Under the pieces are notes generated by a model. The model ran no database searches. It worked only from the letters and a program-made list of their open reading frames with translations, and had not been told where the DNA came from. From assembly GCF_012427845.1 (NCBI RefSeq), contig NZ_CP038498.1, forward strand, positions 1,054,001 through 1,118,000: a stretch of DNA of 64,000 nt, in the 5' to 3' direction. Of this stretch, positions 1-64,000 are shown one piece after another; the first letter of the stretch is position 1; the number at the start of each line of letters is the position of its first letter. The translations under genes were made by a program, and so were the position numbers. This DNA comes from Pectobacterium punjabense (GTDB lineage: Bacteria; Pseudomonadota; Gammaproteobacteria; Enterobacterales; Enterobacteriaceae).

Positions 1-1
1 G

Positions 2-499
2 GCAGTTCATGATGCAGACTTGTTTGAAGTTTTGTTTAAGAGCAATCAGCACAGCTTGCCAAGCCCGAAGGTATTCAGTATCGATGGGTTAAATAAAATA
101 TCACGAAAGCAAATCTCGGTAATGATGCCTTTTTCTAATAGTTTTGATGCTGTTTATTCCTCAATAAAGGAAATGGCCTCAGAAATGGGTATGGCTTGTA
201 ATAGAGCTGATGATATTTGGCAAGAGCATTCAATTATTCAAGATATTGTTTCCTTAATTTGTATGTCATCTGTGGTAATTTGCGATCTCTCAGATAAGAA
301 TCCAAATGTATTTTATGAGGCAGGGATCGCTCATGCTCTGGGAAAAGAGGTTATTCTATTGGCGCGGCACATTGGCGATGTGCCTTTTGATTTGAGGCAC
401 TTACGTATTATCACTTATTTAAATAATGGCGAAGGAATTGCAAATATGATTCGCCAGCTACGCCCAAGAGTTACCATGCTGATGGGCGATACTTTGTGA
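2..499 (+). CDS. TIR/nucleoside-deoxyribosyltransferase-like protein, 5' end outside window
   Basis: The reading frame is open from the first bases, so this is the C-terminal part (about 165 residues) of a longer protein. It shows the Rossmann-like pattern of TIR-related and nucleoside 2-deoxyribosyltransferase-like domains: a beta strand ending in MMPFSNSFD, a charged RADD segment, then VVICDLSDKNPNVFYEAG followed by AHALGK. Proteins with this core bind or cleave nucleotides and are common in anti-phage and toxin loci; that role here is inference. The missing N-terminus could carry a sensor domain. A TTG at 20 and later ATGs are possible starts, but neither has a convincing ribosome binding site, which fits a truncated view. 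The next gene starts 150 bp downstream after a promoter-like TATAAT. Confidence 0.6.
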   Translation, partial: AVHDADLFEVLFKSNQHSLPSPKVFSIDGLNKISRKQISVMMPFSNSFDAVYSSIKEMASEMGMACNRADDIWQEHSIIQDIVSLICMSSVVICDLSDKNPNVFYEAGIAHALGKEVILLARHIGDVPFDLRHLRIITYLNNGEGIANMIRQLRPRVTMLMGDTL

Positions 500-529
500 T
501 TGAAGCTTCTGGTTAATTCATTATCTTTA

Positions 530-648
530 TGAAACGAAAGGATTTTTTATGGTATAATGTAACCATTAATGAAGTGAGTGATGTTCATTAATGGCCCAAT
601 ATGGATTCGGGTCAATCAAGAATCCGTCATGTCTAAAAGGATTTTAAC
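530..648 (+). promoter_or_regulatory. Promoter and hairpin leader of the 52-aa gene
   Basis: TATAAT lies at 553-558 with only a weak -35. A perfect 11-bp inverted repeat follows (CCATTAATGAA at 563-573, TTCATTAATGG at 584-594). Then GGATTC (603-608) can pair with GAATCC (620-625), and the same GAATCC can instead pair with GGATT at the Shine-Dalgarno (639-643). The two pairings exclude each other, as in the leaders at 33-41 kb. Confidence 0.5.
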
Positions 649-807
649 ATGACCAATTATAATGTAACAACGCCAGATATTATCTGGCTTAAAATTGAGC
701 AAATTGAATTGATTCTATCGACTGTTGATCAGAACGATCTTCAGCTAAAAGCACGACTTGAAGCTGAATTGGAGTATTGGTCTAATCAGTTATTCGGTTC
801 TTGGTAA
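649..807 (+). CDS. Small acidic protein, 52 aa, unknown
   Basis: An ATG with an AAGGA ribosome binding site opens a 52-codon frame ending at 807. It begins MTNYNVTTPDIIWLKIEQIE and continues as one probably helical, acidic segment, with WSNQLFGSW at the end. No signal peptide, cysteine motif or known domain is visible. It is supported as a gene by its own promoter-like box, the structured leader and a strong terminator just behind it, which make it a stand-alone transcription unit between the TIR-like gene and the secretion operon. A small regulator or antitoxin is possible but unproven. Confidence 0.55.
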   Translation: MTNYNVTTPDIIWLKIEQIELILSTVDQNDLQLKARLEAELEYWSNQLFGSW

Positions 808-821
808 TAAACTTTAAGCTC

Positions 822-855
822 AGGGGGGATATTTTCCCCCTTTCTTTTTTCTTCT
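822..855 (+). terminator. Rho-independent terminator
   Basis: AGGGGG (822-827) pairs with CCCCCT (836-841) and a long T-rich tract follows. It closes the 52-aa gene before the secretion operon. Confidence 0.8.
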
Positions 856-924
856 TTTGTCCCTTAATTTTCACCATCCCATAAACAGTTTCCTGCTGTG
901 CTTATCCCCCTGTTACGTCAGTCT

Positions 925-959
925 TTCTCCTCGCCGTTATGCGCTACAGGAGAAGAGAG
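925..959 (+). promoter_or_regulatory. Shine-Dalgarno-sequestering hairpin at the start of the secretion operon
   Basis: TTCTCCT (925-931) is perfectly complementary to AGGAGAA (948-954), which is the ribosome binding site of the ATG at 960. The loop is 16 nt. Folding would hide the start of the first transfer gene. Confidence 0.55.
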
Positions 960-1268
960 ATGTACCGATTGATTGGGCTGAGTGTACTGCTGGCTTCGGT
1001 TTGCGTAGTTCAGGCCCATGCTTCCGAAAAAGACGAGCTTGCTCTGGCTATGCGTCAACTTGACCAGGTTCAGGCTGGATTAGATCGTGCCCGAGTAGTT
1101 GCCAATCAGAATGGTCAGGATGCGCGCTTTTATTTTGATTACAGTAGTGCTTCCCGAGACATATCCGCTATGCGGAAGGGTATTGAGCAATATCTTGAGC
1201 CCTCTCGCGCTCAACCTTCGGTACCGCTTTCTGTCAGTGGGCAATACCGCCAGGAGAGAGGGCAATGA
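960..1268 (+). CDS. ICE protein of RAQPRD family (TIGR01690)
   Basis: First gene of the mating-pair operon. The ATG at 960 is chosen over an ATG at 939 because it has the GGAGAAG ribosome binding site and opens directly on a signal peptide (hydrophobic core about residues 4-17, cleavage near QAHA). The mature part is a short helical protein ending with the family's namesake motif, here SRAQPSVPL, in which the usual RD is replaced by SV. Members are exported proteins conserved in GI-type (SPI-7/PFGI-1-like) conjugation systems; their exact role is unknown. The stop overlaps the next start by 4 bp, so the two are co-translated. Confidence 0.85.
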   Translation: MYRLIGLSVLLASVCVVQAHASEKDELALAMRQLDQVQAGLDRARVVANQNGQDARFYFDYSSASRDISAMRKGIEQYLEPSRAQPSVPLSVSGQYRQERGQ

Positions 1269-1501
1269 ATGCTGCACAGAAGGCCGCCTGGAGCGCAGCA
1301 TCGGGTAATACAGACCCCTCAGTACTCAATCTGCTTATCCTTGGTCTTCTCTTCTCCATTTTATTTCTGTGGGCAACCTGGGCATTGGTCATGGCCTACA
1401 AGGGGTGGACCACGAAATCCATCGGTGCTGAATCTATAGGAACATTTACGGTTCGGCTCATTCTGCTTCTGGTTATCTCTATTTTTCTCTTCGCTAGCTG
1501 A
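1265..1501 (+). CDS. ICE membrane protein, TIGR03758 (DUF3262) family
   Basis: A 78-aa protein with two transmembrane segments (about 22-43 and 60-77) joined by a short loop with WTTKSIG. Size, topology and position between the RAQPRD protein and TIGR03745 match the TIGR03758/DUF3262 family of GI-type conjugation operons. It is presumably an inner-membrane part of the secretion channel. The start ATG overlaps the preceding stop (ATGA), and a GAGAGAGGGC stretch serves as ribosome binding site. Confidence 0.85.
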   Translation: MNAAQKAAWSAASGNTDPSVLNLLILGLLFSILFLWATWALVMAYKGWTTKSIGAESIGTFTVRLILLLVISIFLFAS

Positions 1502-1530
1502 TTTTCACTCTGAACAAAAAAGGTTAACTC

Positions 1531-1890
1531 ATGAAAATAGTCTCAATAATGCGTCGTACCACAGAACGTCTGACAATGTTAGTTGTTCTCGGAGGACTCC
1601 ATTCAGGTCAGGTGCTGGCCGATTTGCCGCCTATTGAAGCGCCATCAAGTGGAGGTGGTGGCGGTTTATTCGGCACTCTGAAAGGCTATATCAAAGATGG
1701 GGTGGCTCTTGGAGGGCTTGTTATTGCTGCGATCGCATTCATTGTTGTTGCTCTGGCTGCGATATCTTCGTTTCATGATGTGAGATCTGGTAAGGAGAAA
1801 TGGTCAACATTTGGGGCGTTTGTCATTGTTGGGGTGATACTGCTTGTTGCTGTTATCTGGTTAGCCACTAAGGCGCTGGACATTCTGTAA
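1531..1890 (+). CDS. ICE membrane protein, TIGR03745 (DUF2976) family
   Basis: The 119-aa product has a signal sequence (about residues 13-30), a run of five glycines near residue 42, then two membrane helices (about 58-80 and 93-116). This is the layout of TIGR03745, a small membrane protein of GI-type ICEs which resembles pilin-type subunits in topology; the pilin comparison is inference. An AAGG ribosome binding site lies before ATG. The gap from the previous gene is 29 bp and to the next 11 bp, consistent with one operon. Confidence 0.85.
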   Translation: MKIVSIMRRTTERLTMLVVLGGLHSGQVLADLPPIEAPSSGGGGGLFGTLKGYIKDGVALGGLVIAAIAFIVVALAAISSFHDVRSGKEKWSTFGAFVIVGVILLVAVIWLATKALDIL

Positions 1891-1901
1891 GGAGCGGGAG
1901 C

Positions 1902-2276
1902 ATGGCCGTGATTGAGTTTCTCCCCGATCGTCTGAATGTTGCCCCAGTGGTTTATCGTGGATTCACCACAGGAGAGTTAGGACTGGCTGCGGGCCTAGGG
2001 GTTGCATTGGGAATACCGCTGGCATTTCCACTGGCATTTGTCCCTTTTATTGGTTGGATCGCTTTTCCCACTTGTATGCTGATAACGCCGTTGTTCGTGG
2101 TGTTTCTTGGCGGTAAATGGATCAGTTCGTTTAAACGAGGGAAACCCGAAAACTATCTTTGGCGTCGCCTGGACGAGCTTAAAGCGACATGGGGCATGAG
2201 CCACGGCCTGATCCTGACTTCTCGCGCATGGGAGTTGAAACGTACTTGCTCCGTTTTTCAAAGGAGTAGGTCATGA
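1902..2276 (+). CDS. ICE membrane protein, TIGR03750 (DUF3487) family
   Basis: A 124-aa protein starting after a strong AAGGAG site. The N-terminal segment FLPDRLNVAPVVYRGFTTGE and two tight membrane helices (about 28-48 and 50-72) followed by a basic cytoplasmic tail are typical of TIGR03750/DUF3487, a small inner-membrane component in the same position of related ICE operons and comparable in layout to TraL/VirB3-type subunits. The stop overlaps the ATG of the next gene by 4 bp. Confidence 0.85.
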   Translation: MAVIEFLPDRLNVAPVVYRGFTTGELGLAAGLGVALGIPLAFPLAFVPFIGWIAFPTCMLITPLFVVFLGGKWISSFKRGKPENYLWRRLDELKATWGMSHGLILTSRAWELKRTCSVFQRSRS

Positions 2277-2932
2277 GCCGCTTTCGTAACGCTGTCAGTG
2301 CTCGCGATAATCATATTTTTACCTTGCGAGCTATCGTTGTTGGCCTGTTTTTGTCGCTGATTTTCACTGCTTCAGGCTGGATGATGGCACCAAGTAAATT
2401 GACGATCCACAATCCTCCAGACCTGCGTTCTGGTAGCACGCGCGAGTGGTGGCGGGTTCCTCCCTCAACGGTATACAGTTTTGCCTTCTATATTTTTCAG
2501 CAACTCAATGCCTGGCCAAAAAACGGTGAAGTAGATTATCCCGCGAAAATCGCGCAGCTAAGTCCTTATCTGACACCCGTATGCCAGGACTTCCTGAACA
2601 AAGATGCGCGGTTTCGCACTGACAATAGCGAGCTGCGTGACCGCGTTCGTGTTGTATATGAGATCCCTAAACGCGGTTATAGCAGTAAAAGCGTCGATGT
2701 TTTGTCTGATGATGAATGGGTTGCCCGCCTGGATTTGGTTGCTGACGAGTATTACCACACCGAACCTGTAAAACGGGCAATGGTGCGTTATCCATTGCGG
2801 GTTATCCGTTGGGAAGGTGATCCTGAACGTAACCAATTTGGGTTGGCTCTCGATTGCTATGCCAGCACGCCTCAACGACTGGAAGCGATGCCGGTTATTG
2901 CTCCTGAGAAAAAATCGGGGGTATTCCAGTGA
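2273..2932 (+). CDS. ICE protein, TIGR03746 (DUF2895), VirB8/TraE-like topology
   Basis: 219 aa with a single N-terminal membrane helix (about residues 22-42) and a soluble domain outside the cytoplasm, the layout of VirB8/TraE-type scaffold proteins. Sequence features such as the segment around VDYPAKIAQLSPYLTP and RYPLRVIRWEGDPERNQFG match the TIGR03746 family of GI-type ICEs. It should form part of the inner-membrane complex of the mating channel. It is translationally coupled on both sides by 4-bp overlaps. Confidence 0.85.
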   Translation: MSRFRNAVSARDNHIFTLRAIVVGLFLSLIFTASGWMMAPSKLTIHNPPDLRSGSTREWWRVPPSTVYSFAFYIFQQLNAWPKNGEVDYPAKIAQLSPYLTPVCQDFLNKDARFRTDNSELRDRVRVVYEIPKRGYSSKSVDVLSDDEWVARLDLVADEYYHTEPVKRAMVRYPLRVIRWEGDPERNQFGLALDCYASTPQRLEAMPVIAPEKKSGVFQ

Positions 2933-3825
2933 AGCTGAAAGCCTTATTGGTGATATGTGCATCTCTCTTGTCATTACCTGCCAGCGCACTGGAACTCATG
3001 AAATGGGAACGTATCCCACTCCAAATTCCTCTGAATGTAGGGCAAGAACGTATTGTTTTTGTCGACAAAAACGTACGCGTTGGATTCCCTCCGTCACTGA
3101 GTGGAAAACTGAGGGTCCAGAGTAGCGGCGGATCGGTTTACCTCAGTGCCAGTGAGCCTTTTCCTTCCACACGCCTGCAACTGCAGGATGTTGAGAATGG
3201 TGAGGTGATCCTCCTGGATATTAGCGCCGTGGAAGGGAAGAGCGTTCGTGAACCTGTGCAGGTCGTTTATACCGGAGAGGTCTCTTCTGTCTCCACCAAT
3301 GATAATGCAAAGGTTAGCGGCAGCAGTAACAAAGCAGGTCATTCGTCTTCTTCCCGTGAGCCAGCAGATAAGGCTGAGCGGCATTCTCCCGTTTCTTCTG
3401 CCCCCGTTCCTGTCTTGTTGACGCGCTATGCAGCACAAAGCTTGTATGCGCCATTGCGCACCGTTGAACCCGTTCCTGGGATTGGGACCGTATCTCTTAA
3501 GCTATCGAGCCCGATAACAACATTATTTCCTTCTGAGCCGGTCGTGGCTGTGCCATTGGCGGGATGGCGACTGAACAATTTTAGTGTTATCGCATTGCAA
3601 ATACGCAATACCTCATCCGGTAAGGTGATCTTGGATCCTCGCAGGCTACAGGGGAAATTTGTCAGCGCGACGTTTCAGCACCGTTGGCTGGGGAATGCCG
3701 GAACGCCGGAGGATACGACCGTCGCCTATCTGGTCATTGATGGTCAACCGGAAAGCGCATTTCTGCCAGAACCTGTGCTACCTGCCAAACCGGTTAAATC
3801 AACATCCAGGGGCGTGACAAAATGA
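2929..3825 (+). CDS. ICE protein, TIGR03749 (DUF3438), TraK/VirB9-like
   Basis: The start is GTG overlapping the previous stop (GTGA). A clear signal peptide (residues 1-20, ending ASALE) is followed by a beta-rich domain beginning with MKWERIPLQIPLNVGQERI, a low-complexity serine-rich linker near residues 125-160, and a C-terminal beta domain. This is the TIGR03749 family, a periplasmic secretin-like component in GI-type conjugation, equivalent in position to TraK/VirB9. 298 aa is normal for the family. Confidence 0.85.
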   Translation: MKLKALLVICASLLSLPASALELMKWERIPLQIPLNVGQERIVFVDKNVRVGFPPSLSGKLRVQSSGGSVYLSASEPFPSTRLQLQDVENGEVILLDISAVEGKSVREPVQVVYTGEVSSVSTNDNAKVSGSSNKAGHSSSSREPADKAERHSPVSSAPVPVLLTRYAAQSLYAPLRTVEPVPGIGTVSLKLSSPITTLFPSEPVVAVPLAGWRLNNFSVIALQIRNTSSGKVILDPRRLQGKFVSATFQHRWLGNAGTPEDTTVAYLVIDGQPESAFLPEPVLPAKPVKSTSRGVTK

Positions 3826-5363
3826 AAATGCAGTCAAATATGCTCGTTAAACTGGCAGTACCGCTAACGTTGCTGGTGACGGTTTTTATTGGTTTGAAGG
3901 CATGTTCTCCCGACAAGGCACAGCAACAGCCAGATACTGCGGCAAAAAATGATGCCACCCTGAACGATGTCACCCCTGAGCAGTTAAGAGCGCTGGGGAT
4001 TGAAGGGGACACGCCTCAGGATACGCTACGTACGTTGATTGGTCGTCTGAATACGGTCACAACCAAGCAAGATCGATTGGATGCAGAAAATAAGACGCTG
4101 GCTGAGGAAAACAAGCGTCTGAAACAAACCAATCAAAACGTTGATGAACGTATTGGTCAGGCGATTGCGAATGCAAAAACGGAAGAGAGTAGTGAGAAAA
4201 GCCAACTGAAATCTCAGGTGCAATCGTTAAGCTCTACTGTCAGCGATCTCGTGCAACAACTTAAAGAGGTCGGAACGCCTGGCTCGACGTCGTCAGCGCC
4301 TTCTGGCAATCATGTCGGGCCGGGGAGTGATATCCCGATAGGGTTGGGGTTGGATGGCGATTTTACCGGACAGGTTACACCATCTGGTTCATCCGGTACT
4401 GATGGGTTGCGCTGGGTTGAACCAATAGATGCTGTTGCGGTAGATGCCAGTGGTAAACCTGTGACAGAGGGAAGCAGTAACAGAGCGGCGGGTTTTACCT
4501 TTGCTACTTCTTTTCTGGAAGAAAATCCGGTCACCCGGCAGCAAGCCGAACTGGCCAGACAAGCAGGGAATGGCCAAACGTTAAGTGGGAATAATGCCTC
4601 TGAGGGTCCTGTCGAGCCTGTCTATACCTTGCCCGAAAATTCAACGTTGATTGGCAGTCGTGCCATGACAGCCCTGTTGGGGCGAGTGCCTGTCGATGGG
4701 AAAGTGACAGATCCGTATCCATTCAAAATTCTCATTGGCAAAGACAATCTGACTGCAAACGGGATCGATCTGCCTGATGTCCAGGGGGCGATTGTGTCCG
4801 GGACAGCGACAGGGGACTGGACGTTGTCATGTGTCCGCGGTTCGGTATCCAGTATCACGTTCGTCTTTAGCGACGGAACGGTGCGTACGTTACCGCGGCC
4901 ATCTGGTCAGACAGAAGGTAACAATAGCCAGAACAGTAATAACGGGGGAAGTATTGGCTGGATTTCGGATGAAAACGGTATTCCGTGTCTTTCCGGTGAA
5001 CGTAAATCTAACGCATCGACCTATCTACCTACGCTATTTGCTCTATCGGCAAGTTCTGCGGCGGGTGAGGCATTGGCACAGAATCAAAATACCACACAAG
5101 GGAACGGGTTTGGCGGTGTGACGTCTTCACTGACCGGTGATGCCGGACAGGCCGTAATGGGGAAGGCGATTTCAGGCGGGATGCAGGAAACCGTTGACTG
5201 GGTTAAGGCGCGTTATGGCCAGACGTTTGATGCTGTTTATGTCCCCCCGGGCATGAAAGTCGCGGTTCATATTACCCGTCAGCTGGCGATCGACTATGAA
5301 GAGAAAGGGCGGAAAGTGAAATATGACTTCAATCTTGGCCAATCTGGCACTGGGATGGATTAA
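3822..5363 (+). CDS. ICE protein, TIGR03752, TraB/VirB10-like
   Basis: 513 aa. One N-terminal membrane helix (about 8-27) with a cysteine just after it, then a long coiled coil (about 75-150) rich in K, E and Q, a glycine/serine linker, and a C-terminal beta barrel-type domain ending in VYVPPGMKVAVHITRQLAIDYE. This is the TraB/VirB10 architecture that spans the envelope and gates the channel, in its TIGR03752 form. It overlaps the preceding gene by 4 bp and is followed after 2 bp by the next. Confidence 0.88.
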   Translation: MKMQSNMLVKLAVPLTLLVTVFIGLKACSPDKAQQQPDTAAKNDATLNDVTPEQLRALGIEGDTPQDTLRTLIGRLNTVTTKQDRLDAENKTLAEENKRLKQTNQNVDERIGQAIANAKTEESSEKSQLKSQVQSLSSTVSDLVQQLKEVGTPGSTSSAPSGNHVGPGSDIPIGLGLDGDFTGQVTPSGSSGTDGLRWVEPIDAVAVDASGKPVTEGSSNRAAGFTFATSFLEENPVTRQQAELARQAGNGQTLSGNNASEGPVEPVYTLPENSTLIGSRAMTALLGRVPVDGKVTDPYPFKILIGKDNLTANGIDLPDVQGAIVSGTATGDWTLSCVRGSVSSITFVFSDGTVRTLPRPSGQTEGNNSQNSNNGGSIGWISDENGIPCLSGERKSNASTYLPTLFALSASSAAGEALAQNQNTTQGNGFGGVTSSLTGDAGQAVMGKAISGGMQETVDWVKARYGQTFDAVYVPPGMKVAVHITRQLAIDYEEKGRKVKYDFNLGQSGTGMD

Positions 5364-5365
5364 CC

Positions 5366-6169
5366 ATGATGACTGAAAATTATCGTTTTGTTGAACAGGT
5401 ACGATCTGCTCCGCCCTCGTGGGCTAATGATGAGATCCTTCGTTGGGATGATTCGTGTTTCCGTCGCGAGAGAGATTTCATCACCCGTCATTACTGGACG
5501 ACACAGGGTAGCATCAACGTCTTTCGCATTATTGGTACTGATCACCCACAGTATGCCGGTATGAGTTGGCTGGAGCTGCTGGATCGTGGAAAGCGGATGG
5601 ATATCAACATTCCTCTGCTGGAAAAGAACCCTGGCTATTACACGGAGCCAGGGCATAAACGGTCGAGCATGAATTTTAACAGTCTGGATGGGATTAATTG
5701 GTTTATCGGCTCAGATGGTAATCATCGCAGTTGTCTGGCGCGCTTTTATTTTCACGTCAATGGCCAGGGGGTAACGCAACTGCATGATGTGACGATGAAT
5801 CACTATGATATCGACCACCCGTATTATGAAGCGTGCAGTGAGATGCGAAAGATTATCGATGCGATGGCTCAACTGGGCATCTATTTGAAGCTTGAGGTGC
5901 GGAACCAGGTTGTACATCGTGACGATACGCCAGGATGGAAGTTGGATCATTTTCAGATAGAGGCGCAACTGCACCAACTCGGGGAGCATGATCTCCCTGA
6001 GCTATTCGCCGTCAGCTACATGCAAAATGCACAAGATGCCCGAACGTGTCTTTCTGTACTGAAACAACGTTATGAAGAGCGCCTGAACTCGCAACAGGTA
6101 AAACCTGGACGAGCGAGATCGAGCTGGATGCGTTGGTTAGGACTGGGGACATCGCATGAAAGAAAATAA
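5366..6169 (+). CDS. Unknown protein with ParB/sulfiredoxin-like core, in secretion operon
   Basis: 267 aa, not recognised as a standard component of the transfer operon. The middle carries GSDGNHRSCLARFYF (about residues 113-127), which resembles the G-x-DGxHR core of ParB/sulfiredoxin-type domains. No signal peptide or membrane helix is visible, so it should be cytoplasmic. It is inserted between the TraB-like gene and the TIGR03751 lipoprotein, which are adjacent in the simplest relatives, and is coupled to the next gene by a 14-bp overlap. A role in DNA binding or nucleotide hydrolysis is only a suggestion. Confidence 0.6.
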   Translation: MMTENYRFVEQVRSAPPSWANDEILRWDDSCFRRERDFITRHYWTTQGSINVFRIIGTDHPQYAGMSWLELLDRGKRMDINIPLLEKNPGYYTEPGHKRSSMNFNSLDGINWFIGSDGNHRSCLARFYFHVNGQGVTQLHDVTMNHYDIDHPYYEACSEMRKIIDAMAQLGIYLKLEVRNQVVHRDDTPGWKLDHFQIEAQLHQLGEHDLPELFAVSYMQNAQDARTCLSVLKQRYEERLNSQQVKPGRARSSWMRWLGLGTSHERK

Positions 6170-6617
6170 CGGCAATCCCATTAGATGGACCACTAAGTGG
6201 TACTTCAGTGCTGGCTCTGGCTATTCTGTGGCGGTCAGTCATGGTGAGTTTGATCTCGAGTTGGCTCAACGTGTTGCGGCATTTCAACAGGCATCTTTGT
6301 TTTGGGAGCATAACGCATTAATTCTGATGCTGGGTCCTACCCGTATTGAGGTGCAAGACACTCAATTAACGATTGCTCGGTTGTTTCCTGAGGCGCTTGA
6401 AAGATGCAGGGTAGCTTGCTTTCTGGAGCACGTTTCTGCGAGTAATGGCGAGATCATATCGATGGCTCTGAAAAGATTACATGGTGAAGAGTACTGGCAG
6501 ATGATGCCAGTTCATTTAAGTGAGATGCATCGTGTCCCTGAGCTGCAATCATTCTCCTATGTTTCCAGTCGCTGTGCGCTTTCAGATTCTTCAAAGGAAG
6601 GTGATCGGCATGAATAA
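6156..6617 (+). CDS. Unknown protein, 153 aa, partner of the ParB-like gene
   Basis: Starts inside the end of the preceding gene and stops inside the start of the lipoprotein gene, so it is translated in series with them. The product is soluble, without signal sequence, with segments such as VAAFQQASLFWEHNALILML and a C-terminal half rich in E and R. No known domain is visible. Its tight coupling with the ParB-like gene suggests the two act together and were added to the secretion operon as a unit. Confidence 0.55.
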   Translation: MKENNGNPIRWTTKWYFSAGSGYSVAVSHGEFDLELAQRVAAFQQASLFWEHNALILMLGPTRIEVQDTQLTIARLFPEALERCRVACFLEHVSASNGEIISMALKRLHGEEYWQMMPVHLSEMHRVPELQSFSYVSSRCALSDSSKEGDRHE

Positions 6618-7020
6618 TAAAGCTCAATGCGCGATAGCCTCGCTTTTTTTCGCCGTAACACTTTCAGGATGCAGTACCAGCAAAGAGCAGATGCTGCCTC
6701 CGGGCGATAGCACCATGCTAGAACTGTGGAACGGTGGTGCGTCAACGACTCAAGACAGGCATGAAGGGCGCACTACACTGCGGCGCACCCTGACGGATAC
6801 TGACCAGGCGAATGTGTTGCGGGAGGCGGAACACTATAGCCGCACCCAGGAGAATGAGATCCAGCAGACGTTTCCTCGTCTGCCGAATCCTGACCTGGTC
6901 ATGTATGTCTATCCCCATCTCAGTAAGGGTAATACTCCGGTGCCGGGGTATAGCACGGTATTCCCGTTCTACAGCCAGGTGCAATATGCCCTGCCGGGTG
7001 AACGGACGGAGGCATTTTAA
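6610..7020 (+). CDS. ICE lipoprotein, TIGR03751 family
   Basis: The ATG at 6610 has an AAAGGAAGG site upstream and opens on a lipoprotein signal ending in the lipobox LSGC (about residues 18-21). The mature part, ending with PNPDLVMYVYPHLSKGNTPV and a short PGYSTVFPFY segment, is that of TIGR03751, a conserved outer-membrane lipoprotein preceding traC in GI-type ICEs and the likely VirB7 counterpart. 136 aa is usual. The TAA overlaps the next ATG by one base. Confidence 0.88.
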   Translation: MNNKAQCAIASLFFAVTLSGCSTSKEQMLPPGDSTMLELWNGGASTTQDRHEGRTTLRRTLTDTDQANVLREAEHYSRTQENEIQQTFPRLPNPDLVMYVYPHLSKGNTPVPGYSTVFPFYSQVQYALPGERTEAF

Positions 7021-9845
7021 TGTTTTCACTGTTTCAGCGTAGAACGACATCTTCAGATGAAAATCTGAAAGGGAATGGGCCATTTGCGGTAAATGGCCAT
7101 GAACCGCTTAGCCGTGATGGGCGATTAACTGAGAGGGATGAACAACAACTTTATGGCGTTGCGCCTTCCATTATTGACTATATGCCCTGGGCGGAATATC
7201 TCTCAGCGGATCAATGCCTGCTGTTGGATGATGGTGTCTCCGTTGGTGCGGTCTATGAAATCATACCCGTAGGCACGGAGGGGCGACCAGCTGAGCGCCT
7301 GGAAGAGATCCGCGATGTGGTTGAAGATGCCTTGCAGGATAGCTTGCCTGAGTTGGATAGTCACCAGTGGGTCGTGCAGCTTTACTGCCAGGATGATACG
7401 GATGTGACGGCGTATATGGATAAGTTACGTGGTTATGTCAAACCCTGGGCGGAGGGGACGGCATTCACACAGGCCTGGCTGGCTGAAACCGATCGCCATA
7501 TGAAAAGCATTTCGGCAGAGAAAGGCCTGTTTGACGATAAAATTGTCACGGGTGCACCCTGGCGCGGACAAACCCGCCGCACACGTATGGTGATTTACCG
7601 CTATGTTGAAAAGCAGTCCCGCGATCCGTTACCGCCGGCGACCATGCTGAACCAGGTCTGCGACCGTTTAACCTCAGCATTGTCCGGCGCCGGTATTCGT
7701 TGCCATCGGCAAAATGGTGAACAGATACATAACTGGCTGCTACGCTGGTTTAACCCTAAGCCGGAATGGGTTGCGCCCGAACTGCTGTACCGTACAGCGT
7801 CACATGACGACGGCGCACCCGATTCTCTTCCTATATTGAACGATTTTAGCGAAACATTGTGGTTTACGCGGCCGCGCAGCGATGCCGAACGTGGAGTATG
7901 GTGGTTTGATAATGTGGCGCACAAAGCAGTACCCGTAGAACGGCTGAGAAAAGCACCACAGACGGGGCACTTGACCGGTGAAGTCAGGCGTGGAGAGAAC
8001 ATCAATACGCTGATGGATCTGATGCCGCAGGGAACGGTTATTGCGATGACATTGGTTGTTCAACCTCAGGATGTTTTAGAAGAGGAGTTCGCCAGCCTGG
8101 GTAAAAATGCAATGGGCGAAAATGTTGAATCTCAGCGTGTACGCGCAGATGCGGCAACAGCCAAAGAGTATCTGGGTGAGCGGCACAAACTGTATCGCTC
8201 ATCGTTGACGTTTCTGATCAAAGCGTCAGATCTGGATACGCTCGACAAACGCTATCTCGATATTAGTGCCAAGCTGCTCAATGCCGGCCTTCAGCCGATC
8301 AACCCTGAACATGATGTTGCGCCACTCAATGGCTATCTGCGTGCTTTACCGATGTGTTTCAACCCTGAAACGGATCAAAACCACTGGTATACCCGGCTGA
8401 CGTTTGTACAGCACTTTGCCTGCCTGCTGCCAGTTTTTGGCCGTGATACGGGAACGGGTAATCCCGGCCTTTCCTTTTTCAATCGCGGAGGGGCGGCATT
8501 GTCATTCGATCCAATGAATAAGGCAGACAGGACACAGAATGCCCATTTACTGTTGTTTGGACCGACAGGTTCGGGTAAGTCAGCGACATTGTGTAGTGTT
8601 TTAGCGCAGGTGATGGCTATCCACCGTTCACGGCTGTTTTTACTGGAGGCGGGAAACTCGTTTGGGTTGCTTGGCGATTACTATGAGTCATTAGGGTTGA
8701 CGGTGAACAAGATCAGCATCAAACCTGGGCGTGGTGTCTCACTGGCACCGTTTGCCGATGCTCACCTGTTGTTACAGGTAGATCCCAGAGAACTCATTAC
8801 TGATGAGTTGTCTTTGCCTGAGCTGGATGATGATGCAAAAGAGCCGGATGATGACGATGAGGAAAAGCGCGATATTCTGGGAGAAATGGAGATAGCTGCA
8901 CGTCTTATGGTCACGGGGGGAGAGGCAGCAGAAGAAGCCAGAATGACGCGTGCCGATCGGGGCATGTTGCGTGAGGCTATTCTGGCTGCGGCGAAACAAT
9001 CGTATGAAGCTGGACACCAAATGTTGCCCTCGGATTTGATGTCTGCGTTGGAGCATATCGCCCGAGATAACACCAAGGACAGTGAGGGGCGAGACCGCCG
9101 AACGGCAGCACGGCGTGCGCGTGCTGAGGAGATGGCTGAGGCGTTGCGCATGTTTACCGAAGGGTTTGAGGGAGAACTGTTTAACCGCCCAGGAACGCCC
9201 TGGCCAGAAGCGGATGTCACTATCATCGATCTCGGTACATTGGCGCGTGAGGGCTATGAAGCACAGATGGCCGTCGCTGTTATCGCCCTGGTGAATACCG
9301 TCAATAACATCGCTGAACGTGATCAGTACCTGGATCGTGAAATCAATATGGTGATCGATGAAGCCCATATTGCGACGACGAACCCCCTGCTATCACCGTA
9401 TATGACTAAGGTGGTGAAAATGTGGCGTAAATTGGGGGCGTGGCTCTGGCTTGCAACACAGAACCTGGCGGATTATCCGGATACATCGGAAAAAATGCTC
9501 AATATGGCAGAATGGTGGTTGTGTCTGACCATGCCACCGGATGAAGTGGAGCAAATCTCGCGGTTCAAAAAGCTGAATGAAGAGCAAAAGGCGATGTTGC
9601 TCTCTGCGACAAAGTTACCCCGATGCTATACGGAAGGTGTGGTTCTGGCTAAACGGGTAGAAGCCTTATTCAGGGCCGTTCCTCCCAGCCTTTACCTTGC
9701 GTTGGGGATGACTGAAAAAGAAGAAAAAGCGGAACGCCGGCAACTGATGAACGAACATGGCTGCAGTGAGCTGCAAGCGGCTTTTCTCGTGGCGAAGAAG
9801 CTGGATAAGGCAAGAGGGATTATGACCGAAACGGAGGCTGCGTGA
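7020..9845 (+). CDS. TraC/VirB4-type conjugative ATPase (TIGR03744)
   Basis: 941-aa ATPase powering pilus assembly and substrate transfer. Walker A FGPTGSGKSATL lies at about residues 512-523 and the Walker B-like INMVIDEAHIAT near 775-786; a conserved WLWLATQNLADYP segment follows, as in TraC/VirB4 proteins. The N-terminal 400 residues form the family's non-catalytic domain. An acidic, low-complexity insertion (D/E-rich, about residues 600-622) sits in the ATPase region. It is the last recognised gene of the first secretion block. Confidence 0.93.
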   Translation: MFSLFQRRTTSSDENLKGNGPFAVNGHEPLSRDGRLTERDEQQLYGVAPSIIDYMPWAEYLSADQCLLLDDGVSVGAVYEIIPVGTEGRPAERLEEIRDVVEDALQDSLPELDSHQWVVQLYCQDDTDVTAYMDKLRGYVKPWAEGTAFTQAWLAETDRHMKSISAEKGLFDDKIVTGAPWRGQTRRTRMVIYRYVEKQSRDPLPPATMLNQVCDRLTSALSGAGIRCHRQNGEQIHNWLLRWFNPKPEWVAPELLYRTASHDDGAPDSLPILNDFSETLWFTRPRSDAERGVWWFDNVAHKAVPVERLRKAPQTGHLTGEVRRGENINTLMDLMPQGTVIAMTLVVQPQDVLEEEFASLGKNAMGENVESQRVRADAATAKEYLGERHKLYRSSLTFLIKASDLDTLDKRYLDISAKLLNAGLQPINPEHDVAPLNGYLRALPMCFNPETDQNHWYTRLTFVQHFACLLPVFGRDTGTGNPGLSFFNRGGAALSFDPMNKADRTQNAHLLLFGPTGSGKSATLCSVLAQVMAIHRSRLFLLEAGNSFGLLGDYYESLGLTVNKISIKPGRGVSLAPFADAHLLLQVDPRELITDELSLPELDDDAKEPDDDDEEKRDILGEMEIAARLMVTGGEAAEEARMTRADRGMLREAILAAAKQSYEAGHQMLPSDLMSALEHIARDNTKDSEGRDRRTAARRARAEEMAEALRMFTEGFEGELFNRPGTPWPEADVTIIDLGTLAREGYEAQMAVAVIALVNTVNNIAERDQYLDREINMVIDEAHIATTNPLLSPYMTKVVKMWRKLGAWLWLATQNLADYPDTSEKMLNMAEWWLCLTMPPDEVEQISRFKKLNEEQKAMLLSATKLPRCYTEGVVLAKRVEALFRAVPPSLYLALGMTEKEEKAERRQLMNEHGCSELQAAFLVAKKLDKARGIMTETEAA

Positions 9846-10240
9846 AGCGATTAACGATGTCTAAACCTGAAGTGGTGCCGGATAATGCACTCCCGTTTTC
9901 TGTCCTGTTTGCTGTGCCTCCGCAGGGTGTTGCCCGTATTGGTGAAGGTGATTCACTCCAACTTGCGAAGTTGGGCGATGAAGTCAGAAAACGCCTAGTC
10001 TGCCCGGCTCAACTTTCGGTGTTACCTCATCGTGTAGGAAACCGTTGCTGTGTTTCGGTACATATCAGCGACCCGACAGGAAAGGCACTTGATCTCCTGA
10101 TTACGGTTGCCGGCAATACCGTATGGCCAGATGATAATGAATATGCCCGCGGCGTGCGTTGGTACATCAATGTCTCCGATGCGACAGACATGATGTGGTT
10201 GCTGAAGGCTATTGAGTGGGTGACAGGCGAAAAAGGGTAA
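9842..10240 (+). CDS. Conserved ICE hypothetical downstream of traC
   Basis: 132 codons from a GTG overlapping the traC stop; an ATG at 9857 is the alternative start and gives 127 aa. The product is soluble with no signal peptide. Segments such as DSLQLAKLGDEVRKRL and DNEYARGVRWYINVSDATDM are visible but match no domain I recognise. Coupling to traC makes it part of the same operon. Function unknown. Confidence 0.65.
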   Translation: MKRLTMSKPEVVPDNALPFSVLFAVPPQGVARIGEGDSLQLAKLGDEVRKRLVCPAQLSVLPHRVGNRCCVSVHISDPTGKALDLLITVAGNTVWPDDNEYARGVRWYINVSDATDMMWLLKAIEWVTGEKG

Positions 10241-10246
10241 ATCGGG

Positions 10247-10296
10247 AACTGGTGCGGGATTCGCAAAAGCTTTTCTTTGCGGAGCCTGCGCCAGTT
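10247..10296 (+). other. Long imperfect hairpin after the first secretion block
   Basis: AACTGG at 10247 and CCAGTT at 10291 are the ends of a 22-bp dyad in which most mismatches are G-T or A-C type, closing on a short loop around 10271. No T tract follows, so it is either an mRNA end structure or a protein site. Confidence 0.45.
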
Positions 10297-10409
10297 GAAC
10301 AAGCCGCAGGCGCGTTAGTGGGGTGAGGTTGTCGGTACCATCCTATTTTTTATGGTGGCGGTGCATGCTATAACCACATGATTACTCAGTCCTATCGGTA
10401 TTACTCACC

Positions 10410-11312
10410 ATGAACGTTTACAAACTTTCCGCAAAAACTCAGGCCTATTATCTGATTGAGAAGAATGACTATGAACAACGTACTTCGCGTCGTCCGCCGT
10501 GGTACAAAACAAACGCCAGCGGGAATCCTCAATACTTTGCTGTTTGCCCGGCCTGCAATAACCCTATTCAGATAATCGGCCTGTATAAAGCACTGGCCAA
10601 TACCCCTAATCCCTATGGCAAGCATTGCGGCAGTTCCGTGTACGGTGTCGGTATTTATGACAACGAGGCGTATCTGTGGTGCCCTTATTCGAATACTAAA
10701 CGCGATGATGGCGATGGCAGACCCAGACGTGCGCCAGGCATACTGACGCAGCAAATCCTGTCTATTCTGATCAATCATTTCGATAAAGTCGTCTGGTTAC
10801 TCAGTCGGGCGACAGGGATAAAGATTGATGAGGGATTGGCCAAAAGCATGCTACAGCAATATCGTCGGGAGGAAGGGTGGCTGTATGCACGGGCGACATT
10901 GATGAATATCCCCTGGGTTTTTCTTTATATGACCGATTTTCAGGCGATCCTGTATAAAAAAGTGGATGCAGATCTGGCGAATGAACTGGTGAGCCGAACA
11001 TCAGGTCGTTTGTGCTACAGCGACAAAGGCTATGTGATCAAAGATGCAGCCTGCCGGGATTATATTGAGCTTGGTATTTACCAGACGCTGCACCGTTCCC
11101 GAGTGGAAGAAGATGAACTGGTTGAGATGATGGATATGGTGTTTACCCTAAGAGAGGGAAAGGAAGCGCCAACAGAAATCTATCGTCAGACGGTTGGTTT
11201 TGACTTTAACTATTTCAATAACCTCGTCAACTTCAGTCACTGGAAATCTTCAGCATTCAATGACGCATTGCTGGCGCTGGCCAAAGAGACCTTGGGAGAT
11301 TTGGTCAATTAA
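10410..11312 (+). CDS. Hypothetical ICE protein with paired cysteines, 300 aa
   Basis: Starts at an ATG after a 170-bp gap. Two cysteine groups are visible: CPACN near residue 46, and C (about 71) plus CPYSN near residue 91, which could bind zinc. The rest is helical, with WLLSRATGIKIDE and DACR-type polar segments. It seems cytoplasmic and I do not recognise a family beyond similarity in style to uncharacterised ICE proteins found between traC and the second secretion block. It converges with, and overlaps by 4 bp, the small gene on the other strand. Confidence 0.6.
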   Translation: MNVYKLSAKTQAYYLIEKNDYEQRTSRRPPWYKTNASGNPQYFAVCPACNNPIQIIGLYKALANTPNPYGKHCGSSVYGVGIYDNEAYLWCPYSNTKRDDGDGRPRRAPGILTQQILSILINHFDKVVWLLSRATGIKIDEGLAKSMLQQYRREEGWLYARATLMNIPWVFLYMTDFQAILYKKVDADLANELVSRTSGRLCYSDKGYVIKDAACRDYIELGIYQTLHRSRVEEDELVEMMDMVFTLREGKEAPTEIYRQTVGFDFNYFNNLVNFSHWKSSAFNDALLALAKETLGDLVN

Positions 11313-11536
11313 CGTAGGGAAGGGAATGTCCCCTGAAGTGTGTGCCACCACTCACTTTCCAGAGGAGGGACTTCGCCCTGTTTTTCTGCTTCTTGCAGGC
11401 AAAGCAATATGTGTTCCAGTGACACAAAAAATACATGATGATTGTCCTGCATGACAAAGTGTGTTGCGGGTAACTCGATAGAAGGTAACACGATCCCCTG
11501 TGGGTGAGCCTGAGAGGGATTTTTTTTGTCTGACAT
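11309..11536 (-). CDS. Small ICE protein, 75 aa, unknown
   Basis: Minus-strand gene with a good AGGAAA ribosome binding site eight bases before its ATG. The product (MSDKKNPSQAHPQGIVLPSI at its start, then LPATHFVMQDNHHVFFVSLE) reads like a compact folded protein with conserved hydrophobic strands and a helical acidic tail. No motif identifies a function. It ends tail to tail with the 300-aa gene. The start signal and composition argue that it is real rather than a shadow. Confidence 0.6.
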   Translation of the reverse strand: MSDKKNPSQAHPQGIVLPSIELPATHFVMQDNHHVFFVSLEHILLCLQEAEKQGEVPPLESEWWHTLQGTFPSLR

Positions 11537-11725
11537 GTGGGCTTTCCTGTCACGCTTTTACAGTGGAATACTGTGTCCGTTTTTGCCCAGAATTACAGCG
11601 CTAAACTCATTTTGTGCTGGATATAATTTCTTTCGGTAATTGTGATTACTTCAAACAGAGTTGTTGCTTCTCTCCCGTAGCTGGCTATCGAGAATGGTTG
11701 TTTACCTTATAAGGAGAACACATTC

Positions 11726-14113
11726 ATGCGATACCCTTTCGAGCTTGATCCCCAGATTATTCATCACATTATATACAGTCAGGCGGGTTCTCTGGGTAAA
11801 GCCCTGATAGAGCTGCTGATGAACAGCGTTGATGCGCAGGCGTCTTCAGTATTATTGACGGTGTCCCAGGAGGGATTTACCTGTACTGATGATGGCCATG
11901 GTTTTGCATCAAGAGATGATGTGGTGAATTACTTCGGTCGTTTCGGCACACCGCACATCGAGGGGGATGCGACCTACGGCCGCTTCCGGTTGGGACGTGG
12001 GCAGATTATGGCGCACGCCAGAACATTGTGGCGCTCACAGTTCTGGCAGATGCATGTCGATACTCGCCTCATGGGCTATCACTATGACCTGGAAGATCTG
12101 GGAGAAGGATTATCTGGCTGTCAAATCACTGGCGAATGGTATGAACCATTGAGTGAGGCTGAATTAATGTCAGCCATTCAGGAAATCCGCGATCTGGTTC
12201 GCTATACCCCGATTCGTGTAGAGCTCAATGGACGGTTGATCACCCGTAATCCGGCTACGGAGAAATGGGATGCTGAAGATGAGTTCGCCTGGTATCGCGT
12301 ACGTGAAGAGGGTGCGGTATCCATCTATAACCAGGGCGTGCTGGTACGTCATGATCCCGGACATATGTGGGGTGTTGGCGGCCTGATCGTCAGTAAACGT
12401 GCTATCGGACTCAATGTTTCCCGAACAGAGATCCTCCGTAAAACCTGCCCGATATGGCAAGGTATCGCTAAACGCTTTGGTGAGTTGGCCGCCGCGCTGG
12501 CGAATCAGCTTGGCCACTACCGTAAAACAGAGTCCCGGAGAGAGAATGCAGCACGTTCTCTAATGGCAGGAAGTCGCTCACTGGTCACGTTGTATTGTGA
12601 TGAAGAGGTCATTACGTTATTACCTGGGAAAAAGCATGTCACATTGGTCGATTTTCTGAACAAATGCCGGTGGCAGCGACCTGGAGGATATGAAGGATGT
12701 TTCACCATCGCCCGTAGCGAGGATATTCCCCGTGGCGAGTTGTTGGCCGGTGCCAATATTGTGGTGGTGATGCACCCAATTACACTGACCCGGTTCGGCT
12801 GTTACAGCAACGATGAATTTATTGAGTGTCTGGCTCAGATCCATAATAACTTGCGTGAGCGCGATCGGACCGAGAGGGGCGCGTGGTATGTCGAGAGAGC
12901 CTTTGAACCTGCCATTATTGATTTCAATACGTTGAGTAATGCTTTTGTCGAACGAACTCAACTGGTCAGGGAAAAGGATGCGCTCGACGCGGAAACCCTT
13001 CGAGCCTGGAGGTCGTTACGTTGGTGCCTGATTCAATATGCTCGTCGTTGCACCGGAGGTAAAGGTCGCTGGGCAAACTACACCCGTGGTGGAAAAATTT
13101 TTCATATCCTGTTAGGGGAATCGACGTCAGCTGAAGCCTGGACGGATGGTGAAAACTACATCGCCTATAACATTAAAGTGGTTCAGCGATTACGTATCGA
13201 TCCATTGCGAACTGCGAGTTACCTCTTTAGCCTGACGGAGCATGAGATTGCCCATGAAGGGGACAGTATGGACTGTGGCCATGATGAAGCATTCTATCAA
13301 CGTTTCCATGATGTCAGTATCCGTATGGCGGAAGAACGTCAGCGATACATGCACGTTTTTCTGATGAAATACACCACCAGTATGGAGCGTGAAGGTAAGA
13401 AAGCGGCAGGGAAAGCCTGGCAGGAACGTTTTCTGGTCGACCGGGTTGGCAGCGGCCGTGAGAAAAGGGGGTTACCCCGGCTCACCGATGAAACAAAAGT
13501 AAGTGAAGAGATCAATGAAGTTGTTCCGGATGAACCTGCGTCGCTGATTACGTTGATTAACCTGCAACTACGGCAACAGTGTGGCGCCAGGCCTGAACCT
13601 GACTGGAATGAGGTTATGCTGGAAGGGATTGTTTCAGAAATCAAGCAGTCCCAGCAGAAAAACGTGGAAGATGATGGCGAGTGGCTTGATTGGGTGCTTG
13701 GGGGCTCAAAGGAGAAGGAACGCATTGATGACCGTGAATACCAGGAGTTTATGGAGCAGGTTAACCTGGATATGCATAAGCAGGACCAGGAGGAGCGAGC
13801 CAGAATGCTCTCCGTTCTCGGGATCAATTCAGCCCTTCTGACAGAGGATATTTTTTATTTCCTGTATTACGAAACATCAGATGATGATGATTTGCGGGCA
13901 GCATGGCAGGAAAAACGCTGGGAGAAGGAGCAAGATCCTGATGATGAACCGGAACCGCTTATACCAGAGCAGTGGAAACCTTATATGCATCCCGAAGAAA
14001 CACGCTGGATGATCGAAAGAAACGCAGCGGCGGCAGGGTTCTGTGGCTGGCAGGCGGAGTTTAACTATTTACGTTGGCGATCTGAGCAAGATCATGACAT
14101 GTTGGGGGAGTAA
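11726..14113 (+). CDS. GHKL ATPase with C-terminal HExxH metallopeptidase-like motif
   Basis: 795 aa starting after AAGGAGAA. The N-terminus is a GHKL (Hsp90/MutL/MORC-type) ATP-binding domain: N-box IELLMNSVDA (about residues 28-37), DDGHGF (55-60) and a GRFRLGRGQ lid segment (about 87-95). Later in the protein HEIAH (506-510) followed by CGHDEAFYQRF has the spacing of zinc peptidases of the SprT/WLM type. The last 200 residues are highly charged. It stands alone between ICE hypotheticals and the cargo. GHKL ATPases with effector domains occur in anti-phage and DNA-repair contexts; which applies here is not known. Whether the HExxH is catalytic needs structural support. Confidence 0.7.
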   Translation: MRYPFELDPQIIHHIIYSQAGSLGKALIELLMNSVDAQASSVLLTVSQEGFTCTDDGHGFASRDDVVNYFGRFGTPHIEGDATYGRFRLGRGQIMAHARTLWRSQFWQMHVDTRLMGYHYDLEDLGEGLSGCQITGEWYEPLSEAELMSAIQEIRDLVRYTPIRVELNGRLITRNPATEKWDAEDEFAWYRVREEGAVSIYNQGVLVRHDPGHMWGVGGLIVSKRAIGLNVSRTEILRKTCPIWQGIAKRFGELAAALANQLGHYRKTESRRENAARSLMAGSRSLVTLYCDEEVITLLPGKKHVTLVDFLNKCRWQRPGGYEGCFTIARSEDIPRGELLAGANIVVVMHPITLTRFGCYSNDEFIECLAQIHNNLRERDRTERGAWYVERAFEPAIIDFNTLSNAFVERTQLVREKDALDAETLRAWRSLRWCLIQYARRCTGGKGRWANYTRGGKIFHILLGESTSAEAWTDGENYIAYNIKVVQRLRIDPLRTASYLFSLTEHEIAHEGDSMDCGHDEAFYQRFHDVSIRMAEERQRYMHVFLMKYTTSMEREGKKAAGKAWQERFLVDRVGSGREKRGLPRLTDETKVSEEINEVVPDEPASLITLINLQLRQQCGARPEPDWNEVMLEGIVSEIKQSQQKNVEDDGEWLDWVLGGSKEKERIDDREYQEFMEQVNLDMHKQDQEERARMLSVLGINSALLTEDIFYFLYYETSDDDDLRAAWQEKRWEKEQDPDDEPEPLIPEQWKPYMHPEETRWMIERNAAAAGFCGWQAEFNYLRWRSEQDHDMLGE

Positions 14114-14184
14114 ATTCCCCCTTGTTTCAGGTCGCGTAAGCTGTATTACTCTTATGGCATAGGGCTACATAATCTGACAGACAG

Positions 14185-14206
14185 CTTCGTGCCAACAGCG
14201 GACATT
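14185..14206 (+). repeat. Cassette-junction palindrome, copy 1 (half)
   Basis: CTTCGTGCCAACAGCGGACATT matches the right two thirds of the complete palindrome at 19345-19370. It marks the left end of the cargo that begins with the HEPN gene. Confidence 0.5.
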
Positions 14207-14301
14207 ACTGGCACATGGTATGTTAGTTTAGGGGACAGGTTATGCCCTGTATTCAGCCGTGATACAATAGTTGCGCAATTCATACAAGGAGACGTCACAT
14301 C

Positions 14302-15264
14302 GTGAAAATTGTTTTCGAGGTTAATGGAAAGAAAGTCCCACTAAAATCTTTAAAATACATAAGCAAAAAAGATCAACTCGAAGTAATGAAAAACTGGTTC
14401 TTTGAAAACTTTGAAGATCCGGCAAATGCTTGTCCGTATGAAAGTAGAGAAGGTGGCTATGCTTACATATATGGCGGGCCGTATGATGCGAGCGAAGAAC
14501 TACAAGCCATCTTCGATCAATATGTCAAGGCTGAGTATATCGAGGAATTAGTAGATGACTTACAAACACAATGTTTTGACTGGTCTGGAAACTCAAATAA
14601 TATAGATGATTGGTACGATGATGATATTTACGACGCTGTAACGTCTTCCGGTAATCCGTATTTAAAATTCATTGACAATATCGATAAAATAAAAAAACTT
14701 GCAAAAGATAAAACTGAACAACAGCAAAAAGACCACTTGCTTAGTTTGCTCTACACGAATGTTATTACAGCTTTGGAAACGCTTTATGTTGAACTATTCA
14801 TTAACTCTATAGAGAAAGATGATGTTTACATAGCCAATTGTATAGAAAAAGGTAAGACTGAATTTAAAGTAAGCAAAGATATTGCTGCGTTGCCTTTCAA
14901 GGGTGAACCCATCGAGAAAATTAGGGGAGAGCTAATCAGGTCAATCAAGGAACACTTGATCAGTGCAAGCTGGCATAGCACTAAAAAGGTAATCGACCGC
15001 TATGAAGCTACATTCGATATAAAAGTACAAAAAGACTGTCCGATAGAAGCTATTGAATTGGCAACCCTCAATCGAAATCACTTAGTGCATCGTGGTGGAA
15101 AGGATAAAGAAGGGAACCTCGTAGTGATTAAAGACCAGGCTCTTGAAACGCTGATTGAAAATGCATCGAACCTGGCAATTATGCTCTACAACAGTTTAAA
15201 TGTAGCAACGAATAAAACCACCATTTTACAACCAAATGACAAACCGTTCATTCATGAATTTTAA
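14302..15264 (+). CDS. HEPN-domain protein, likely RNase effector
   Basis: 320 aa from a GTG with AAGGAG upstream. The C-terminal helical domain carries R258-N-H-L-V-H263, the R-x4-H motif of HEPN ribonucleases, in the typical context LNRNHLVHRGG. The N-terminal half is acidic and contains two aromatic-rich stretches and may sense or regulate. HEPN proteins are RNases in toxin-antitoxin, abortive infection and CRISPR systems. The gene is AT-rich compared with the transfer genes, a sign of separate origin. Only 15 bp separate it from the GNAT-like gene, so the two form an operon. Confidence 0.65.
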   Translation: MKIVFEVNGKKVPLKSLKYISKKDQLEVMKNWFFENFEDPANACPYESREGGYAYIYGGPYDASEELQAIFDQYVKAEYIEELVDDLQTQCFDWSGNSNNIDDWYDDDIYDAVTSSGNPYLKFIDNIDKIKKLAKDKTEQQQKDHLLSLLYTNVITALETLYVELFINSIEKDDVYIANCIEKGKTEFKVSKDIAALPFKGEPIEKIRGELIRSIKEHLISASWHSTKKVIDRYEATFDIKVQKDCPIEAIELATLNRNHLVHRGGKDKEGNLVVIKDQALETLIENASNLAIMLYNSLNVATNKTTILQPNDKPFIHEF

Positions 15265-15279
15265 TAGCGCAGGTCATAC

Positions 15280-16281
15280 ATGGATATTCGCACACGAAAG
15301 ACAAAATTTTTAGAGTCGTTAGATTCAACTGAAGTGATACTCAAAGCAGTAAGTCTCGCTATAGATTGCATTATTGATAATAATAATAGCAATGAAGATA
15401 CCCCCTTAGTTATTACCAGCTATGATGATTTCTGTAGAATACAGGTGCTAAATTATGTACAGGAATTTTGCGAAGCTGCATTCCCCGATATGGATGAATA
15501 TTACTTTAATCCTAACATACTTCGCATCAACGGCAAGACTAGTGAAGAAGCTTGTATTAACTTAATTAAATTTTTAAGAAGTACAAAAGGCATACTATTC
15601 TGGTCAGATGCCTCATCGTGGTTCGCTAGCCTCCCCGACGGATTATTCCATGTTGTTAACATTGATCAAAAAATCGTTACTCGCGGCCTTAATAAGAAAA
15701 ACTCTAAGCCGACAATAATCAATAAAGATTACAGCGTAGATACACTACTATCAGAGCTATTTTTGAATGGCGCACACATGGAGCAAACCAACGTACGCAA
15801 CGTTTCTGAGGGAGACATGAAGTTCTATAATGAATGCCATGCTGGATTAATCAGACCAATACCCGCTCCAATAGGCGCGTCATACGATGAAGAGATCACA
15901 ATTAATTCTCCAGATTGGCAAAAGCTCGCGTGTGTAGCTTTACGCCGCTATCAGTCGAAGGAATGTCATGACGGAATGCAATGGGATACAACCGATAATG
16001 GTTGGACTGATGTAATCGCGTATCCATTCGTCGAAGAAATACAATCAATGGATAATAGTGGTTATCGACAATGTTTAGTTGGGCTAGTCACAATAAACAA
16101 TTCAAATGCAAATTCCCCGTACCTATCTACCGTTTGGATACATCCATTTTATCGCAGGGGAAGGTTATTAAGTAAGTTATGGCCAAAATTACAAGAGTTA
16201 TATGGAAGTAACTTCGAAATTGAGCAACCTAATGAAAATATGAAAGCATTTTTGAAAAGTGTGAAACACGCAAATTACTAA
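15280..16281 (+). CDS. GNAT-like acetyltransferase domain protein, HEPN partner
   Basis: 333 aa. The last 90 residues look like a GNAT acetyltransferase: CLVGLVTI strand, then VWIHPFYRRGRLLSKLWPKL (about residues 286-305) which resembles the acetyl-CoA-binding motif A (V-x-P-x-x-R-x-x-G), then a strand and QPNENMKAFLKS. The N-terminal 200 residues are alpha/beta and unassigned. Co-transcribed with the HEPN gene, it may modify or neutralise the HEPN protein, or act as co-effector; no antitoxin role is shown by the sequence alone. Composition is AT-rich like its partner. Confidence 0.55.
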   Translation: MDIRTRKTKFLESLDSTEVILKAVSLAIDCIIDNNNSNEDTPLVITSYDDFCRIQVLNYVQEFCEAAFPDMDEYYFNPNILRINGKTSEEACINLIKFLRSTKGILFWSDASSWFASLPDGLFHVVNIDQKIVTRGLNKKNSKPTIINKDYSVDTLLSELFLNGAHMEQTNVRNVSEGDMKFYNECHAGLIRPIPAPIGASYDEEITINSPDWQKLACVALRRYQSKECHDGMQWDTTDNGWTDVIAYPFVEEIQSMDNSGYRQCLVGLVTINNSNANSPYLSTVWIHPFYRRGRLLSKLWPKLQELYGSNFEIEQPNENMKAFLKSVKHANY

Positions 16282-16350
16282 TTTATGAATCAGCCTGTGG
16301 AGTTAGGGTTGGTGTGAACAAGTAGGGTAACAGCCTCAACGTGATGCTAT

Positions 16351-16460
16351 GCTGACCTGCTCCCTGAGAATTCACACAGAAGGCTGTTAGCAATGTCCGC
16401 AGATCGCTCAAAGCAGTCCCTCAGCGTAATGCCCCGTCCGCTCCGTGCCAGAAGCTGACG
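16351..16460 (+). repeat. Direct repeat left of the SLATT cassette, with degenerate palindrome
   Basis: GACCTGCTCCCTG (16354-16366), an ATTCACA-like stretch, TTAGCAATGTCC and GTCCGCTCCGTGCCA (16436-16450) recur in the same order and orientation at 19277-19370. The palindrome's right arm is mutated here (AAGCTGAC). The homology looks like a remnant of mobile DNA bounding the cassette. Nothing else is seen between the convergent genes at 16282-16537. Confidence 0.6.
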
Positions 16461-16537
16461 CATAGGCTGGAAGCTCAAGACTGAATCTGCTTGTGCAGTC
16501 TGTTCATTTATTCGAAGATTATAACGTATTGCAGATT

Positions 16538-17527
16538 TTAGGTATACCTGTTCAATGAAACGTTAAGATCAAGTGCAATATCAGATGCTAACTGCCATTC
16601 CAGTGGCCAGTCTCTCTCGACTGTAGCGCGTCTTTTTTGAACAAGCCAGTAAACGAATATTATTACGCTTTGATTGTAGAAAGCATGCCGTTTTTTGCCT
16701 TCACTAATAAGTTCGTCTAAACTCGGAGTTTGGGATATGAAACGGTTAATTTTCTCTGGAAGTTTTTCGTCTATTAATTCCGAGAACGTGTCATATATAT
16801 ACAGTGATGATTTTAACCTAACAGATTTTGTACCAGTTAATGATGTAAATAGCTCATCCAAAAAATATTCGAAATTAACCATGGATTTATTGGCTGTTTT
16901 TTCTTTAACATCTTTGAAAAAATCATCAGCTGTTTCTATAAATGCCATGGTTTTGGCAATTGTGCGACCTACATGGGGGTCTATAACCGTTTTTTTCTTG
17001 TAAGTGACTTCATGAGTCAGTTCAGCGTAAGCGTGCTGTAGTAAAGAACGTATTTGCACCTCGCAGGGTGTATTATTTTTTATTTCCACTCCCTGGTAGA
17101 TAAAATCAAAATTGCTTCTAACAATAAAATGGTGGGACTGATATGTAAAAAGAGTTGGGAATAATTTCCTTTCTTCATTAAAGTCTCGACATTTATTCGC
17201 GTGCCATGTTCCATCCTGATGCGCTTTTTCTATAATTCCGCAAATATCATCTACTTCAGACACCAGCATGACAACAAAGCGAGCCCCAACTTTGTCTTCT
17301 ATATCTTCGTAGGAATTCTTGTAGCTTTTATCACGATAGAAGGCTTTATCGATCAATGAATCATTTTCTTTAACCCGACTTGATGCCGGGATTTTGAGAA
17401 AATTTTTCAGATCTTTATGCATTTCATCGACTAAAGCGGCAGAGATGAAATCTACAACATAGCGACCCCAAGCCTTGTACATGGCTTGCTCATTATGCCA
17501 CCGTTGCAGAAACTCGCTCTCATTCAT
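16538..17527 (-). CDS. RelA/SpoT-like (p)ppGpp synthetase-domain protein
   Basis: 329 aa, third gene of a minus-strand operon. The RelA/SpoT nucleotidyltransferase signature is complete: a basic R51-V-K with S57 and K61, DIEDKVGARF (75-84, with the catalytic-type Asp and Arg), YQSHHF (129-134), and CEVQIRSLLQHAYAELTHE (155-173) with the E-x-Q-I-R motif and final histidine. There is no HD hydrolase, TGS or ACT domain, so it is a small alarmone synthetase-like protein, comparable to toxSAS/CapRel effectors. It could make an alarmone or pyrophosphorylate another substrate such as tRNA. Its ATG overlaps the NA37 gene stop by 4 bp. Confidence 0.75.
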   Translation of the reverse strand: MNESEFLQRWHNEQAMYKAWGRYVVDFISAALVDEMHKDLKNFLKIPASSRVKENDSLIDKAFYRDKSYKNSYEDIEDKVGARFVVMLVSEVDDICGIIEKAHQDGTWHANKCRDFNEERKLFPTLFTYQSHHFIVRSNFDFIYQGVEIKNNTPCEVQIRSLLQHAYAELTHEVTYKKKTVIDPHVGRTIAKTMAFIETADDFFKDVKEKTANKSMVNFEYFLDELFTSLTGTKSVRLKSSLYIYDTFSELIDEKLPEKINRFISQTPSLDELISEGKKRHAFYNQSVIIFVYWLVQKRRATVERDWPLEWQLASDIALDLNVSLNRYT

Positions 17528-18615
17528 TGCTGATTGATAATCCTGTCTTTAATCAGTATGTTAGTCCAGCTAGGAGTATAACCATCCCCCTGCTTTTCCC
17601 CTTCGATTACTTCAATAGTAATTAACTCTTCAAAAATCTCCGACGGAGCACTAATCCGAATGTCCTTACTGAATTTTACTCGTCTGTTTTTCAGTTTGCT
17701 AGTGATGTGCTGGGTATCCTTAATGAAAGCTTCCACAGGAAAATCTGAATCTTCCAGATACTCGCGAAAATTATCAACATCTTCAGCTTTCATATATGTT
17801 TCAGCAAATTTTAAGGGCTCAACCTGTTCCGATTTTCTGGCTTTGAGGTCAGCGAAAAGCGCGTTATGTAAATTTGTGCGTTCCTGTTCATCGATATCCA
17901 TCTCACTGATAAATTCTGTGGCCAATTCAAAATATTTTTTCGTTGTTCTTGCACTGGATTCAGGATAATCACATCCGAGAAAAGTTTGATAGAAATATTG
18001 CGCCGCCGCTTTGCCATCAGATTTATTTATTTGGTAGTCAGAAATTTCCACTAACCATTGCTCGTTTAGGTCTTTAGAATCAACGGCATCTTCGCGGCGG
18101 AAGAAACCTGCTGATTTGTAGAGCTTAGTGGAGGGGGTTAGCAGCAGTTCTTCTACATGCTTGAGTGATATTAGACCGGTATTTTTATCCTGATACTTTT
18201 CATATCCACTGTGAATGTCAGCCTTGATAATCCCTACAAGGTGTAATTTCTGTGGATTATAAAAAGCACTAAAAACAACAACTATCCCGCCAGACATTCC
18301 CTTCCTAGTTTGGGCCGCGCTCAGGTTTGATGCGATCTCATAGCTCGTTTGAATAAATTCTTTCTCCTTAAGGCCATGTAGTTTACTGACAAGTAATGGT
18401 GTGGAACCCTTCTTATGGTCGGTAATTTGCATCCTTACTGCTGATGACCCGTTTCCTAACGAATCAACTACACGTCGTTTAAAATCATCCATTGCGATTT
18501 TGTCAAACCGGATTAATTCCGTTCCCATGACAGGTTTTTTTTCCTTCCGATTTTCATCTCTGGGAAAAATCTGATGAATGGCAATTTGATCGATTGTAAG
18601 TTTTAAAAAATTCAT
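17524..18615 (-). CDS. NA37 (NdpA/YejK-type) nucleoid-associated protein
   Basis: 363 aa. The region from GGIVVVFSAFYNPQKLHLVG (about residues 109-128) through VEISDYQ and a following YFYQTFLGCDYPE segment matches the 37-kDa nucleoid-associated family PF04245, where the same order of strands and a FIGC-type motif are found. Such proteins bind DNA and sit on the nucleoid. Stand-alone NA37 genes next to a membrane effector and an alarmone-type enzyme suggest a sensor or scaffold that recognises foreign or damaged DNA; that is inference. 15 bp downstream of the SLATT gene, overlapping the RelA/SpoT gene. Confidence 0.65.
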   Translation of the reverse strand: MNFLKLTIDQIAIHQIFPRDENRKEKKPVMGTELIRFDKIAMDDFKRRVVDSLGNGSSAVRMQITDHKKGSTPLLVSKLHGLKEKEFIQTSYEIASNLSAAQTRKGMSGGIVVVFSAFYNPQKLHLVGIIKADIHSGYEKYQDKNTGLISLKHVEELLLTPSTKLYKSAGFFRREDAVDSKDLNEQWLVEISDYQINKSDGKAAAQYFYQTFLGCDYPESSARTTKKYFELATEFISEMDIDEQERTNLHNALFADLKARKSEQVEPLKFAETYMKAEDVDNFREYLEDSDFPVEAFIKDTQHITSKLKNRRVKFSKDIRISAPSEIFEELITIEVIEGEKQGDGYTPSWTNILIKDRIINQQ

Positions 18616-18630
18616 AGGGCTATTTTACCG

Positions 18631-19089
18631 TCAATTGTTGTCAGGAGCAGAGGTATTCTGAATGTTTGCCCATTCATTACCATCCTTTTCCCAGAGTGCC
18701 TGATACGATTTAAACAAAATTTCCACTCTCTCTTGGTCCTGGGGAGATTCGGTTAAAAAATTTAGCTCGTTCTCAAGTTGGTAGAGACCAAAGAGTGTGG
18801 ATTTTTGCCTTATCCAAAGTTTTTTGTAATCGAATATGGCTAACCACCCATTAATCAATGTTAATACCATACCAATTACCAATGCGGTGTTTTTTTGTCC
18901 CGAAACGTGTTCTGGAAGGTCAAATCCCAATGTTAAGGTTATCGCTGCACTGAAAATAATTGAACCGGCAGTAAGCCACTGAAAACGTCTTTTGTTTGCG
19001 TTGCACTTTAGTTTAAGGTGAGTGATTTTATTACTCACCATGCCTAGCAGAACGGCTCTTGGGGAATCTCCTGACATACTACCTTCCAT
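18631..19089 (-). CDS. SLATT-type two-transmembrane effector-like protein
   Basis: 152 codons from 19089; an internal ATG at 19077 has a better ribosome binding site (GGAAGG) and may be the true start. Two membrane helices (about 38-55 and 68-86) with a short loop, preceded by a basic helix and followed by a long amphipathic helix containing LYQLENELNFL, fit the SLATT superfamily (SMODS- and SLOG-associating 2TM effectors, including DUF4231). SLATT proteins are proposed to open membrane pores when triggered by a nucleotide signal made by a partner enzyme. First gene of the operon leading into NA37 and RelA/SpoT. Confidence 0.65.
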   Translation of the reverse strand: MEGSMSGDSPRAVLLGMVSNKITHLKLKCNANKRRFQWLTAGSIIFSAAITLTLGFDLPEHVSGQKNTALVIGMVLTLINGWLAIFDYKKLWIRQKSTLFGLYQLENELNFLTESPQDQERVEILFKSYQALWEKDGNEWANIQNTSAPDNN

Positions 19090-19276
19090 AAAATGATGAA
19101 ATTAAGCTAAATTCCAATCAAATGATTTTTCATTAACTAATTGATTTATAGGTGATAAAAATTTTATTAAGATATTTATTATGCAATCATCACTTTGGTT
19201 AAGCATCATGTCAACAATAAAATCAGTCAAATCCGAAAAGTGTCTCATAGGTGTCTGGGCACCGGTCCAGAAGATT

Positions 19277-19370
19277 GACCTGCTCCCTGTTGATTCACAA
19301 AGAACGCTTTAAGCAATGTCCCAGACCTTCAGCATCCGATAGTTGTCCGCTCCGTGCCACAGCGGACATT
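19277..19370 (+). repeat. Direct repeat right of the SLATT cassette, with intact palindrome
   Basis: Second copy of the repeat at 16351-16460. It ends in the complete palindrome GTCCGCT-N9-AGCGGAC (19345-19367). The rest of 19090-19503 is AT-rich non-coding DNA that probably holds the promoter of the minus-strand operon. Confidence 0.6.
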
Positions 19371-19503
19371 GCTCACCCAACAGCGAGTCAATCACTAGTC
19401 GGCGGGTTACCTTTCTCTCATTGAAAAAATTGCGCTACGATATATATGGATGGGTGAGGTAAAGGTACAGCCACAGTATTTTTTGAACTTAAGGAAAGCC
19501 TCG

Positions 19504-20055
19504 ATGCTCAACAAGCAGCAACTAACGAGTTACATATCTTTCTCGGCGGTACCCCTGTCAGTTTTTTGGCTCATCTTGGAACCAGGAATTGAGCCAATTA
19601 TCGTTGGCTTGTACGGAATAAATAGCATTATTGGGCAGGGTTTCCCGTGGAACACAAAGAAGTATGCTTCATTAAGAAATAAAGGCACTGTTAGTTTTAA
19701 TTTTAATAAAAATTGCAATAAATATGAATTTGGTAAAGATAATGTTTTTTTTGAGACCCAGTGGTCATCAGCTTCAGATTCTTCTATTCATGCCTATGCT
19801 AGAACTCCTTCAGTTCAAGCAGTTGCGGTTGTACCTGATAAAGCTAATATAAACGAAATTCAAGATGCCACGAATTACGAATTTACGGATCATGAGTGTC
19901 CACAGAAAGGAGAAATATTATTGCTTAAAAATCGTTTCGGCAACTACGCAGCATTAAAAATATTAGATATCAAAGATCGTTCACGCAATCATGATATAGA
20001 TGAGCTAACAGTTGAATACGTCATCAACCCCTCAGGTATCACAGATTTCCGATAG
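19504..20055 (+). CDS. Membrane-anchored hypothetical protein, 183 aa
   Basis: The ATG at 19504 has an AAGGAAA site and is preferred over an upstream ATG at 19450 that lacks one. An N-terminal hydrophobic region (about residues 8-38, two short membrane spans around EPGIEP) is followed by a soluble domain of mainly beta character ending in LTVEYVINPSGITDFR. No known family is recognised. Flanked by the SLATT cassette repeat and the broken recombinase, it is another isolated cargo gene; its membrane anchor fits, but does not prove, an effector or immunity role. Confidence 0.5.
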   Translation: MLNKQQLTSYISFSAVPLSVFWLILEPGIEPIIVGLYGINSIIGQGFPWNTKKYASLRNKGTVSFNFNKNCNKYEFGKDNVFFETQWSSASDSSIHAYARTPSVQAVAVVPDKANINEIQDATNYEFTDHECPQKGEILLLKNRFGNYAALKILDIKDRSRNHDIDELTVEYVINPSGITDFR

Positions 20056-20198
20056 TGAATTTAACACGGCAAGCCTAAGGGATGTAGCACTGGACATTTA
20101 GAGCCATTACTGGATGGTTATTTTTCAGATAGTCTGTCCGTTTATCGCTCAGGAAGGACAACCATACACAAATCTACCACATTGTAGGAGGTTCGAGT

Positions 20199-20805
20199 AT
20201 GAACACGTCACCGTGGAACAAAGATCGTATCATCGGACAAAAAAAGCCGCTTCAGATATCTCATCTCTGGGGGATTCGAATCAGACTTGAACTGGAAGGT
20301 AAACGCGCGATCTGGCCCTTTTCAATATGGCCTTGGACAGTAAACTGTAAACTACGAGGCTCTGATCTGGTAAAACTCAAAGTATCAGATGTTACATATG
20401 GCAGTTCTGTTTCGAGCAGAGCAACGGTGTTACAAAAGAAAATCGGTAGCCCCGTCCAATTTGAGATAAACAAAGGGACAAGAGAAGCAGTTGCTGCGCT
20501 AATAAAACTGGGCAATCTGCACGGTAGAGACTACTTGTTCCAATCTCGAGTCGGTTCTTGCCAACATATCTCAACCCGGCAATACAATCGTATTTTTCAT
20601 GGGGGGCAGCAAAGCTTGGTCTTGATGATTCGCTCTACAGACGCACTCCATGAGAAGAACAAAACCTTACCTGATATACAAAAAAACCAAGAACTTCCGG
20701 GTGATCCAACTTCTGTTAGGCCATAAGAAACTGGAAAGCACTGTCCGTTATCTGGGCATTGAAGTCGATGATGCGTTAGAGATCTCTGAATCGATTGAAG
20801 TCTAA
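20199..20805 (+). pseudogene. Degraded tyrosine recombinase
   Basis: The original protein of about 200 aa can be followed through several frames: MNTSPWNKDRIIGQKKPLQI, then KLRGSDLVKLKVSDV, HISTRQYNRIFH, and in another frame SMRRTKPYLIYKKTK, LLLGHKKLESTVRYLG and a stop at 20803-20805. The R, GHKKLES and Tyr motifs are those of a tyrosine recombinase. A one-base deletion near 20305 is compensated by a 7-bp tandem insertion near 20350, and at least two more frame changes follow after 20590, so no functional product is expected. It resembles the short stand-alone integrase common in enterobacterial accessory DNA. Confidence 0.75.
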
Positions 20806-20824
20806 GGTTGTCAGGGCTGCAACA

Positions 20825-20845
20825 GCGGCCCTGTGCCAAAGCGGA
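20825..20845 (+). repeat. Cassette-junction palindrome, degenerate copy
   Basis: GCGGCCCTGTGCCAAAGCGGA resembles the palindrome at 19345-19370 with altered arms. It lies directly after the recombinase pseudogene and before the TrlF-like gene. Confidence 0.35.
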
Positions 20846-21010
20846 ACTAGCTAACAACCATTTGTGTTGTTCAACGGGGAACGGGCCACTTCATCTTTCT
20901 GCCCTCAGGAAACGAAAAAAGCGCGCCGGATCAAATCTGCTTCACGCGAGTGCGTTAATCCCGTAGCCGAGAAGTTTTAACCCTATTAAGATGACGGATA
21001 CACTTTCTGT

Positions 21011-23704
21011 ATGAAGGATCCGCCGGTGATAGGCTCACAATGGAATAAATGGGATTTACATATCCACAGTCCCCTGACGTGGCTGGCCAACAGCTATACT
21101 CCGGATGATATTGAGGATTATGTTCGCACGCTGGGGGCGCACCAGCTGTCCCTCATCGCCGTGACGAACTACTTTTATTTCCGGCAGAACGAACTGGAAA
21201 TCGTCCGGGAGGAAATTGCCCGGCAGGGTCTGGCGATCACGGTACTTGCCAACGTGGAATTTCGTCTCGATCAGCAGAACCGGGATGATCAGTTCATTAA
21301 CGTCCATATTCTCTTTTCAGAAAAGCTTTCAACTGAGCGCATTAATGAAATCCTTTCCCACCTGCCGATCAGGCTGACGGATGGCGAGGGGAAGAATATC
21401 TACTGCTATGAGAAAAGCGTTGGCGACAGCGGGCACGGTGTTGATACCATTACGGTTGCACTGTCAGAGCTGACTTCCCATCTTAATTCCGCACTGCGTC
21501 CATTCCAGGACTTTCTGATTGCCGTGTGCCCCAACGGCTACGGTGGATACCGTCCGGGGGCCACCGGCCGATCGGCTGCTGCCGCGACCGAGATTGACCG
21601 CCAGGGACAGATAATTTTCGGTGGTGTCGCCGATCGTGAATTTTACCTGCGGACCGACCGTTATCTCGGCGCTACAATCAAACCTGTATTTCTGTGTTCG
21701 GACGCGCACAGCATGGCACAGATTGGCGGGCGTTATACGTGGGTTAAGGCGCTGCCGACATTTGAGGGACTTCGGCAGGCTCTGCTTGAACCCGAGTCGC
21801 GACTGAGGATCGGTGATGACTGGCTGGCCGCCCGCACACCCAAGGCTCACTTCAGTAAGATCGAGGTGGAAGGCAGCATTTTTGATGGTCAGGAGATCCG
21901 CTTCCGGCAACTGACAATCCCCCTGAGCCAGGACATGGTTGCCATTATCGGAGGTCGGGGAACCGGAAAAAGTCTGCTCCTAGATGCGCTTCGCTCCCGG
22001 TTTGCCGGAGCCGCAGCCAGGGGAAGTGAGCAACGTGCGGTGAATGTGCAGAATCTCTGCGTTGAACTGGACAAGGCCAACGGGGAAAAGGTGCGCTTTG
22101 ATACGTATTCAGAAGGATATGAATACCTTCACGTATCCCAGGGCGAGATCAAAAAACTTTGCCAGGAGCCCAGTCTTATCAGCGATGAGATTAAAAAAAC
22201 GCTGCGGCTGTCTTCTCACCATGAGGCCGGCAGTACGGGGGAACTGCTCAACGAAAACCTCAGTGCATGGCGCGCATGGCGCGAGTTTCTTACCTTTAAA
22301 AATGAGCGTAATGAGCCGATCAATACGCGTGCATTTCAGGAAGCGCTTGCGAGAACTGCCCGGGAAAAAATTGATGTCCTGACCAGCACTCGTAACAGAG
22401 AAATGATCGCGCAGTTTCGTGCCAATAGCGGGCAGCAGGCCACCCTGACACAGGCCAGAAAACATGCCACCGGGCTGCAAACAACGATTGATACTACCGT
22501 CCGGGATCTGATTACAAAGATTGACGCCATCAATGCTGCCGTCGATGACGGCATGGTTATCCCGTACCCTGATCTGTCATTGCTGGCCGCCGTTGTCGAG
22601 ACAAAGCTGGCCAGTATTGACGAGCAGACTGCCCGGCTTGCCGAGGATAATCGCCGTATCATTGCGTCGTTTCAGGAGCAGGGGCTGGGTCAGGATATCC
22701 CGGGATTGCTGGAGAAGGTGCAGGCATATCAGCTGCAGGCGGATCGGGCTGAGGAACACCTAAGCACTATCGACGCCCGGGAGACACAGTATCAGCAGGA
22801 GTTACTCCAGAGAAGCGAACTGGCTACCGCTTTTATTGACACTCTGCTGGCAAGGCAAGCGGTTATCGATACTGCCTATGCCTCTCTGGCTACCAGACCG
22901 CACCTGACTGACGATCAACAGGCGCTAATCCGAGATATTCTGACGGACATTCGTATTTATGGTCGGCCGCATTTTGATGTGGCGGCATTTTACAACGGCA
23001 TGCTGGATCATATGAACCGCGGCCGGTTCAGGGCTTCCGCTGAACAGACGTCTGTTGAACGGCTGCGTGATGTGTTCCGGGTGCAAACCATTGCTGATTT
23101 ACATGCACTGCTCTCCAACGCTCCCGTAATCGCACTGCCGGAATGCCCTGACAGAAAACTGTCCATTGAAGAATTTCTGTGGCGCAGTGAGTATTTTAAC
23201 AGTCAGGGGCCGTATGCCCTCCTGAACTTCCTCTTCAGTCCGGAACATATCCAGCAATACCTGAGCGTCAGGGCGGAGTTTGAATACAAAGGAAAAACCG
23301 TCGAGAAACTGTCTGCCGGTCAGCGCGGAACCTTTTACGTCTGCCTCAAACTGGCTACGGATGCGTTTGGCTCACCTTTTGTCTTTGACCAGCCGGAGGA
23401 TGATCTGGATAACGATTTCATCATGCACAATCTGGTGCCGCTATTCCGGAAAATCAAACAGTACCGTCAGGTCATCATAGTGACTCATAATGCTAACTTG
23501 GTGGTGAACTGTGATGCGGAACAGGTGATCATTGCCACAAACGATGAAGAGGTGATCAGTTACCGAGCCGGGGCACTGGAGTACGGCGATCATGACGCAC
23601 CAAACAGCATGCGCAGAGCAATCTGCGATGTGCTTGAAGGGGGGCGCCACGCATTTGAGGCCCGGGAGCAGAAATACGGCATGCTCTGGCTCAACCCCTT
23701 ATAG
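21011..23704 (+). CDS. TrlF-like PHP phosphoesterase-SMC/ABC ATPase
   Basis: 897 aa. A PHP-type metal phosphoesterase domain comes first: WDLHIHSP (residues 14-21, HxH), VHILF (about 98) and SDAHSM (about 230). It is followed by an SMC/ABC ATPase: Walker A GGRGTGKS (about 314-321), a helical coiled-coil middle (about 430-620), signature LSAGQ (767-771), Walker B PFVFDQPEDDLDN (about 789-801) and THNAN (about 824-828). This is the TrlF family architecture. Related PHP-ATPases occur in defence islands, where the phosphoesterase is thought to act on nucleic acid under ATPase control. All motifs are intact. No partner gene is evident downstream. Confidence 0.75.
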   Translation: MKDPPVIGSQWNKWDLHIHSPLTWLANSYTPDDIEDYVRTLGAHQLSLIAVTNYFYFRQNELEIVREEIARQGLAITVLANVEFRLDQQNRDDQFINVHILFSEKLSTERINEILSHLPIRLTDGEGKNIYCYEKSVGDSGHGVDTITVALSELTSHLNSALRPFQDFLIAVCPNGYGGYRPGATGRSAAAATEIDRQGQIIFGGVADREFYLRTDRYLGATIKPVFLCSDAHSMAQIGGRYTWVKALPTFEGLRQALLEPESRLRIGDDWLAARTPKAHFSKIEVEGSIFDGQEIRFRQLTIPLSQDMVAIIGGRGTGKSLLLDALRSRFAGAAARGSEQRAVNVQNLCVELDKANGEKVRFDTYSEGYEYLHVSQGEIKKLCQEPSLISDEIKKTLRLSSHHEAGSTGELLNENLSAWRAWREFLTFKNERNEPINTRAFQEALARTAREKIDVLTSTRNREMIAQFRANSGQQATLTQARKHATGLQTTIDTTVRDLITKIDAINAAVDDGMVIPYPDLSLLAAVVETKLASIDEQTARLAEDNRRIIASFQEQGLGQDIPGLLEKVQAYQLQADRAEEHLSTIDARETQYQQELLQRSELATAFIDTLLARQAVIDTAYASLATRPHLTDDQQALIRDILTDIRIYGRPHFDVAAFYNGMLDHMNRGRFRASAEQTSVERLRDVFRVQTIADLHALLSNAPVIALPECPDRKLSIEEFLWRSEYFNSQGPYALLNFLFSPEHIQQYLSVRAEFEYKGKTVEKLSAGQRGTFYVCLKLATDAFGSPFVFDQPEDDLDNDFIMHNLVPLFRKIKQYRQVIIVTHNANLVVNCDAEQVIIATNDEEVISYRAGALEYGDHDAPNSMRRAICDVLEGGRHAFEAREQKYGMLWLNPL

Positions 23705-24078
23705 AGAGGAACATTACCCCGGGTCTCTGAGTGGCATTTTACAGTGGCCAGCAGAGATCCGACTTCGCCTGGAGCAGGCGTTGCTGCGAAACCACCTTAT
23801 CGTGGTGTCAGCCATTACCTACGCGAACTGCGTTTCGGTGGCACCGGCCCGAAGTCCTCACCGCTGCAGAATGTAAAGGGCCATAATATCCGCTCCTCGC
23901 TCAAAGCCGACTGTCCTGTATGTCTAAAACTTCATTCTGTGCTGATCATCACATAAGGATTATTACAATAGCCATGTGCCTAAGAACGTATTTGACGGGG
24001 AATGGAGTCATACTGGAGATGTAAATTTTCACTATTCCATATAGAGTTGTTTGCTGACGTATTGCATTGATGATTGCA
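23705..24078. other. Non-coding stretch between cargo and second secretion block
   Basis: Short open frames occur (for example around 23720-23870) but none has a start signal or a recognisable product, so they are most likely decayed coding DNA. It marks the right edge of the cargo inserted between the two secretion blocks. Confidence 0.4.
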
Positions 24079-24104
24079 CCTTAGACGGGTATCTGTCTAA
24101 GGAG
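24079..24104 (+). promoter_or_regulatory. Shine-Dalgarno-sequestering hairpin before the second secretion block
   Basis: CCTTAGAC (24079-24086) pairs perfectly with GTCTAAGG (24095-24102). The second arm contains the AAGGAG ribosome binding site of the ATG at 24113. Confidence 0.6.
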
Positions 24105-24112
24105 TGTTCACT

Positions 24113-24517
24113 ATGATAAGAAGTATCAGCGTGCTGCCGGCCATGTGTTTTGCTTTGAACGCATTCGCCGGTACGGTGATTTATACTGACAGCGCGCACC
24201 CCGTTTCCTCAGTGTCTTCAGATATCCCCGTTATTTATCTCGATGCAGTTTCAAAAGCGGAGCAGGACCTGCTTGGTCAGTTGCCCACTGACGCTATGCA
24301 GGCTGAAAAACAAGCTCGTGAGATTGTGGGATCGCCTGCCTTTATTAAACAACAGCAGCAAATTCAGGATGCTTACCAGGGCGTTATCCGGGCATGGTCG
24401 TTGGGTGTAAAAAAATACCCGGCCATTGTGTTTGATGATCGCTGGGTAGTGTACGGTACCACCGACGTCGACCTGGCTCGTCAACACCTGACGAACGTGC
24501 AGGAGGCGAAGCCGTGA
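24113..24517 (+). CDS. ICE protein, TIGR03757 (PFL_4709) family
   Basis: The ATG at 24113 follows AAGGAG by eight bases; a GTG at 24104 would overlap that site and is not chosen. A signal peptide (residues 1-19, ending NAFAG) precedes a thioredoxin-like exported domain with VIYLDAVSKAEQDLLGQLP and a C-terminal KYPAIVFDDRWVVYG. This is TIGR03757, first gene of the second secretion block in GI-type ICEs, comparable in position to TrbC/TraW-type periplasmic proteins. The stop overlaps the next ATG by 4 bp. Confidence 0.87.
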   Translation: MIRSISVLPAMCFALNAFAGTVIYTDSAHPVSSVSSDIPVIYLDAVSKAEQDLLGQLPTDAMQAEKQAREIVGSPAFIKQQQQIQDAYQGVIRAWSLGVKKYPAIVFDDRWVVYGTTDVDLARQHLTNVQEAKP

Positions 24518-25482
24518 AACTTTCTTCTCCTCGTAGTCGGCGGCTGCTTTTGGCTGTCTTGCTCACTGGCAGTGGCTTATGTACCGCCAGTGTCAATACC
24601 GCCAGTCTGATGGCCAGTGCAACATCGGTGTCTTGTATTAGCTGGCGTGTAAAAGGGATTTGTTACTGGCTCCTTTGTACCCCATTTGGTTGCTCGATTA
24701 AGACGTCGGTAAAAGTAGAACACTTTATTCCTGAAGCGGTGGTTTCTGCCTATGCCAATGAGGGAGAAAATCCCTGGATAGAAATGGCGACAGTGAGCCA
24801 GGCAGCAGGAAGTGGTGAAAGTGCACTTGTCGGTTCACTATCCGGCGTTGCGACTGGCGGCGGAAATCAGGAGCTGAAAGCGCCAGGGCTACGCAAGAAA
24901 AATCTCCATTTCTACTATGCCGATGCGTATGGCCATCCTGCAACCTCAGCGATCGGCGGTATGGTGCCAGGCTATTCATGCCAGACGGCTGCTACGCCGT
25001 TCATTCCGTACTTTATGAGCTCACTTGATGCGCTGGTCTGGCGCAGCGGTATTCCTGAATCGCTTTATCCTGAAGCATTGATCCCCGGACAACGTGAACT
25101 GGGGAGCCAGGCATCAGCGAATATGTGGGGGAATGTTTATCCACGTAGTGGCTTTGTAACGCAGCATGACGGGTATAAATCTGCCGCTTTAGTCGCACAG
25201 CGTGTTGCTGATGTCATTACGCGCAGTGGGCAGCTTCATGTCTATCAACCTCTGGTTGGACAACGTTCTCCTGGCTACTGGCCTCCTGACCCGGTTCGTG
25301 AAAATACCGGGACGCAAAATCATAAATGGCAGCGCTTATCCCCTCAGTTATCCAATTCATGTGCGGTTTTTCCTGACAGTGGTGCCGTTGCACAGAATGG
25401 CCAGTATGCCTGGGCATTGTGGCAACCCTATAGCTGTTGCAAACGGCGTGGCCAGACTTTCCTTTACAGCTCCGATTTTTAA
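24514..25482 (+). CDS. ICE protein, TIGR03756 (PFL_4710), TraU-like
   Basis: 322 aa with a signal sequence (about residues 8-26) and many cysteines: CISWRVKGICYWLLCTPFGC within residues 47-66, CQTAATPF, and CC near the end. The cysteine-rich pattern and PYFMSSLDALVWRSGIPE segment are those of TraU-like periplasmic proteins, in the TIGR03756 form. They assist pilus or channel assembly and are probably disulfide bonded. Coupled upstream by 4 bp and followed after 15 bp by the next gene. Confidence 0.88.
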   Translation: MKLSSPRSRRLLLAVLLTGSGLCTASVNTASLMASATSVSCISWRVKGICYWLLCTPFGCSIKTSVKVEHFIPEAVVSAYANEGENPWIEMATVSQAAGSGESALVGSLSGVATGGGNQELKAPGLRKKNLHFYYADAYGHPATSAIGGMVPGYSCQTAATPFIPYFMSSLDALVWRSGIPESLYPEALIPGQRELGSQASANMWGNVYPRSGFVTQHDGYKSAALVAQRVADVITRSGQLHVYQPLVGQRSPGYWPPDPVRENTGTQNHKWQRLSPQLSNSCAVFPDSGAVAQNGQYAWALWQPYSCCKRRGQTFLYSSDF

Positions 25483-25497
25483 GCAGGCAGAATACCA

Positions 25498-26925
25498 ATG
25501 AAAACAAAGCAAACGCGCTATTCCCCGTCCGTCTCTATTTTATCCGGCATTCTGGCCATCACGATCCTCGGCACAGCAACTCATGTGGGAGCTGAAATTA
25601 ATACTTCACCCTCCGGGGCATCTGTCAGCGGTGCGGTCAGTGACGGGCTGTTCTATTCGATCGGTGGCGGTACGGTGATATCACCTCCGTCATCACGAAA
25701 CAGCATGACGCGTCTGGGCGTTACCGGTGGTTGGAGCAGCGACCTGATGTGCGGCAATTTCGATATGAAAACGACAGTCGGTAATCAGCTTAACGGTATT
25801 ACCAGTGGCTTTAAGGATCTGATGGGAACCGTGATTCAGGGGGCTACCGGTGCTGTGGCCAGTATGCCGGCGATGGTCATCCAGCGTGCCAATCCTGCGC
25901 TGTATGAAATGCTGACCAATGGTGTGTTGCAGGCAGGACTCAGCTTTGACAAGGCCAAGCTGAGTTGCCAGAGCATGGCCAACAAAATGGCCGATTATAC
26001 CGTGGGTAATAAATGGACTCAGGCTGCAGTTGTGGAGGAATACAAGGATATTGTGGCATCCAGTAACGGCGATGCAGTCAGTAGCGACCAGAAGTTGCAG
26101 AAAGCGACAGGGGAAGAAGGGGCCACCTGGATTGGTGGCCAAAAACGCGGTGGAAAGGGACAGGCAGCTATCAGGCCCACCCGGGATTTGGCGAAAGCCG
26201 GCTTCAATATGATGAATAACCTGCCAGTGACGAGTAACAGCAGTGTCAGCTCATCAAGCTGCAACGGTACATCATGCCAGCGTTTCCCTTCTTCTGAAAA
26301 AGCGGCTGAAGCGGTAGTCAAGGTACTCGGCGATCGCTCGATTCGTACCTGCCGGGATGCCAGTCAGTGTTCAAGTGGCGGCGTGGAGAACGAACCTGGG
26401 AGCAGTGTTGCCGGCACGGGATTCTCCCCAATGCTGGAAGAAGCAACAAAAGAAAATACGGAGCAGTTGGTAAAACTGGTTGGCGGTGCTGAAGCGCCGA
26501 CGGCCAGCAATTTGGCCAAGCTCAAAACAGGCAGCATGGTTGTGACGCGTAGCGTTATCCAGTCCCTGAAAGATGATCCGGACAATAGCGCACTCATTCA
26601 GCGTTTAGCCGGTGAACTGGCGATGTCGGATACCGTTGAAACCGCACTGACGATGCGCAGGATGCTGACTACGGGACAATCCGAACCGAATGCAGCCGAT
26701 CAACCTGAAGCGCTGTCTGAAGGTGACCGGCGTATTGATGCTCTGGACAGGGAGTTGGCTGCATTGAAAAATGAAATGGATATCCGTAAAGCCATCAGTA
26801 ACAACAGCTTGCTGACCACGCTGGAACGTCAGGGAGTACGTAATCAAGGCAACCGGTTCCAGCAAAAGAGTGGGAGCCAGGATCAAGGCTTTAACGGATT
26901 GAGCCAGAATCAGGGAGGGCAGTAA
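25498..26925 (+). CDS. ICE protein, TIGR03755 (PFL_4711) family
   Basis: 475 aa exported protein with a signal peptide (about residues 12-31, ending VGAE). Conserved points include GVTGGWSSDLMCGNFDMKTT and CNGTSCQRFPSSEKAAEA, with paired cysteines. The C-terminus is helical and Q/G/N-rich. It matches TIGR03755, present between TraU-like and TraG-like proteins in GI-type ICEs and probably periplasmic; by position and general layout it corresponds to TraH-type assembly factors (inference). Two bases separate it from the next GTG start. Confidence 0.87.
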   Translation: MKTKQTRYSPSVSILSGILAITILGTATHVGAEINTSPSGASVSGAVSDGLFYSIGGGTVISPPSSRNSMTRLGVTGGWSSDLMCGNFDMKTTVGNQLNGITSGFKDLMGTVIQGATGAVASMPAMVIQRANPALYEMLTNGVLQAGLSFDKAKLSCQSMANKMADYTVGNKWTQAAVVEEYKDIVASSNGDAVSSDQKLQKATGEEGATWIGGQKRGGKGQAAIRPTRDLAKAGFNMMNNLPVTSNSSVSSSSCNGTSCQRFPSSEKAAEAVVKVLGDRSIRTCRDASQCSSGGVENEPGSSVAGTGFSPMLEEATKENTEQLVKLVGGAEAPTASNLAKLKTGSMVVTRSVIQSLKDDPDNSALIQRLAGELAMSDTVETALTMRRMLTTGQSEPNAADQPEALSEGDRRIDALDRELAALKNEMDIRKAISNNSLLTTLERQGVRNQGNRFQQKSGSQDQGFNGLSQNQGGQ

Positions 26926-26927
26926 CT

Positions 26928-27272
26928 GTGGCGAACTCTAAGACCAAGCCTTATGGCTACTGGCGGCGTCATCTGCTGTTCTTCATTACCTGGTTGTTAC
27001 TTATCACGCTATTGATGCTGCTGGCTGCCGTGCTGTTTGAGAACGATCCGGATGGTCAGGGCATAAAAGTCTGGTTGCATGACAGCCGTTATATATTGCT
27101 GGCCTGGCGCATGATGGTATACGCCGGACTGGCGTGGCTATGGTTTTATGCTGTTCGTCCCAGACTCATTTCTGCCACTGCATCGCCGGCTTACTTAAGA
27201 CGACTGGAGTGGTTGGCCGCTGGATTCCTCCTCTTCATCGAGCTGGCCAACTTACGCGCCTTAGTGGCATAA
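26928..27272 (+). CDS. Small ICE inner-membrane protein, 114 aa
   Basis: GTG start with a GGGAGGG site three codons upstream. The product has three hydrophobic segments (about residues 15-37, 54-75 and 90-112). It begins with a basic MANSKTKPYGYWRRHLL segment, so the N-terminus is cytoplasmic. A membrane protein of this size is always found between TIGR03755 and TraG in related elements, but I know no function. Nine bases separate it from traG. Confidence 0.75.
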   Translation: MANSKTKPYGYWRRHLLFFITWLLLITLLMLLAAVLFENDPDGQGIKVWLHDSRYILLAWRMMVYAGLAWLWFYAVRPRLISATASPAYLRRLEWLAAGFLLFIELANLRALVA

Positions 27273-27281
27273 GGAGCGATC

Positions 27282-28847
27282 GTGACAGCGAATAGTTTTC
27301 TTGAATATTTCCTGGTGCTTTTTGGCTGGATATTGAATAACGCCTTCTGGGACATTCTGCTCAGTACCGGGCTCTTTGCGTTGCCGTTGGTGTTTAAAGT
27401 GCTAGGTATCTGGCTGAAGGTGAGGGAAGAAGGGGCTGATGAAGGGAACAAGGGGATACTGGCCTTACCAAGGATGGAGCATGCTCTTTACATTGCGTTT
27501 TGTATGATGCTGTTTTGTTGCATTCCTCTGCTGCCAGTCGATATCAACGCGATTAAGTTTGACAGCTCCCGGGCGAAACAGTGTGGCATAAACGTGCCGT
27601 CGCCGCAGAACTCTGGTTACAGAGGGCTGGTTAATGACTTTGATGGCAGAACGGCTGAGGTACCGGTGTGGTGGTATATGTTGCACCTGGTATCGAAGGG
27701 AACGACGCAGGCAATGATAGCGTCAATCCCCTGTGGGGATAATCTGCGTCAATTACGTTTCGAAGTGCAGAATACCAAGCTACGAGACCCTGTATTACTG
27801 GATGAAATCCAGTCATTTGCAGACCAATGCTATGCCCGGAGCTATTTTCGGCTGAAGAGTACAAACAGCCAGTTAAGCGATGCGACGATTAACTCGGTGG
27901 GTTGGATCGGCAGTAGCTATTTTCTGAATACGTCTGGCTATTACGATACTTACACATCGACAGAGCCACGCAGCCAATGGCCGTATGACAGCCAGCGAGA
28001 TAGTGGATATACCGACGTCGGCCGCGGAGGATATCCAACCTGTAAGCAATGGTGGTCTGATGGTGATAATGGGCTGAAGAGTAGGGTACTCGCCAATATC
28101 AGTGATAGTACAAAAAAAGGGTTGCAACGTAGTGCTGGTAGCCAATGGGAAGAGGCTGCTTTACGTTGGCTGGTCAGCCCCAGAAATGTTGGTCTGTCTG
28201 GAATGGGGGAATCCTACACCATCGGTGGTAATGAGAACTATGCAACCGGTGGTTTGTCTGGGGTTTCGTCATTCCTGTCTCGCATGGCATCCACGGCTGG
28301 CGTTGGCATGAAGCAAATAGAGGCCGCGCCGGGATTTGATGCGTTGAAGCAAGCGCTTCCAATGATCCAGGCGCTACTGGAAATGATGGTGATTATTTCC
28401 ATACCGATATTAATGATGTTCAGCGCCTATGAACCTAAAACAGTCGTGACGATTTCTTTTGTGTTTTTCGCATTAGTGTTCATTACGTTCTGGTGGGAAT
28501 TAGCTGGCTGGCTTGATGACAGGCTAATCACAATACTCTATGACAGCATGGCCGAACAAGGTTTGACAGATAAGTCCCCAATGGCTCCATTGACGGATTT
28601 TCTCAGTTCGGTATCAGATGGCTGGATCATGAATCTTGTTATGGGGGCGATGTATATCATTTTCCCTATGTTCTGGATTGGGATGTTCAGTTGGATAGGT
28701 GCGAATTTAGGAAGCGCTATCGGAACTTCATTAAGTAAAGGTGCTGAAATGCCTCAGCAAGCAGGCCAAGATGCAGGAAAGATGGCCAAAGATACTGCGA
28801 TATCACAAGGAAAGGGAGTTATGAATAGTGTAACCAAATCTAGGTGA
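27282..28847 (+). CDS. TraG N-terminal-like mating channel protein
   Basis: 521 aa from a GTG with AAGGAG upstream. Membrane helices occur at about 8-45, 70-88, 365-395, 400-425 and 470-495, surrounding a large loop with cysteines (C..., PCGDN, QCYARSYF). This arrangement matches the TraG N-terminal family (PF07916) in its short ICE form, which lacks the long C-terminal entry-exclusion domain of F TraG. It is needed for pilus assembly and mating-pair stabilisation in relatives. Last gene of the secretion block; a strong hairpin terminator follows. Confidence 0.87.
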   Translation: MTANSFLEYFLVLFGWILNNAFWDILLSTGLFALPLVFKVLGIWLKVREEGADEGNKGILALPRMEHALYIAFCMMLFCCIPLLPVDINAIKFDSSRAKQCGINVPSPQNSGYRGLVNDFDGRTAEVPVWWYMLHLVSKGTTQAMIASIPCGDNLRQLRFEVQNTKLRDPVLLDEIQSFADQCYARSYFRLKSTNSQLSDATINSVGWIGSSYFLNTSGYYDTYTSTEPRSQWPYDSQRDSGYTDVGRGGYPTCKQWWSDGDNGLKSRVLANISDSTKKGLQRSAGSQWEEAALRWLVSPRNVGLSGMGESYTIGGNENYATGGLSGVSSFLSRMASTAGVGMKQIEAAPGFDALKQALPMIQALLEMMVIISIPILMMFSAYEPKTVVTISFVFFALVFITFWWELAGWLDDRLITILYDSMAEQGLTDKSPMAPLTDFLSSVSDGWIMNLVMGAMYIIFPMFWIGMFSWIGANLGSAIGTSLSKGAEMPQQAGQDAGKMAKDTAISQGKGVMNSVTKSR

Positions 28848-28861
28848 CTTAAAGGGGAAGG

Positions 28862-28900
28862 GGATGATTAACTTCGTTTTGGTTAATCATCCTGTTTTAT
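28862..28900. terminator. Bidirectional terminator between convergent genes
   Basis: GGATGATTAAC (28862-28872) and GTTAATCATCC (28882-28892) form a perfect 11-bp stem with a T-rich run on the plus side and A-rich sequence on the other. It serves traG and the small minus-strand gene whose stop lies inside it. Confidence 0.75.
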
Positions 28901-29152
28901 ATCACCAAAATATAGACCGAACCCCATATGGCCATCTCTATAACCATCGCCTTTGTTTGAATTGCTTTGATGGTGACTGAGTGTATTAGCAACACATGAT
29001 AATACAATAGCTCCAGCATCATGGGTCGCACTGGGGAGGGCTCCTGTTTCCAGGGTTTTCCGCTTCAGGCCTGTTTCGTCAATGTGACGACGTTTGCTGC
29101 AACGAGCAACAATGCTGTCGATGTCATTTGTGTTAAATCCGTCTTTGCTCAT
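28883..29152 (-). CDS. Small hypothetical ICE protein, 89 aa
   Basis: Minus strand, with a GAGGATGAGGG ribosome binding region directly before ATG. It starts MSKDGFNTNDIDSIVARCSK, then a basic stretch RRHIDETGLKRK, and ends acidic (GLYFGDIKQDD). It may be a small DNA- or protein-binding factor; no family recognised. It faces the traG terminator and is divergent from the zinc-finger gene, sharing a 100-bp promoter region. Confidence 0.55.
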   Translation of the reverse strand: MSKDGFNTNDIDSIVARCSKRRHIDETGLKRKTLETGALPSATHDAGAIVLSCVANTLSHHQSNSNKGDGYRDGHMGFGLYFGDIKQDD

Positions 29153-29256
29153 ACCCTCATCCTCGGATAAAAAATGCCTTAATTAATTGTATCATGTGTG
29201 TTTTTTGACCGCAATTGCCATGATGGTATATAAAACAATAAATTAAAGGAGGAGAT

Positions 29257-29979
29257 ATGGCTAAGAGCAAGGCGGCTATTTTTCGGCAACGATTCATTGG
29301 ATTGGCCAATTCATCTCAGGGAAGCGAAGAAGAAATCTGGTTTCGCAGGTGTATTGCCCAGGAGTTCATCAAATTTATGAGAGCCAGTGGAATAAACCTC
29401 CACCAAATCAATAATGTCAAAATAAAATATATTGAAAGGTACTTTACTTATCGCTATCACCAGGGCGTAAAAGCTGTGGTGTTGCAACGGGAGCTGTCAG
29501 CCTTACAGGCTATTCTTGCGGAAGCAGGGCAGTCTATTAAAGCAGATCCAGAGCATCCACGATTAAATCCACAAGCTTTGGGTATTGCTGGCTCTCGCCC
29601 TGAGGTGATATGCCCCTATTGCAATTGTTCCGCTTCATTGGTGAAAGGCTGCGAAATTTACCCTCATCGTGCAGAGCTGGCAAAGCAGTTCTATTGGATA
29701 TGCCCGCAATGCAAGGCATATTCTGGATGTCATAAAGGACAAGGAAGGCCTCGTGGTACGTTAGCTAATGAAGAACTCAGGCAGTTGCGTAGAAAAGTAC
29801 ATTGGTTATTCGATCCTATGTGGAAAAATGCAGGGATCCAGCGAGAAGATGGATATGTTTGGCTCGCAAGAAAATTGAATATTTCCTTACACTGCTGCCA
29901 TATTGGGTTATTTGATGTTGAGTTATGTCAAAGAGCTATTGAAATATTGCAATCCAATAAGATTACTTTGAATAATTAA
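29257..29979 (+). CDS. Integrase N-terminal domain fused to zinc-finger domain
   Basis: 240 aa after AAAGGAGGAG. Residues about 25-115 are homologous to the N-terminal (core-binding) domain of the integrase at 31897: both share L-Q-x-E-x-SA, IL-x-x-x-G, PEH-x-x-LN and LGI-x-G in register. Instead of a catalytic domain, residues 117-190 have CPYC (119-122) and CPQC (149-152), then GRPRGTLANEELRQLRRKVH, matching the zinc-finger-containing domain PF11672. It cannot be a recombinase because all catalytic residues are absent; it may bind the same DNA sites and act as an accessory or repressor (inference). Confidence 0.75.
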   Translation: MAKSKAAIFRQRFIGLANSSQGSEEEIWFRRCIAQEFIKFMRASGINLHQINNVKIKYIERYFTYRYHQGVKAVVLQRELSALQAILAEAGQSIKADPEHPRLNPQALGIAGSRPEVICPYCNCSASLVKGCEIYPHRAELAKQFYWICPQCKAYSGCHKGQGRPRGTLANEELRQLRRKVHWLFDPMWKNAGIQREDGYVWLARKLNISLHCCHIGLFDVELCQRAIEILQSNKITLNN

Positions 29980-29999
29980 TTTCTTATACGTTTATGTTG

Positions 30000-30121
30000 T
30001 CAGTTATCCACATATCCACGGGGAAATAAGCCAGTGAGCGAGCCCCAACCAAGGGGGCTGGCGAACGGGAGCGGTCGGCGAGTGTCGAGCCGATTTTCCC
30101 GGTGGGTATGTAGATAACTGA
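30000..30121. other. Large inverted repeat with DnaA-box-like sequence
   Basis: A 28-bp arm starting TCAGTTATCCACATATCCAC at 30000 is repeated inverted at 30094-30121 with only three mismatches. The left arm contains TTATCCACA, a consensus DnaA box; the right has TTATCTACA. Inside are the smaller hairpins AGCCCC/GGGGCT (near 30041-30060) and GGC/GCC-ended stems. It could be a single-strand origin, a partition or oriT-type site, or a structured RNA. Confidence 0.5.
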
Positions 30122-30125
30122 TACT

Positions 30126-30974
30126 TTAATTACGAATCTTTTCTTTATTATCCGTATTTTTACGATAAATTATCATGTTGATCTTATCGCCGGGAATTAA
30201 ACCTACAATATCACCTTTCCTGAAAAACAGCGTTTTTGGTGTATGAAGTATTATTTTTACATCCTCACCAAATCTTGCTGATTGGTGATATATTGTTGCT
30301 GGAATATTCCCTCCAACTGAAAATTCCTGTAAACCAATAGAAAATATTCGTGAAGCAAAATTATTTGGCATGACACATACACCTGAAACGAAGATGATCA
30401 GCATACCATGCAGAAATATTTTGCTTGAAGTTTTTGCAGTCAGATGAACAATAGCATGAATTACTATATAAAGACTTGTTGCGAATATTAATATGCTGTA
30501 TTCCCAATCCACCTCTTTTCCAGCGATAAAAGATATTGATAATATAGTTATGAAGAATAAATTAAATATAAAGACAGCGATTACATTTGATTTCCCCATG
30601 TTGTATTTTTTTTCTTCCTTTGGTTTTTTTCTCTCTTTGATATAAAGATGTAATGGTATTAAGAATGAGGTGAAAGACATTGAGAATGCCACTAGAAATA
30701 TTATTGATATTAATATAAATAATTTATTTGAAAGATATAATTCGTTTATCAATTCGTAGCTTAATATTTTATTCTCTCTCATGAAATTTATTAGCAATAT
30801 ATAAGATATTATTGGTAGCGTTATTAAGTGTGATGCCAGCATAGCGACTAATGAGCTAATGGCTCTTTTTAGTGTTCCTGTTGATATATTCATTTTTTTA
30901 GCAAAGCGAGCCAGCATTCTTTCATATCTTACTGAGATATATCTACACATATTGGGGGCGACAACGCGGTCCAT
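30126..30974 (-). CDS. Four-helix membrane protein with C-terminal soluble domain
   Basis: The ATG at 30974 is chosen over one at 30998 because CAGGAG lies seven bases before it. The product (282 aa, AT-rich gene) has a basic N-terminus, four or five membrane helices (roughly 40-62, 85-108, 135-157, 160-182, 188-206) and a soluble tail of about 75 residues, of beta type, ending in a basic stretch. No family is recognised. It is a lone cargo gene of low GC between the inverted repeat and the structured non-coding region; channel, exclusion or immunity functions are all possible. Confidence 0.55.
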   Translation of the reverse strand: MDRVVAPNMCRYISVRYERMLARFAKKMNISTGTLKRAISSLVAMLASHLITLPIISYILLINFMRENKILSYELINELYLSNKLFILISIIFLVAFSMSFTSFLIPLHLYIKERKKPKEEKKYNMGKSNVIAVFIFNLFFITILSISFIAGKEVDWEYSILIFATSLYIVIHAIVHLTAKTSSKIFLHGMLIIFVSGVCVMPNNFASRIFSIGLQEFSVGGNIPATIYHQSARFGEDVKIILHTPKTLFFRKGDIVGLIPGDKINMIIYRKNTDNKEKIRN

Positions 30975-31049
30975 CTGAAGATCTCCTGTTGATCTCATTA
31001 ACTAATCGGATCTACTATACACACGTTGTACCGTTGCTCGAATGCAACA

Positions 31050-31192
31050 TGCCAATGTCCTGGTGATCAGAGAGGGACGCCTTCGGGTGATCACATTGCC
31101 AATGTCATCATGACCTGAGAGATGACGCCTTCGGGCGGTAAACCTGTTTAACCTTTGAAAACAGGGGCCGGTAACGGTTAAGGCTCACTTCA
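31050..31192 (+). repeat. Structured element, copy A
   Basis: Contains two units of TGCCAATGTC ... GACGCCTTCGGG with internal pairing (GTGATCA with TGATCAC), then the hairpin CTGTTT-aacctttga-AAACAG, a CCGG hairpin, and GGTTAAGGCTCACTTCA. Copy B at 33110-33261 keeps the order and the pairings but differs in loops. Confidence 0.65.
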
Positions 31193-31829
31193 AACTTTAC
31201 GTCTTGCGATATGCAGGCGCTTCTTTAGCAGACTTCTTGACGTCTGCGTACTAACGTCATTACGCCTTCAAGGCTTATCTTGCTTTGCTTACTAGCTGCG
31301 AACTTTACGGCTCGTGGGTATGCCAATTGGAACATTTGGCATCTTCCACGTCCGGATTGAGAGCAGAAGTATGCGCGCGTCACTTGTGTATGAGCATCGC
31401 GAATACCAAGTGACGCGCGGGCGCGTAATCGGGCAGAGCTTACGCACTGCCCGATAGACGGTTTCTATACCATCTGACCAACACGTGTAACGGTTTTACG
31501 GACGTATAAACGTCGAATAACTGTTCGTGGTCATTCATTCAACAACCAATCCGAGTGTATGAAGGACATCATCATGAGGACATTTCAGTTAGTTAATAGG
31601 AGGTAATCAGCACGACATCGATGGCGACACCAGTAATTCTGGTGTGTGGAGATAGGCTGACGAAAGTCAGGCCAGCATAAGCTGCGAATGGGTAACACCC
31701 ATGGTATCTCGTATGAGTTCAACATTTCGCCCACCCGATGCACAGATGTCTGCTGAGACGCATGAAGCGCAAAACCAAACCGTGCCATCGGGATGAAATG
31801 TTTCAGGGAATTTGTAGTTAGGTGTTCCC
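31193..31829. other. Hairpin-rich non-coding region
   Basis: No convincing gene. Several strong inverted repeats occur: ATGCCAA/TTGGCAT (near 31320), GCGCGTCACTTG/CAAGTGACGCGC (near 31376-31420), CGGGCA/TGCCCG (near 31430-31455), ACCAG/CTGGT (near 31630) and CCCGATG/CATCGGG (near 31734-31794). A 15-codon frame at 31559-31606 ends in AGG AGG TAA. The density of foldbacks suggests a functional single-stranded or RNA element such as a transfer origin region. Confidence 0.45.
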
Positions 31830-31875
31830 GGTGAGTCAGGTATTCCGTTCACACGGACGGAATACCTGACTCACC
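31830..31875 (+). promoter_or_regulatory. Perfect 19-bp hairpin before integrase gene
   Basis: GGTGAGTCAGGTATTCCGT (31830-31848) and its exact complement (31857-31875) are separated by eight bases. The hairpin ends 21 bases before the ATG of the integrase-like gene, with AGGAG following it, so it could control translation or be a protein site. Confidence 0.6.
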
Positions 31876-31896
31876 TCATTAGAATAGGAGTGCTAA

Positions 31897-32784
31897 ATGG
31901 TCAAATTAAATAAAAGCTTGGTAACTCTGGCTCGGCATGGAGGCGGAAGTTTCAAGACCGTTCATGACCGTATGAAAATTGCAGATCGCGTTGCAGATAG
32001 GTTGAGAAGCCTAAATATTCAAATTCGTGATGCTAAAAATATCAAACCAAAACACGTCGAGATGTATATAAAGAGTCGACGTCTTGAAAATATATCCATA
32101 CGGACTCTGCAAAATGAGATGTCTGCGATACGCTGTATCTTACGTGCGTGTGGTAAAACGATTATGGCTAACCCTGAACATGAAACGTTAAATAACCGGT
32201 CGTTAGGTATTTCTGGGGCCAGCAGAGAAGGGACGAAAGTTGCCATTCCTGATAGCGTATACGAATGTGTCTTGGAAAAAGTTAAAATTGTCGATCAAGG
32301 TGCAGCTGCTGCGATGGAACTATCACGACTTCTTGGTTTACGTAATGAAGAGACCATTCAATCTGTTAAATCACTTAAAACATGGCAGAAGGCTTTACAA
32401 AATGGTGATGAAAAAGTGCGTGTGGTTTTTGGAACGAAGGGAGGAAGACCTAGAGATACTACTATTCTCGATAGAGAAAAGTTAATAATTGCAGTAAACA
32501 ACGCAATAAGTATATCTGGTAAGAATAATGATCGCTTGATTGATAGCCCTGCATTGCATTTAGCTATTGAAAAATACCGTAACATTGTAAGGAGCGCCGG
32601 GCTTGTTGGTAAATACGCACCTCATAGTCTTCGATATGCGTATACTACCGATGTTACCAATCTTCATATTAAAAATGGCTTTAGCCAAAAGGAGGCTGAA
32701 GCATTAGCTTCTATGGATCTGGGTCATGGAGATGGTAGGGGGCATTATGTTGCTCGCGTTTATAACAAAGCTGACCAAGAATAA
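31897..32784 (+). CDS. Tyrosine recombinase (Phage_int_SAM_2/Integrase_1 type)
   Basis: 295 aa with ATAGGAG upstream. N-terminal SAM-like core-binding domain (about 10-110) and a catalytic domain with R149 (LGLRNEE), a lysine-containing KGGRPRDT hairpin (about 184-191), HSLR (243-246), GHGDGRGH (about 276-283) and a Tyr shortly after (HYVARVYNK). It belongs to a second integrase type, distinct from the tRNA-linked one at 49435. Its target is unknown; it may resolve dimers or mobilise part of the ICE. The N-terminal domain is shared with the zinc-finger protein at 29257. Confidence 0.8.
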   Translation: MVKLNKSLVTLARHGGGSFKTVHDRMKIADRVADRLRSLNIQIRDAKNIKPKHVEMYIKSRRLENISIRTLQNEMSAIRCILRACGKTIMANPEHETLNNRSLGISGASREGTKVAIPDSVYECVLEKVKIVDQGAAAAMELSRLLGLRNEETIQSVKSLKTWQKALQNGDEKVRVVFGTKGGRPRDTTILDREKLIIAVNNAISISGKNNDRLIDSPALHLAIEKYRNIVRSAGLVGKYAPHSLRYAYTTDVTNLHIKNGFSQKEAEALASMDLGHGDGRGHYVARVYNKADQE

Positions 32785-32817
32785 TTCTAGTCCATATTAA
32801 TTTAGGAAATTAACCTT

Positions 32818-33012
32818 ATGAAAAGTGATGAGAGTAATAATACACATCACCAAGTCATGTCTATGTATGTAATCGATATATATGTTAATTGCCCACGATG
32901 TGGGGAGAGGCAAGACGGATTCGTTGGTAATCCTGCAGGAGCTTCATTTAAGTGTGACGACTGTGGGGAGACTTACTCTATAGATAAAGATGCTAATGTA
33001 AGTTTTCGGTAA
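32818..33012 (+). CDS. Small zinc-ribbon protein, 64 aa
   Basis: Starts 33 bp after the recombinase. CPRCGERQ (about residues 25-32) and CDDCGETY (about 46-53) form two CxxC knuckles 18 residues apart, the layout of a zinc ribbon, and nothing else is present. It may bind nucleic acid or a partner and is probably co-transcribed with the recombinase. No specific family name is claimed. Confidence 0.6.
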   Translation: MKSDESNNTHHQVMSMYVIDIYVNCPRCGERQDGFVGNPAGASFKCDDCGETYSIDKDANVSFR

Positions 33013-33109
33013 TAGCGCTTTGATATTTTACCTGGCTAGAGAGTTGTAGGGCTTGTCGGCGTTGAAGATTTTGTGTACGATTATTTTGCAAACCGTTGTC
33101 TCTGACAAC

Positions 33110-33261
33110 TGCCAATGTTCCAGTGATTTGAGAGGAACGCCTTCGGGTAATCACATGCCAATGCCATCATTAGCCTGGGAGATGGCGCTTTCGAGCGGCA
33201 ACGAAAATCTGTTTAACCTTTGAAAACAGAGACCGAACATTATCGGTTAAGGCTCACTTCA
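33110..33261 (+). repeat. Structured element, copy B
   Basis: Second copy of the element at 31050-31192, directly ahead of the gene block that runs to 41537. Its third hairpin is ACCG-aacattat-CGGT where copy A has a shorter loop, so the stem is kept while the loop changes. The rest of 33013-33271 holds no gene. Confidence 0.65.
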
Positions 33262-33271
33262 CAAAACTGGC

Positions 33272-33347
33272 TTTCTGCCATCCACCCGTGCGGGGAAGAT
33301 TTCTTCCCGCGTGGGCAGAAATGTTCTCCGTTTTTCATTTGGAGAAC
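33272..33347 (+). promoter_or_regulatory. Two-stem leader L1
   Basis: Upstream stem TTTCTGCC (33272) to GGCAGAAA (33321) encloses GCGGGGAA/TTCCCGC. Then GTTCTCC (33323-33329) pairs perfectly with GGAGAAC (33341-33347), which is the ribosome binding site and touches the ATG. Confidence 0.65.
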
Positions 33348-33698
33348 ATGATGCAAACTTTAGCTACCCAACGTTTAGTTGTTTTTGGTAAAGCAGCATC
33401 TGCTTTACTGAAGCGACACTTTCTTAAACGCTCTTCGGCATCCGCTGAATCCAATTGGATTAAGGGGCAGGCGTTTATCAATCGATCTCGAAACATGAGT
33501 TTTCTGGCTCAGGCTGAACGGGATACTGACGGTTTTTGGTATTATCGCATTTGTGCGCGTACTGGAACTGGCTCAGGTAACTATCGATTTGAACATTTAA
33601 ATACACCACGGGAAGCTTTTATTAACTGGCGGCAGGCTTTAAAAGCTGGTGAATATCTTGCTCAGCAGCTCGCAACGCTGCGTTACCGCTTCCAGTGA
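33348..33698 (+). CDS. Hypothetical basic protein, 116 aa
   Basis: The start is the ATG at 33348, directly after GGAGAAC; an in-frame ATG at 33288 lies inside the leader hairpin and is rejected. The product is basic, beginning MMQTLATQRLVVFGKAASAL and containing FLAQAERDTDGFWYYRICAR. No known domain is visible. It opens a block of genes that are each preceded by the same kind of leader. A nucleic-acid-binding role would suit the charge but is unproven. Confidence 0.6.
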   Translation: MMQTLATQRLVVFGKAASALLKRHFLKRSSASAESNWIKGQAFINRSRNMSFLAQAERDTDGFWYYRICARTGTGSGNYRFEHLNTPREAFINWRQALKAGEYLAQQLATLRYRFQ

Positions 33699-33710
33699 CT
33701 TAGAGCGTAC

Positions 33711-33779
33711 CCACACGGGGATTTATCCCCACGTGGAGATAAATCCCTTTTCGTTTTGAACCGAAAAAAGGATTTATCG
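33711..33779 (+). promoter_or_regulatory. Two-stem leader L2
   Basis: Stem 1 is CCAC-ac-GGGGAT/ATCCCC-ac-GTGG (33711-33736). ATAAATCC (33739-33746) can pair with GGATTTAT at the Shine-Dalgarno (33770-33777) or with the identical GGATTTAT inside stem 1 (33719-33726), giving a two-state arrangement. Confidence 0.65.
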
Positions 33780-34295
33780 ATGCACGATTTCAACACGAAA
33801 CCTTTTGTCTCGCGCTTGGCGATCCTGCGGCGTGATGATGAATTTTTACAACGCTCTACAACAGACCTCATTAGGATTGTCTCTGATATTGAGTCTGTAT
33901 TGATGGAAGCGACTGCGCTGATACGTCTTGAGTCTGAACTGATGACAGCTGCTTCGTTCATGCGTATCAGAATTGATGACATGATCGAGTGGGACGATTT
34001 AGCGTGTATGACTCCTTACGAAAAAAGCATAGCGTGGGTTGCACGGCAGGCCGGTGAAATTATCAACCTGGAACTGCTACCGCGTACTTTTTTTGACAAA
34101 TACTTCGCAGATATTCTTGAGCTCGGCCTTTCTGTTAATGCTGCCATGTGGCAGCACTATTTTAATAAAGGCCTGAAGGATGCTGCCCGTGTTCATGAGA
34201 GCCCTAATGCGAGCATTTGGCTCATTGATTACTACCTTTACGCGCTCAGTGTAGATGTCGAACGCAACTGGTATGAAGGCCGGACGTTCTACTGA
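33780..34295 (+). CDS. Tandem paralogue 1, unknown, 171 aa
   Basis: Start at 33780 after AAAAAAGGA; an in-frame ATG at 33756 is within the leader. The product is acidic and helical. It shares with the next two genes the pattern DLIRIVSDIESVLMEA near the start, then GE-x-I-x-LELLPRTFFDKYFADILELG and a WQHYFNKGLKDAARV segment. This is a divergent member of a three-gene tandem family of unknown function. It is longer by a mid-protein insertion. Confidence 0.6.
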   Translation: MHDFNTKPFVSRLAILRRDDEFLQRSTTDLIRIVSDIESVLMEATALIRLESELMTAASFMRIRIDDMIEWDDLACMTPYEKSIAWVARQAGEIINLELLPRTFFDKYFADILELGLSVNAAMWQHYFNKGLKDAARVHESPNASIWLIDYYLYALSVDVERNWYEGRTFY

Positions 34296-34318
34296 CCGAC
34301 AGCCATATCGTGACTTAA

Positions 34319-34380
34319 CCCATGCGGGATTTATCTCCTGCGGGGGATAAATCTCTTTTGAATTGAAAAGGAATTTATCC
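34319..34380 (+). promoter_or_regulatory. Two-stem leader L3
   Basis: Stem 1 runs CCC (34319) to GGG (34346) with GC-GGA/TCC-GC inside. GGATAAATCTC... (34345) pairs with AAAAGGAATTTATCC ending at 34380, covering the AAAAGGA ribosome binding site of the ATG at 34384. Confidence 0.6.
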
Positions 34381-34383
34381 ATT

Positions 34384-34788
34384 ATGAACACTTTACTTAA
34401 TCGTCTTGCTCGTAATCGTCATTCTGTCGTTGACCTGCTGTGTGTGATTTCTGACATAGAAGGAAAATTGATGGAGATTGGTGCATTCGAGGCACTTCGG
34501 ATCAACTGTTCTCCTGACGAGGATGGTTTTACAGACAATGACCATCAGATTTTCGGAATCGCAGAATGCCTTGGCGAAACCGTTGGGCTGAATTTTATCC
34601 CTGATAATTACAGTCATTATTTGAATGATGTGATTTCACTGGGAAACAAAGTCGGCCAGGGGTTTTGGGACAAAGCCTTTCAGAATGGCGTCCAGGAGGG
34701 TAAGCATACTTGCTGGGAATTCTCTTCTTGCTTGGATGGCGACGGTGATTTCGATGGCTACATTAAGTGGCTTGGTCGGATCCATTGA
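34384..34788 (+). CDS. Tandem paralogue 2, unknown, 134 aa
   Basis: Begins MNTLLNRLARNRHSVVDLLC, nearly identical to the following gene for its first 30 residues, including VIS-x-IEGKLMEMG. Shared positions continue with FGIAECLGE, LNFIPDNYSHYLNDVI and GFWDKAFQNGV. The start ATG follows AAAAGGA in leader L3. No domain is recognised. High similarity to paralogue 3, at both gene and leader level, points to a recent duplication that included the control region. Confidence 0.65.
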   Translation: MNTLLNRLARNRHSVVDLLCVISDIEGKLMEIGAFEALRINCSPDEDGFTDNDHQIFGIAECLGETVGLNFIPDNYSHYLNDVISLGNKVGQGFWDKAFQNGVQEGKHTCWEFSSCLDGDGDFDGYIKWLGRIH

Positions 34789-34821
34789 ATACGGAGTTTG
34801 ATGCATTTTTTTGTTACTTAA

Positions 34822-34885
34822 CCCATACGGGGATTTTTCCCCTATGGGGGATAAATCCCTTTTCAAATTGAAGAGAGGATTTATC
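34822..34885 (+). promoter_or_regulatory. Two-stem leader L4
   Basis: Stem 1 CCCATA-c-GGGGA/TCCCC-TATGGG spans 34822-34848. Stem 2 pairs GATAAATCC (34850-34858) with GGATTTATC (34877-34885), which contains the AGAGGA ribosome binding site of the ATG at 34887. Confidence 0.65.
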
Positions 34886-34886
34886 T

Positions 34887-35357
34887 ATGAATACTTTACT
34901 TAATCATCTTTATCGTAATCGTCATTCTGTCGTTGATCTGCTTTGTGTGATTTCAGCAATAGAAGGCAAATTGATGGAGATGGGTACATTCAAGCAGTCT
35001 GATATCAACTGTGTTCCTGATCATAGTGGCACTATAGGCCATGATTATCTGATTTTCGAAATCGCAGAGTGTCTGGGCCAGGCCTTTGAGTTGGGCTTTA
35101 TTCCCGAAAATTACAGACATTATTTTGATGATGTGATTTTGCAGGGAAAGAAAGCTGGTTGGGGATTCTGGGACACCTATTTTCAATTTGGTGTCACCGA
35201 CGTTAAGCATGCTCGTTCGGCTTTTTCCGATGAGGTTGCGCGCATTAAGTGGCTTAGTGAGTCAAAAGTTATAAGACTCATTTTGAGTGACCAGTGTGTA
35301 CGGATCGTTCCCAATGCTGCATGTGAGCCTTCACTTGAAGGTTGTTTGATGCACTGA
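34887..35357 (+). CDS. Tandem paralogue 3, unknown, 156 aa
   Basis: Starts MNTLLNHLYRNRHSVVDLLC and follows paralogue 2 closely through FEIAECLGQAFELGFIPENY, HYFDDVILQGKKAG and GFWDTYFQFGV. It has about 25 additional C-terminal residues after the shared WL motif, ending in a cysteine-containing tail. Function unknown. The amplification of three such genes in conjugation-linked DNA suggests a family that targets varied host or phage factors (inference). Confidence 0.65.
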   Translation: MNTLLNHLYRNRHSVVDLLCVISAIEGKLMEMGTFKQSDINCVPDHSGTIGHDYLIFEIAECLGQAFELGFIPENYRHYFDDVILQGKKAGWGFWDTYFQFGVTDVKHARSAFSDEVARIKWLSESKVIRLILSDQCVRIVPNAACEPSLEGCLMH

Positions 35358-35397
35358 CAGCCTGTTTTACATCAATTATCGACCCTCGATAATTTTA

Positions 35398-35442
35398 CCT
35401 TTCCCCCAGTGGCAATGCTTTCCGCCACCAGGGGGAAAGCAT
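35398..35442 (+). promoter_or_regulatory. Leader L5 with two exclusive hairpins
   Basis: CTTTCCCCC-AGTGGC (from 35399) pairs with GCCAC-CAGGGGGAAAG (35424-35439). Alternatively AATGCTTTCC (35414-35423) pairs perfectly with GGAAAGCATT (35433-35442). A short AAAAG/CTTTT repeat covers the ribosome binding site at 35451-35462. Confidence 0.55.
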
Positions 35443-35462
35443 TCGCCCGTAAAAGGTCTTTT

Positions 35463-35939
35463 ATGCGCGAATTAACATCCCCCAACACCACTCTTTATAC
35501 CGGTCGTGAATCACGTGTCATCAATATGGCATTAGCACTGCTTGAGCGACGAGTTAGAAAACTGGAAGCCATGACGTCTCCTGAAGTCGTTAAAGCGTAC
35601 TTGCGTCTCAAACTGGAGCATATTGAACGAGAGGTCTTTGTCGCTCTGTTCCTGAATAACCAAAATCGATTAATTTCCTGTGAATTCCTTTTCGCCGGAA
35701 CTATTAACAGTGTGGAGGTTCATCCAGGTGAGGTTGCCCGGCAAGCGATTCGATTGAATGCGGCTGCGGTCATCTTTGCCCATAACCACCCGTCGGGGAA
35801 TGCTGAACCCAGCAATGCCGATCGGAAAATCACTGAAAAACTGGTTAATGCACTGTCTCTGATTGAAATTCGTGTACTGGATCATGTCGTAGTTGGCCAC
35901 GGCGAAATAGTGTCGTTTGCCGAACGCGGCTGGTTATAA
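35463..35939 (+). CDS. radC: RadC-like JAB-domain protein
   Basis: 158 aa from the ATG at 35463 with AAAAGG upstream. The JAB/MPN-type metal site is complete: E (in LEHIERE/VFVALF context), H107-N-H109-PSG and a downstream D near residue 120 in PSNADRKITEKL. Proteins of this family (DUF2466, formerly called RadC) are frequent in ICEs, plasmids and prophages. The short form lacks the N-terminal helix-hairpin-helix domain of chromosomal RadC. Its role is unsettled; the old link with recombination repair has been withdrawn. It may process DNA or proteins on entry into a recipient. Confidence 0.85.
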   Translation: MRELTSPNTTLYTGRESRVINMALALLERRVRKLEAMTSPEVVKAYLRLKLEHIEREVFVALFLNNQNRLISCEFLFAGTINSVEVHPGEVARQAIRLNAAAVIFAHNHPSGNAEPSNADRKITEKLVNALSLIEIRVLDHVVVGHGEIVSFAERGWL

Positions 35940-35962
35940 ATACTTTCGTCTAATCAGACGTT

Positions 35963-36026
35963 ACCCCACGGGGAGAGCCTTCTCCCGCACGGGATGGTTC
36001 TCCCTTTTTTATCACCAAAAAGGAGA
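35963..36026 (+). promoter_or_regulatory. Two-stem leader L6
   Basis: GGGAGA (35971-35976) pairs with TCTCCC (35981-35986). TTCTCCCTTTTT (from 35998) pairs with AAAAAGGAGA ending at 36026, hiding the Shine-Dalgarno, or with the upstream GGGGAGAGCC. Confidence 0.6.
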
Positions 36027-36030
36027 GTTC

Positions 36031-36246
36031 ATGTCTCACATTGATATCACTCAAGAAGCTCCCGCTCAGGGTACTTCGTTTACACCAGAGCAGGAAGACG
36101 CATTGTGTCAGCTCATACGTCGGGAATGTTTTCGGCGAGACAGAAATGCACTACTGAAACTGCTCGGTTATCTCACGTTGCTAAAAGTCGCCGGTTCTCT
36201 GGTTCTTTTGGCTTTCGTCCTGGTACTTCGCGGGTTAACTCATTGA
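36031..36246 (+). CDS. Small membrane-anchored protein, 71 aa
   Basis: Start ATG at 36031 with AAGGAGAG; the frame is open further upstream but only through the leader. The protein has a charged N-terminal half, containing FTPEQEDALCQLIRRECF, and one membrane helix near the C-terminus (about residues 49-67). Orientation by charge puts the N-terminal part in the cytoplasm. No family recognised. It is followed after 11 bp by the next gene. Confidence 0.6.
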   Translation: MSHIDITQEAPAQGTSFTPEQEDALCQLIRRECFRRDRNALLKLLGYLTLLKVAGSLVLLAFVLVLRGLTH

Positions 36247-36257
36247 AAGGAGGGATT

Positions 36258-36713
36258 ATGCCAATGCCTTTACACATACTGATTGTTCTGTTTACAGGGC
36301 TGTGGTTCATCGTACGCTGGACGAGCATATTGTCTGCACGTGCTCTTGTCTGGCTTTATCAGACCTGGCGTCAGCGTTCTGAGCCCATGGAATCGTCAAC
36401 TCATCGAACTGATCATCGAATAATTTATACCGGAAAATGGTTGCTCGCCGATGACCATCAATGTAGTGGGCGTGCAGTCGTACTGAAGCTCCGCCACAAT
36501 TATAAACCTGGTGTGGAGTTGCAATATTTCGGTGAAGAGACTCCGCAGGCGTTTTATGGCGAACGTTATATGGATAGTGAGGACGAGGCGGTTGATACCG
36601 CCTTGGCAATGCACCAGAAGTTATTACGTAATGTGCGTCAACGACCTAAACCTGAAAGGATGCCCGCTGTCGTGACGATTTCGTCAGCTGCTCAGAATGA
36701 TGAAGCAGCATGA
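36258..36713 (+). CDS. Hypothetical protein with N-terminal membrane helix, 151 aa
   Basis: Start ATG at 36258, six bases after AAAGGAGGG, and not preceded by a leader hairpin: it is translated with the gene before it. One or two hydrophobic segments (about residues 4-37) precede a soluble domain with HRIIYTGKWLLADDHQ and LQYFGEETPQAFYGERYM. No known domain. The stop overlaps the next start by 4 bp. Confidence 0.6.
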   Translation: MPMPLHILIVLFTGLWFIVRWTSILSARALVWLYQTWRQRSEPMESSTHRTDHRIIYTGKWLLADDHQCSGRAVVLKLRHNYKPGVELQYFGEETPQAFYGERYMDSEDEAVDTALAMHQKLLRNVRQRPKPERMPAVVTISSAAQNDEAA

Positions 36714-36982
36714 TTGGGCGGCCGCAATCATCTCCGGCCGTTGCCATTGATGACAGCGCGTGGGAAAGACTCGTTGCGTTTGCGCCCGAGCCGGCGTGCG
36801 AGACTGAACGGCTATATCGTCTGATTCGTCATGCATTAAAAGCACTGGCTGCGAGCACTCGCTCAGAAATAACAACCGGCTACTTTTGTTTATCCGGTGA
36901 AGGCAATGAATCGACATCGCTGTGGCAGCAGTTTTATCTGCGTTATGAGAATGATGTTATTCATATCAGCCTGACCGACTAA
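36710..36982 (+). CDS. Hypothetical protein, 90 aa
   Basis: Coupled by an ATGA overlap to the gene before. Soluble protein with a central helix (RLYRLIRHALKALAAS) and a beta-rich end (FYLRYENDVIHISLTD). No leader hairpin of its own, in keeping with its position inside a transcription unit. Function unknown. Confidence 0.55.
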   Translation: MIGRPQSSPAVAIDDSAWERLVAFAPEPACETERLYRLIRHALKALAASTRSEITTGYFCLSGEGNESTSLWQQFYLRYENDVIHISLTD

Positions 36983-37003
36983 CACAGCATCTTACTAACC
37001 CTG

Positions 37004-37048
37004 ACGGGGACACCCGCAGGGGTGGACCCGTCTTTTTTTTCGGAGTCC
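37004..37048 (+). promoter_or_regulatory. Two-stem leader L7
   Basis: Stem 1 pairs ACGGG (37004-37008) with CCCGT (37027-37031), with ACCC/GGGT inside. Stem 2 pairs GGACCCG (37024-37030) with CGGAGTCC (37041-37048), the ribosome binding site of the ATG at 37054. The stems share 37027-37030 and so exclude each other. Confidence 0.7.
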
Positions 37049-37053
37049 ATACC

Positions 37054-37539
37054 ATGAGTTTACTGACCACTAATGAACACCAGGAATCGGCCCTGGCCAC
37101 GCAAGGCGCAATGAAGTCGCTGACTCGCGAGCCTGGCACCATCGAACGTACCCGTAACCGTTTCTATGACTGGTTACAGGCTGAGTTCGATCGGCACTAT
37201 CACACGTTGAGAGACGGCGGTTACCGGCGTTTTCTTGAGCAGCGCCACCCTGAAGAACTGGAGCGTTATGACGCGGCCTGTGATGCGTTAAGGCGCGAAG
37301 AGTTCAGCCGTTTTGCCGAGCTTCAGACGCTGGGGCTGTTTTTACATACGCAGGTCGCTGAGAAAGAAGCCCAGTTCCGCCGGCGGCGTAACCAGTTTCT
37401 GATGGCCATGTCGGCGACAGGGATAATCACATCTGCTGTTGTCTGGGCCTATCTGCATCATGAGCAGTTTGTGCAGTTGTGCCAGCAAACCGTTATTGCG
37501 GGTCATGCGATTCTACAACTGTTCACCACTGTACTCTGA
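37054..37539 (+). CDS. Tail-anchored hypothetical protein, 161 aa
   Basis: The first 110 residues are soluble, helical and very charged (FYDWLQAEFDRHYHTLRDGG, then AEKEAQFRRRRNQ), followed by a membrane helix (about 115-133) and a second hydrophobic stretch at the C-terminus. This suggests a cytoplasmic domain held at the inner membrane. No family recognised. Preceded by leader L7 and followed by leader L8. Confidence 0.6.
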   Translation: MSLLTTNEHQESALATQGAMKSLTREPGTIERTRNRFYDWLQAEFDRHYHTLRDGGYRRFLEQRHPEELERYDAACDALRREEFSRFAELQTLGLFLHTQVAEKEAQFRRRRNQFLMAMSATGIITSAVVWAYLHHEQFVQLCQQTVIAGHAILQLFTTVL

Positions 37540-37556
37540 TTTTTGATTTTTCCTGA

Positions 37557-37600
37557 GGGAACCATCCCTCAGGGGATGGTCCCGATTTTTGATGGAGACC
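37557..37600 (+). promoter_or_regulatory. Two-stem leader L8
   Basis: Stem 1: GGGAACCATCCC (37557-37568) with GGGATGGTCCC (37573-37583), one bulged A. Stem 2: GGTCCC (37578-37583) with GGAGACC (37594-37600) at the Shine-Dalgarno. The 3' arm of stem 1 is the 5' arm of stem 2. Confidence 0.72.
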
Positions 37601-37603
37601 AGA

Positions 37604-39565
37604 ATGAAAACTTTCACATTACAGGATGCCGGTGATATTTGCCGGCTGTTAACAGAACGTCTGATGCAGAGTGTCAACTCGGGTAAAACGCCGTGGAGAC
37701 AGAGTGTTATTCGCCAGGGGATACCGGAACACGCATTAAGCGGACAACGGTTCACCGGCATTAACGCTTTGTTGCTCTGGCAATCGGCGTTGCAAAACGG
37801 CCTGGTATCAAATCGTTGGCTGACGGGTGATGATTTACGCTCTCTGGGCGGAAGAATCACTCCGGGGCAGCGACCGACCACCGTTGTCCGCTACAAACCG
37901 TCACTTTCACTGTTTCGGGTTATCAACGTTGAACAGTGCGAGGGATTATCCGACATGCTGCAACCCGGCTGGCCGTGGCCACCGTCTCCCGTACCTGGAA
38001 TGGAGCGGGTAGGGCAGTGGCAGTTTGCGTCTGGGGTTCCTGTTCTGTTCAATGCACAACGTCCGGCGGTTTACCTGCCCGAAAGTGATCGCATTGAATT
38101 ACCTGATAGTGAGCAGGGTAATCTAGATAGTCTTATAGCGTTGCTCGTCAGTGCTACTGGACATCCCACTCGACTGGGGCGCCGTTGTTTCACGGGGAGT
38201 GATGTTCCGGAACTGGATGAATACCTGCAAGAGAGTCTTGTTGCTGATGTGGGACGTGCATTTCTTGCCGCACTGGCAGGGATACATCTTGCTGGTCCGT
38301 CGATGTGGAATGGTGAGTTGGGTTCAGACCCGTGGATACTGTTTAAATCTGCTTCTGAAGCAGGCAAGGCGGTTGATTGGCTGGAAAAACAGCGGTTGGC
38401 CACATTGCCGTTCGATGATGTTCAGCATTGGCAGAGACAGGCAGAACATCTGTTAACTACTCACTATGGCCAGCAGTTGGATGATACGACGTTAGTGTGT
38501 GACAGCGTGGTGCATCAGCACTTGCGTTACAACATTTCACCGGGTAATGCGGTAAATGCGCTGGCCCGAATCTACGACTGGCCGCGGTGTGATATGCCGA
38601 CGGCATTGTTCACACCAGAGTTGAATAGCGTTGCTGATGCATTGGCGCGTTTCTCACTGAATCCAGGAAGTCTGGCTGTTCATCGTGTCGCCAGCGACAT
38701 CGATGATAGCGACGTCGCCCTGGAGGCGCCGGAGCTTGGCACTTTGTTGCTACCGCCACCGTCTGCCGAATCGGTCGATGAGATTGCAGCTAACGATGAG
38801 GAAGAAGGGGATGACCCGGATGATCCGGGAAATCTCGCCGCGCTCCCTTGGGTAAGAAACCAGGGACGTTCCAATCCACATCGAGCAACGTTTATTCGGC
38901 AGTTTCAGGAAATTGCACCGTATGAGAACCGTTGGACAGTATTCAGCGATTTTATTCACATGTCGGCAGCGGCGTTACATAACCGGTGCCATTTTGTGCA
39001 GGAAATCGAAGATGACTACATGCGGCGAATAAAACGTTACAAGACAGCTGATCAGCGTCGTTTTCCTGTGCTTTTCAACACACTGGTCGACGGTATGGAA
39101 TTCAGCGCTGCGGATTTTCTTGGTTCTGTATTCATGGAGCTCGAGCTTGGCGATCAGCGCCGGGGACAGTATTTCACGCCGTATTCCATCGCTTACATGA
39201 TGGCGAAAATGCAGTTGTCTGACGGTCTACCTGCGCTGACAAGTGGGGAAAGGGATTTCATTACTATCTCAGATCCCGCATGCGGTGCCGGTGGTCTGGT
39301 TGTCGCGATGGCACAAGCCATGCTTGAAGCGGGTTTCAATCCACAGAAACAGATGGTTGCTGTCTGCGTCGATATCGATCCTGTCGCGGCGATGATGGCG
39401 TATGTGCAACTGGCTTTATGTGGCATACCTGCGATGGTGATTGTCGGGAACAGCTTAAGCATGGAGTTCCGTCAAACCTGGCGTACACCTTTCTGGATGA
39501 TGTTCGGCTGGGAACGTAAGTGGACTCGTGAACAAGAGCGAAAAGCTCAACAGAAAGTCGCCTGA
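37604..39565 (+). CDS. ArdC-domain/N6-adenine methylase-like fusion protein
   Basis: 653 aa. The first 110 residues match the ArdC N-terminal single-strand-DNA-binding domain (PF08401), with GKTPWRQSVI, HALSGQRFTGINALLLW and GRITPGQRPTTVVRY. A middle part of unknown type (110-430) includes a D/E-rich stretch near 400. The C-terminal part is of type I N6-adenine methylase fold: RRGQYFTPYSIAYMM and motif I DPACGAGGL (557-565), then a VCVDIDPVA motif. No NPPY/NPPF catalytic motif follows. The protein may shield incoming DNA against restriction by binding rather than methylating; this is inference. Confidence 0.75.
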   Translation: MKTFTLQDAGDICRLLTERLMQSVNSGKTPWRQSVIRQGIPEHALSGQRFTGINALLLWQSALQNGLVSNRWLTGDDLRSLGGRITPGQRPTTVVRYKPSLSLFRVINVEQCEGLSDMLQPGWPWPPSPVPGMERVGQWQFASGVPVLFNAQRPAVYLPESDRIELPDSEQGNLDSLIALLVSATGHPTRLGRRCFTGSDVPELDEYLQESLVADVGRAFLAALAGIHLAGPSMWNGELGSDPWILFKSASEAGKAVDWLEKQRLATLPFDDVQHWQRQAEHLLTTHYGQQLDDTTLVCDSVVHQHLRYNISPGNAVNALARIYDWPRCDMPTALFTPELNSVADALARFSLNPGSLAVHRVASDIDDSDVALEAPELGTLLLPPPSAESVDEIAANDEEEGDDPDDPGNLAALPWVRNQGRSNPHRATFIRQFQEIAPYENRWTVFSDFIHMSAAALHNRCHFVQEIEDDYMRRIKRYKTADQRRFPVLFNTLVDGMEFSAADFLGSVFMELELGDQRRGQYFTPYSIAYMMAKMQLSDGLPALTSGERDFITISDPACGAGGLVVAMAQAMLEAGFNPQKQMVAVCVDIDPVAAMMAYVQLALCGIPAMVIVGNSLSMEFRQTWRTPFWMMFGWERKWTREQERKAQQKVA

Positions 39566-39586
39566 CATAACAATTTAACCCTAACC

Positions 39587-39632
39587 GGGCGTTTCTCCCG
39601 GAAGGGGAGGCGCCCTTACTTTATTTGTAAGG
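39587..39632 (+). promoter_or_regulatory. Two-stem leader L9
   Basis: Stem 1: GGGCG (39587) with CGCCC (39611-39615), enclosing CTCCC/GGGAG. Stem 2: CCTTAC (39614-39619) with GTAAGG (39627-39632), the Shine-Dalgarno of the ATG at 39639. They overlap at 39614-39615. Confidence 0.65.
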
Positions 39633-39638
39633 AGCAGC

Positions 39639-40532
39639 ATGCTAACAGAGCAGTTTATTCAACAGGTATACCTGAAGGAGATGAACCTCTTTCTCCATCC
39701 GGATGAGTGGCAGACTGATATCAGTAACGATCTGCAAGACTACATGAATACGGATATCGTGTTTCGTAGCCAGCGATTGTTACCCGTTATGCAGTTTATG
39801 CTCGATCAGATCCCCGGTAATCGTCAACTGCGGGCTCGTTGTCAACTGAGTGAGCGCATTCTGACCCTATGGATTTTGGGGCTGGATGCGCTGGCCACAG
39901 CCAGTGGTAATACACGGCTATTACCGAGGACGTCTCCGGAGAGCAGTGGTCGGGTTGATTGCCTGTTACCTGGCGAGCCGTCTGCCTTGCTGGATTTGTC
40001 TGACGACGATTTTATCCGACTGACGGCTCAAGGCGATCGACATACTGATGATGTCATCCTCCGTTCGCAGCTGGCGCAAACGATGCAGCACTGGTCTCGG
40101 TTTGAGTCTTGGTTAAGTCGTGCGTTAGCGCAGACGGGAGAACATTGTGTGGCACAGTTGGCGACATTGAAGCGACGTTGTGACGTTGATGAACGTGTTG
40201 TTCGACGGTTTGATACGGATTTCGGGTTTATTACGGTGAACCTGAGGGCGATAGACCCTGAGTGCATGAGCACGACAGACCCCGTTGAGTATGTTAAACG
40301 GGTTTGCCGCTGTGAGATACACCCTGTTGCGCTGGAGAGCCGGATTCATTATCACAATGGTGCCATCATCGGTCGTTTTTCCGTTCAGAAAGAGGTCGGG
40401 AATGTGGGCCGGCTGACCGCAGCAGACTACGGTGACGTTGTGCAGCAGGCGATAGCCTGGCTGCGCGACGAACGTCGACGTCTGCAACGTGATGACCACT
40501 CATCGGCGCCAGCATTACGTCTGGTTGCCTGA
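39639..40532 (+). CDS. Paralogue pair member A, unknown, 297 aa
   Basis: Helical, acidic protein without membrane segments. It aligns along its length with the next gene: FIQQ-x-Y near the start, LTLWI near residue 72, SGR-x-D (about 105), WSRFESWLSRAL (about 147), IHYHNGAIIGRF (about 251) and AIAWLRDERRRL near the end. No domain is recognised. Uncharacterised genes of this size are regular members of SPI-7-like ICEs. Confidence 0.65.
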   Translation: MLTEQFIQQVYLKEMNLFLHPDEWQTDISNDLQDYMNTDIVFRSQRLLPVMQFMLDQIPGNRQLRARCQLSERILTLWILGLDALATASGNTRLLPRTSPESSGRVDCLLPGEPSALLDLSDDDFIRLTAQGDRHTDDVILRSQLAQTMQHWSRFESWLSRALAQTGEHCVAQLATLKRRCDVDERVVRRFDTDFGFITVNLRAIDPECMSTTDPVEYVKRVCRCEIHPVALESRIHYHNGAIIGRFSVQKEVGNVGRLTAADYGDVVQQAIAWLRDERRRLQRDDHSSAPALRLVA

Positions 40533-40554
40533 CTGATTACTTAAACTTTACCCA

Positions 40555-40604
40555 GCAGGGGGAACGCCCTGTCGGGCCTCCTGCCATCACTACTTTGACA
40601 GGAG
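40555..40604 (+). promoter_or_regulatory. Two-stem leader L10
   Basis: Stem 1: GCAGG (40555-40559) with CCTGC (40580-40584), with GCCC/GGGC inside. Stem 2: CTCCTGCCA (40578-40586) with TGACAGGAG (40596-40604), one mismatch, covering the Shine-Dalgarno of the ATG at 40611. The stems share 40580-40584. Confidence 0.72.
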
Positions 40605-40610
40605 TACACG

Positions 40611-41537
40611 ATGTGCATTATTCATGAATATATTCAACAGGCATATCAGCGGACATTAGGCTATGCGCCGGATTATGACGAAATATGCTGGCAGTTGGAT
40701 GAGAACGCTGGCCATACTTACGTTAATACGCAAACGTTGTTTGAAAACGAGCAACTGACGGCCGTGATGGAAACCATGCTGGAACGCCTTGATACAGACG
40801 ATGCTAAGCGTGAGCGCAGCAGGAAAGTTCTGACGTTGTGGATAAACGCTACGAACTGGCAGGCTAATGGTAACGGGGTAGATCATGGATATTTGTATCT
40901 TCCCCGGGTTCACCCGCAAATCAGTGGTCGAACCGACCAGTTGCTGCGCGCTGACATCATGCCTCTCTACGAACTGGATGAAGCGACGTTTCGTGAAGCC
41001 TCTGGACAAAGCGACAGTTTGCCGGATGAGTACGTGACTCTGGCGCAATTTCGGCAGAGTGAACGCTATTGGTTCCGCTTCATGGATCACCTGGAGCGAT
41101 CGTTGCGTGATGTTTCTCATCAGTGTGCAGAAACGCTGACGCAGTTTGTCAGCAACTGTAATTTCGAGGAAAAACAGATACGGCGTTGGCGTGGCAGCGC
41201 TGGTGAAATACGTTTGTACATGTCTCAGCAGTCTATTGATGACATCGATATCATGGAGTTTGAGGATGATTTTCTGACCCAGCATGTCGATGCTATAGCC
41301 GCGGGAATTTATGTACCAGTGACTTTCCGCGCAGATGTTCATTATCGCAATGGTGCTGTAATGAAGAGTTTTACGGGGGATACGGAGGTCAATGATCCTA
41401 CACGCCCGAATGCATCGGATTATTATGATGTTATGGTCGATGCAATTGAGTGGATTAGGGAAGAGTCAGAACATGTGGTATCGCGGTTAAATACCTCCAG
41501 TCAACCAGTGGCTGTGGTTCACCCGTTGGCGGCTTAA
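40611..41537 (+). CDS. Paralogue pair member B, unknown, 308 aa
   Basis: Homologous to the preceding gene (YIQQAYQRTLGY, LTLWI, ISGRTDQLL, YWFRFMDHLERSL, VHYRNGAVMKSF, AIEWIREESEHV at matching positions). Overall identity looks low, so the duplication is old, yet the leaders keep the same two-stem form with unrelated sequence. Acidic and cytoplasmic. Last gene before a strong terminator. Function unknown. Confidence 0.65.
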   Translation: MCIIHEYIQQAYQRTLGYAPDYDEICWQLDENAGHTYVNTQTLFENEQLTAVMETMLERLDTDDAKRERSRKVLTLWINATNWQANGNGVDHGYLYLPRVHPQISGRTDQLLRADIMPLYELDEATFREASGQSDSLPDEYVTLAQFRQSERYWFRFMDHLERSLRDVSHQCAETLTQFVSNCNFEEKQIRRWRGSAGEIRLYMSQQSIDDIDIMEFEDDFLTQHVDAIAAGIYVPVTFRADVHYRNGAVMKSFTGDTEVNDPTRPNASDYYDVMVDAIEWIREESEHVVSRLNTSSQPVAVVHPLAA

Positions 41538-41546
41538 AAACTTGGA

Positions 41547-41572
41547 AAGGGCACTTCGGTGCCCTTAATTTA
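41547..41572 (+). terminator. Rho-independent terminator of the leader-hairpin gene block
   Basis: AAGGGCAC-TTCG-GTGCCCTT (41547-41566), a stable UUCG-loop hairpin followed by TAATTTAT. It separates the plus-strand block from the minus-strand genes. Confidence 0.8.
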
Positions 41573-41621
41573 TGGCATTTCAACACGCAATATGCGAGCA
41601 CCTGCTCTGGAAACGTTGGGC

Positions 41622-41915
41622 TTATTCATCGTGCTGCCTCCAGAGGTTTGACCCGACGCGATACGTCGTAGTCGGAAAACGGTTTTCGCCATTAAGTTGA
41701 AGACCGCTCGCTTTAAGATTTAAAAGCTCAAGACGCAGTTCATCGAGCTCAAGTTTAAGATATGCGTTCTCCATCCCATATTGAGCGTCACATTTAACTT
41801 TGTCGTCAGTCTTCTGTTGATTTATTAAACCAACGCCAATGACGAGAATAAAAATAAGAAAACATAGAACTGAAGCCGAAATAATTTTTTCTCGATATGA
41901 CATTTGTACTTTCAT
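41622..41915 (-). CDS. Small membrane-anchored coiled-coil protein, 97 aa
   Basis: A membrane helix (about residues 13-31) is followed by a coiled coil rich in L and E (ENAYLKLELDELRLELLNLK) and a short tail. The layout recalls Rz-like or spacer proteins, but there are no lysis genes nearby, so I do not assign that. A second ATG at 41903 is an alternative start. It lies 20 bp after the DUF2786 gene and probably ends that operon. Confidence 0.5.
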   Translation of the reverse strand: MKVQMSYREKIISASVLCFLIFILVIGVGLINQQKTDDKVKCDAQYGMENAYLKLELDELRLELLNLKASGLQLNGENRFPTTTYRVGSNLWRQHDE

Positions 41916-41935
41916 TTACTCGCTTACCACTCTAA

Positions 41936-42634
41936 TCAACGTTCAATGCCTATTACCGACTTCCCTGCGACCGCCTGATGCAGCCGAGCATCTTTACCCG
42001 AGTGATAGCCAGCATGATATGCATCATCATCGCCGCGACAGCTTTTCGCTTCCCGGCTTTTAAGTTCGCTAAAACCCTCGGAGATCTGTTTGTAATACAG
42101 TGACATTAGTTGTTGCTCTTCAGGTTCAACAGTAAACCGGCTAATGGCATTCCGAGCACCACTCACCCAGCCTGCACAAAATTGATCTGCACGATTGGTT
42201 TTAGTAGTACGTTTGATACGCTTATTTTGTGAAGCAATAAACTCGCTTCTGGCTTTAATCAACTGAATACTCAATACATCGAACCCGTATGCCGCAATCT
42301 GCGGTCGTTCTGTCGGACCGTAGAATGAAACAGAACGTCGATGGTTCCGCGTCCAGGTGTAATAACAATTCACACCGAATGCATAACACAGCATGTTGGC
42401 TAAACTGACCACGTATTCTGGGAGTTTGTTCGCATCAGACGGGCAATGCTCGCTCTGAAATTCTTTAATCGACTTCAGATCGATATCTAATTCACTTAGG
42501 CCAAACTTATGCATTAAATTCTGAGCCTGGCTAATAGCATTAGCCGCTTCATGCTCATTAGTACTGCGTTTTGCTAAATGAAGGAGTTTTTGGATTTTCT
42601 CCAGGTATTTTTCTTTTTCTTCTTCATTTTTCAT
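41936..42634 (-). CDS. DUF2786 family protein
   Basis: 232 aa. The N-terminal segment KIQKLLHLAKRSTNEHEAAN followed by an AQNLMHKFGLSELDI stretch is the DUF2786 domain, found in phages and mobile elements. The C-terminal part has a FCAGWVSGARNAI motif and ends with DAYHAGYHSGKDARLH, as in the companion domain of such proteins. Biochemical role unknown. A GAGGTAGAAA site precedes ATG. Eleven bases separate it from the gene upstream. Confidence 0.75.
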   Translation of the reverse strand: MKNEEEKEKYLEKIQKLLHLAKRSTNEHEAANAISQAQNLMHKFGLSELDIDLKSIKEFQSEHCPSDANKLPEYVVSLANMLCYAFGVNCYYTWTRNHRRSVSFYGPTERPQIAAYGFDVLSIQLIKARSEFIASQNKRIKRTTKTNRADQFCAGWVSGARNAISRFTVEPEEQQLMSLYYKQISEGFSELKSREAKSCRGDDDAYHAGYHSGKDARLHQAVAGKSVIGIER

Positions 42635-42645
42635 TTTCTACCTCG

Positions 42646-43437
42646 TTATAAAATTAGTGAAAGAATAGACGAGCTACTATTTTGTTTAATTAGCTGACGA
42701 TAATAACGTTTAGTCCGATATCGACTGGCTATTAGATGCAAATAAGCAGAACGGATATCGGGGAAGTTCAGTATAATTAATTCGTCGTCATATGATTCGT
42801 CAATCATGCTGATACGCAGTGTCAGGTAACATTGTTTGTCTTCAGGATTTACTAATATACCCTCATAGTCTGCTATACGTCTTACACCAAAACCGAGTTC
42901 ATTCTCAAAGTAAATCCTCACACAAGCATAATCAATAGAGAATCTAACTCTGCCATTCTCATCTCTTTCCATTACTTGTGAAAATGCAGATATTCCACGC
43001 AATACGAATGGCATTTGATAACGCGATGGAGTAGCCCTTAAGTGGACGTTGCCCAGATGACACCTTTTATCGTCCCATTTCGGATGAAAAATTAACCCAC
43101 AATCTGCCATGAAAGCGAGCAATGCCGACCGGGAGAAATACTTATACGGTGGATTATTAATAATCATGTTCAAATCTGGCATCGCGTCAGGATTTTTATG
43201 CCACCATACTGATATAGCTTCTAATGAAGCATCACGTTTATCAACTATTCCGCCCCACGACTCAATACATGCAATTTCGTACTCTAAACGAATCTTTTGT
43301 AACTCAGCATGCGCGGTAAACATAAGATGCCCCATAGAATCAAGCGATTTGTTTAAGTCTTTTTTTAGCAATTCAAAGTCAGCGAGTCGTTGATTAAAAG
43401 TATTTGTAGCCAAATCCAAACGATGTTTTAAATCCAT
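42646..43437 (-). CDS. Hypothetical protein, 263 aa
   Basis: Helical N-terminal 55 residues (likely coiled coil around LADFELLKKDLNKSLDSMG) and an alpha/beta remainder with IINNPPYKYFSRSALLAFMA. INNPPY resembles the NPPY motif of N6-adenine methylases, but no SAM-binding motif is seen, so no methylase is claimed. The ATG overlaps the preceding stop by one base (TAATG), indicating coupling. Confidence 0.55.
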   Translation of the reverse strand: MDLKHRLDLATNTFNQRLADFELLKKDLNKSLDSMGHLMFTAHAELQKIRLEYEIACIESWGGIVDKRDASLEAISVWWHKNPDAMPDLNMIINNPPYKYFSRSALLAFMADCGLIFHPKWDDKRCHLGNVHLRATPSRYQMPFVLRGISAFSQVMERDENGRVRFSIDYACVRIYFENELGFGVRRIADYEGILVNPEDKQCYLTLRISMIDESYDDELIILNFPDIRSAYLHLIASRYRTKRYYRQLIKQNSSSSILSLIL

Positions 43438-43901
43438 TATGCAGTCCTGTATTTTTTCAACGCATCTTTATAACTGGCCTTTGCTGCTTTCTTTGTTTTG
43501 CACCACTCGCCGTAGATGCTTGAATCCTGATAATTCCCGAACCGATACATACGCCATTCCCCGCGACTGCTATCGTAGTCAACACGTGGAGTGTTGATAC
43601 CCAACCAGTCGGCAAAATCTCGATGCCCATAATCGGCATCAAGATACTCCTGCCAATTTCTCTTTGATTTGGCTTGCCTGGTGTTAATTTTCGGCGGGGT
43701 GTAATCAATAACGTCGCCATACTCGATGCCATCCGTCGGGTGATAGCGTTCAGGGGCAGCATGAGGAGCAGAGTCCAGAACAATGCCGATATAGTTACCA
43801 AAATCGCGCACAATAGTGCCAGGTTCGCCATATGCGATTACGCGACGCCCAACGCAGGCATTAACGCCGTAGTGATGATTGACGTAATTAAATACGCTCA
43901 T
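43437..43901 (-). CDS. Hypothetical protein, 154 aa
   Basis: Preceded by AGAGGCC. The first 65 residues contain VGRRVIAYGEPGTIVRDFGN and YIGIVLDSAP, an SH3-like beta arrangement similar to small phage and plasmid proteins; the C-terminal half is basic and aromatic (WRMYRFGNYQDSSIYGEWCK). No family assigned. First gene of the coupled run reading toward 41622, unless transcription begins at the secreted protein 31 bp upstream. Confidence 0.5.
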   Translation of the reverse strand: MSVFNYVNHHYGVNACVGRRVIAYGEPGTIVRDFGNYIGIVLDSAPHAAPERYHPTDGIEYGDVIDYTPPKINTRQAKSKRNWQEYLDADYGHRDFADWLGINTPRVDYDSSRGEWRMYRFGNYQDSSIYGEWCKTKKAAKASYKDALKKYRTA

Positions 43902-43932
43902 TTCATTGGCCTCTCAACTTCAGCTTTTGCAC

Positions 43933-44583
43933 TCAATTTGATGATTCACATATTGAGACAAAACGTCTAGATTCTGATACCGGATTAACTCCGCCCCAGA
44001 CTAACAAACATTTACCTCTATTAAATTCAGCTCTGTTTTTATTCACGATTGAGTAAATAACAGGAAACTCCACACTCGATAATTTATTTTTTTCGTGCGA
44101 GTTCGCATCCCTCTCATTGGTGCCATAGATTTCGGCTAGTTCATAACCAATGGATATGCCATCATTCTCTTCATCGACATAAAGCCCCAATGAAAATCCC
44201 ACTTGATATTCATCATGCTTTTTATCGAATTCAACCCATTCACCATTAACCCAGCGTAAAGAAACTGCTCCGACATAATCACGAGCTTGCCATACACCGA
44301 CAACTGAAGGTTCTCTGGCATTGTTATTTACTGAAAGTTCAATAGACGTAAGTGAAGAGAAAGTACCATCACATATTTTTGCAGCGTGTTTTTTGTCAAT
44401 AACCTTGTGATAAGAAATCTTCCCAGGGTGTTGATTGTAAGATTTGTTTTTATTCAACTCACAACCAACCACTTTCAGTGTTATCACCTGATGTTTGTTA
44501 TCAACATTCAGTGTGGAAGCGATAGCCAATGAGTTGAAACTTATTGCAGATAAAATCAGTAATGGTTTAATAAAGAAATTCAT
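43933..44583 (-). CDS. Secreted hypothetical protein, 216 aa
   Basis: A signal peptide (residues 1-22, ending AIAS) and three or four cysteines in the mature part (VGCELN, KICDG, GKCLLVW, ICESSN) suggest an exported, disulfide-bonded protein. A GGGAGA site lies before ATG. It is beta-rich. No family recognised. Located downstream of traF on the same strand, it may be part of the transfer apparatus or surface exclusion. Confidence 0.55.
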   Translation of the reverse strand: MNFFIKPLLILSAISFNSLAIASTLNVDNKHQVITLKVVGCELNKNKSYNQHPGKISYHKVIDKKHAAKICDGTFSSLTSIELSVNNNAREPSVVGVWQARDYVGAVSLRWVNGEWVEFDKKHDEYQVGFSLGLYVDEENDGISIGYELAEIYGTNERDANSHEKNKLSSVEFPVIYSIVNKNRAEFNRGKCLLVWGGVNPVSESRRFVSICESSN

Positions 44584-44679
44584 ATATCTCCCTTAAAGCT
44601 ACACCTATTAATAAGTATTAAGGTAATGATTAGATAATTTAAATAAGGGGCTATTCATAGATAGCCCCTTATTCAGCAA

Positions 44680-45879
44680 TCAGAATGTGAACGTCAATTG
44701 AGCAACGGCACCATACGTTCTGTCCGTTCCTGCCATGCCAGTGATATCCAGATGTACGACATCAAACGGGGACAAACCAATGCCGGCAGTAAAATAGGAG
44801 TTATCACTGTCATGAATATCAGTACGATATCCTGCCCGCAGCTGTGCCCATTTCCAGGCATTAAGCTCACCGCCCACGCTGACAAACTGGCTATCTTTAT
44901 CGGAGTTAAAACGGCTTGCTGGAGTCAGATCGACATCAAGCGCAGTAGTAAAGAAGTCGTTGCTGTATGCCGTTCCCAGCGTTGCCTGAGGCTTGATTTT
45001 GAACGTGTCTTTGACGCCGTTGACTTCTTTCGTCTCGATGCTGCGTGCAACCAGGTTCTGGCCGACAAGACCAACAATCCAGTTATCACTCAGATTGGTT
45101 GAAAAACCGACATCTACGTTGGCGCCCGTTTTATCGTTACGATAGTTGCCACTACGAAAATCCGAGCTGTCATAGTTATTGATCGCAACGTTGTAATTGA
45201 ATGTATAGACGCGTTGTACCTTCGGTGTAATACCGGCAGAGAACTCGAATCCGCCAACGTTGAATTCGTGCGCCATCGCAACGCCCACGTCTGCAACGAC
45301 AGCGGCACGGCCATTGGCGGATGACGTTAACGAACTCAGATCTGAGCCGTTTGCAGTACCGTTTGACACCCCATCAAGCCACTGGAGATCGCTATCTGTC
45401 ACGTTGGTTTTGACTGTTGCCGTTCCCCACGCCTTGGCAACGACTGCAAAGGGCAGAACGCTATTGGGAACTGCAGCAACCGTTGACGCACCGGCATGCG
45501 CCTTAGCATGGCTTCCAGAAAAATCTTGTAATGATCCACGTAGCTTTGACGCAGCTAAACTGGCATCTCCGCCGACACTAACGATACGCTCAAATGATTT
45601 CCAATCATTGTCGATACGGTCGACCCCATCCTGCAGATTATCCGGGTCTGAAAGCTGAGCGCCAACTGCAGGCAAAATCAAACTAAAGTCATCTGACTTA
45701 TCGAATTTCGTCAGCAGTGCGGGGTTTATCAGCGCTGCTGCACTGTAGTGCGAGGAAGCAACACCTGTTCCGCCCATAGCATCACCGCGAGCTTCAGTCC
45801 ATGTGCCAGCTGCATTAGCTGAAGTAGCAACCACGATGCCCGCAATAATAAAACTGCGTGTAATTAATGAGTGTTTCAT
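44680..45879 (-). CDS. Conjugal transfer protein TraF (PF13729 type)
   Basis: 399 aa with a signal peptide (ending SANAAGTW) and the family's opening motif EARGDAMGGTGVASSHYSAA, followed by INPALLTKFDKSDDFSL. The remainder consists of alternating strands ending in AVAQLTFTF, with a terminal phenylalanine as in outer-membrane barrels. The TraF_2 family (PF13729) occurs in transfer operons; this one is a single gene away from the secretion blocks. AGGAATAAAG precedes the start. Two direct repeats lie in the upstream region. Confidence 0.82.
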   Translation of the reverse strand: MKHSLITRSFIIAGIVVATSANAAGTWTEARGDAMGGTGVASSHYSAAALINPALLTKFDKSDDFSLILPAVGAQLSDPDNLQDGVDRIDNDWKSFERIVSVGGDASLAASKLRGSLQDFSGSHAKAHAGASTVAAVPNSVLPFAVVAKAWGTATVKTNVTDSDLQWLDGVSNGTANGSDLSSLTSSANGRAAVVADVGVAMAHEFNVGGFEFSAGITPKVQRVYTFNYNVAINNYDSSDFRSGNYRNDKTGANVDVGFSTNLSDNWIVGLVGQNLVARSIETKEVNGVKDTFKIKPQATLGTAYSNDFFTTALDVDLTPASRFNSDKDSQFVSVGGELNAWKWAQLRAGYRTDIHDSDNSYFTAGIGLSPFDVVHLDITGMAGTDRTYGAVAQLTFTF

Positions 45880-45931
45880 TCTTTATTCCTATATGGAGGT
45901 TAAATATTTATGATTATGTTTTCTTGGTATT

Positions 45932-45999
45932 CCCTGGTACTGGCACAACATTCATTTATGATTTTTTGACAAATAAATCCCCTGGTGCTGGTGCACCAT
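45932..45999. promoter_or_regulatory. Direct repeats upstream of traF, probable operator
   Basis: CCCTGGTACTGGCACAACAT (45932-45951) and CCCTGGTGCTGGTGCACCAT (45980-45999) are copies 48 bp apart, about 4.5 helical turns. They lie between traF and the end of the regulator gene. Confidence 0.5.
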
Positions 46000-46024
46000 A
46001 AAATACAAAGATGATTAATTAATG

Positions 46025-47020
46025 TTATTTAATTTTATTTGACGGTGGCGAACTGTTTGCCTTGTTTTCTTCAGAGAGAAACTCTGATACATCCCAGGGA
46101 GGACTTTCTTCTATAGTCTTTAGCAGCATAATAGGAAGTAATTCCCCCATAAATAGAAAGAACGCATGTTGCTTAGGGAGTGAAACTGCTTTCCATGTCA
46201 GTGTTTTATGTTCACTGGCGCACTCACAGTAATTAATCAATTTGGCGATATGTTTCTTACTTACGTCATTTAAGTAACAGGAGTATGAAGCAAACACAGA
46301 GTCAAATTTAACGCCATTAATGTTTCGCCGTTCTTTTATTATAATTCCGTACTTACGTGAATGCACACCCTCTTCTGAATTCCAGAATATAACCTCATTA
46401 GCGCGATGTTTATCCCTGTATTCCTCACTGTTTTCCGCTTCCAGGCATAACCCGTTCATCAGTGGAACGGCTGGTGTACAACCTGTGACGAAATGGCGAC
46501 ATATCTCTTCCGGCTCCACTTGCTCATACCAACTATAACTGGCGCTTGGGGCGATGAACCGTGATTCACCCGTTAACCATTCTGGCGATACCCGAAACCA
46601 TTGAGCTACAGTGGCTAGCAAATCGCTGGTTAGATAGTCCATTGTTCTTTCACGGTTTTCCAGAATGCTAAGCTTCACATTCCAGGGGGCTAACAAGGCA
46701 GCAATATCGGTTACCCCTAGCCCATGAGCATCCATCAGTAATTGAAATCGTTCATAGACGCTTGCAGCACGGTTTTCCAGAGGAAAAAAAGTGGAGCGAA
46801 ACAACCCGTCGAGCATAATATTGGTCACCTCAGATGCGGTAATCCCCATACGCTCAGAAAGCACGTCCAGTACCGCTTTAACTTTAGGCCGGTAACGGAT
46901 GGATGTGGGCTGAAGAGGGAGTCCTTTACTGCTCTCAGCTTCTTCACGTAACATGTCCGCATCCACGTTGATTAACATACCTGCCATAATTGACGTGAAT
47001 GTACTATTTGCGATTTTCAT
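46025..47020 (-). CDS. Probable helix-turn-helix regulator, 331 aa
   Basis: AAAGGTAAA precedes the ATG. Residues about 88-150 look like an XRE-type DNA-binding domain: YERFQLLMDAHGLGVTDIAA, a following helix around SILENRERTMDYLTSD, then WFRVSPEWLTGES, the typical end of that fold. The region around residues 45-75 (SIRYRPKVKAVLDVLSERMG) resembles a ribbon-helix-helix or dimerisation segment. The C-terminal 170 residues are unassigned. It lies directly upstream of traF and is the natural candidate to bind the repeats at 45932-45999. Confidence 0.55.
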   Translation of the reverse strand: MKIANSTFTSIMAGMLINVDADMLREEAESSKGLPLQPTSIRYRPKVKAVLDVLSERMGITASEVTNIMLDGLFRSTFFPLENRAASVYERFQLLMDAHGLGVTDIAALLAPWNVKLSILENRERTMDYLTSDLLATVAQWFRVSPEWLTGESRFIAPSASYSWYEQVEPEEICRHFVTGCTPAVPLMNGLCLEAENSEEYRDKHRANEVIFWNSEEGVHSRKYGIIIKERRNINGVKFDSVFASYSCYLNDVSKKHIAKLINYCECASEHKTLTWKAVSLPKQHAFFLFMGELLPIMLLKTIEESPPWDVSEFLSEENKANSSPPSNKIK

Positions 47021-47108
47021 TTTACCTTTCCTGTCTATTCAGGCTGTGTTCTGGCCTCTGAATCCAGACTAGTCCTTCACCTGACGTATGTATAACGAGT
47101 AATTTCGA

Positions 47109-47744
47109 TCATTCAGATCGACTACGTTTATGTATTGATTTTGAATACGACAGAACCCTGCGTGAAGCGTTAATTGTTTTCTGTCTGCTGAAAATTCTTT
47201 TCCTTCTGATAACAACAATGGCTCCTGTGGTTGCCGGATAAAACCAGCGCCATTCTTTCAGAAAAACCTCTATTTGCAGCCCGATGGCTTCAGTCGTCCC
47301 GACAGTTCTCCGAACGATATGGAAGTGATAATCCGGTCCAGGGAAACGTTGACGCAGTCGGGAAATCCTCCATGAATTCAGTAAATGGGAAGACATCACT
47401 ACGGTTGCGTTCTCTTTTTCCAGCATCGTTGATGTGAGTGTCATCAATCCCGACCAGTAGAAACAGAGGCGATCCATTGTTAATCCGCCCGTTTTTGACC
47501 AGGGATTTAAATGGATGTGATAGTGGTTTCGCCTTTGATTGCATTGAAATGCCTGTGTTTTAAAACGACCGATGACGGCGGAGACAGGGCGAAGAAGTAA
47601 AGGGGAAAAGAACAAAGAGAGCGATAAAACGCCAGTGACCAGTGAATGTTGTGTCCCGGTCTGGCTCGTCATGACAATGGCCACCAATACGCATGCTATA
47701 CCCCAGAATCCGAGTACTCCTGAAATGATAAATTTGCTTTTCAT
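47109..47744 (-). CDS. Membrane protein, 211 aa, unknown
   Basis: Two membrane helices at the N-terminus (about 5-27 and 35-55) and a basic C-terminal domain containing YHIHLNPWSKTGGLTMDRL and WRISRLRQRFPGPDYHFHIV. Net charge of the soluble part is strongly positive, which would place it in the cytoplasm. No family recognised. It lies head to head with the TraI_2-like gene and may belong to the transfer start region. Confidence 0.5.
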   Translation of the reverse strand: MKSKFIISGVLGFWGIACVLVAIVMTSQTGTQHSLVTGVLSLSLFFSPLLLRPVSAVIGRFKTQAFQCNQRRNHYHIHLNPWSKTGGLTMDRLCFYWSGLMTLTSTMLEKENATVVMSSHLLNSWRISRLRQRFPGPDYHFHIVRRTVGTTEAIGLQIEVFLKEWRWFYPATTGAIVVIRRKRIFSRQKTINASRRVLSYSKSIHKRSRSE

Positions 47745-47936
47745 GAGCCCCCCTTATGAAAGTCCCGTATTCAGACATGCCTCGTGTACGGTTGCATTAC
47801 GAAATTCTTCACGAGAAGGAAAAAGAAAACTTCAAGGCCTTAATGGATGTGGCTCGCTATACACTTTTCGCTTGTGTAGTGGGGGATAAAACATAGCGTA
47901 ATGCCCCTTTCCCCCCGATTAAACACAAGGACCTGC

Positions 47937-49394
47937 ATGTTAAAGTGGCTCAGAAATAAAGCGGGTGCTACTACGGAGACCAGGCCGATACCCCTTCAAC
48001 AGGTAGACGGATGGTTTACTCCACAAAATGCGGATACGCTGCTGTCTACGAAGAAAAGAAAGCGCGCGCTCCAGCAATTGTGGGATAACAGCCCGTTCTC
48101 TCAGGACGTGTGGGATATTTACTGGCTGCAAACAGTGAGAGCTCTGGCCGTTACTGTTCAGCAACTCCCCCTCGATAATGAAGACGAATACTGTCGTCCA
48201 GGTGGTTTCCTGGATATGGCTCTGGATGTGGCTGTATGCGCTGTCAGGCTTTCCAGAGGATATATGCTGCCTCCAGGCGCACAGCCAGAAGAGCAGGCCG
48301 CTCAGAGCTCTGCTTGGACATCAGCGATTTTTTGGGCTGCATTGTTACACAACATAGAACGTTTATCAGGGTTGAAGGTTGTTGTGCAAAACGGTGTGTG
48401 GATCCCCGGTTTGTCTGTTCCTGATGCGCCATGGCGTGTCAGATTTGAAGTGAGCTCTGGTGATGTTCATGCCAGAACTGCGGCAGTGGCGTTACGGCTG
48501 ATACCCTCTCCAGGCATCACATGGATCGCTCGCTGGCCTCATATTCTGGATTTACTGCTTGTTTATCTTTCCGGTAAAAAATCTGAAGCTGGCATACTGA
48601 ATGCGATTGTACTTAACGCCAGAGAAAAGTGCGGTATCAAAACGAATGATATTGCGCTCCCTGCACCGGTCGAGCTGGCGATTCCTGCTGCCACTATAGA
48701 ACAGGATCCTCCTGTAGTATCCGTTGAGCAAGGGACAGCCACGGCAATCTCACCACTCATTGATTCCGGTGATAATAATTACAATGATAATCAATTAAAG
48801 GAAGCGCAGCCTGTTGTCTCTGCGTTGGTATCTGCAATTGATCAGGATGATTTATCCGACAGCTCATCAGGGATTGATGAATCACAAACTCATCTCCCTG
48901 TTACTGCTGATTTACTGAATGTTCTTGACCAGCAATTAACTGCAACGGTACCGGTTACTCCGGCTCCCGGGGTCAGTAGCACTTCATCGAATGAAATGAA
49001 TGAAGTAGAAAAAAAACCAGTCCCTCAGGAGGAACTATTTTGGGCGTGGTTGATTAATGCTGTCAGGGATGGTTCGTTGACGATAAATAATTCGGATAGC
49101 TTGGTTCATATTATGAGCCAGTATGTTTTCCTGCAAACGCCAGACTGTTTTTATCGTTTTTTTTCTATCTGTAATGATTCTTCTATTGATAAGGATACGC
49201 TTCAAAAGAATTTTGAAAATCTTAATCGACACTATTCACGGAGCGGAAAGGGAATTTATATTTATCGAAAATATGAAAATGAAAATAAAGAGGGGCGTTA
49301 TACAAAAATGTCGGGGTATATGATTGCATCTGAATTGATATTTGATAAGGGGGCATGTCCGCCAGATAGTGGCTGGTTATCGCCTAATAAGTGA
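47937..49394 (+). CDS. TraI_2-like (MobH-type) protein with degenerate HD site
   Basis: ATG at 47937 after AAGGA; an in-frame ATG at 47901 has no such site. The product (485 aa) has the TraI_2 domain of MobH relaxases: VDGWFTPQNADTLL, FSQDVWDIYWLQTVRALAVT, GYMLPPGAQPEEQAAQSSAW and AIFWAALLHNIERLSGLKV. Relaxases have GGLLDH and LLHDIGK here; this protein has GGFLDM and LLHNIE, so two metal-binding positions are lost. A low-complexity middle (about 240-370) leads to a TraI_2_C winged-helix region (EELFWAWLINAVRDGSLTIN). Probably a regulatory or structural paralogue, not the nicking enzyme. Confidence 0.72.
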   Translation: MLKWLRNKAGATTETRPIPLQQVDGWFTPQNADTLLSTKKRKRALQQLWDNSPFSQDVWDIYWLQTVRALAVTVQQLPLDNEDEYCRPGGFLDMALDVAVCAVRLSRGYMLPPGAQPEEQAAQSSAWTSAIFWAALLHNIERLSGLKVVVQNGVWIPGLSVPDAPWRVRFEVSSGDVHARTAAVALRLIPSPGITWIARWPHILDLLLVYLSGKKSEAGILNAIVLNAREKCGIKTNDIALPAPVELAIPAATIEQDPPVVSVEQGTATAISPLIDSGDNNYNDNQLKEAQPVVSALVSAIDQDDLSDSSSGIDESQTHLPVTADLLNVLDQQLTATVPVTPAPGVSSTSSNEMNEVEKKPVPQEELFWAWLINAVRDGSLTINNSDSLVHIMSQYVFLQTPDCFYRFFSICNDSSIDKDTLQKNFENLNRHYSRSGKGIYIYRKYENENKEGRYTKMSGYMIASELIFDKGACPPDSGWLSPNK

Positions 49395-49434
49395 TTTTTT
49401 AATTTTAAATTAGTTTTTATAAGGAAATAAGGTA

Positions 49435-50409
49435 ATGACTGTAACCTATGAAGATATCATTCAGGATTACTTTTTTAGTAAGCCTTTACGACCTGCAACC
49501 GAAATAAGCTACAAGAAAGTACTGAATCTTTTTTTAAGATTCACGGGAGAGAAGGTTCTACCGGCTGATGTAGATCGTCATACGGTGCTCAGTTGGCGGA
49601 GACATCTGTTGAATGAGCGCCAGCTCTCTACTATCACATGGAATAACCGGGTAGCTCACATGCGTGCCATTTTTAATCACGCAATGAAATATGATTTTGT
49701 GCAAATGAAAGAGAATCCCTTTAACAGTGTGGTAGCCAGACCTGATGTTAAGCGTAAAAAAACGCTATCAGAAGAACAGATCCGAAAAATCTATTTGGTG
49801 ATGGAAGCCAGAGAAGAAAAAGAGTTTGAGGATTGTGATTTCCGAAGTGCACTACGCCCAGCCTGGTTCTGGCTGACAGTCATCGATACGCTGCGCTATA
49901 CGGGCATGCGGCAAAACCAGCTGCTACACATTCGTCTGGAAGACGTTAATCTGGATGAGGGCTGGATAAATCTGCGGCCAGAGGCTTCCAAAAATCATAA
50001 AGAGCATATCGTCCCAATCACGACGTTACTCAGGCCACGCCTGGAGCGACTTTATCATGCCGCGCTTAATCAGGATGCGAACATGGGGGATCAACTTTTC
50101 AACGTTCATCTGTTTAAAGGACGGAAAAGCAATGTATCCAAAAACATGGATCCTCCACCAATGCGGGCTTTTTTTCGTCGACTGTCAGTGGAATGCCGTT
50201 GCACGATAAGCCCACACCGATTCAGGCATACGATCGCCACTGAGATGATGAAATCACCGGATCGTAATCTCAAAATTGTTCAGACGCTACTGGGACACTC
50301 GAATGTCAGCGTGACGCTGGAATATGTGGAAGGGAACATGGATATTGTCAGGAATGCGCTGGAGCAGGAATTTAGCAGGAAAAGTGTGCGCGTTGCCGGC
50401 ACAGTATGA
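49435..50409 (+). CDS. int: ICE integrase (tyrosine recombinase)
   Basis: 324 aa, ATG after ATAAGGAAATAAGG. N-terminal SAM-like domain (about 5-85) and catalytic domain with RYTGMR (Arg near 158), HRFRH (about 260-264), LLGHSNVS (H near 286) and the nucleophile in LEYVEGN (Tyr near 297). It sits next to, and reads toward, the 3' end of the tRNA-Phe gene, as in ICEs that integrate there, and therefore should catalyse insertion and excision at this site. All catalytic residues are present. Confidence 0.9.
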   Translation: MTVTYEDIIQDYFFSKPLRPATEISYKKVLNLFLRFTGEKVLPADVDRHTVLSWRRHLLNERQLSTITWNNRVAHMRAIFNHAMKYDFVQMKENPFNSVVARPDVKRKKTLSEEQIRKIYLVMEAREEKEFEDCDFRSALRPAWFWLTVIDTLRYTGMRQNQLLHIRLEDVNLDEGWINLRPEASKNHKEHIVPITTLLRPRLERLYHAALNQDANMGDQLFNVHLFKGRKSNVSKNMDPPPMRAFFRRLSVECRCTISPHRFRHTIATEMMKSPDRNLKIVQTLLGHSNVSVTLEYVEGNMDIVRNALEQEFSRKSVRVAGTV

Positions 50410-50490
50410 TGAAAATCTCGTAATTTTCTTTACACAAGATTGACATAACCACCGTGGCACTGTAAAAATCCGTTTCGGAAAGACGAGAGA

Positions 50491-50530
50491 AACCAGAGGC
50501 ATCTAGTAAATGCCTCTGGTTCTTAAGTCC
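50491..50530 (+). terminator. Hairpin terminator after integrase
   Basis: AACCAGAGGCA (50491-50501) and TGCCTCTGGTT (50511-50521) form a perfect 11-bp stem. The T run is short (TTCTTAAG). A second small repeat CGTTAAG/CTTAACG is at 50602-50625. No gene is seen in 50410-50642. Confidence 0.6.
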
Positions 50531-50642
50531 CGTATGTTCAATCCACGATGTAAATGCTCTAACCATCTACATGAAGACGACTCGGGTACTTTTTTCATGC
50601 CCGTTAAGGATCTCATCTCTTAACGAACAGGCTCTGAAGAAG

Positions 50643-50718
50643 TGGTGCCCGGACTCGGAATCGAACCAAGGACACGAGGATTTTCAATCCTCTGCTCTAC
50701 CGACTGAGCTATCCGGGC
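50643..50718 (-). tRNA. tRNA-Phe(GAA), ICE attachment site
   Basis: Read on the minus strand, GCCCGGATAGCTCAGTCGGT begins the acceptor and D arms, the anticodon loop has GAA in TTGAAAATC, the T arm is GGTTCGATTCC, and the acceptor closes with CCGGGCACCA including an encoded CCA. Its 3' end faces the ICE at 50643, so the attachment core must lie in the 3' part of this gene. The intact tRNA remains on the chromosome side. In enterics this tRNA (pheV) neighbours speC, as here. Confidence 0.95.
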
Positions 50719-51030
50719 AACGGGGCGCATTAAACCGTATTGGCCGCGTGGCGTCAACGGGTTTCTGTCACAAAGCGGAGCGCCTGCGCTATTTTCAGGC
50801 AATTGTATTATTTGCTAGCCAGTTTCTGGCGATCCTTTCAGCACGCTTAGCGTGGTAACGTTTATTCCTGATTCGCGCGGCATGTTTCGTTGCACTTTTT
50901 ACCACCTTGAGTGCGGGCTGGATTGTTGAATTTGATGAAGAATAATGCCACTATTGCGCGGTTTTTAACGTCTCGTTCACCTGAACGCCCCTTTAAGCGT
51001 AGTTAGCGTTAGCTAAAGAGGATCGCCGAT

Positions 51031-51162
51031 ATGTCAGATTCATTGCTCATGGTGTCGCATGCTCGCGCCAGTTCGTTGATGACGTCGCTGTGCGTTTCTT
51101 CTTATCACTGCTGCGCGGTTTACTTTTCTCCCCGTCGATTATCCTCCTTCACCATGCGGTGA
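51031..51162 (+). CDS. Possible leader peptide upstream of speC
   Basis: AGAGGATCG precedes an ATG that opens 43 codons (starting MSDSLLMVSHARASSLMTSL, ending SSFTMR). The region up to 51393 has further foldbacks, including CCTACAG/CTGTAGG (51265-51285). Expression of ornithine decarboxylases can be controlled by small upstream frames, but the sequence does not resemble SpeFL. Otherwise 50720-51393 contains no gene. Confidence 0.25.
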   Translation: MSDSLLMVSHARASSLMTSLCVSSYHCCAVYFSPRRLSSFTMR

Positions 51163-51393
51163 GGCGTTCGTTCGCTCGCTGTTAGGCATGAGTAAAAATA
51201 GAGTACGCCTCTGCTTTTACTGATGTCTATCGGATGGTGCTGGCTCCAGTTTTTCCATTCTTAGCCTACAGTTTACCTGTAGGGATCATACGCTTGTCGT
51301 TATTGATTGGCATTGTGATTGGTCGGGATTGTTATCCCTGAACGGTGTCTTCCAGGCACGTACACTTACCTTTAACCGTTTGGGTTTGGTTAC

Positions 51394-53547
51394 ATGAAAC
51401 AGTTAAAAATTGCGGCGAATGCAGCGGTTGCCACCCGTTTAACCACAACGCGCGAGATTGTCGCGTTGAGTCAGACTGACTTCACGGATGTGGCGGCGGT
51501 CGTGGTTTCTATTGAGGAAGCCCGTAGCGGCATTCTGTCGATATTGCAGCACACCGGTTTTAGCATTCCGGCGTTTGTCGAAGAGCCTGATGAAGATAAA
51601 GAGCTGGATGTTCTGCCGGCGGGCAGCGAATGGCTGGTTCTCGATGACGACGGCGAGCACGCGAACGTGTTGGAACGTGCGGCGAAGGCTTATCAGGATG
51701 CGTTGTTGCCGCCGTTTTTCGATACGCTGACCAAGTACGTCAACATGAAAAACACGACGTTTGCCTGTCCGGGGCATCAGGGCGGTCAGTTCTTTCGCAA
51801 GCACCCGGCGGGACGTCAGTTTTTTGAGTTTTACGGTGAGAATGTGTTCCGTTCGGATATCTGTAACGCGGACGTCAAGTTGGGTGATTTGCTGATCCAT
51901 GAAGGGGCGGCGAAGAAGGCGCAGAAGCACGCTGCACGCGTGTTTAACGCCGATAAAACCTATTTTGTGTTGAACGGCACCTCCTCTGCGAACAAAGTGG
52001 TGACGAATGCGTTGCTGGCGCGCGGCGATCTGGTGCTGTTTGATCGTAACAACCATAAATCCAACCACCACGGTGCGCTGATTCAGGCGGGCGCGACGCC
52101 GGTCTATCTGGAAACTGTGCGCAATCCGTTTGGCTTTATCGGCGGCGTGGATGCGCACTGTTTTGATGAAGCTTATCTGCGCAAGCTGATTGCGGAAGTC
52201 GCGCCGGAGCGCGCCAACGAGCCGCGTCCGTTCCGTTTGGCCGTCATCCAGCTCGGCACCTATGATGGCACCATTTATAATGCGCGTCAGGTCGTCGATA
52301 GCATCGGGCACCTGTGTGATTACATTCTGTTTGACTCCGCCTGGGTGGGCTACGAGCAGTTTATCCCGATGATGGAGCAGTGCTCGCCGCTGTTGCTGGA
52401 TCTGAATGAGAACGATCCGGGCATTTTCGTCACCCAGTCGGTGCATAAGCAGCAGGCGGGCTTCTCCCAGACCTCGCAGATCCACAAAAAAGATACGCAC
52501 ATCAAAGGGCAACGTCGTTTCTGTAACCACAAACAGCTGAATAACGCCTTTATGCTGCATGCCTCGACCAGTCCGTTTTATCCGCTGTTCGCCGCGCTAG
52601 ACGTCAATGCCAAAATGCACGAAGGAGCAAGCGGGCGTCGTATGTGGATGGACTGCGTGAAGCTGGGCATTGAAGCGCGTAAGCAACTGCTGACGCGTTG
52701 TTCGCTCATCAAGCCGTTCGTGCCTGTGACGGTGGGTGGTGCGCTCTGGCAGGATCACGATACGGAAACGATCGCGCAGGACGTGCGTTTCTTCAACTTT
52801 GAACCGGGCGAGAAATGGCATGCGTTCGAAGGGTATGCAGAGGATCAGTACTTTATCGATCCCTGCAAGTTATTGCTGACGACGCCGGGTATTGATGCGG
52901 TTAGCGGCGATTATACCGAATTTGGTATTCCGGCGACGATCCTTGCCAACTACCTGCGCGAGCACGGCATCATCCCTGAAAAATGCGACATGAACTCGAT
53001 CCTGTTCCTGCTAACGCCAGCGGAAGACGCGGCAAAAATGCAGGAGCTGGTGAATGCGCTGGTGCATTTCGAGACGTTGATTGCCCGCGATGCGCCGCTG
53101 AGTGAAGTACTGCCCAGCCTGTATCAGAAATACAAAGAGCGCTATCGCGGTTACCGGCTGCGTCGGCTGTGTCAGGAAATGCATGATTTTTACGCTCAGC
53201 ACAACGTGAAAGATTTGCAAAAAGCGATGTTCCGCAAAACCGAATTTCCGTCCGTGGTGATGTTGCCGCAGGATGCCAACAGGGAATTTGTACGCGGGAA
53301 TATCGAGCTGATTCCTATCGATGAAGCGGAAGGGCGTATCGCGGCGGAAGGGGCGTTGCCGTATCCACCGGGCGTGCTGTGTGTCGTGCCGGGGGAAACC
53401 TGGGGCGGGGCGGTACAGCGCTATTTTCTGGCGTTGGAAGCGGGCATTAACCTGCTGCCGGGCTTCTCGCCGGAATTGCAGGGCGTTTACAGCGTTGCTG
53501 AAGAAGATGGCAGCAAGCGCCTGTACGGTTACGTAGTAGAACAGTAA
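51394..53547 (+). CDS. speC: Ornithine decarboxylase
   Basis: 717-aa PLP enzyme of the bacterial (fold I) amino acid decarboxylase family that converts ornithine to putrescine, the first step of polyamine synthesis. The N-terminal wing domain, the stretch FACPGHQGGQFFRKHPAG, FDRNNHKSNHHGALIQAG, and the Schiff-base lysine in SVHKQQAGFSQ (K352) are all present, and the C-terminal PPGVLCVVPGE is intact. It matches SpeC of E. coli along its length (711 aa there) more than inducible SpeF by its position beside tRNA-Phe. The ATG has only a weak ribosome binding site. Confidence 0.93.
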   Translation: MKQLKIAANAAVATRLTTTREIVALSQTDFTDVAAVVVSIEEARSGILSILQHTGFSIPAFVEEPDEDKELDVLPAGSEWLVLDDDGEHANVLERAAKAYQDALLPPFFDTLTKYVNMKNTTFACPGHQGGQFFRKHPAGRQFFEFYGENVFRSDICNADVKLGDLLIHEGAAKKAQKHAARVFNADKTYFVLNGTSSANKVVTNALLARGDLVLFDRNNHKSNHHGALIQAGATPVYLETVRNPFGFIGGVDAHCFDEAYLRKLIAEVAPERANEPRPFRLAVIQLGTYDGTIYNARQVVDSIGHLCDYILFDSAWVGYEQFIPMMEQCSPLLLDLNENDPGIFVTQSVHKQQAGFSQTSQIHKKDTHIKGQRRFCNHKQLNNAFMLHASTSPFYPLFAALDVNAKMHEGASGRRMWMDCVKLGIEARKQLLTRCSLIKPFVPVTVGGALWQDHDTETIAQDVRFFNFEPGEKWHAFEGYAEDQYFIDPCKLLLTTPGIDAVSGDYTEFGIPATILANYLREHGIIPEKCDMNSILFLLTPAEDAAKMQELVNALVHFETLIARDAPLSEVLPSLYQKYKERYRGYRLRRLCQEMHDFYAQHNVKDLQKAMFRKTEFPSVVMLPQDANREFVRGNIELIPIDEAEGRIAAEGALPYPPGVLCVVPGETWGGAVQRYFLALEAGINLLPGFSPELQGVYSVAEEDGSKRLYGYVVEQ

Positions 53548-53572
53548 TTACGAATACCTATAAGCTAAGACA

Positions 53573-53602
53573 CTCAGGCTCGGAAACGAGCCTGAGTTTT
53601 TT
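53573..53602. terminator. Strong terminator between speC and ansP
   Basis: CTCAGGCTCG-gaaa-CGAGCCTGAG followed by six T. It ends speC and lies tail to tail with the permease gene. Confidence 0.9.
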
Positions 53603-53607
53603 CTATC

Positions 53608-55059
53608 TTAACGCAGGCTGGATTCCTGCTGGTTGGCGAGTTTCACCGCTTCTCGCTGCTTTTTCAGCCCGCGCCAGCCGATGATTAGCATGATCGCCAG
53701 CACCGGAACTGTCGCAATCGTCCACGTGCCGTTCGGGTAATCAAACGCCATCAATCCCAGCACGCTTACCAGAAAAGCCAGCGTCAGCCATGATGTTACC
53801 GGCGCACCGGGCATTCTGAAGGCAACCGGTTTGGCTTTCCCCTGACGAATCGCTTTGCGCAACTGCATCTGACACAGAATGATGAATGCCCAGGAGCAGA
53901 TAATGCCGAGCGAGGCGATATTCAGGACAATCTCGAACACCTGCGACGGAACCACGTAGTTCAGTACCACGCCGATAATGTGGATGCCGACCGTGACTAA
54001 AATACCGGTATAGGGCACGGACTGGTTGCTCATTTTCGACAGGAAAGCGGGAGCCGAACCACCCAGCGACAGCGAGCGCAAGATGCGTCCCGTCGAGTAC
54101 AGGCCGGAATTCAGGCTGGACAGCGCAGCGGACAGTACCACGATATTCATGATCGTCCCGATATAGGGCACGCCCAGCTTGCTGAAGAACGTCACAAACG
54201 GGCTTTGTCCGGCCTGATACGCGTTCCACGGCAGCAGGCAGACCAACAGCGCGACGGAGCCGACGTAGAACAGACCAATGCGCCAGATGACGCTATTGAC
54301 CGCTTTCGGCAGCACCTGCTCTGGGTTCTTACATTCGCCTGCGGTGGTGCCGATGATCTCGATACCGGCAAAGGCAAATATCACCCCCTGAACCAGCACC
54401 AGCGCGGGAAGAATGCCGTGCGGGAACAGGCCGCCGTTATCGGTAATCAGGTGCAGGCCGGGCGTGTTGCCATCCAGCGGGCTGCCCGTGCCGAGATAGA
54501 CCGTGCCGACCACCAGAAAAATGGCGATAGCCGCGACCTTAATTAGTGCGAACCAGAACTCCATTTCGGCAAACCACTTCACGCCAATCAGGTTCATCAG
54601 CGTGACGATGGATAGCGCACCTAGTGCGAATAGCCACTGCGGCACATCGGCAAAGGTGCCCCAGTAGTGCATATAGAGTGCGACGGCGGTGATGTCGACA
54701 ATCCCGGTCATCGCCCAGTTGAGGAAGTACATCCAGCCTGCCACGTAGGAGGCCTTTTCACCCAGAAACTCACGCGAGTACGATACGAAGCTGCCGCTGG
54801 TGGGGCGATGAACGATCAGTTCACCCAGCGCGCGCAGGATGAAAAAAGAGAAGATACCGCAAACCAGATAGACCAACGCCAGCGCTGGCCCTGCCATTTG
54901 CAGACGCGCACCTGCACCAAGAAACAGCCCGGTGCCGATGGAACCGCCAATGGCGATCATCTGCACATGGCGATTGCCGAGGCTTTGGTGATAACCCTTT
55001 TCGTGGAGACGTTGCTCGGCGGCATGACGCTCGCCATGAGGGGAGGAATGTTGTGTCAT
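53608..55059 (-). CDS. ansP: L-asparagine permease
   Basis: APC-family amino acid transporter with 12 membrane helices. The start at 55059 (MTQHSSPHG) is preferred; an ATG at 55086 is further upstream. The opening GNRHVQMIAIGGSIGTGLFL motif, FFILRALGELIVHRPTSGSF, and the NGTW/WTIA end correspond closely to E. coli AnsP over the whole length. It imports asparagine with protons. 483 aa is typical. Amphipathic hydrophilic ends of about 20 residues are cytoplasmic. Expression probably starts in the 55060-55160 region. Confidence 0.88.
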   Translation of the reverse strand: MTQHSSPHGERHAAEQRLHEKGYHQSLGNRHVQMIAIGGSIGTGLFLGAGARLQMAGPALALVYLVCGIFSFFILRALGELIVHRPTSGSFVSYSREFLGEKASYVAGWMYFLNWAMTGIVDITAVALYMHYWGTFADVPQWLFALGALSIVTLMNLIGVKWFAEMEFWFALIKVAAIAIFLVVGTVYLGTGSPLDGNTPGLHLITDNGGLFPHGILPALVLVQGVIFAFAGIEIIGTTAGECKNPEQVLPKAVNSVIWRIGLFYVGSVALLVCLLPWNAYQAGQSPFVTFFSKLGVPYIGTIMNIVVLSAALSSLNSGLYSTGRILRSLSLGGSAPAFLSKMSNQSVPYTGILVTVGIHIIGVVLNYVVPSQVFEIVLNIASLGIICSWAFIILCQMQLRKAIRQGKAKPVAFRMPGAPVTSWLTLAFLVSVLGLMAFDYPNGTWTIATVPVLAIMLIIGWRGLKKQREAVKLANQQESSLR

Positions 55060-55357
55060 TGATGTCCGTGTTTTCCTGTCTATCACGCATCTCTTGGCGA
55101 CGCGTTCGCTATTATTATTTCTAATTCAACTGGTTATGTTTTTTCCTGTGGCGTTTTTTTATGTCGGACATTTCTGTCCGCCGCATGGCAGAAAACAACG
55201 GCAGCGATGCTACCTTTTCCTGTGTGCTGTGGCAAAAAATGGATAAAGGGAAAGTGTGTCAGAGCGTGATGGTGTGGGGACGGGGTACTAGGCGGGAAAC
55301 ACTACCGCCCCAGTTAGGCGATCAAGACTGGGACGGGAAAAGCAAAAAGGCGATGAC

Positions 55358-56101
55358 TTACGCGCTGATATCCGCGCGCGTTGGCCCTTGAAAATGGATG
55401 GCGTTGATATGGCAACTACGCGGTTGCGTAAGCACAAAACGCATGGCTTCCCATATCGAGCGGGCATTCAGCAAATGTTCGCCCATTTTTTCTCCGCTAG
55501 TGGGATTGTCATCAAGGCTGGTGACCTCAAAATCTGGCGGATAAAACCCCGTCACGCGAATGTTTTCCTGCGCGACATAATGCGCCAGATTCTGGCTAAA
55601 ACCGCTCATGCCGTGCTTGGCGGCGAAGAAGGCGGGGTGGGCGATAGAGTCGTGGAACTGCGGGATGCCGCAGACGGAAACCATCGCCAGAATGTCGGCA
55701 CCTTGTGAACGGCGTAAGCTTGGCAATAGCGCTTTGGTGAGTAGGATAGAACCGGTCAGGCCGGAGTTGATGGTGCTGACGATATCCGCATCGGTGTCTT
55801 CTTCCCCCAATGCGCCTTCCAGCCATTGTGCGGCGCTGAGGACTAGAATATCGACGGGCGTGTTGTCTTCCAGCAGCAGTGCGGAAAAATCCCTGACCGA
55901 ATCAGGGTTGGCAATATCGCACTGATACGCGCGTGCTGTGCCGCCTTCCTGATGAATGATGTCGATGCTGGCCTGTGCATCAGCCAGTTTGCGGGCACAG
56001 AGATTGACCTTCACCCCTTCGCGAGCCAGCCAGACGGAGACTGCTTGCCCAAAGTCGCGACCACCGCCAGTGACAATTGCGCGTTTACCTTTCAGCATCA
56101 T
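55358..56101 (-). CDS. SDR-family oxidoreductase with altered catalytic Tyr
   Basis: 247 aa from the ATG at 56101 with AAGGGA; an open frame upstream overlaps the regulator and has no start signal. NAD(P)-binding TGGGRDFG (about residues 10-17), LVLSAAQW (NNAG-equivalent region) and the INSGL segment with Asn are present, and a Ser in MVSVCG. The expected YxxxK is F-F-A-A-K, so the catalytic Tyr is Phe. It may therefore be a binding or regulatory protein, or use another residue. Lies 76 bp downstream of the TetR gene on the same strand. Confidence 0.78.
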   Translation of the reverse strand: MMLKGKRAIVTGGGRDFGQAVSVWLAREGVKVNLCARKLADAQASIDIIHQEGGTARAYQCDIANPDSVRDFSALLLEDNTPVDILVLSAAQWLEGALGEEDTDADIVSTINSGLTGSILLTKALLPSLRRSQGADILAMVSVCGIPQFHDSIAHPAFFAAKHGMSGFSQNLAHYVAQENIRVTGFYPPDFEVTSLDDNPTSGEKMGEHLLNARSIWEAMRFVLTQPRSCHINAIHFQGPTRADISA

Positions 56102-56177
56102 GTGTTCCCTTGGTAACGAGTGTTCTTCCATTGCTGCGCATCCGGCCACGCGGCCGGATGCAGCATGAATATGTTCA

Positions 56178-56807
56178 TCAGGTTTTGGGTGAATTGGCCT
56201 GCGCGGCGTCTTCTTCCGCCTGTCGCAAAATAGCTTTGGCGACCCACTGCGTGACATCCTGAATGCTGTCTTCTTCCAGATGCCAGATATCTTTCAGCAC
56301 CAGAAAAACCTCAGAACCGTAAATGAGTGATAAGGCATAAATCACCCGCTGCTGTGCTTCCGGCGTGATTTTTCCTTCCAGCGGTTCGGTAGCAATCTTG
56401 AGTAGGCGTTTGCGATTGCCGCGCGTCAGCGTATCGGTATGCAGTCGATTGGAACGGCGATCGGCCCACTGTTGAAGCGAAAGATGCAAGGCTGCTCGCA
56501 GCGCGCCTTCATGTTCCAGCATCCTTGGATAAGCAAAACGTAGCAGTTCGGCAACGCGTTCACTGGCGTCCGGCTGTGTTGGGTGCCACGCCAAAATCGG
56601 GCCAAGACTTTCGCCGACAACGGCAGAAACTAACGCACTTTGCGTCGGAAAATAGCGGTAGGCCGTCGCGCGTGAAAGCTGAGCCGCAGCGGCAACATCG
56701 GTAATGGAAGGGAATATGCCCTGGTCGAACATATTCATAGCGGTATCGATCAGTAAACGACGGGTTTTCGCCCGTGTTGATGTCAGTTTTTCATCCCGTT
56801 CAATCAC
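56178..56807 (-). CDS. TetR-family transcriptional regulator
   Basis: 209 aa. The N-terminal helix-turn-helix (about residues 12-58) reads RRLLIDTAMNMFDQG, ITDVAAAAQLSRATAYRYFPT, the classic TetR pattern. The C-terminal ligand domain is not identifiable by eye. It is transcribed toward the SDR gene and divergently from the UPF0261 operon; a palindrome in the shared promoter region is a likely operator. Confidence 0.88.
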   Translation of the reverse strand: MIERDEKLTSTRAKTRRLLIDTAMNMFDQGIFPSITDVAAAAQLSRATAYRYFPTQSALVSAVVGESLGPILAWHPTQPDASERVAELLRFAYPRMLEHEGALRAALHLSLQQWADRRSNRLHTDTLTRGNRKRLLKIATEPLEGKITPEAQQRVIYALSLIYGSEVFLVLKDIWHLEEDSIQDVTQWVAKAILRQAEEDAAQANSPKT

Positions 56808-56940
56808 ATAGACCTCATTGAATTTTCGGGCCGGACGCTATCGGGCAGCACGGCGTTATCGTCTGAACTATAGCAAATTGAGTGATTCTTGTGCCACGTC
56901 AAGCTTTCTTACTGTTAATGTAATGCCATACATAACATTT

Positions 56941-56956
56941 TGAGACTTTTGTCTCA
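56941..56956. promoter_or_regulatory. Candidate TetR operator
   Basis: TGAGAC-TTTT-GTCTCA is a perfect 16-bp palindrome in the 288-bp divergent region between the regulator and the UPF0261 gene. AGTCTCA recurs alone near 56991. Confidence 0.55.
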
Positions 56957-57095
56957 TTTGGGTGTTTAATGGTTTGTCTTTCTGATACTCAAGTCTCAAT
57001 ATGGCGACAAATTAATCTTATCTGTTTTTGGTTTCTTGTAATTGTTATTTATATCAATCTGTTAATTGTTTCGCTAACGGTGGGAGGGATACCAA

Positions 57096-58319
57096 GTGGG
57101 AAGTAAAGTTGGCAGCGTTTATATTGCAAGTACCGCTGATACTAAAGGAAAAGAACAGATTTACGTCCGCGATCTGATTGCCGCTACGGGCTTAAAAACC
57201 GTCACGGTCGACCTGTCGACGACACCGCCGTCAGCAGATACACGCGTGTCAGAGGCGACAGATATCAGCGCCGCAACGGTGGCCTCTTACCATCCGCAGG
57301 GCGCATCGGCGGTGTTTTGCCATGACAGAGGTCAGGCGATTAGCGCCATGGCCGTTGCGTTTGAGCACTTCATGCTGTCCCGCGATGATATTGCCGGGGT
57401 GCTGGGTCTCGGTGGCTCCGGCGGAACCGCGCTGATTACGCCCGCGATGCAGGCGTTACCGATTGGTATGCCGAAGCTGATGGTCTCGACGATGGCCTCC
57501 GGCGATATCTCCGGTTATATCGGTGCCAGCGATATCAGCATGATGTATTCCGTTACCGATGTGGCGGGTCTGAACCGCATTTCTCGTCAGGTTCTTGGCA
57601 ACGCCGCGCACCAGATCGCCGGCGCCGTGAAGTTTCATATTCAGGAACATCATGACGATAAGCCCGCGATTGGCCTGACCATGTTCGGTGTCACTACGCC
57701 GTGCATTCAGGAAGCCAGTGCATTGCTGGAAGCGGAGTTTGACTGTCTGGTCTTTCACGCGACGGGCAGCGGTGGGAAAGCGATGGAAAAGCTGGTGGAC
57801 AGCCATTTGCTCACTGGCGTGCTCGATCTCACCACGACTGAGGTGTGCGATTTACTGTTTGATGGTGTGCTGGCCTGCGGGCCGGAACGGTTTGATGCGA
57901 TAGCCAAGACGCAAGTGCCTTATGTGGCGTCCTGCGGCGCGCTGGATATGGTGAATTTTGGTTCTCCCGCCAGCGTGCCGGAGAAATACGCGCATCGCCT
58001 GTTCTACAACCACAACGCGCAGGTCACCCTGATGCGGACGACGATAGATGAAAATATCGCGATGGCGCGCTGGATTGGGGAGAAGCTGAACCGCTGTGAA
58101 GGCGAGGTACGCTTCCTGATTCCGGAAGGCGGCTTCTCCGCGCTGGATGCACCGGAACAAGCATTCTGGCACCCGGAAGCACGCGACGCGTTTATCAGCA
58201 CGCTGGAGAGCGTCGTGCAGCAAACGGCAAGACGACAGATTATTCGTCTGCCTTTCCATATTAACGATCCTTTATTTGCCCATGCCGCTGTTGATGCGTT
58301 TCGGGAATTAGTGAAATAA
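57096..58319 (+). CDS. UPF0261 / Tm-1-like ATP-binding protein
   Basis: GTG start with GGGAGGG nine bases upstream; 407 aa. [20 protein letters not shown] at the N-terminus and [20 protein letters not shown] (about residues 105-124) are hallmarks of the UPF0261 family, which shares its N-terminal fold with plant Tm-1 resistance protein and binds ATP. Its partner gene in bacteria is usually the TIM-barrel protein found next here. The reaction is unknown. The two genes are 13 bp apart and probably respond to the TetR regulator. Confidence 0.88.
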
Positions 58320-58332
58320 GAAGGGAAAAAGT

Positions 58333-59166
58333 ATGAAGTCAGGCATGAATCGTCAGGAACTGCTGGCAAAATTCCGCGAAATGATCGCGCGCCGCGAACC
58401 GATTATCGGCGGTGGTGCAGGAACAGGCCTTTCCGCGAAATGTGAAGAAGCGGGCGGTATCGATCTGATCGTGATCTACAACTCCGGACGCTATCGCATG
58501 GCGGGACGAGGTTCGCTGGCTGGCCTGTTGGCTTACGGCAATGCGAATGAGATTGTTGTGGATATGGCGAAAGAGGTGCTGCCTGTTGTGAAGCACACGC
58601 CGGTGCTGGCGGGTGTAAACGGAACCGATCCTTTCTGTCAGTTTGATAAGTTCCTGGACGACCTGAAAGCGCTGGGTTTTTCTGGCGTGCAGAACTTCCC
58701 AACCGTTGGGCTGATTGACGGTAATTTCCGCGCCAATCTGGAAGAAACCGGTATGGGATATGCGCTGGAAGTGGACATGATTCGTCTGGCGCATGAAAAA
58801 GACATGCTGACCACGCCTTACGTGTTCAGTGCGGCAGATGCCGTCGCGATGACGAAAGCGGGGGCGGATATTATTGTGCCGCACATGGGGTTAACCACCG
58901 GCGGCAACATTGGGGCGGAAACCGCACTTAATCTGGCAGATTGCGTGCCGTTGATTAATCACTGGGCGGATGAAGCGAAATCCATCCGTAAGGATGTGAT
59001 TGTGTTGTGCCACGGCGGACCGATTTCAACACCGCAGGACGCACAGTTCATTATGGATCACTGCCCGCAGTGCGATGGTTTTTACGGTGCCAGCTCTATG
59101 GAGCGGCTGCCGACAGAAACCGCGTTAACTGCTACTACACAGCAATTTAAAAAAATTAAGCGTTAA
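58333..59166 (+). CDS. PEP-hydrolase-like TIM-barrel protein (PF09370)
   Basis: 277 aa with AAGGGAAAAA before [23 protein letters not shown] (about residues 23-42), [20 protein letters not shown] and VLCHGGPIS are typical of the phosphoenolpyruvate-hydrolase-like TIM barrels, which occur with UPF0261 proteins, also as fusions in plant Tm-1. Metal-dependent cleavage of a small keto-acid is likely; the substrate is not known. A terminator follows at 59248. Confidence 0.88.
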
Positions 59167-59247
59167 CAGACTTTTTTGGCTCTATACCTAGCCGACGTCC
59201 TAAAGCAGGAAGAAGGCAGGTAAATTTTGCGTCAATATCAGGGAATG

Positions 59248-59277
59248 CGGCCAGCACATGCTGGCCGTAGTTTTTTT
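59248..59277 (+). terminator. Rho-independent terminator
   Basis: CGGCCAGCA-CA-TGCTGGCCG (59248-59267) followed after TAG by seven T. Ends the UPF0261 operon and faces the DUF2628 gene. Confidence 0.88.
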
Positions 59278-59288
59278 GTGAACGAAGG

Positions 59289-59699
59289 TTAGAACATGCC
59301 TTCAAACGGGTTCCAGCTTTTGCTGTCCTGAGTTTCCTTCAGGTAGTAGGCGTAGTTAGCCGTTGATGCCCACATTAAACTGAGACCGAATCTGACTGCG
59401 TTGTCCGTATATTCGGGAAGTGGGATGTTGGCAAATACCTCAAGACACGCAAAAACCGCACCAACGGCAACGGAGATGCCAAATAACGTCAGGTTTTTAC
59501 GCCAGAGTCCCAGCACAAAGAAATAAATGATGCTAAAAAAGAACGCGATGAAGTTGAAGTTCAGCAGCATTTTGGTGCCAAATGTTGCATTTTTAAATCC
59601 ATCCTTGAAGGCTGGCGACTTAGGCCCACCAAACTCATTATAAAACGCGAAACGGGTTTGCCATTTTTTTGAGTATTGCTTCCCTACGGTGTTTTCCAT
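59289..59699 (-). CDS. DUF2628 family membrane protein
   Basis: 136 aa from the ATG at 59699 with AAGGGA; upstream in-frame ATGs lack such a site. A basic cytoplasmic N-terminus (FAFYNEFGGPKSPAFKDGFK) precedes three membrane helices (about 50-70, 73-95, 107-122). Proteins of DUF2628 type start with similar YxxHx-type motifs and a hydrophobic body. Function unknown. Confidence 0.7.
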   Translation of the reverse strand: MENTVGKQYSKKWQTRFAFYNEFGGPKSPAFKDGFKNATFGTKMLLNFNFIAFFFSIIYFFVLGLWRKNLTLFGISVAVGAVFACLEVFANIPLPEYTDNAVRFGLSLMWASTANYAYYLKETQDSKSWNPFEGMF

Positions 59700-60089
59700 A
59701 ACCGATCCCTTATTTAGTCTTGTGAATAATATTGCTGTAAATAATTTCGGTAGCGATTTTACTGGCTGGATTTCCTTATCGCCACTGTGGCGTTTTTTTG
59801 TAATGTTTTCCTTTAATGATTTTTTTATACCGCATAGTGGCAATTTAATTTAATGATTAATAGCGCGCTAACCTTATATCATTATTGCCACATTAATCAC
59901 ATTAGGCGTAGAGCTAATCGACGATGCGGTTAATTTTACTCGTTGCTATGAGTTCATTTTCATAATTAATTATTCTTATTTTTTTAATTAATACGGGATA
60001 ATTTATTGAGTTAAGTAAAATTTAATATTGTGCCTAATGTCTGCTTTTACTCGCTTTATTCGTGCAATAGCAAGGAATAGGGATGTTTA

Positions 60090-60254
60090 TTGGCGTTAAT
60101 CGAGCGTTTATTATCGGTTTTGATTCTTCTATCGAGCTTTTCTGTTGATGCACAAGCGAAAAAAGAGGGACTAAATAGCGTTTTAGGTCGCGTGGGTAAG
60201 AAAAACATTGTTATACATGCTATTTTTCACAGAGCAGACACTTCGGAGAAATAG
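60090..60254 (+). CDS. Possible small exported peptide, 54 aa
   Basis: A TTG with AGGGA upstream opens a frame with a signal-like start (MALIERLLSVLILLSSFSVD, then AQA) and a basic remainder. It ends three bases before the hydrolase ATG and contains that gene's ribosome binding site, so it could couple translation. It may also be chance. The rest of 59700-60256 is AT-rich without visible genes. Confidence 0.25.
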   Translation: MALIERLLSVLILLSSFSVDAQAKKEGLNSVLGRVGKKNIVIHAIFHRADTSEK

Positions 60255-60256
60255 CT

Positions 60257-61300
60257 ATGACATGGCGCATCACGATAGGATTCGTAACAGGCTTACTACT
60301 CAGTTTTACTGTTATGGCTGATGTGGGGATTGGATTTCAACAAATAAGGCTGGCTGATGAGGTGAATAATAGGCCTCTAGATGTCGCCCTATTTTACCCA
60401 GCGTCGTTATCACAACAGACCGAGATAATTGGTGAGAACCCTGTATTTCACGGTATTGCAGTGAGCAAAAATGCTGTGCCTGAATCTGGTGAGCATCCCT
60501 TAATTGTGGTTTCACACGGTTACGGTGGGAGTTGGTTTAATCAGCTCTGGCTGGCACAAGCCTTAGTCAAGCAAGGTTATATTGTTGCCGCGCCTAATCA
60601 TCCAGGAACGACAACTAAAGATATGCGGGTGGAGAACGCTCAGGAATTGTGGCAACGGCCTAAGGACATTAGCCGCGTTATTACGGCATTACTTATCACG
60701 CCAGAAAAAACGGGACAGGTTGATGCGAAGCGCATTGCTGCTGTCGGTCACTCGCTGGGAGGATGGACGGTGCTTGAACTTGCAGGTGGACGTTTCAGCA
60801 CAGATCAATTTGAACGGGACTGTCTGACACACGTTGGGCTGGCGTCCTGCAAGGTGTATGAAAAGATGCGGGTCGCAAAAAGTGCCCCATCGCGCGCGCA
60901 GCTTGATCAATCACTCGCAGATCCACGCATCAGCGCGGTGGTTTCATTGGATATGGGGCTGGCGAGAGGGTTTACCGCAGAGAGTCTGGCGGCGATAAAC
61001 ATTCCTATCTTGATTATGGCGGCGGGTTATCCCAATGAGGAATTACCCGCCAGGCTGGAATCCTACGATCTGGTGCAGAAGCTGTCGCCAGCGCATTCTG
61101 CGTATAAAGAAATTGCCGACGCAACGCATTTTAGCTTCATGCAGCCTTGTAAACCGGGGGCTGTTGAGATCATCAACGCCGAAAACCCAGGAGATGGCAT
61201 GATTTGTCTCGACGGCGGTGAACGCTCACGTGAGCAGATCCATCAGGAAGTTGGGAAGGATGTCAGCGATTTTCTTCAGGCAGCGTGGCGGAAGCCGTAG
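60257..61300 (+). CDS. Exported dienelactone-hydrolase/PAF-acetylhydrolase-like esterase
   Basis: 347 aa with a signal peptide (residues 1-22, ending VMADVG). The alpha/beta hydrolase signature is clear: VVSHGYGGSWFNQLWLA (oxyanion region), the nucleophile Ser166 in GHSLGGW, an acid in the following strand region, and the H of ATHFSFMQPC near residue 293. Cysteines CLTHVGLASC and CKPGA...CLDGG may form disulfides. It probably hydrolyses an ester or lactone in the periplasm. A GGAG site lies nine bases before ATG. Confidence 0.8.
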   Translation: MTWRITIGFVTGLLLSFTVMADVGIGFQQIRLADEVNNRPLDVALFYPASLSQQTEIIGENPVFHGIAVSKNAVPESGEHPLIVVSHGYGGSWFNQLWLAQALVKQGYIVAAPNHPGTTTKDMRVENAQELWQRPKDISRVITALLITPEKTGQVDAKRIAAVGHSLGGWTVLELAGGRFSTDQFERDCLTHVGLASCKVYEKMRVAKSAPSRAQLDQSLADPRISAVVSLDMGLARGFTAESLAAINIPILIMAAGYPNEELPARLESYDLVQKLSPAHSAYKEIADATHFSFMQPCKPGAVEIINAENPGDGMICLDGGERSREQIHQEVGKDVSDFLQAAWRKP

Positions 61301-61433
61301 TCTGTTCCTGAAGTGGGTACTGACTACGCCAGACGCTGGGACTGACACCCGTTAACCGCAAAAACTCTCGGTTGAAGTTTGATTTAGTCTGAAACCCGCA
61401 GGCCAGCATGACAAGGTTGAATGCGGTAATGAT
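61263..61433 (-). pseudogene. Remnant of an AraC-family regulator
   Basis: On the minus strand a frame reads ACGFQTKSNFNREFLRLTGV then SPSVWRSQY, the second half of an AraC helix-turn-helix domain, and ends at a TGA inside the 3' end of the hydrolase gene. The rest of the gene is missing upstream, where mltC sits. A deletion has left about 50 codons. Confidence 0.7.
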
Positions 61434-61436
61434 AGT

Positions 61437-61471
61437 CGCCGCGCTGCCGGAATAAACCCGGTAGCGCGGCG
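61437..61471. other. GC-rich hairpin downstream of mltC
   Basis: CGCCGCGCT-GCCGG (61437-61450) and CCGGT-AGCGCGGCG (61458-61471) form a stable stem with no T tract. It could be a weak terminator or protective 3' end structure for the mltC transcript. Confidence 0.5.
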
Positions 61472-61489
61472 TTCTGTGGAGCAGGTGAA

Positions 61490-62563
61490 TTAGCGACGAT
61501 AATTTTTCTGCGCCGTGTTCACTTTATACAAGTAGCGGCGAGATTCACCAGACGGGTGCTTCGTCGTCAGCGTTTGGTAGACATCGCTCGGTGACATGTT
61601 GTTGATAATGCCTACAGCGCGATCTCGGTCGCTGGAGAAGACGCGCAACACGCTGCCTGCGCCACCGTTATACGCGGTGATGACGGCATAGCGTTTCGAC
61701 GTCGGGTTCTCAATGCCGGCCAGATAGCTGTTCTTCAGAATCGACAGATAGGCGGTACCCGCGTCGATATTTTGTTCTGGATCGAACAGATAGCTGCGGC
61801 TTGGCTGTCCCCATTTCCCTTTCATCTTGAAGACATCGCGTCCTGCGCTGTGCTGTACCACCTGCATCAGGCCTAGTGCATCGGAACGGCTGACGGCGTA
61901 AGGGTTGAAGCTCGATTCTGTCTGCATAATCGCCAGAATCAGCGACTCTTCAATGCCGTAACGCTCGGAGGCTTTACGCACCAGCGGCAGGTATTTGTGC
62001 GCACGTTTGTCCAGATGGTTAGGGACAAGCTGCATCGTGACCGACCAGATAACGTGCATACCGGAGGTGCGTTTTTGCAGACGGTTCTGGAGCAGGTAAT
62101 CCGCAAAGCTGGCGGCACGACCTTCCCAGCGGATCGGCTGTCCAGTGTTATCCAACACCTGTCCGTACAGCAGCGGTTCGCGGCTGATTTGGATATCGTT
62201 AGCGTCGGAATACAGATCGGTGTTACTGGCGTCATCGCCCATCAGCAGGGTAGTGATAATCGCCTGGCGCAGGCTGGCAACGGAATTGGTGGCCGAAATG
62301 GTTTCGATCGTGATTGAACCGGCATCAAAGTTGATGTGGCTACGCGTCTTATATTGATCGGTGTATTTGACGTAGTCTTTCGGGCCGGCGATCAGTACTT
62401 CATTCATCCCCCAGATATTTTCGATGTTGTTGGCGAACTGGCCCATCAAAATATCGAAGGCGTTGGTATCCTTGAGAAACTCTTCGTCGTTGGCATTCCC
62501 TTTGTTTCCTGAACAGGAAACCAGCAGTGGTGCAATCACCAGCAGAGCTAACATTTTCTTCAT
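61490..62563 (-). CDS. mltC: Membrane-bound lytic murein transglycosylase C
   Basis: The ATG at 62563 gives 357 aa, as in E. coli (359), and starts on a lipoprotein signal with lipobox LLVSC. The C-terminal SLT domain has the catalytic Glu in [23 protein letters not shown], and the AYNGGAGSV motif. It cuts peptidoglycan between MurNAc and GlcNAc with 1,6-anhydro formation at the outer membrane. It lies 52 bp downstream of yggX in the conserved mutY-yggX-mltC order. Confidence 0.95.
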
Positions 62564-62615
62564 ATAACAAGCCGTGTCGGAATGGGGACGTAAGCGGGCC
62601 CGAAAGCCCGCAATC

Positions 62616-62888
62616 TCAGTGGCTCGGAGGCGTATAGCCTTCGATGTGTACGTCCTTCCCTTCAAACAGGAATTTGATCATTTCCTGTTCCAGCAGCTTA
62701 CGGTCGTCAACATTCATCATGCTGAGTTTTTTCTCGTTGATCAGCATGGTTTGCTTGGTTTGCCACTGCGCCCAGGCTTCTTTGGAAATTTCGTTATAGA
62801 TGCGCTTGCCCAGATCGCCGGGGTAGAGCTGGAAATCCTGCCCTTCGGCGTCGCGTTGTAAAAAAGTACAAAAAATCGTTCTGCTCAT
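62616..62888 (-). CDS. yggX: Iron-trafficking/oxidative damage protection protein YggX
   Basis: 90 aa, starting [20 protein letters not shown] with the single conserved Cys7, then a [20 protein letters not shown] segment. It is the full length of the family. YggX protects iron-sulfur clusters against oxidation and is regulated with oxidative stress genes in enterics. The ATG overlaps the mutY stop by 4 bp, giving translational coupling. Confidence 0.96.
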
Positions 62889-63991
62889 GCTTCTTCCTCA
62901 TCAATTTCGCAGGCTTTCAAATGTGTTGACTGCGGGTGAGCCAACTCCCTCAGCAAGCGTTCTACCGGGGCGGCCAGTCCGACAGACGGCGGCTGCGCTA
63001 AGTTATACCAGAGACCTGCACCGTCATCCATGCAGGACCGGTTTTGTGAGCGGTCGGTCTGCGATACGTCCAGCCAAAGCGGGACGATATCCAGATGAAA
63101 ATGGCTAAATGTATGGCGAAACGCGACAAGCTGTTGCAATCCATCAGGATTCAGACCGCGTTGTTGCAGCCAGAGTTCCAATTCCCGACGTTCGCTGAAC
63201 TGTGGGAAGCAAAATAGCCCGCCCCACAGGCCGACGGCAGGGCGCTGTTGCAGCCAGACCTGAGAACCCTGTTGCATCAGCAGGAACCAGCCGGTTTTCT
63301 CCGGCAGCGTCTGCTTCGGTTTCTTGCCGGGGTATTGCGCCCAGCTATGGTTGGCGTAGGCAATGCAGCCGGTGTTCAGCGGGCACAGCTCGCACTTGGG
63401 GCGACTGCGGGTGCAGACCATCGCACCGAGATCCATCATCGCCTGATTAAACTGGCTGACGCCCTCGGCTGGCGTGACGTCTTCACTCCGTGCCCACAGT
63501 TTCTTTTCGACCTCTTTCTTGCCCGGCCAGCCGTCAATGGCGTAGCAGCGTGCCAGCACGCGCTTCACGTTACCGTCGAGAATGGGATAATGCTGGCCGA
63601 GAGCGAGCGACAACACTGCGCCCGCGGTGGATCGTCCGACGCCCGGTAACGCAGCGACTTCATCAAAGGTGGTGGGGAACTCGCCGCCGTGACGTGACAC
63701 GATGGTCTGTGCCGCTTTGTGCAGGTTGCGCGCGCGGGCGTAGTAGCCCAGCCCGGTCCACAAGTGGAGCACTTCGTCCAGCGGCGCTGCCGCCAGTGCG
63801 TTTACGTTCGGAAAGCGTTCCATAAAGCGTTGGAAATAGGGAATAACCGTGGTGACCTGCGTTTGTTGCAACATCACTTCGGATAGCCATACTTTATAGG
63901 GAGTTTTCTCAAGCTGCCACGGCAGGGTTTTGCGGCCATAGCGTTGATACCAGTCCAGCACCTGATGGGCGAACTGTTGCGCTTGCATCAT
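62885..63991 (-). CDS. mutY: A/G-specific adenine DNA glycosylase
   Basis: 368 aa; starts at one of two adjacent ATGs at the right edge. It removes adenine mispaired with 8-oxoguanine. The helix-hairpin-helix and Asp region [14 protein letters not shown], the catalytic segment [13 protein letters not shown] with Glu, the iron-sulfur cluster cysteines C-x6-C-x2-C-x5-C in [17 protein letters not shown], and the C-terminal NUDIX-like domain (WLLLMQ... [12 protein letters not shown]) are all intact. The C-terminal extension is a little longer than in E. coli. Heads the conserved mutY-yggX-mltC unit. Confidence 0.96.
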
Positions 63992-64000
63992 AAAATGGGG

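Follow-up and report, generated by a model that had tools for sequence, protein, structure and literature searches.

Tandem leaders with competing helices before the genes of an integrative conjugative element, a candidate family of Shine-Dalgarno switches

In translational riboswitches and protein-controlled leaders that mask the Shine-Dalgarno (SD) sequence, alternative hairpins hide or expose the SD. In the repZ-type pseudoknot control of IncI/IncB plasmids, the SD region and an element upstream of it vie for pairing, and in the fold-back inhibition of IS10/Tn10 a mobile element masks the SD on transcripts that start upstream. The repZ control is named, as PK-repZ, in an excerpt of PMC12370729, and excerpts of PMC9849209 and PMC11541004 present the Frpo/ssi single-strand promoters of leading regions, which act on transcription.

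We analysed a window of 64,000 nucleotides from Pectobacterium punjabense (the whole stretch of DNA studied), in which ten starts of an integrative conjugative element (ICE), from 33348 to 40611, are each preceded by a leader with competing helices (Table 1). The leader would work like the riboswitches and SD-masking leaders, from which it differs in having no conserved aptamer-like core, in arms that are mostly private and in its tandem use before unrelated genes. Competition for pairing is as in PK-repZ, but the leader is not confined to a replication gene. SD masking is shared with IS10/Tn10; here, however, it affects many genes of one run, and the individual leaders show no sign of an internal promoter. 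Frpo/ssi elements, as far as those excerpts go, likewise belong to establishment-type genes of conjugative elements, whereas the leader is anchored at the SD and start codon. STAXI (RF01728) and radC RNA (RF01754) occur in the same kind of mobile element, and adjacent copies end 8 to 67 nt before a leader, but they are unlike it in sequence and structure, do not overlap it and number at most a few per element, against one leader per gene. A scan of six orthologous loci (L002-L007) detected STAXI in each.

Table 1 Features of the window (positions are those of the window; E, covariance model E-value)
Feature	Span	Strand	P1	P2	P3	E	Remarks
STAXI RNA (RF01728), further copy	31032-31188
EFASI RNA (RF02957)	31607..31755	+					upstream of integrase-like gene 31897
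STAXI RNA (RF01728)	33094..33257	+					directly upstream of L1
Gene block	33348..41537	+					12 genes, ten with leader, two (36258, 36710) without
Leader L1	33283..33350	+	33290-33298/33303-33310; outer part 33283-33285/33311-33313	33290-33308/33313-33331	33321-33330/33340-33349	6.5e-6	SD in 3' arm of P3
Leader L2	33707..33782	+	33711-33721/33726-33736	33717-33730/33735-33748	33738-33753/33762-33778	0.035
Leader L3	34316..34386	+	34319-34329/34336-34344	34326-34338/34343-34355	34345-34359/34366-34380	0.17
Leader L4	34819..34889	+	34822-34833/34838-34848	34829-34842/34847-34860	34849-34865/34869-34886	0.016
Leader L5	35397..35468	+				no match	atypical; competing hairpins 35399-35413/35424-35439 vs 35409-35426/35431-35448
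Leader L6	35962..36033	+		35970-35979/35996-36005; inner 35983-35986/35991-35994		3.2e-6
Leader L7	36997..37056	+	36999-37008/37013-37021	37003-37015/37020-37032	37022-37030/37041-37050	0.025
Leader L8	37549..37606	+	37549-37560/37565-37576		37577-37584/37593-37601	0.83
Leader L9	39577..39641	+	39579-39591/39595-39607	39587-39599/39604-39615	39610-39619/39627-39638	6.9e-4
Leader L10	40551..40613	+	40551-40560/40567-40576	40555-40566/40573-40584	40578-40586/40596-40604	no match

The leader is built from three helices: P1, an upstream hairpin; P2, in which arm X of P1 pairs with X', the anti-SD arm; and P3, in which X' pairs with the SD. X is approximately a copy of the SD, and X' pairs with one or the other, one at a time. 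Hardly any spacer separates X' from P1, so that the P1 and P2 helices should be mutually exclusive, unlike in PK-repZ. Eight of the ten leaders fit the scheme completely. L8 (start 37604) is weaker, with a comparatively weak X:X' pairing and a best SD-open fold that retains P1; in two Brenneria loci its X, X' and SD arm are altered together. In the atypical L5 (start 35463), the SD arm (35452-35457) is able to pair with 35397-35402 and the preferred fold depends on the stretch folded; the leader is kept in eight orthologous loci, though missed by the covariance model described below. The SD-open fold of L6 lies just 1.1 kcal/mol above the best in one folding, and in another the best fold itself has P2. 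In L9 the X' stretches used in P2 and P3 overlap only briefly.

An earlier note on this DNA had placed an SD-sequestering hairpin close to the start, and a second one upstream, at nine or ten genes, listing these same starts. Folding finds both at all ten, and the phenomenon is larger than was reported: the anti-SD arm overlaps the upstream stem not only in L2, L5 and L7-L10, as proposed, but also in L1, L3, L4 and L6. That arms differ from leader to leader while pairing is kept holds within one element, except that L2, L3 and L4 have nearly the same arms, so that the ten leaders amount to about eight independent cases. As had been noted, no such leader precedes genes 36258 and 36710. Family searches identified RadC at 35463 and ArdC-N with an N6 methylase at 37604, and gave none for the other ten genes of the block.

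We interpret the leader as a cis-acting two-state translational switch, OFF by default (P1 and P3) and ON with P2, a reading to which we assign a probability of about 0.6 from the sequence comparisons. Six alternating blocks would follow one another: CCC (1), GGG (2, the start of X), CCC (3), GGG (4), CUCC (5, X') and GGAG (6, the SD). In the default state, 1:4, 2:3 and 5:6 would pair, hiding the SD as a result; in the ON state, 2:5 and 3:4 would pair, and a ribosome could bind because blocks 1 and 6 are left unpaired. Because block 1 and the SD are both freed in the P2 fold, anything engaging block 1 or destabilizing P1 would free the SD. We infer that P2 corresponds to the ON state, with SD exposure as the output, and that the leaders of an element all answer to a single trigger; the likeliest candidates are a protein or a processing step at P1 in the polycistronic mRNA. 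In a special case of the switch, an endonuclease would cut the mRNA between blocks 1 and 2, and with block 1 lost, P2 would form and open the SD. The symmetry of block 1 and the SD predicts this, and ICEclc (compared without its sequence) may offer a parallel: the excerpts of PMC2892462 describe one long core transcript that was larger but underwent rapid cleavage, and report that 5'RACE yielded no specific products upstream of several ORFs. We nevertheless regard such processing as quite unlikely.

Over positions -50 to +6, folding z-scores ranged from -1.4 to -6.0 for the ten leaders and from +1.9 to -2.9 for 28 control starts of the window, three of which fell below -1.5; the weakest leader, L10 (z -1.36), is thus within the control range on folding z alone. 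The leaders' own X:X' pairing had a mean of -15.2 kcal/mol versus -10.1 (sd 0.98) with X' swapped among the ten (0/20000 permutations), the automatically picked arm including bases of the P1 3' arm in L5, L7 and L10. Single-leader shuffles gave p values of 0.061 (L1), 0.026 (L8), 0.019 (L9) and at most 0.004 for the remaining seven. A second swap procedure, whose choice of X' may likewise include P1 bases, gave -13.92 versus -10.93 for 20 leaders (ten from the window, ten from pKLC102; 2/20000) and -9.72 versus -9.12 for 58 non-leader starts (818/20000). Where X' had been picked by its fit to the SD, which biases its X':SD energy, that one X':SD figure was not used. Opening the SD, as an RNA thermometer would by melting of the masking stem within the physiological range, costs a median of 7.3 kcal/mol (1.1 to 17.7; 40 leaders, energies at 37 °C).

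The same leader stands before the STY4534/DUF3577 gene in many Gammaproteobacteria (in the GTDB sense). Relatives were reached through this gene where megablast with the whole block had failed, the latter giving no match in E. coli genomes and, among plasmids, a sole match to one Serratia record over the STAXI stretch. Alignment A3 holds 30 of the 37 extracted STY4534 leaders; left out were L096, L098, L099 and L108 (copies or near-copies), L097 and L106 (an extra hairpin) and L113 (an irregular fold). Three distant matches (L046-L048) yielded no callable leader. A covariance model (R1) trained on STY4534 leaders alone, with no window leader included, recovers eight of the ten window leaders, each match ending precisely at the start codon; its E-values are approximate, following a short calibration. 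R1 still detects the left-out leaders of L113, L097 and L106 (the last as L131 566-662). At E<=0.01 it matches in 44 of 369 genomes of Gammaproteobacteria. In 121 of 126 distinct places the match sits at a start codon, a count made after removal of 13 of 139 matches that overlapped better ones, with ORFs running off the locus end taken as long enough. In other elements the leaders stand before unrelated genes in arrays of roughly 8 to 15; pKLC102 has ten, and at E<=0.03 it shows ten plus-strand matches, every one of which ends at an annotated start. The array set used below retains 73 of 76 rows, two of them (L158 6156-6239; L164 1349-1411, minus strand) antisense over other matches.

Across these relatives, coevolution of the private arms is seen in each of the two competing pairings. 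Among the 30 STY4534 leaders, own arms gave -14.84 versus -10.46 (sd 0.45) when swapped for X:X' and -15.51 versus -11.58 (sd 0.49) for X':SD; for 32 dissimilar leaders, mostly from tandem arrays, the values were -18.12 versus -12.29 (sd 0.54) and -15.7 versus -10.11 (sd 0.53), each of the four comparisons at 0/20000. The invariant or near-invariant columns of the 30 aligned leaders fall within the C and G blocks, SD and ATG. Covariation scores exceeded shuffles for P1 (0.188 versus 0.125), P2 (0.215 versus 0.168) and P3 (0.330 versus 0.202), each at 0/500, although kinship alone, without structure, can push sequences above such shuffles. Columns paired in P2 only (unpaired in the OFF fold, with the P1 5' arm as P2 partner) were 66.7% paired versus 55.7% in shuffles (2/500). 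The slide control for P2 was not clean, a -1 slide scoring 0.239 versus 0.215 in the true register, with 62.2% of cells paired versus 73.3%; in P1, P2 and the P2-only columns, pair changes on both sides and further pair types were not clearly above shuffles. RNAalifold on the STY4534 alignment recovered P1 alone, in our opinion because bulges shift the P3 arms, and the named pairs were therefore counted and swap tests used. In simple folds of 88 of 113 leaders (window 9/10, STY4534 25/30, array set 54/73), four or more bases are paired with the SD region in the default fold and take upstream partners when the SD is opened; the other 25 do not show the alternative pairing. By its sequence the leader would belong to the broad class of SD-sequestering alternative-hairpin leaders, with two conserved, exclusive folds of which one masks the SD, P2 being assigned with reservations. 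The covariation across related elements supports the earlier proposal of a common control device acting on a mobile-element gene block.

P2 might also act on transcription. With a T-rich stretch it would form an intrinsic terminator before each gene, P1 serving as antiterminator and the STAXI or radC RNA at the operon start making RNA polymerase read through. In 55 of 113 leaders, the 3'-most stem of the SD-open fold is followed by at least five T in eight bases, which would allow P2 to act as a terminator in many. T content after the stem exceeds that elsewhere before the SD in the window (4.2 versus 2.9) and the array set (4.25 versus 3.45), and a simple scan of 30900-41700 found 17 terminator-like sites, including L3, L8 and L9, versus 9.7 (sd 3.9) in shuffled sequence. 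In several arrays, the first leader also has STAXI or radC RNA just before it. However, the 30 STY4534 leaders have no T enrichment after the stem (3.7 versus 4.07; at least five T in just 11), and attenuation leaves the retained X':SD pairing unexplained; we consider it unlikely, though still a serious alternative. A double lock, in which X' inhibits in both folds (terminator with X, mask with the SD) and a factor must hold X' for the gene to be ON, would account for the conservation of both X' pairings and for terminator-like features in about half of the leaders. It is very unlikely, since P1 weakens the X:X' lock and yet is conserved and covarying.

The earlier note had also suggested folding of transferred single strands, and the hairpins could act as single-stranded DNA, as promoters or protein sites. 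There is a precedent in STAXI, proposed as possible single-stranded DNA in PMC2864571, whose authors, in the excerpt, favoured RNA. G-U outnumber A-C pairs in the STY4534 set (P1 27 versus 8, P2 70 versus 22, P3 51 versus 19), A-C being depleted against shuffles in P1 (14.0 expected) and P3 (31.5) but scarcely so in P2 (25.2). The array set has a similar excess in P1 (72 versus 27) and a slight one in P3 (112 versus 94). The elements stop at the start codon, and promoter-like sites number 6 versus 13.9 by chance, in a scan for sigma-70-like sites rather than hairpin-borne promoters specifically. The pair counts and the lock to SD and start codon weakly disfavour the suggestion, to which we give very little credence. 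The deficit of sigma-70-like sites across the region likewise lends no support to a promoter in each leader.

Ribosome-coupled attenuation, mediated either by a leader peptide or by the stop codon of the gene upstream, would fit the position of block 1, which starts 11 to 23 nt past a stop codon in seven of the nine window leaders that follow a gene. Overall, the distances range from 11 to 51 nt for window leaders and from 13 to 384 nt for eight pKLC102 leaders (block-1 coordinates being several bases off in L1 and L5 and one base off in L6 and L10), and in E. coli L110 the nearest upstream gene ends 556 nt before the STY4534 leader, with STAXI between. An SD-bearing short ORF ending in the region occurs in one of ten window leaders, which also speaks against a leader-peptide attenuator. 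Ribosome coupling is accordingly hardly probable.

Two further triggers named in the earlier note fare poorly, leaving its interpretation partly supported overall. A single shared antisense RNA is disfavoured because arms differ within one element while pairing stays. Among global RNA-binding proteins, the CsrA/Rsm type is disfavoured, an unpaired GGA in the 5' part being present in just 2 of 112 leaders. No conserved ligand-binding core, as expected of a riboswitch, appears among the 30 aligned leaders. Rfam 15 placed no family over the leader at gathering score across the window; at E<=1, 33260-40620 held only a sub-threshold Flavo-1 match (0.98), and in 12 related loci neighbouring motifs alone were found, none on the leader. 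We did not find the leaders described in the literature searched, a licence-limited collection partly of excerpts, from which absence from print is not established.

The leader would be an RNA family of which we found no description, and it may keep a set of genes silent until a common signal arrives. Tentatively, and with the odds somewhat against so broad a claim, SPI-7/pKLC102-type ICEs and related plasmids would use a large, unrecognized family of switches to keep a whole set of their accessory and establishment genes (anti-restriction, methylase, RadC, DUF3577, DUF932 and others) from being translated, many private switches being opened at once by one sequence-independent trigger linked to the transfer cycle. 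The leaders offer SD switches with natural compensatory variants, and two orphan Rfam motifs, STAXI and radC RNA, are tied to a downstream architecture. The covariance model provides a sequence signature that flags such gene blocks, most of whose genes have no family, in uncharacterized genomes. If true, the two-state switch would explain how many potentially costly genes of a conjugative element are silenced despite lying in closely spaced runs, and how they might be opened jointly.

Part of an SPI-7/PFGI-type ICE lies in the window (genes matching TIGR03744, TIGR03752 and TIGR03755 are present), and its gene block repeats one leader design. Ten of the twelve block genes carry an upstream hairpin followed by a hairpin masking the Shine-Dalgarno sequence (SD), bearing out the earlier note's count of nine or ten. 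These leaders are numbered L1–L10 by gene order; three-digit L numbers denote loci in other places.

Features of the window and radC RNAs beside leaders in other loci
Feature	Place	Coordinates	Remark
TraI_2 relaxase	window	47901–49394	
Integrase	window	49435–50409	
tRNA-Phe	window	50643–50718	
Gene block	window	33348–41537	same strand as, and downstream of, two STAXI RNAs and one EFASI RNA
radC RNA	L118	2733–2882	8 to 33 nt before leader
radC RNA	L119	1398–1541, 2772–2917	8 to 33 nt before leader
radC RNA	L165	12678–12825, 13755–13905, 16283–16420	8 to 33 nt before leader

Two neighbouring paralogue pairs in the block, 39639–40532/40611–41537 (32% identity) and 34384–34788/34887–35357 (~60% identity, judged by cross-matches in L003), lack an assigned function; each copy has its own leader. 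The 37604–39565 product resembles a fusion, combining ArdC-N, a CbtA-toxin-like stretch (barely above cut-off) and an N6-methylase domain, and a shorter protein of this cluster is likewise under a leader in L082–L085. A TrlF-family ATPase (21011–23704; NF045780, above cut-off) lies as cargo amid the transfer genes.

Arm X sits in the 5′ inner arm and loop of the upstream hairpin, P1. The anti-SD arm, X′, comes almost directly after P1, followed by a U-rich loop and the SD, itself a near copy of X. X′ has two possible partners, X (forming P2) or the SD (forming P3), and because X′ follows P1 with hardly a gap, these two hairpins, P1 and P2, should be mutually exclusive. The minimum-energy fold is P1 with P3 in most leaders, and the median penalty for holding the SD open is 7.3 kcal/mol (40 leaders folded). 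The best fold with the SD open is usually one long P2 hairpin, with partner exchange, by a simple criterion, in 88 of 113 leaders. Within the window this SD-open fold is P2 for L1–L4, L6, L7, L9 and L10; that of L8 retains P1, and that of L5 depends on the stretch folded. An extra small hairpin separates P1 from X′ in L097 (1422–1503) and L131 (566–662), with X:X′ complementarity retained.

Arm-swap tests tie each X′ to its own partner. Among the ten window leaders, X′ pairs with its own upstream arm at −15.2 kcal/mol vs −10.1 for swapped arms (s.d. 0.98; 0/20000 permutations). A second procedure gave −13.92 vs −10.93 for 20 leaders (2/20000), and −9.72 vs −9.12 for 58 ordinary gene starts as control (818/20000). 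At orthologous loci of Pectobacterium and Brenneria the letters differ while pairing is retained; all three arms of the 37604-gene leader differ jointly from Pectobacterium in two Brenneria, and one Brenneria alni leader (L006, 6450–6509) builds this architecture from unrelated arms.

The covariation-like pairing of the earlier note extends across related elements. Both competing pairings coevolve in the leaders of the STY4534/DUF3577 gene (37 extracted, 30 aligned): own arms beat swapped ones for X:X′ (−14.84 vs −10.46, 0/20000) and X′:SD (−15.51 vs −11.58, 0/20000). A second set of 73 leaders agrees for X:X′ (−19.23 vs −13.62, 0/20000), as do its 32 dissimilar members (−18.12 vs −12.29, 0/20000). 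Covariation scores of the named pairs in the STY4534 leaders lie above 500 shuffles for P1, P2 and P3; pairs changed on both sides and numbers of pair types are clearly above shuffles for P3 only. Columns exclusive to P2 exceed shuffles in percent paired (2/500) and score (21/500), with pair types no higher than shuffles, and sliding P2 as a control leaves its register ambiguous by one column, an effect we put down to bulges. Counts of G–U vs A–C pairs point mildly to the sense RNA as the strand that folds: 27 vs 8 (P1), 70 vs 22 (P2) and 51 vs 19 (P3) in the STY4534 set, where column shuffles find A–C depleted in P1 and P3 and hardly in P2, and 112 vs 94, little difference, for P3 in the array set.

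The 30 aligned STY4534 leaders, none from the window and one (L081) from the same genome, served as the training set for a covariance model, R1. Scanned with R1 at E<1, the plus strand of the window yields nine matches, eight of them leaders (E 3.2e-6, 6.5e-6, 6.9e-4, 0.016, 0.025, 0.035, 0.17 and 0.83), all stopping exactly at the start codon; the ninth, 18504–18576 (E 0.16), is no leader. Four minus-strand matches at this threshold comprise three antisense over leaders and one elsewhere. In the genome itself, with 150 of 809 first-look candidates scored, three matches have E<0.001: two window leaders and the leader of the STY4534 gene, which lies 23 kb to the left of the window. Across 49 loci (E<=0.1) R1 finds 126 distinct places, and 121 of these stop precisely on the start codon of an ORF that has at least 40 codons or runs off the locus; since the model contains ATG, only the ORF part of this placement is independent. 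These ORFs fall in 28 protein clusters (BLAST linkage).

Within the order, STAXI (RF01728) was detected in 6 of 295 genomes (this one counted), and DNA downstream of it elsewhere has the same leader architecture with different arms, one such leader being that of the STY4534/DUF3577 gene. That gene turned up in 18 (this one counted) of 369 genomes of the class and in 57 plasmid records; 132 of 5426 E. coli genomes have DNA resembling it. R1 matches at E<=0.01 occur in 44 of the 369, often as tight arrays (nine within 8 kb in G546). Longer stretches hold 15 same-strand matches at E<=1 in 14 kb (L162), 11 (L160), 11 (L158) and 8 (L161). Every one of the ten R1 matches that pKLC102 has on its plus strand at E<=0.03 stops at an annotated start; between 12909 and 22996 leader matches precede 10 of 12 annotated plus-strand genes. 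One more plus-strand match (E 0.057) does not end at an annotated start, and no R1 match falls at the ten plus-strand pilus-module genes (1345–11987). E. coli SPI-7-type islands have the STY4534 leader in 5/5 loci examined (L110, L111, L112, L120, L121) and one at a small downstream gene in the 4/4 loci having it (folds, by eye), with none at the ssb, DUF4160, Rpn and topoisomerase genes where examined. In L102 (1504–1509) a stop codon directly follows the leader-indicated ATG of a STY4534-like gene. The PLSDB record, through an automatic resistance predictor, calls a 58-codon ORF under a leader (L166, 8360–8536) OXA-573, a label that looks doubtful given the ORF's size and context.

Enteric elements have STAXI immediately 5′ of a leader, in many cases the one that opens a run. 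The same position is taken by radC RNA (RF01754) in Pseudomonas, Stutzerimonas and one Enterobacter plasmid, again often before the run's first leader, and the two RNAs may be equivalents. Most other genes in a run have the leader alone; neither RNA was found in L158, L160 or L162.

The coevolving competing pairings and their fixed place are shown directly; each leader is probably an SD-masking two-state switch, whose output and trigger we infer. As six blocks, CCC-GGG-CCC-GGG-CUCC-GGAG, pairing 1:4, 2:3 and 5:6 would hide the SD, and the alternative 2:5 and 3:4 would leave block 1 and the SD unpaired. From these two schemes, block 1 would therefore be a handle, and holding it would free the SD. 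In about half of the leaders the stem is followed by T-rich sequence, so transcription attenuation is a live rival of lower probability. For the SD-masking switch, a single antisense RNA, one trigger floated in the earlier note, cannot match many private arms. As for the global RNA-binding protein also proposed there, CsrA found no support in the leaders. A structure-reading protein, or mRNA processing in P1, would act on all leaders alike. We found no support for leader peptides in the window leaders, or for a promoter per gene in the region of the block. For ICEclc, a large core transcript that is cleaved rapidly has been described (PMC2892462).

The leader matches no Rfam family across the whole window and related loci, and a literature search limited to licence-permitted papers found no description of it. 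Leader switches that mask the SD are a known kind; we know of none whose family is reused before gene after gene with mostly private arms.
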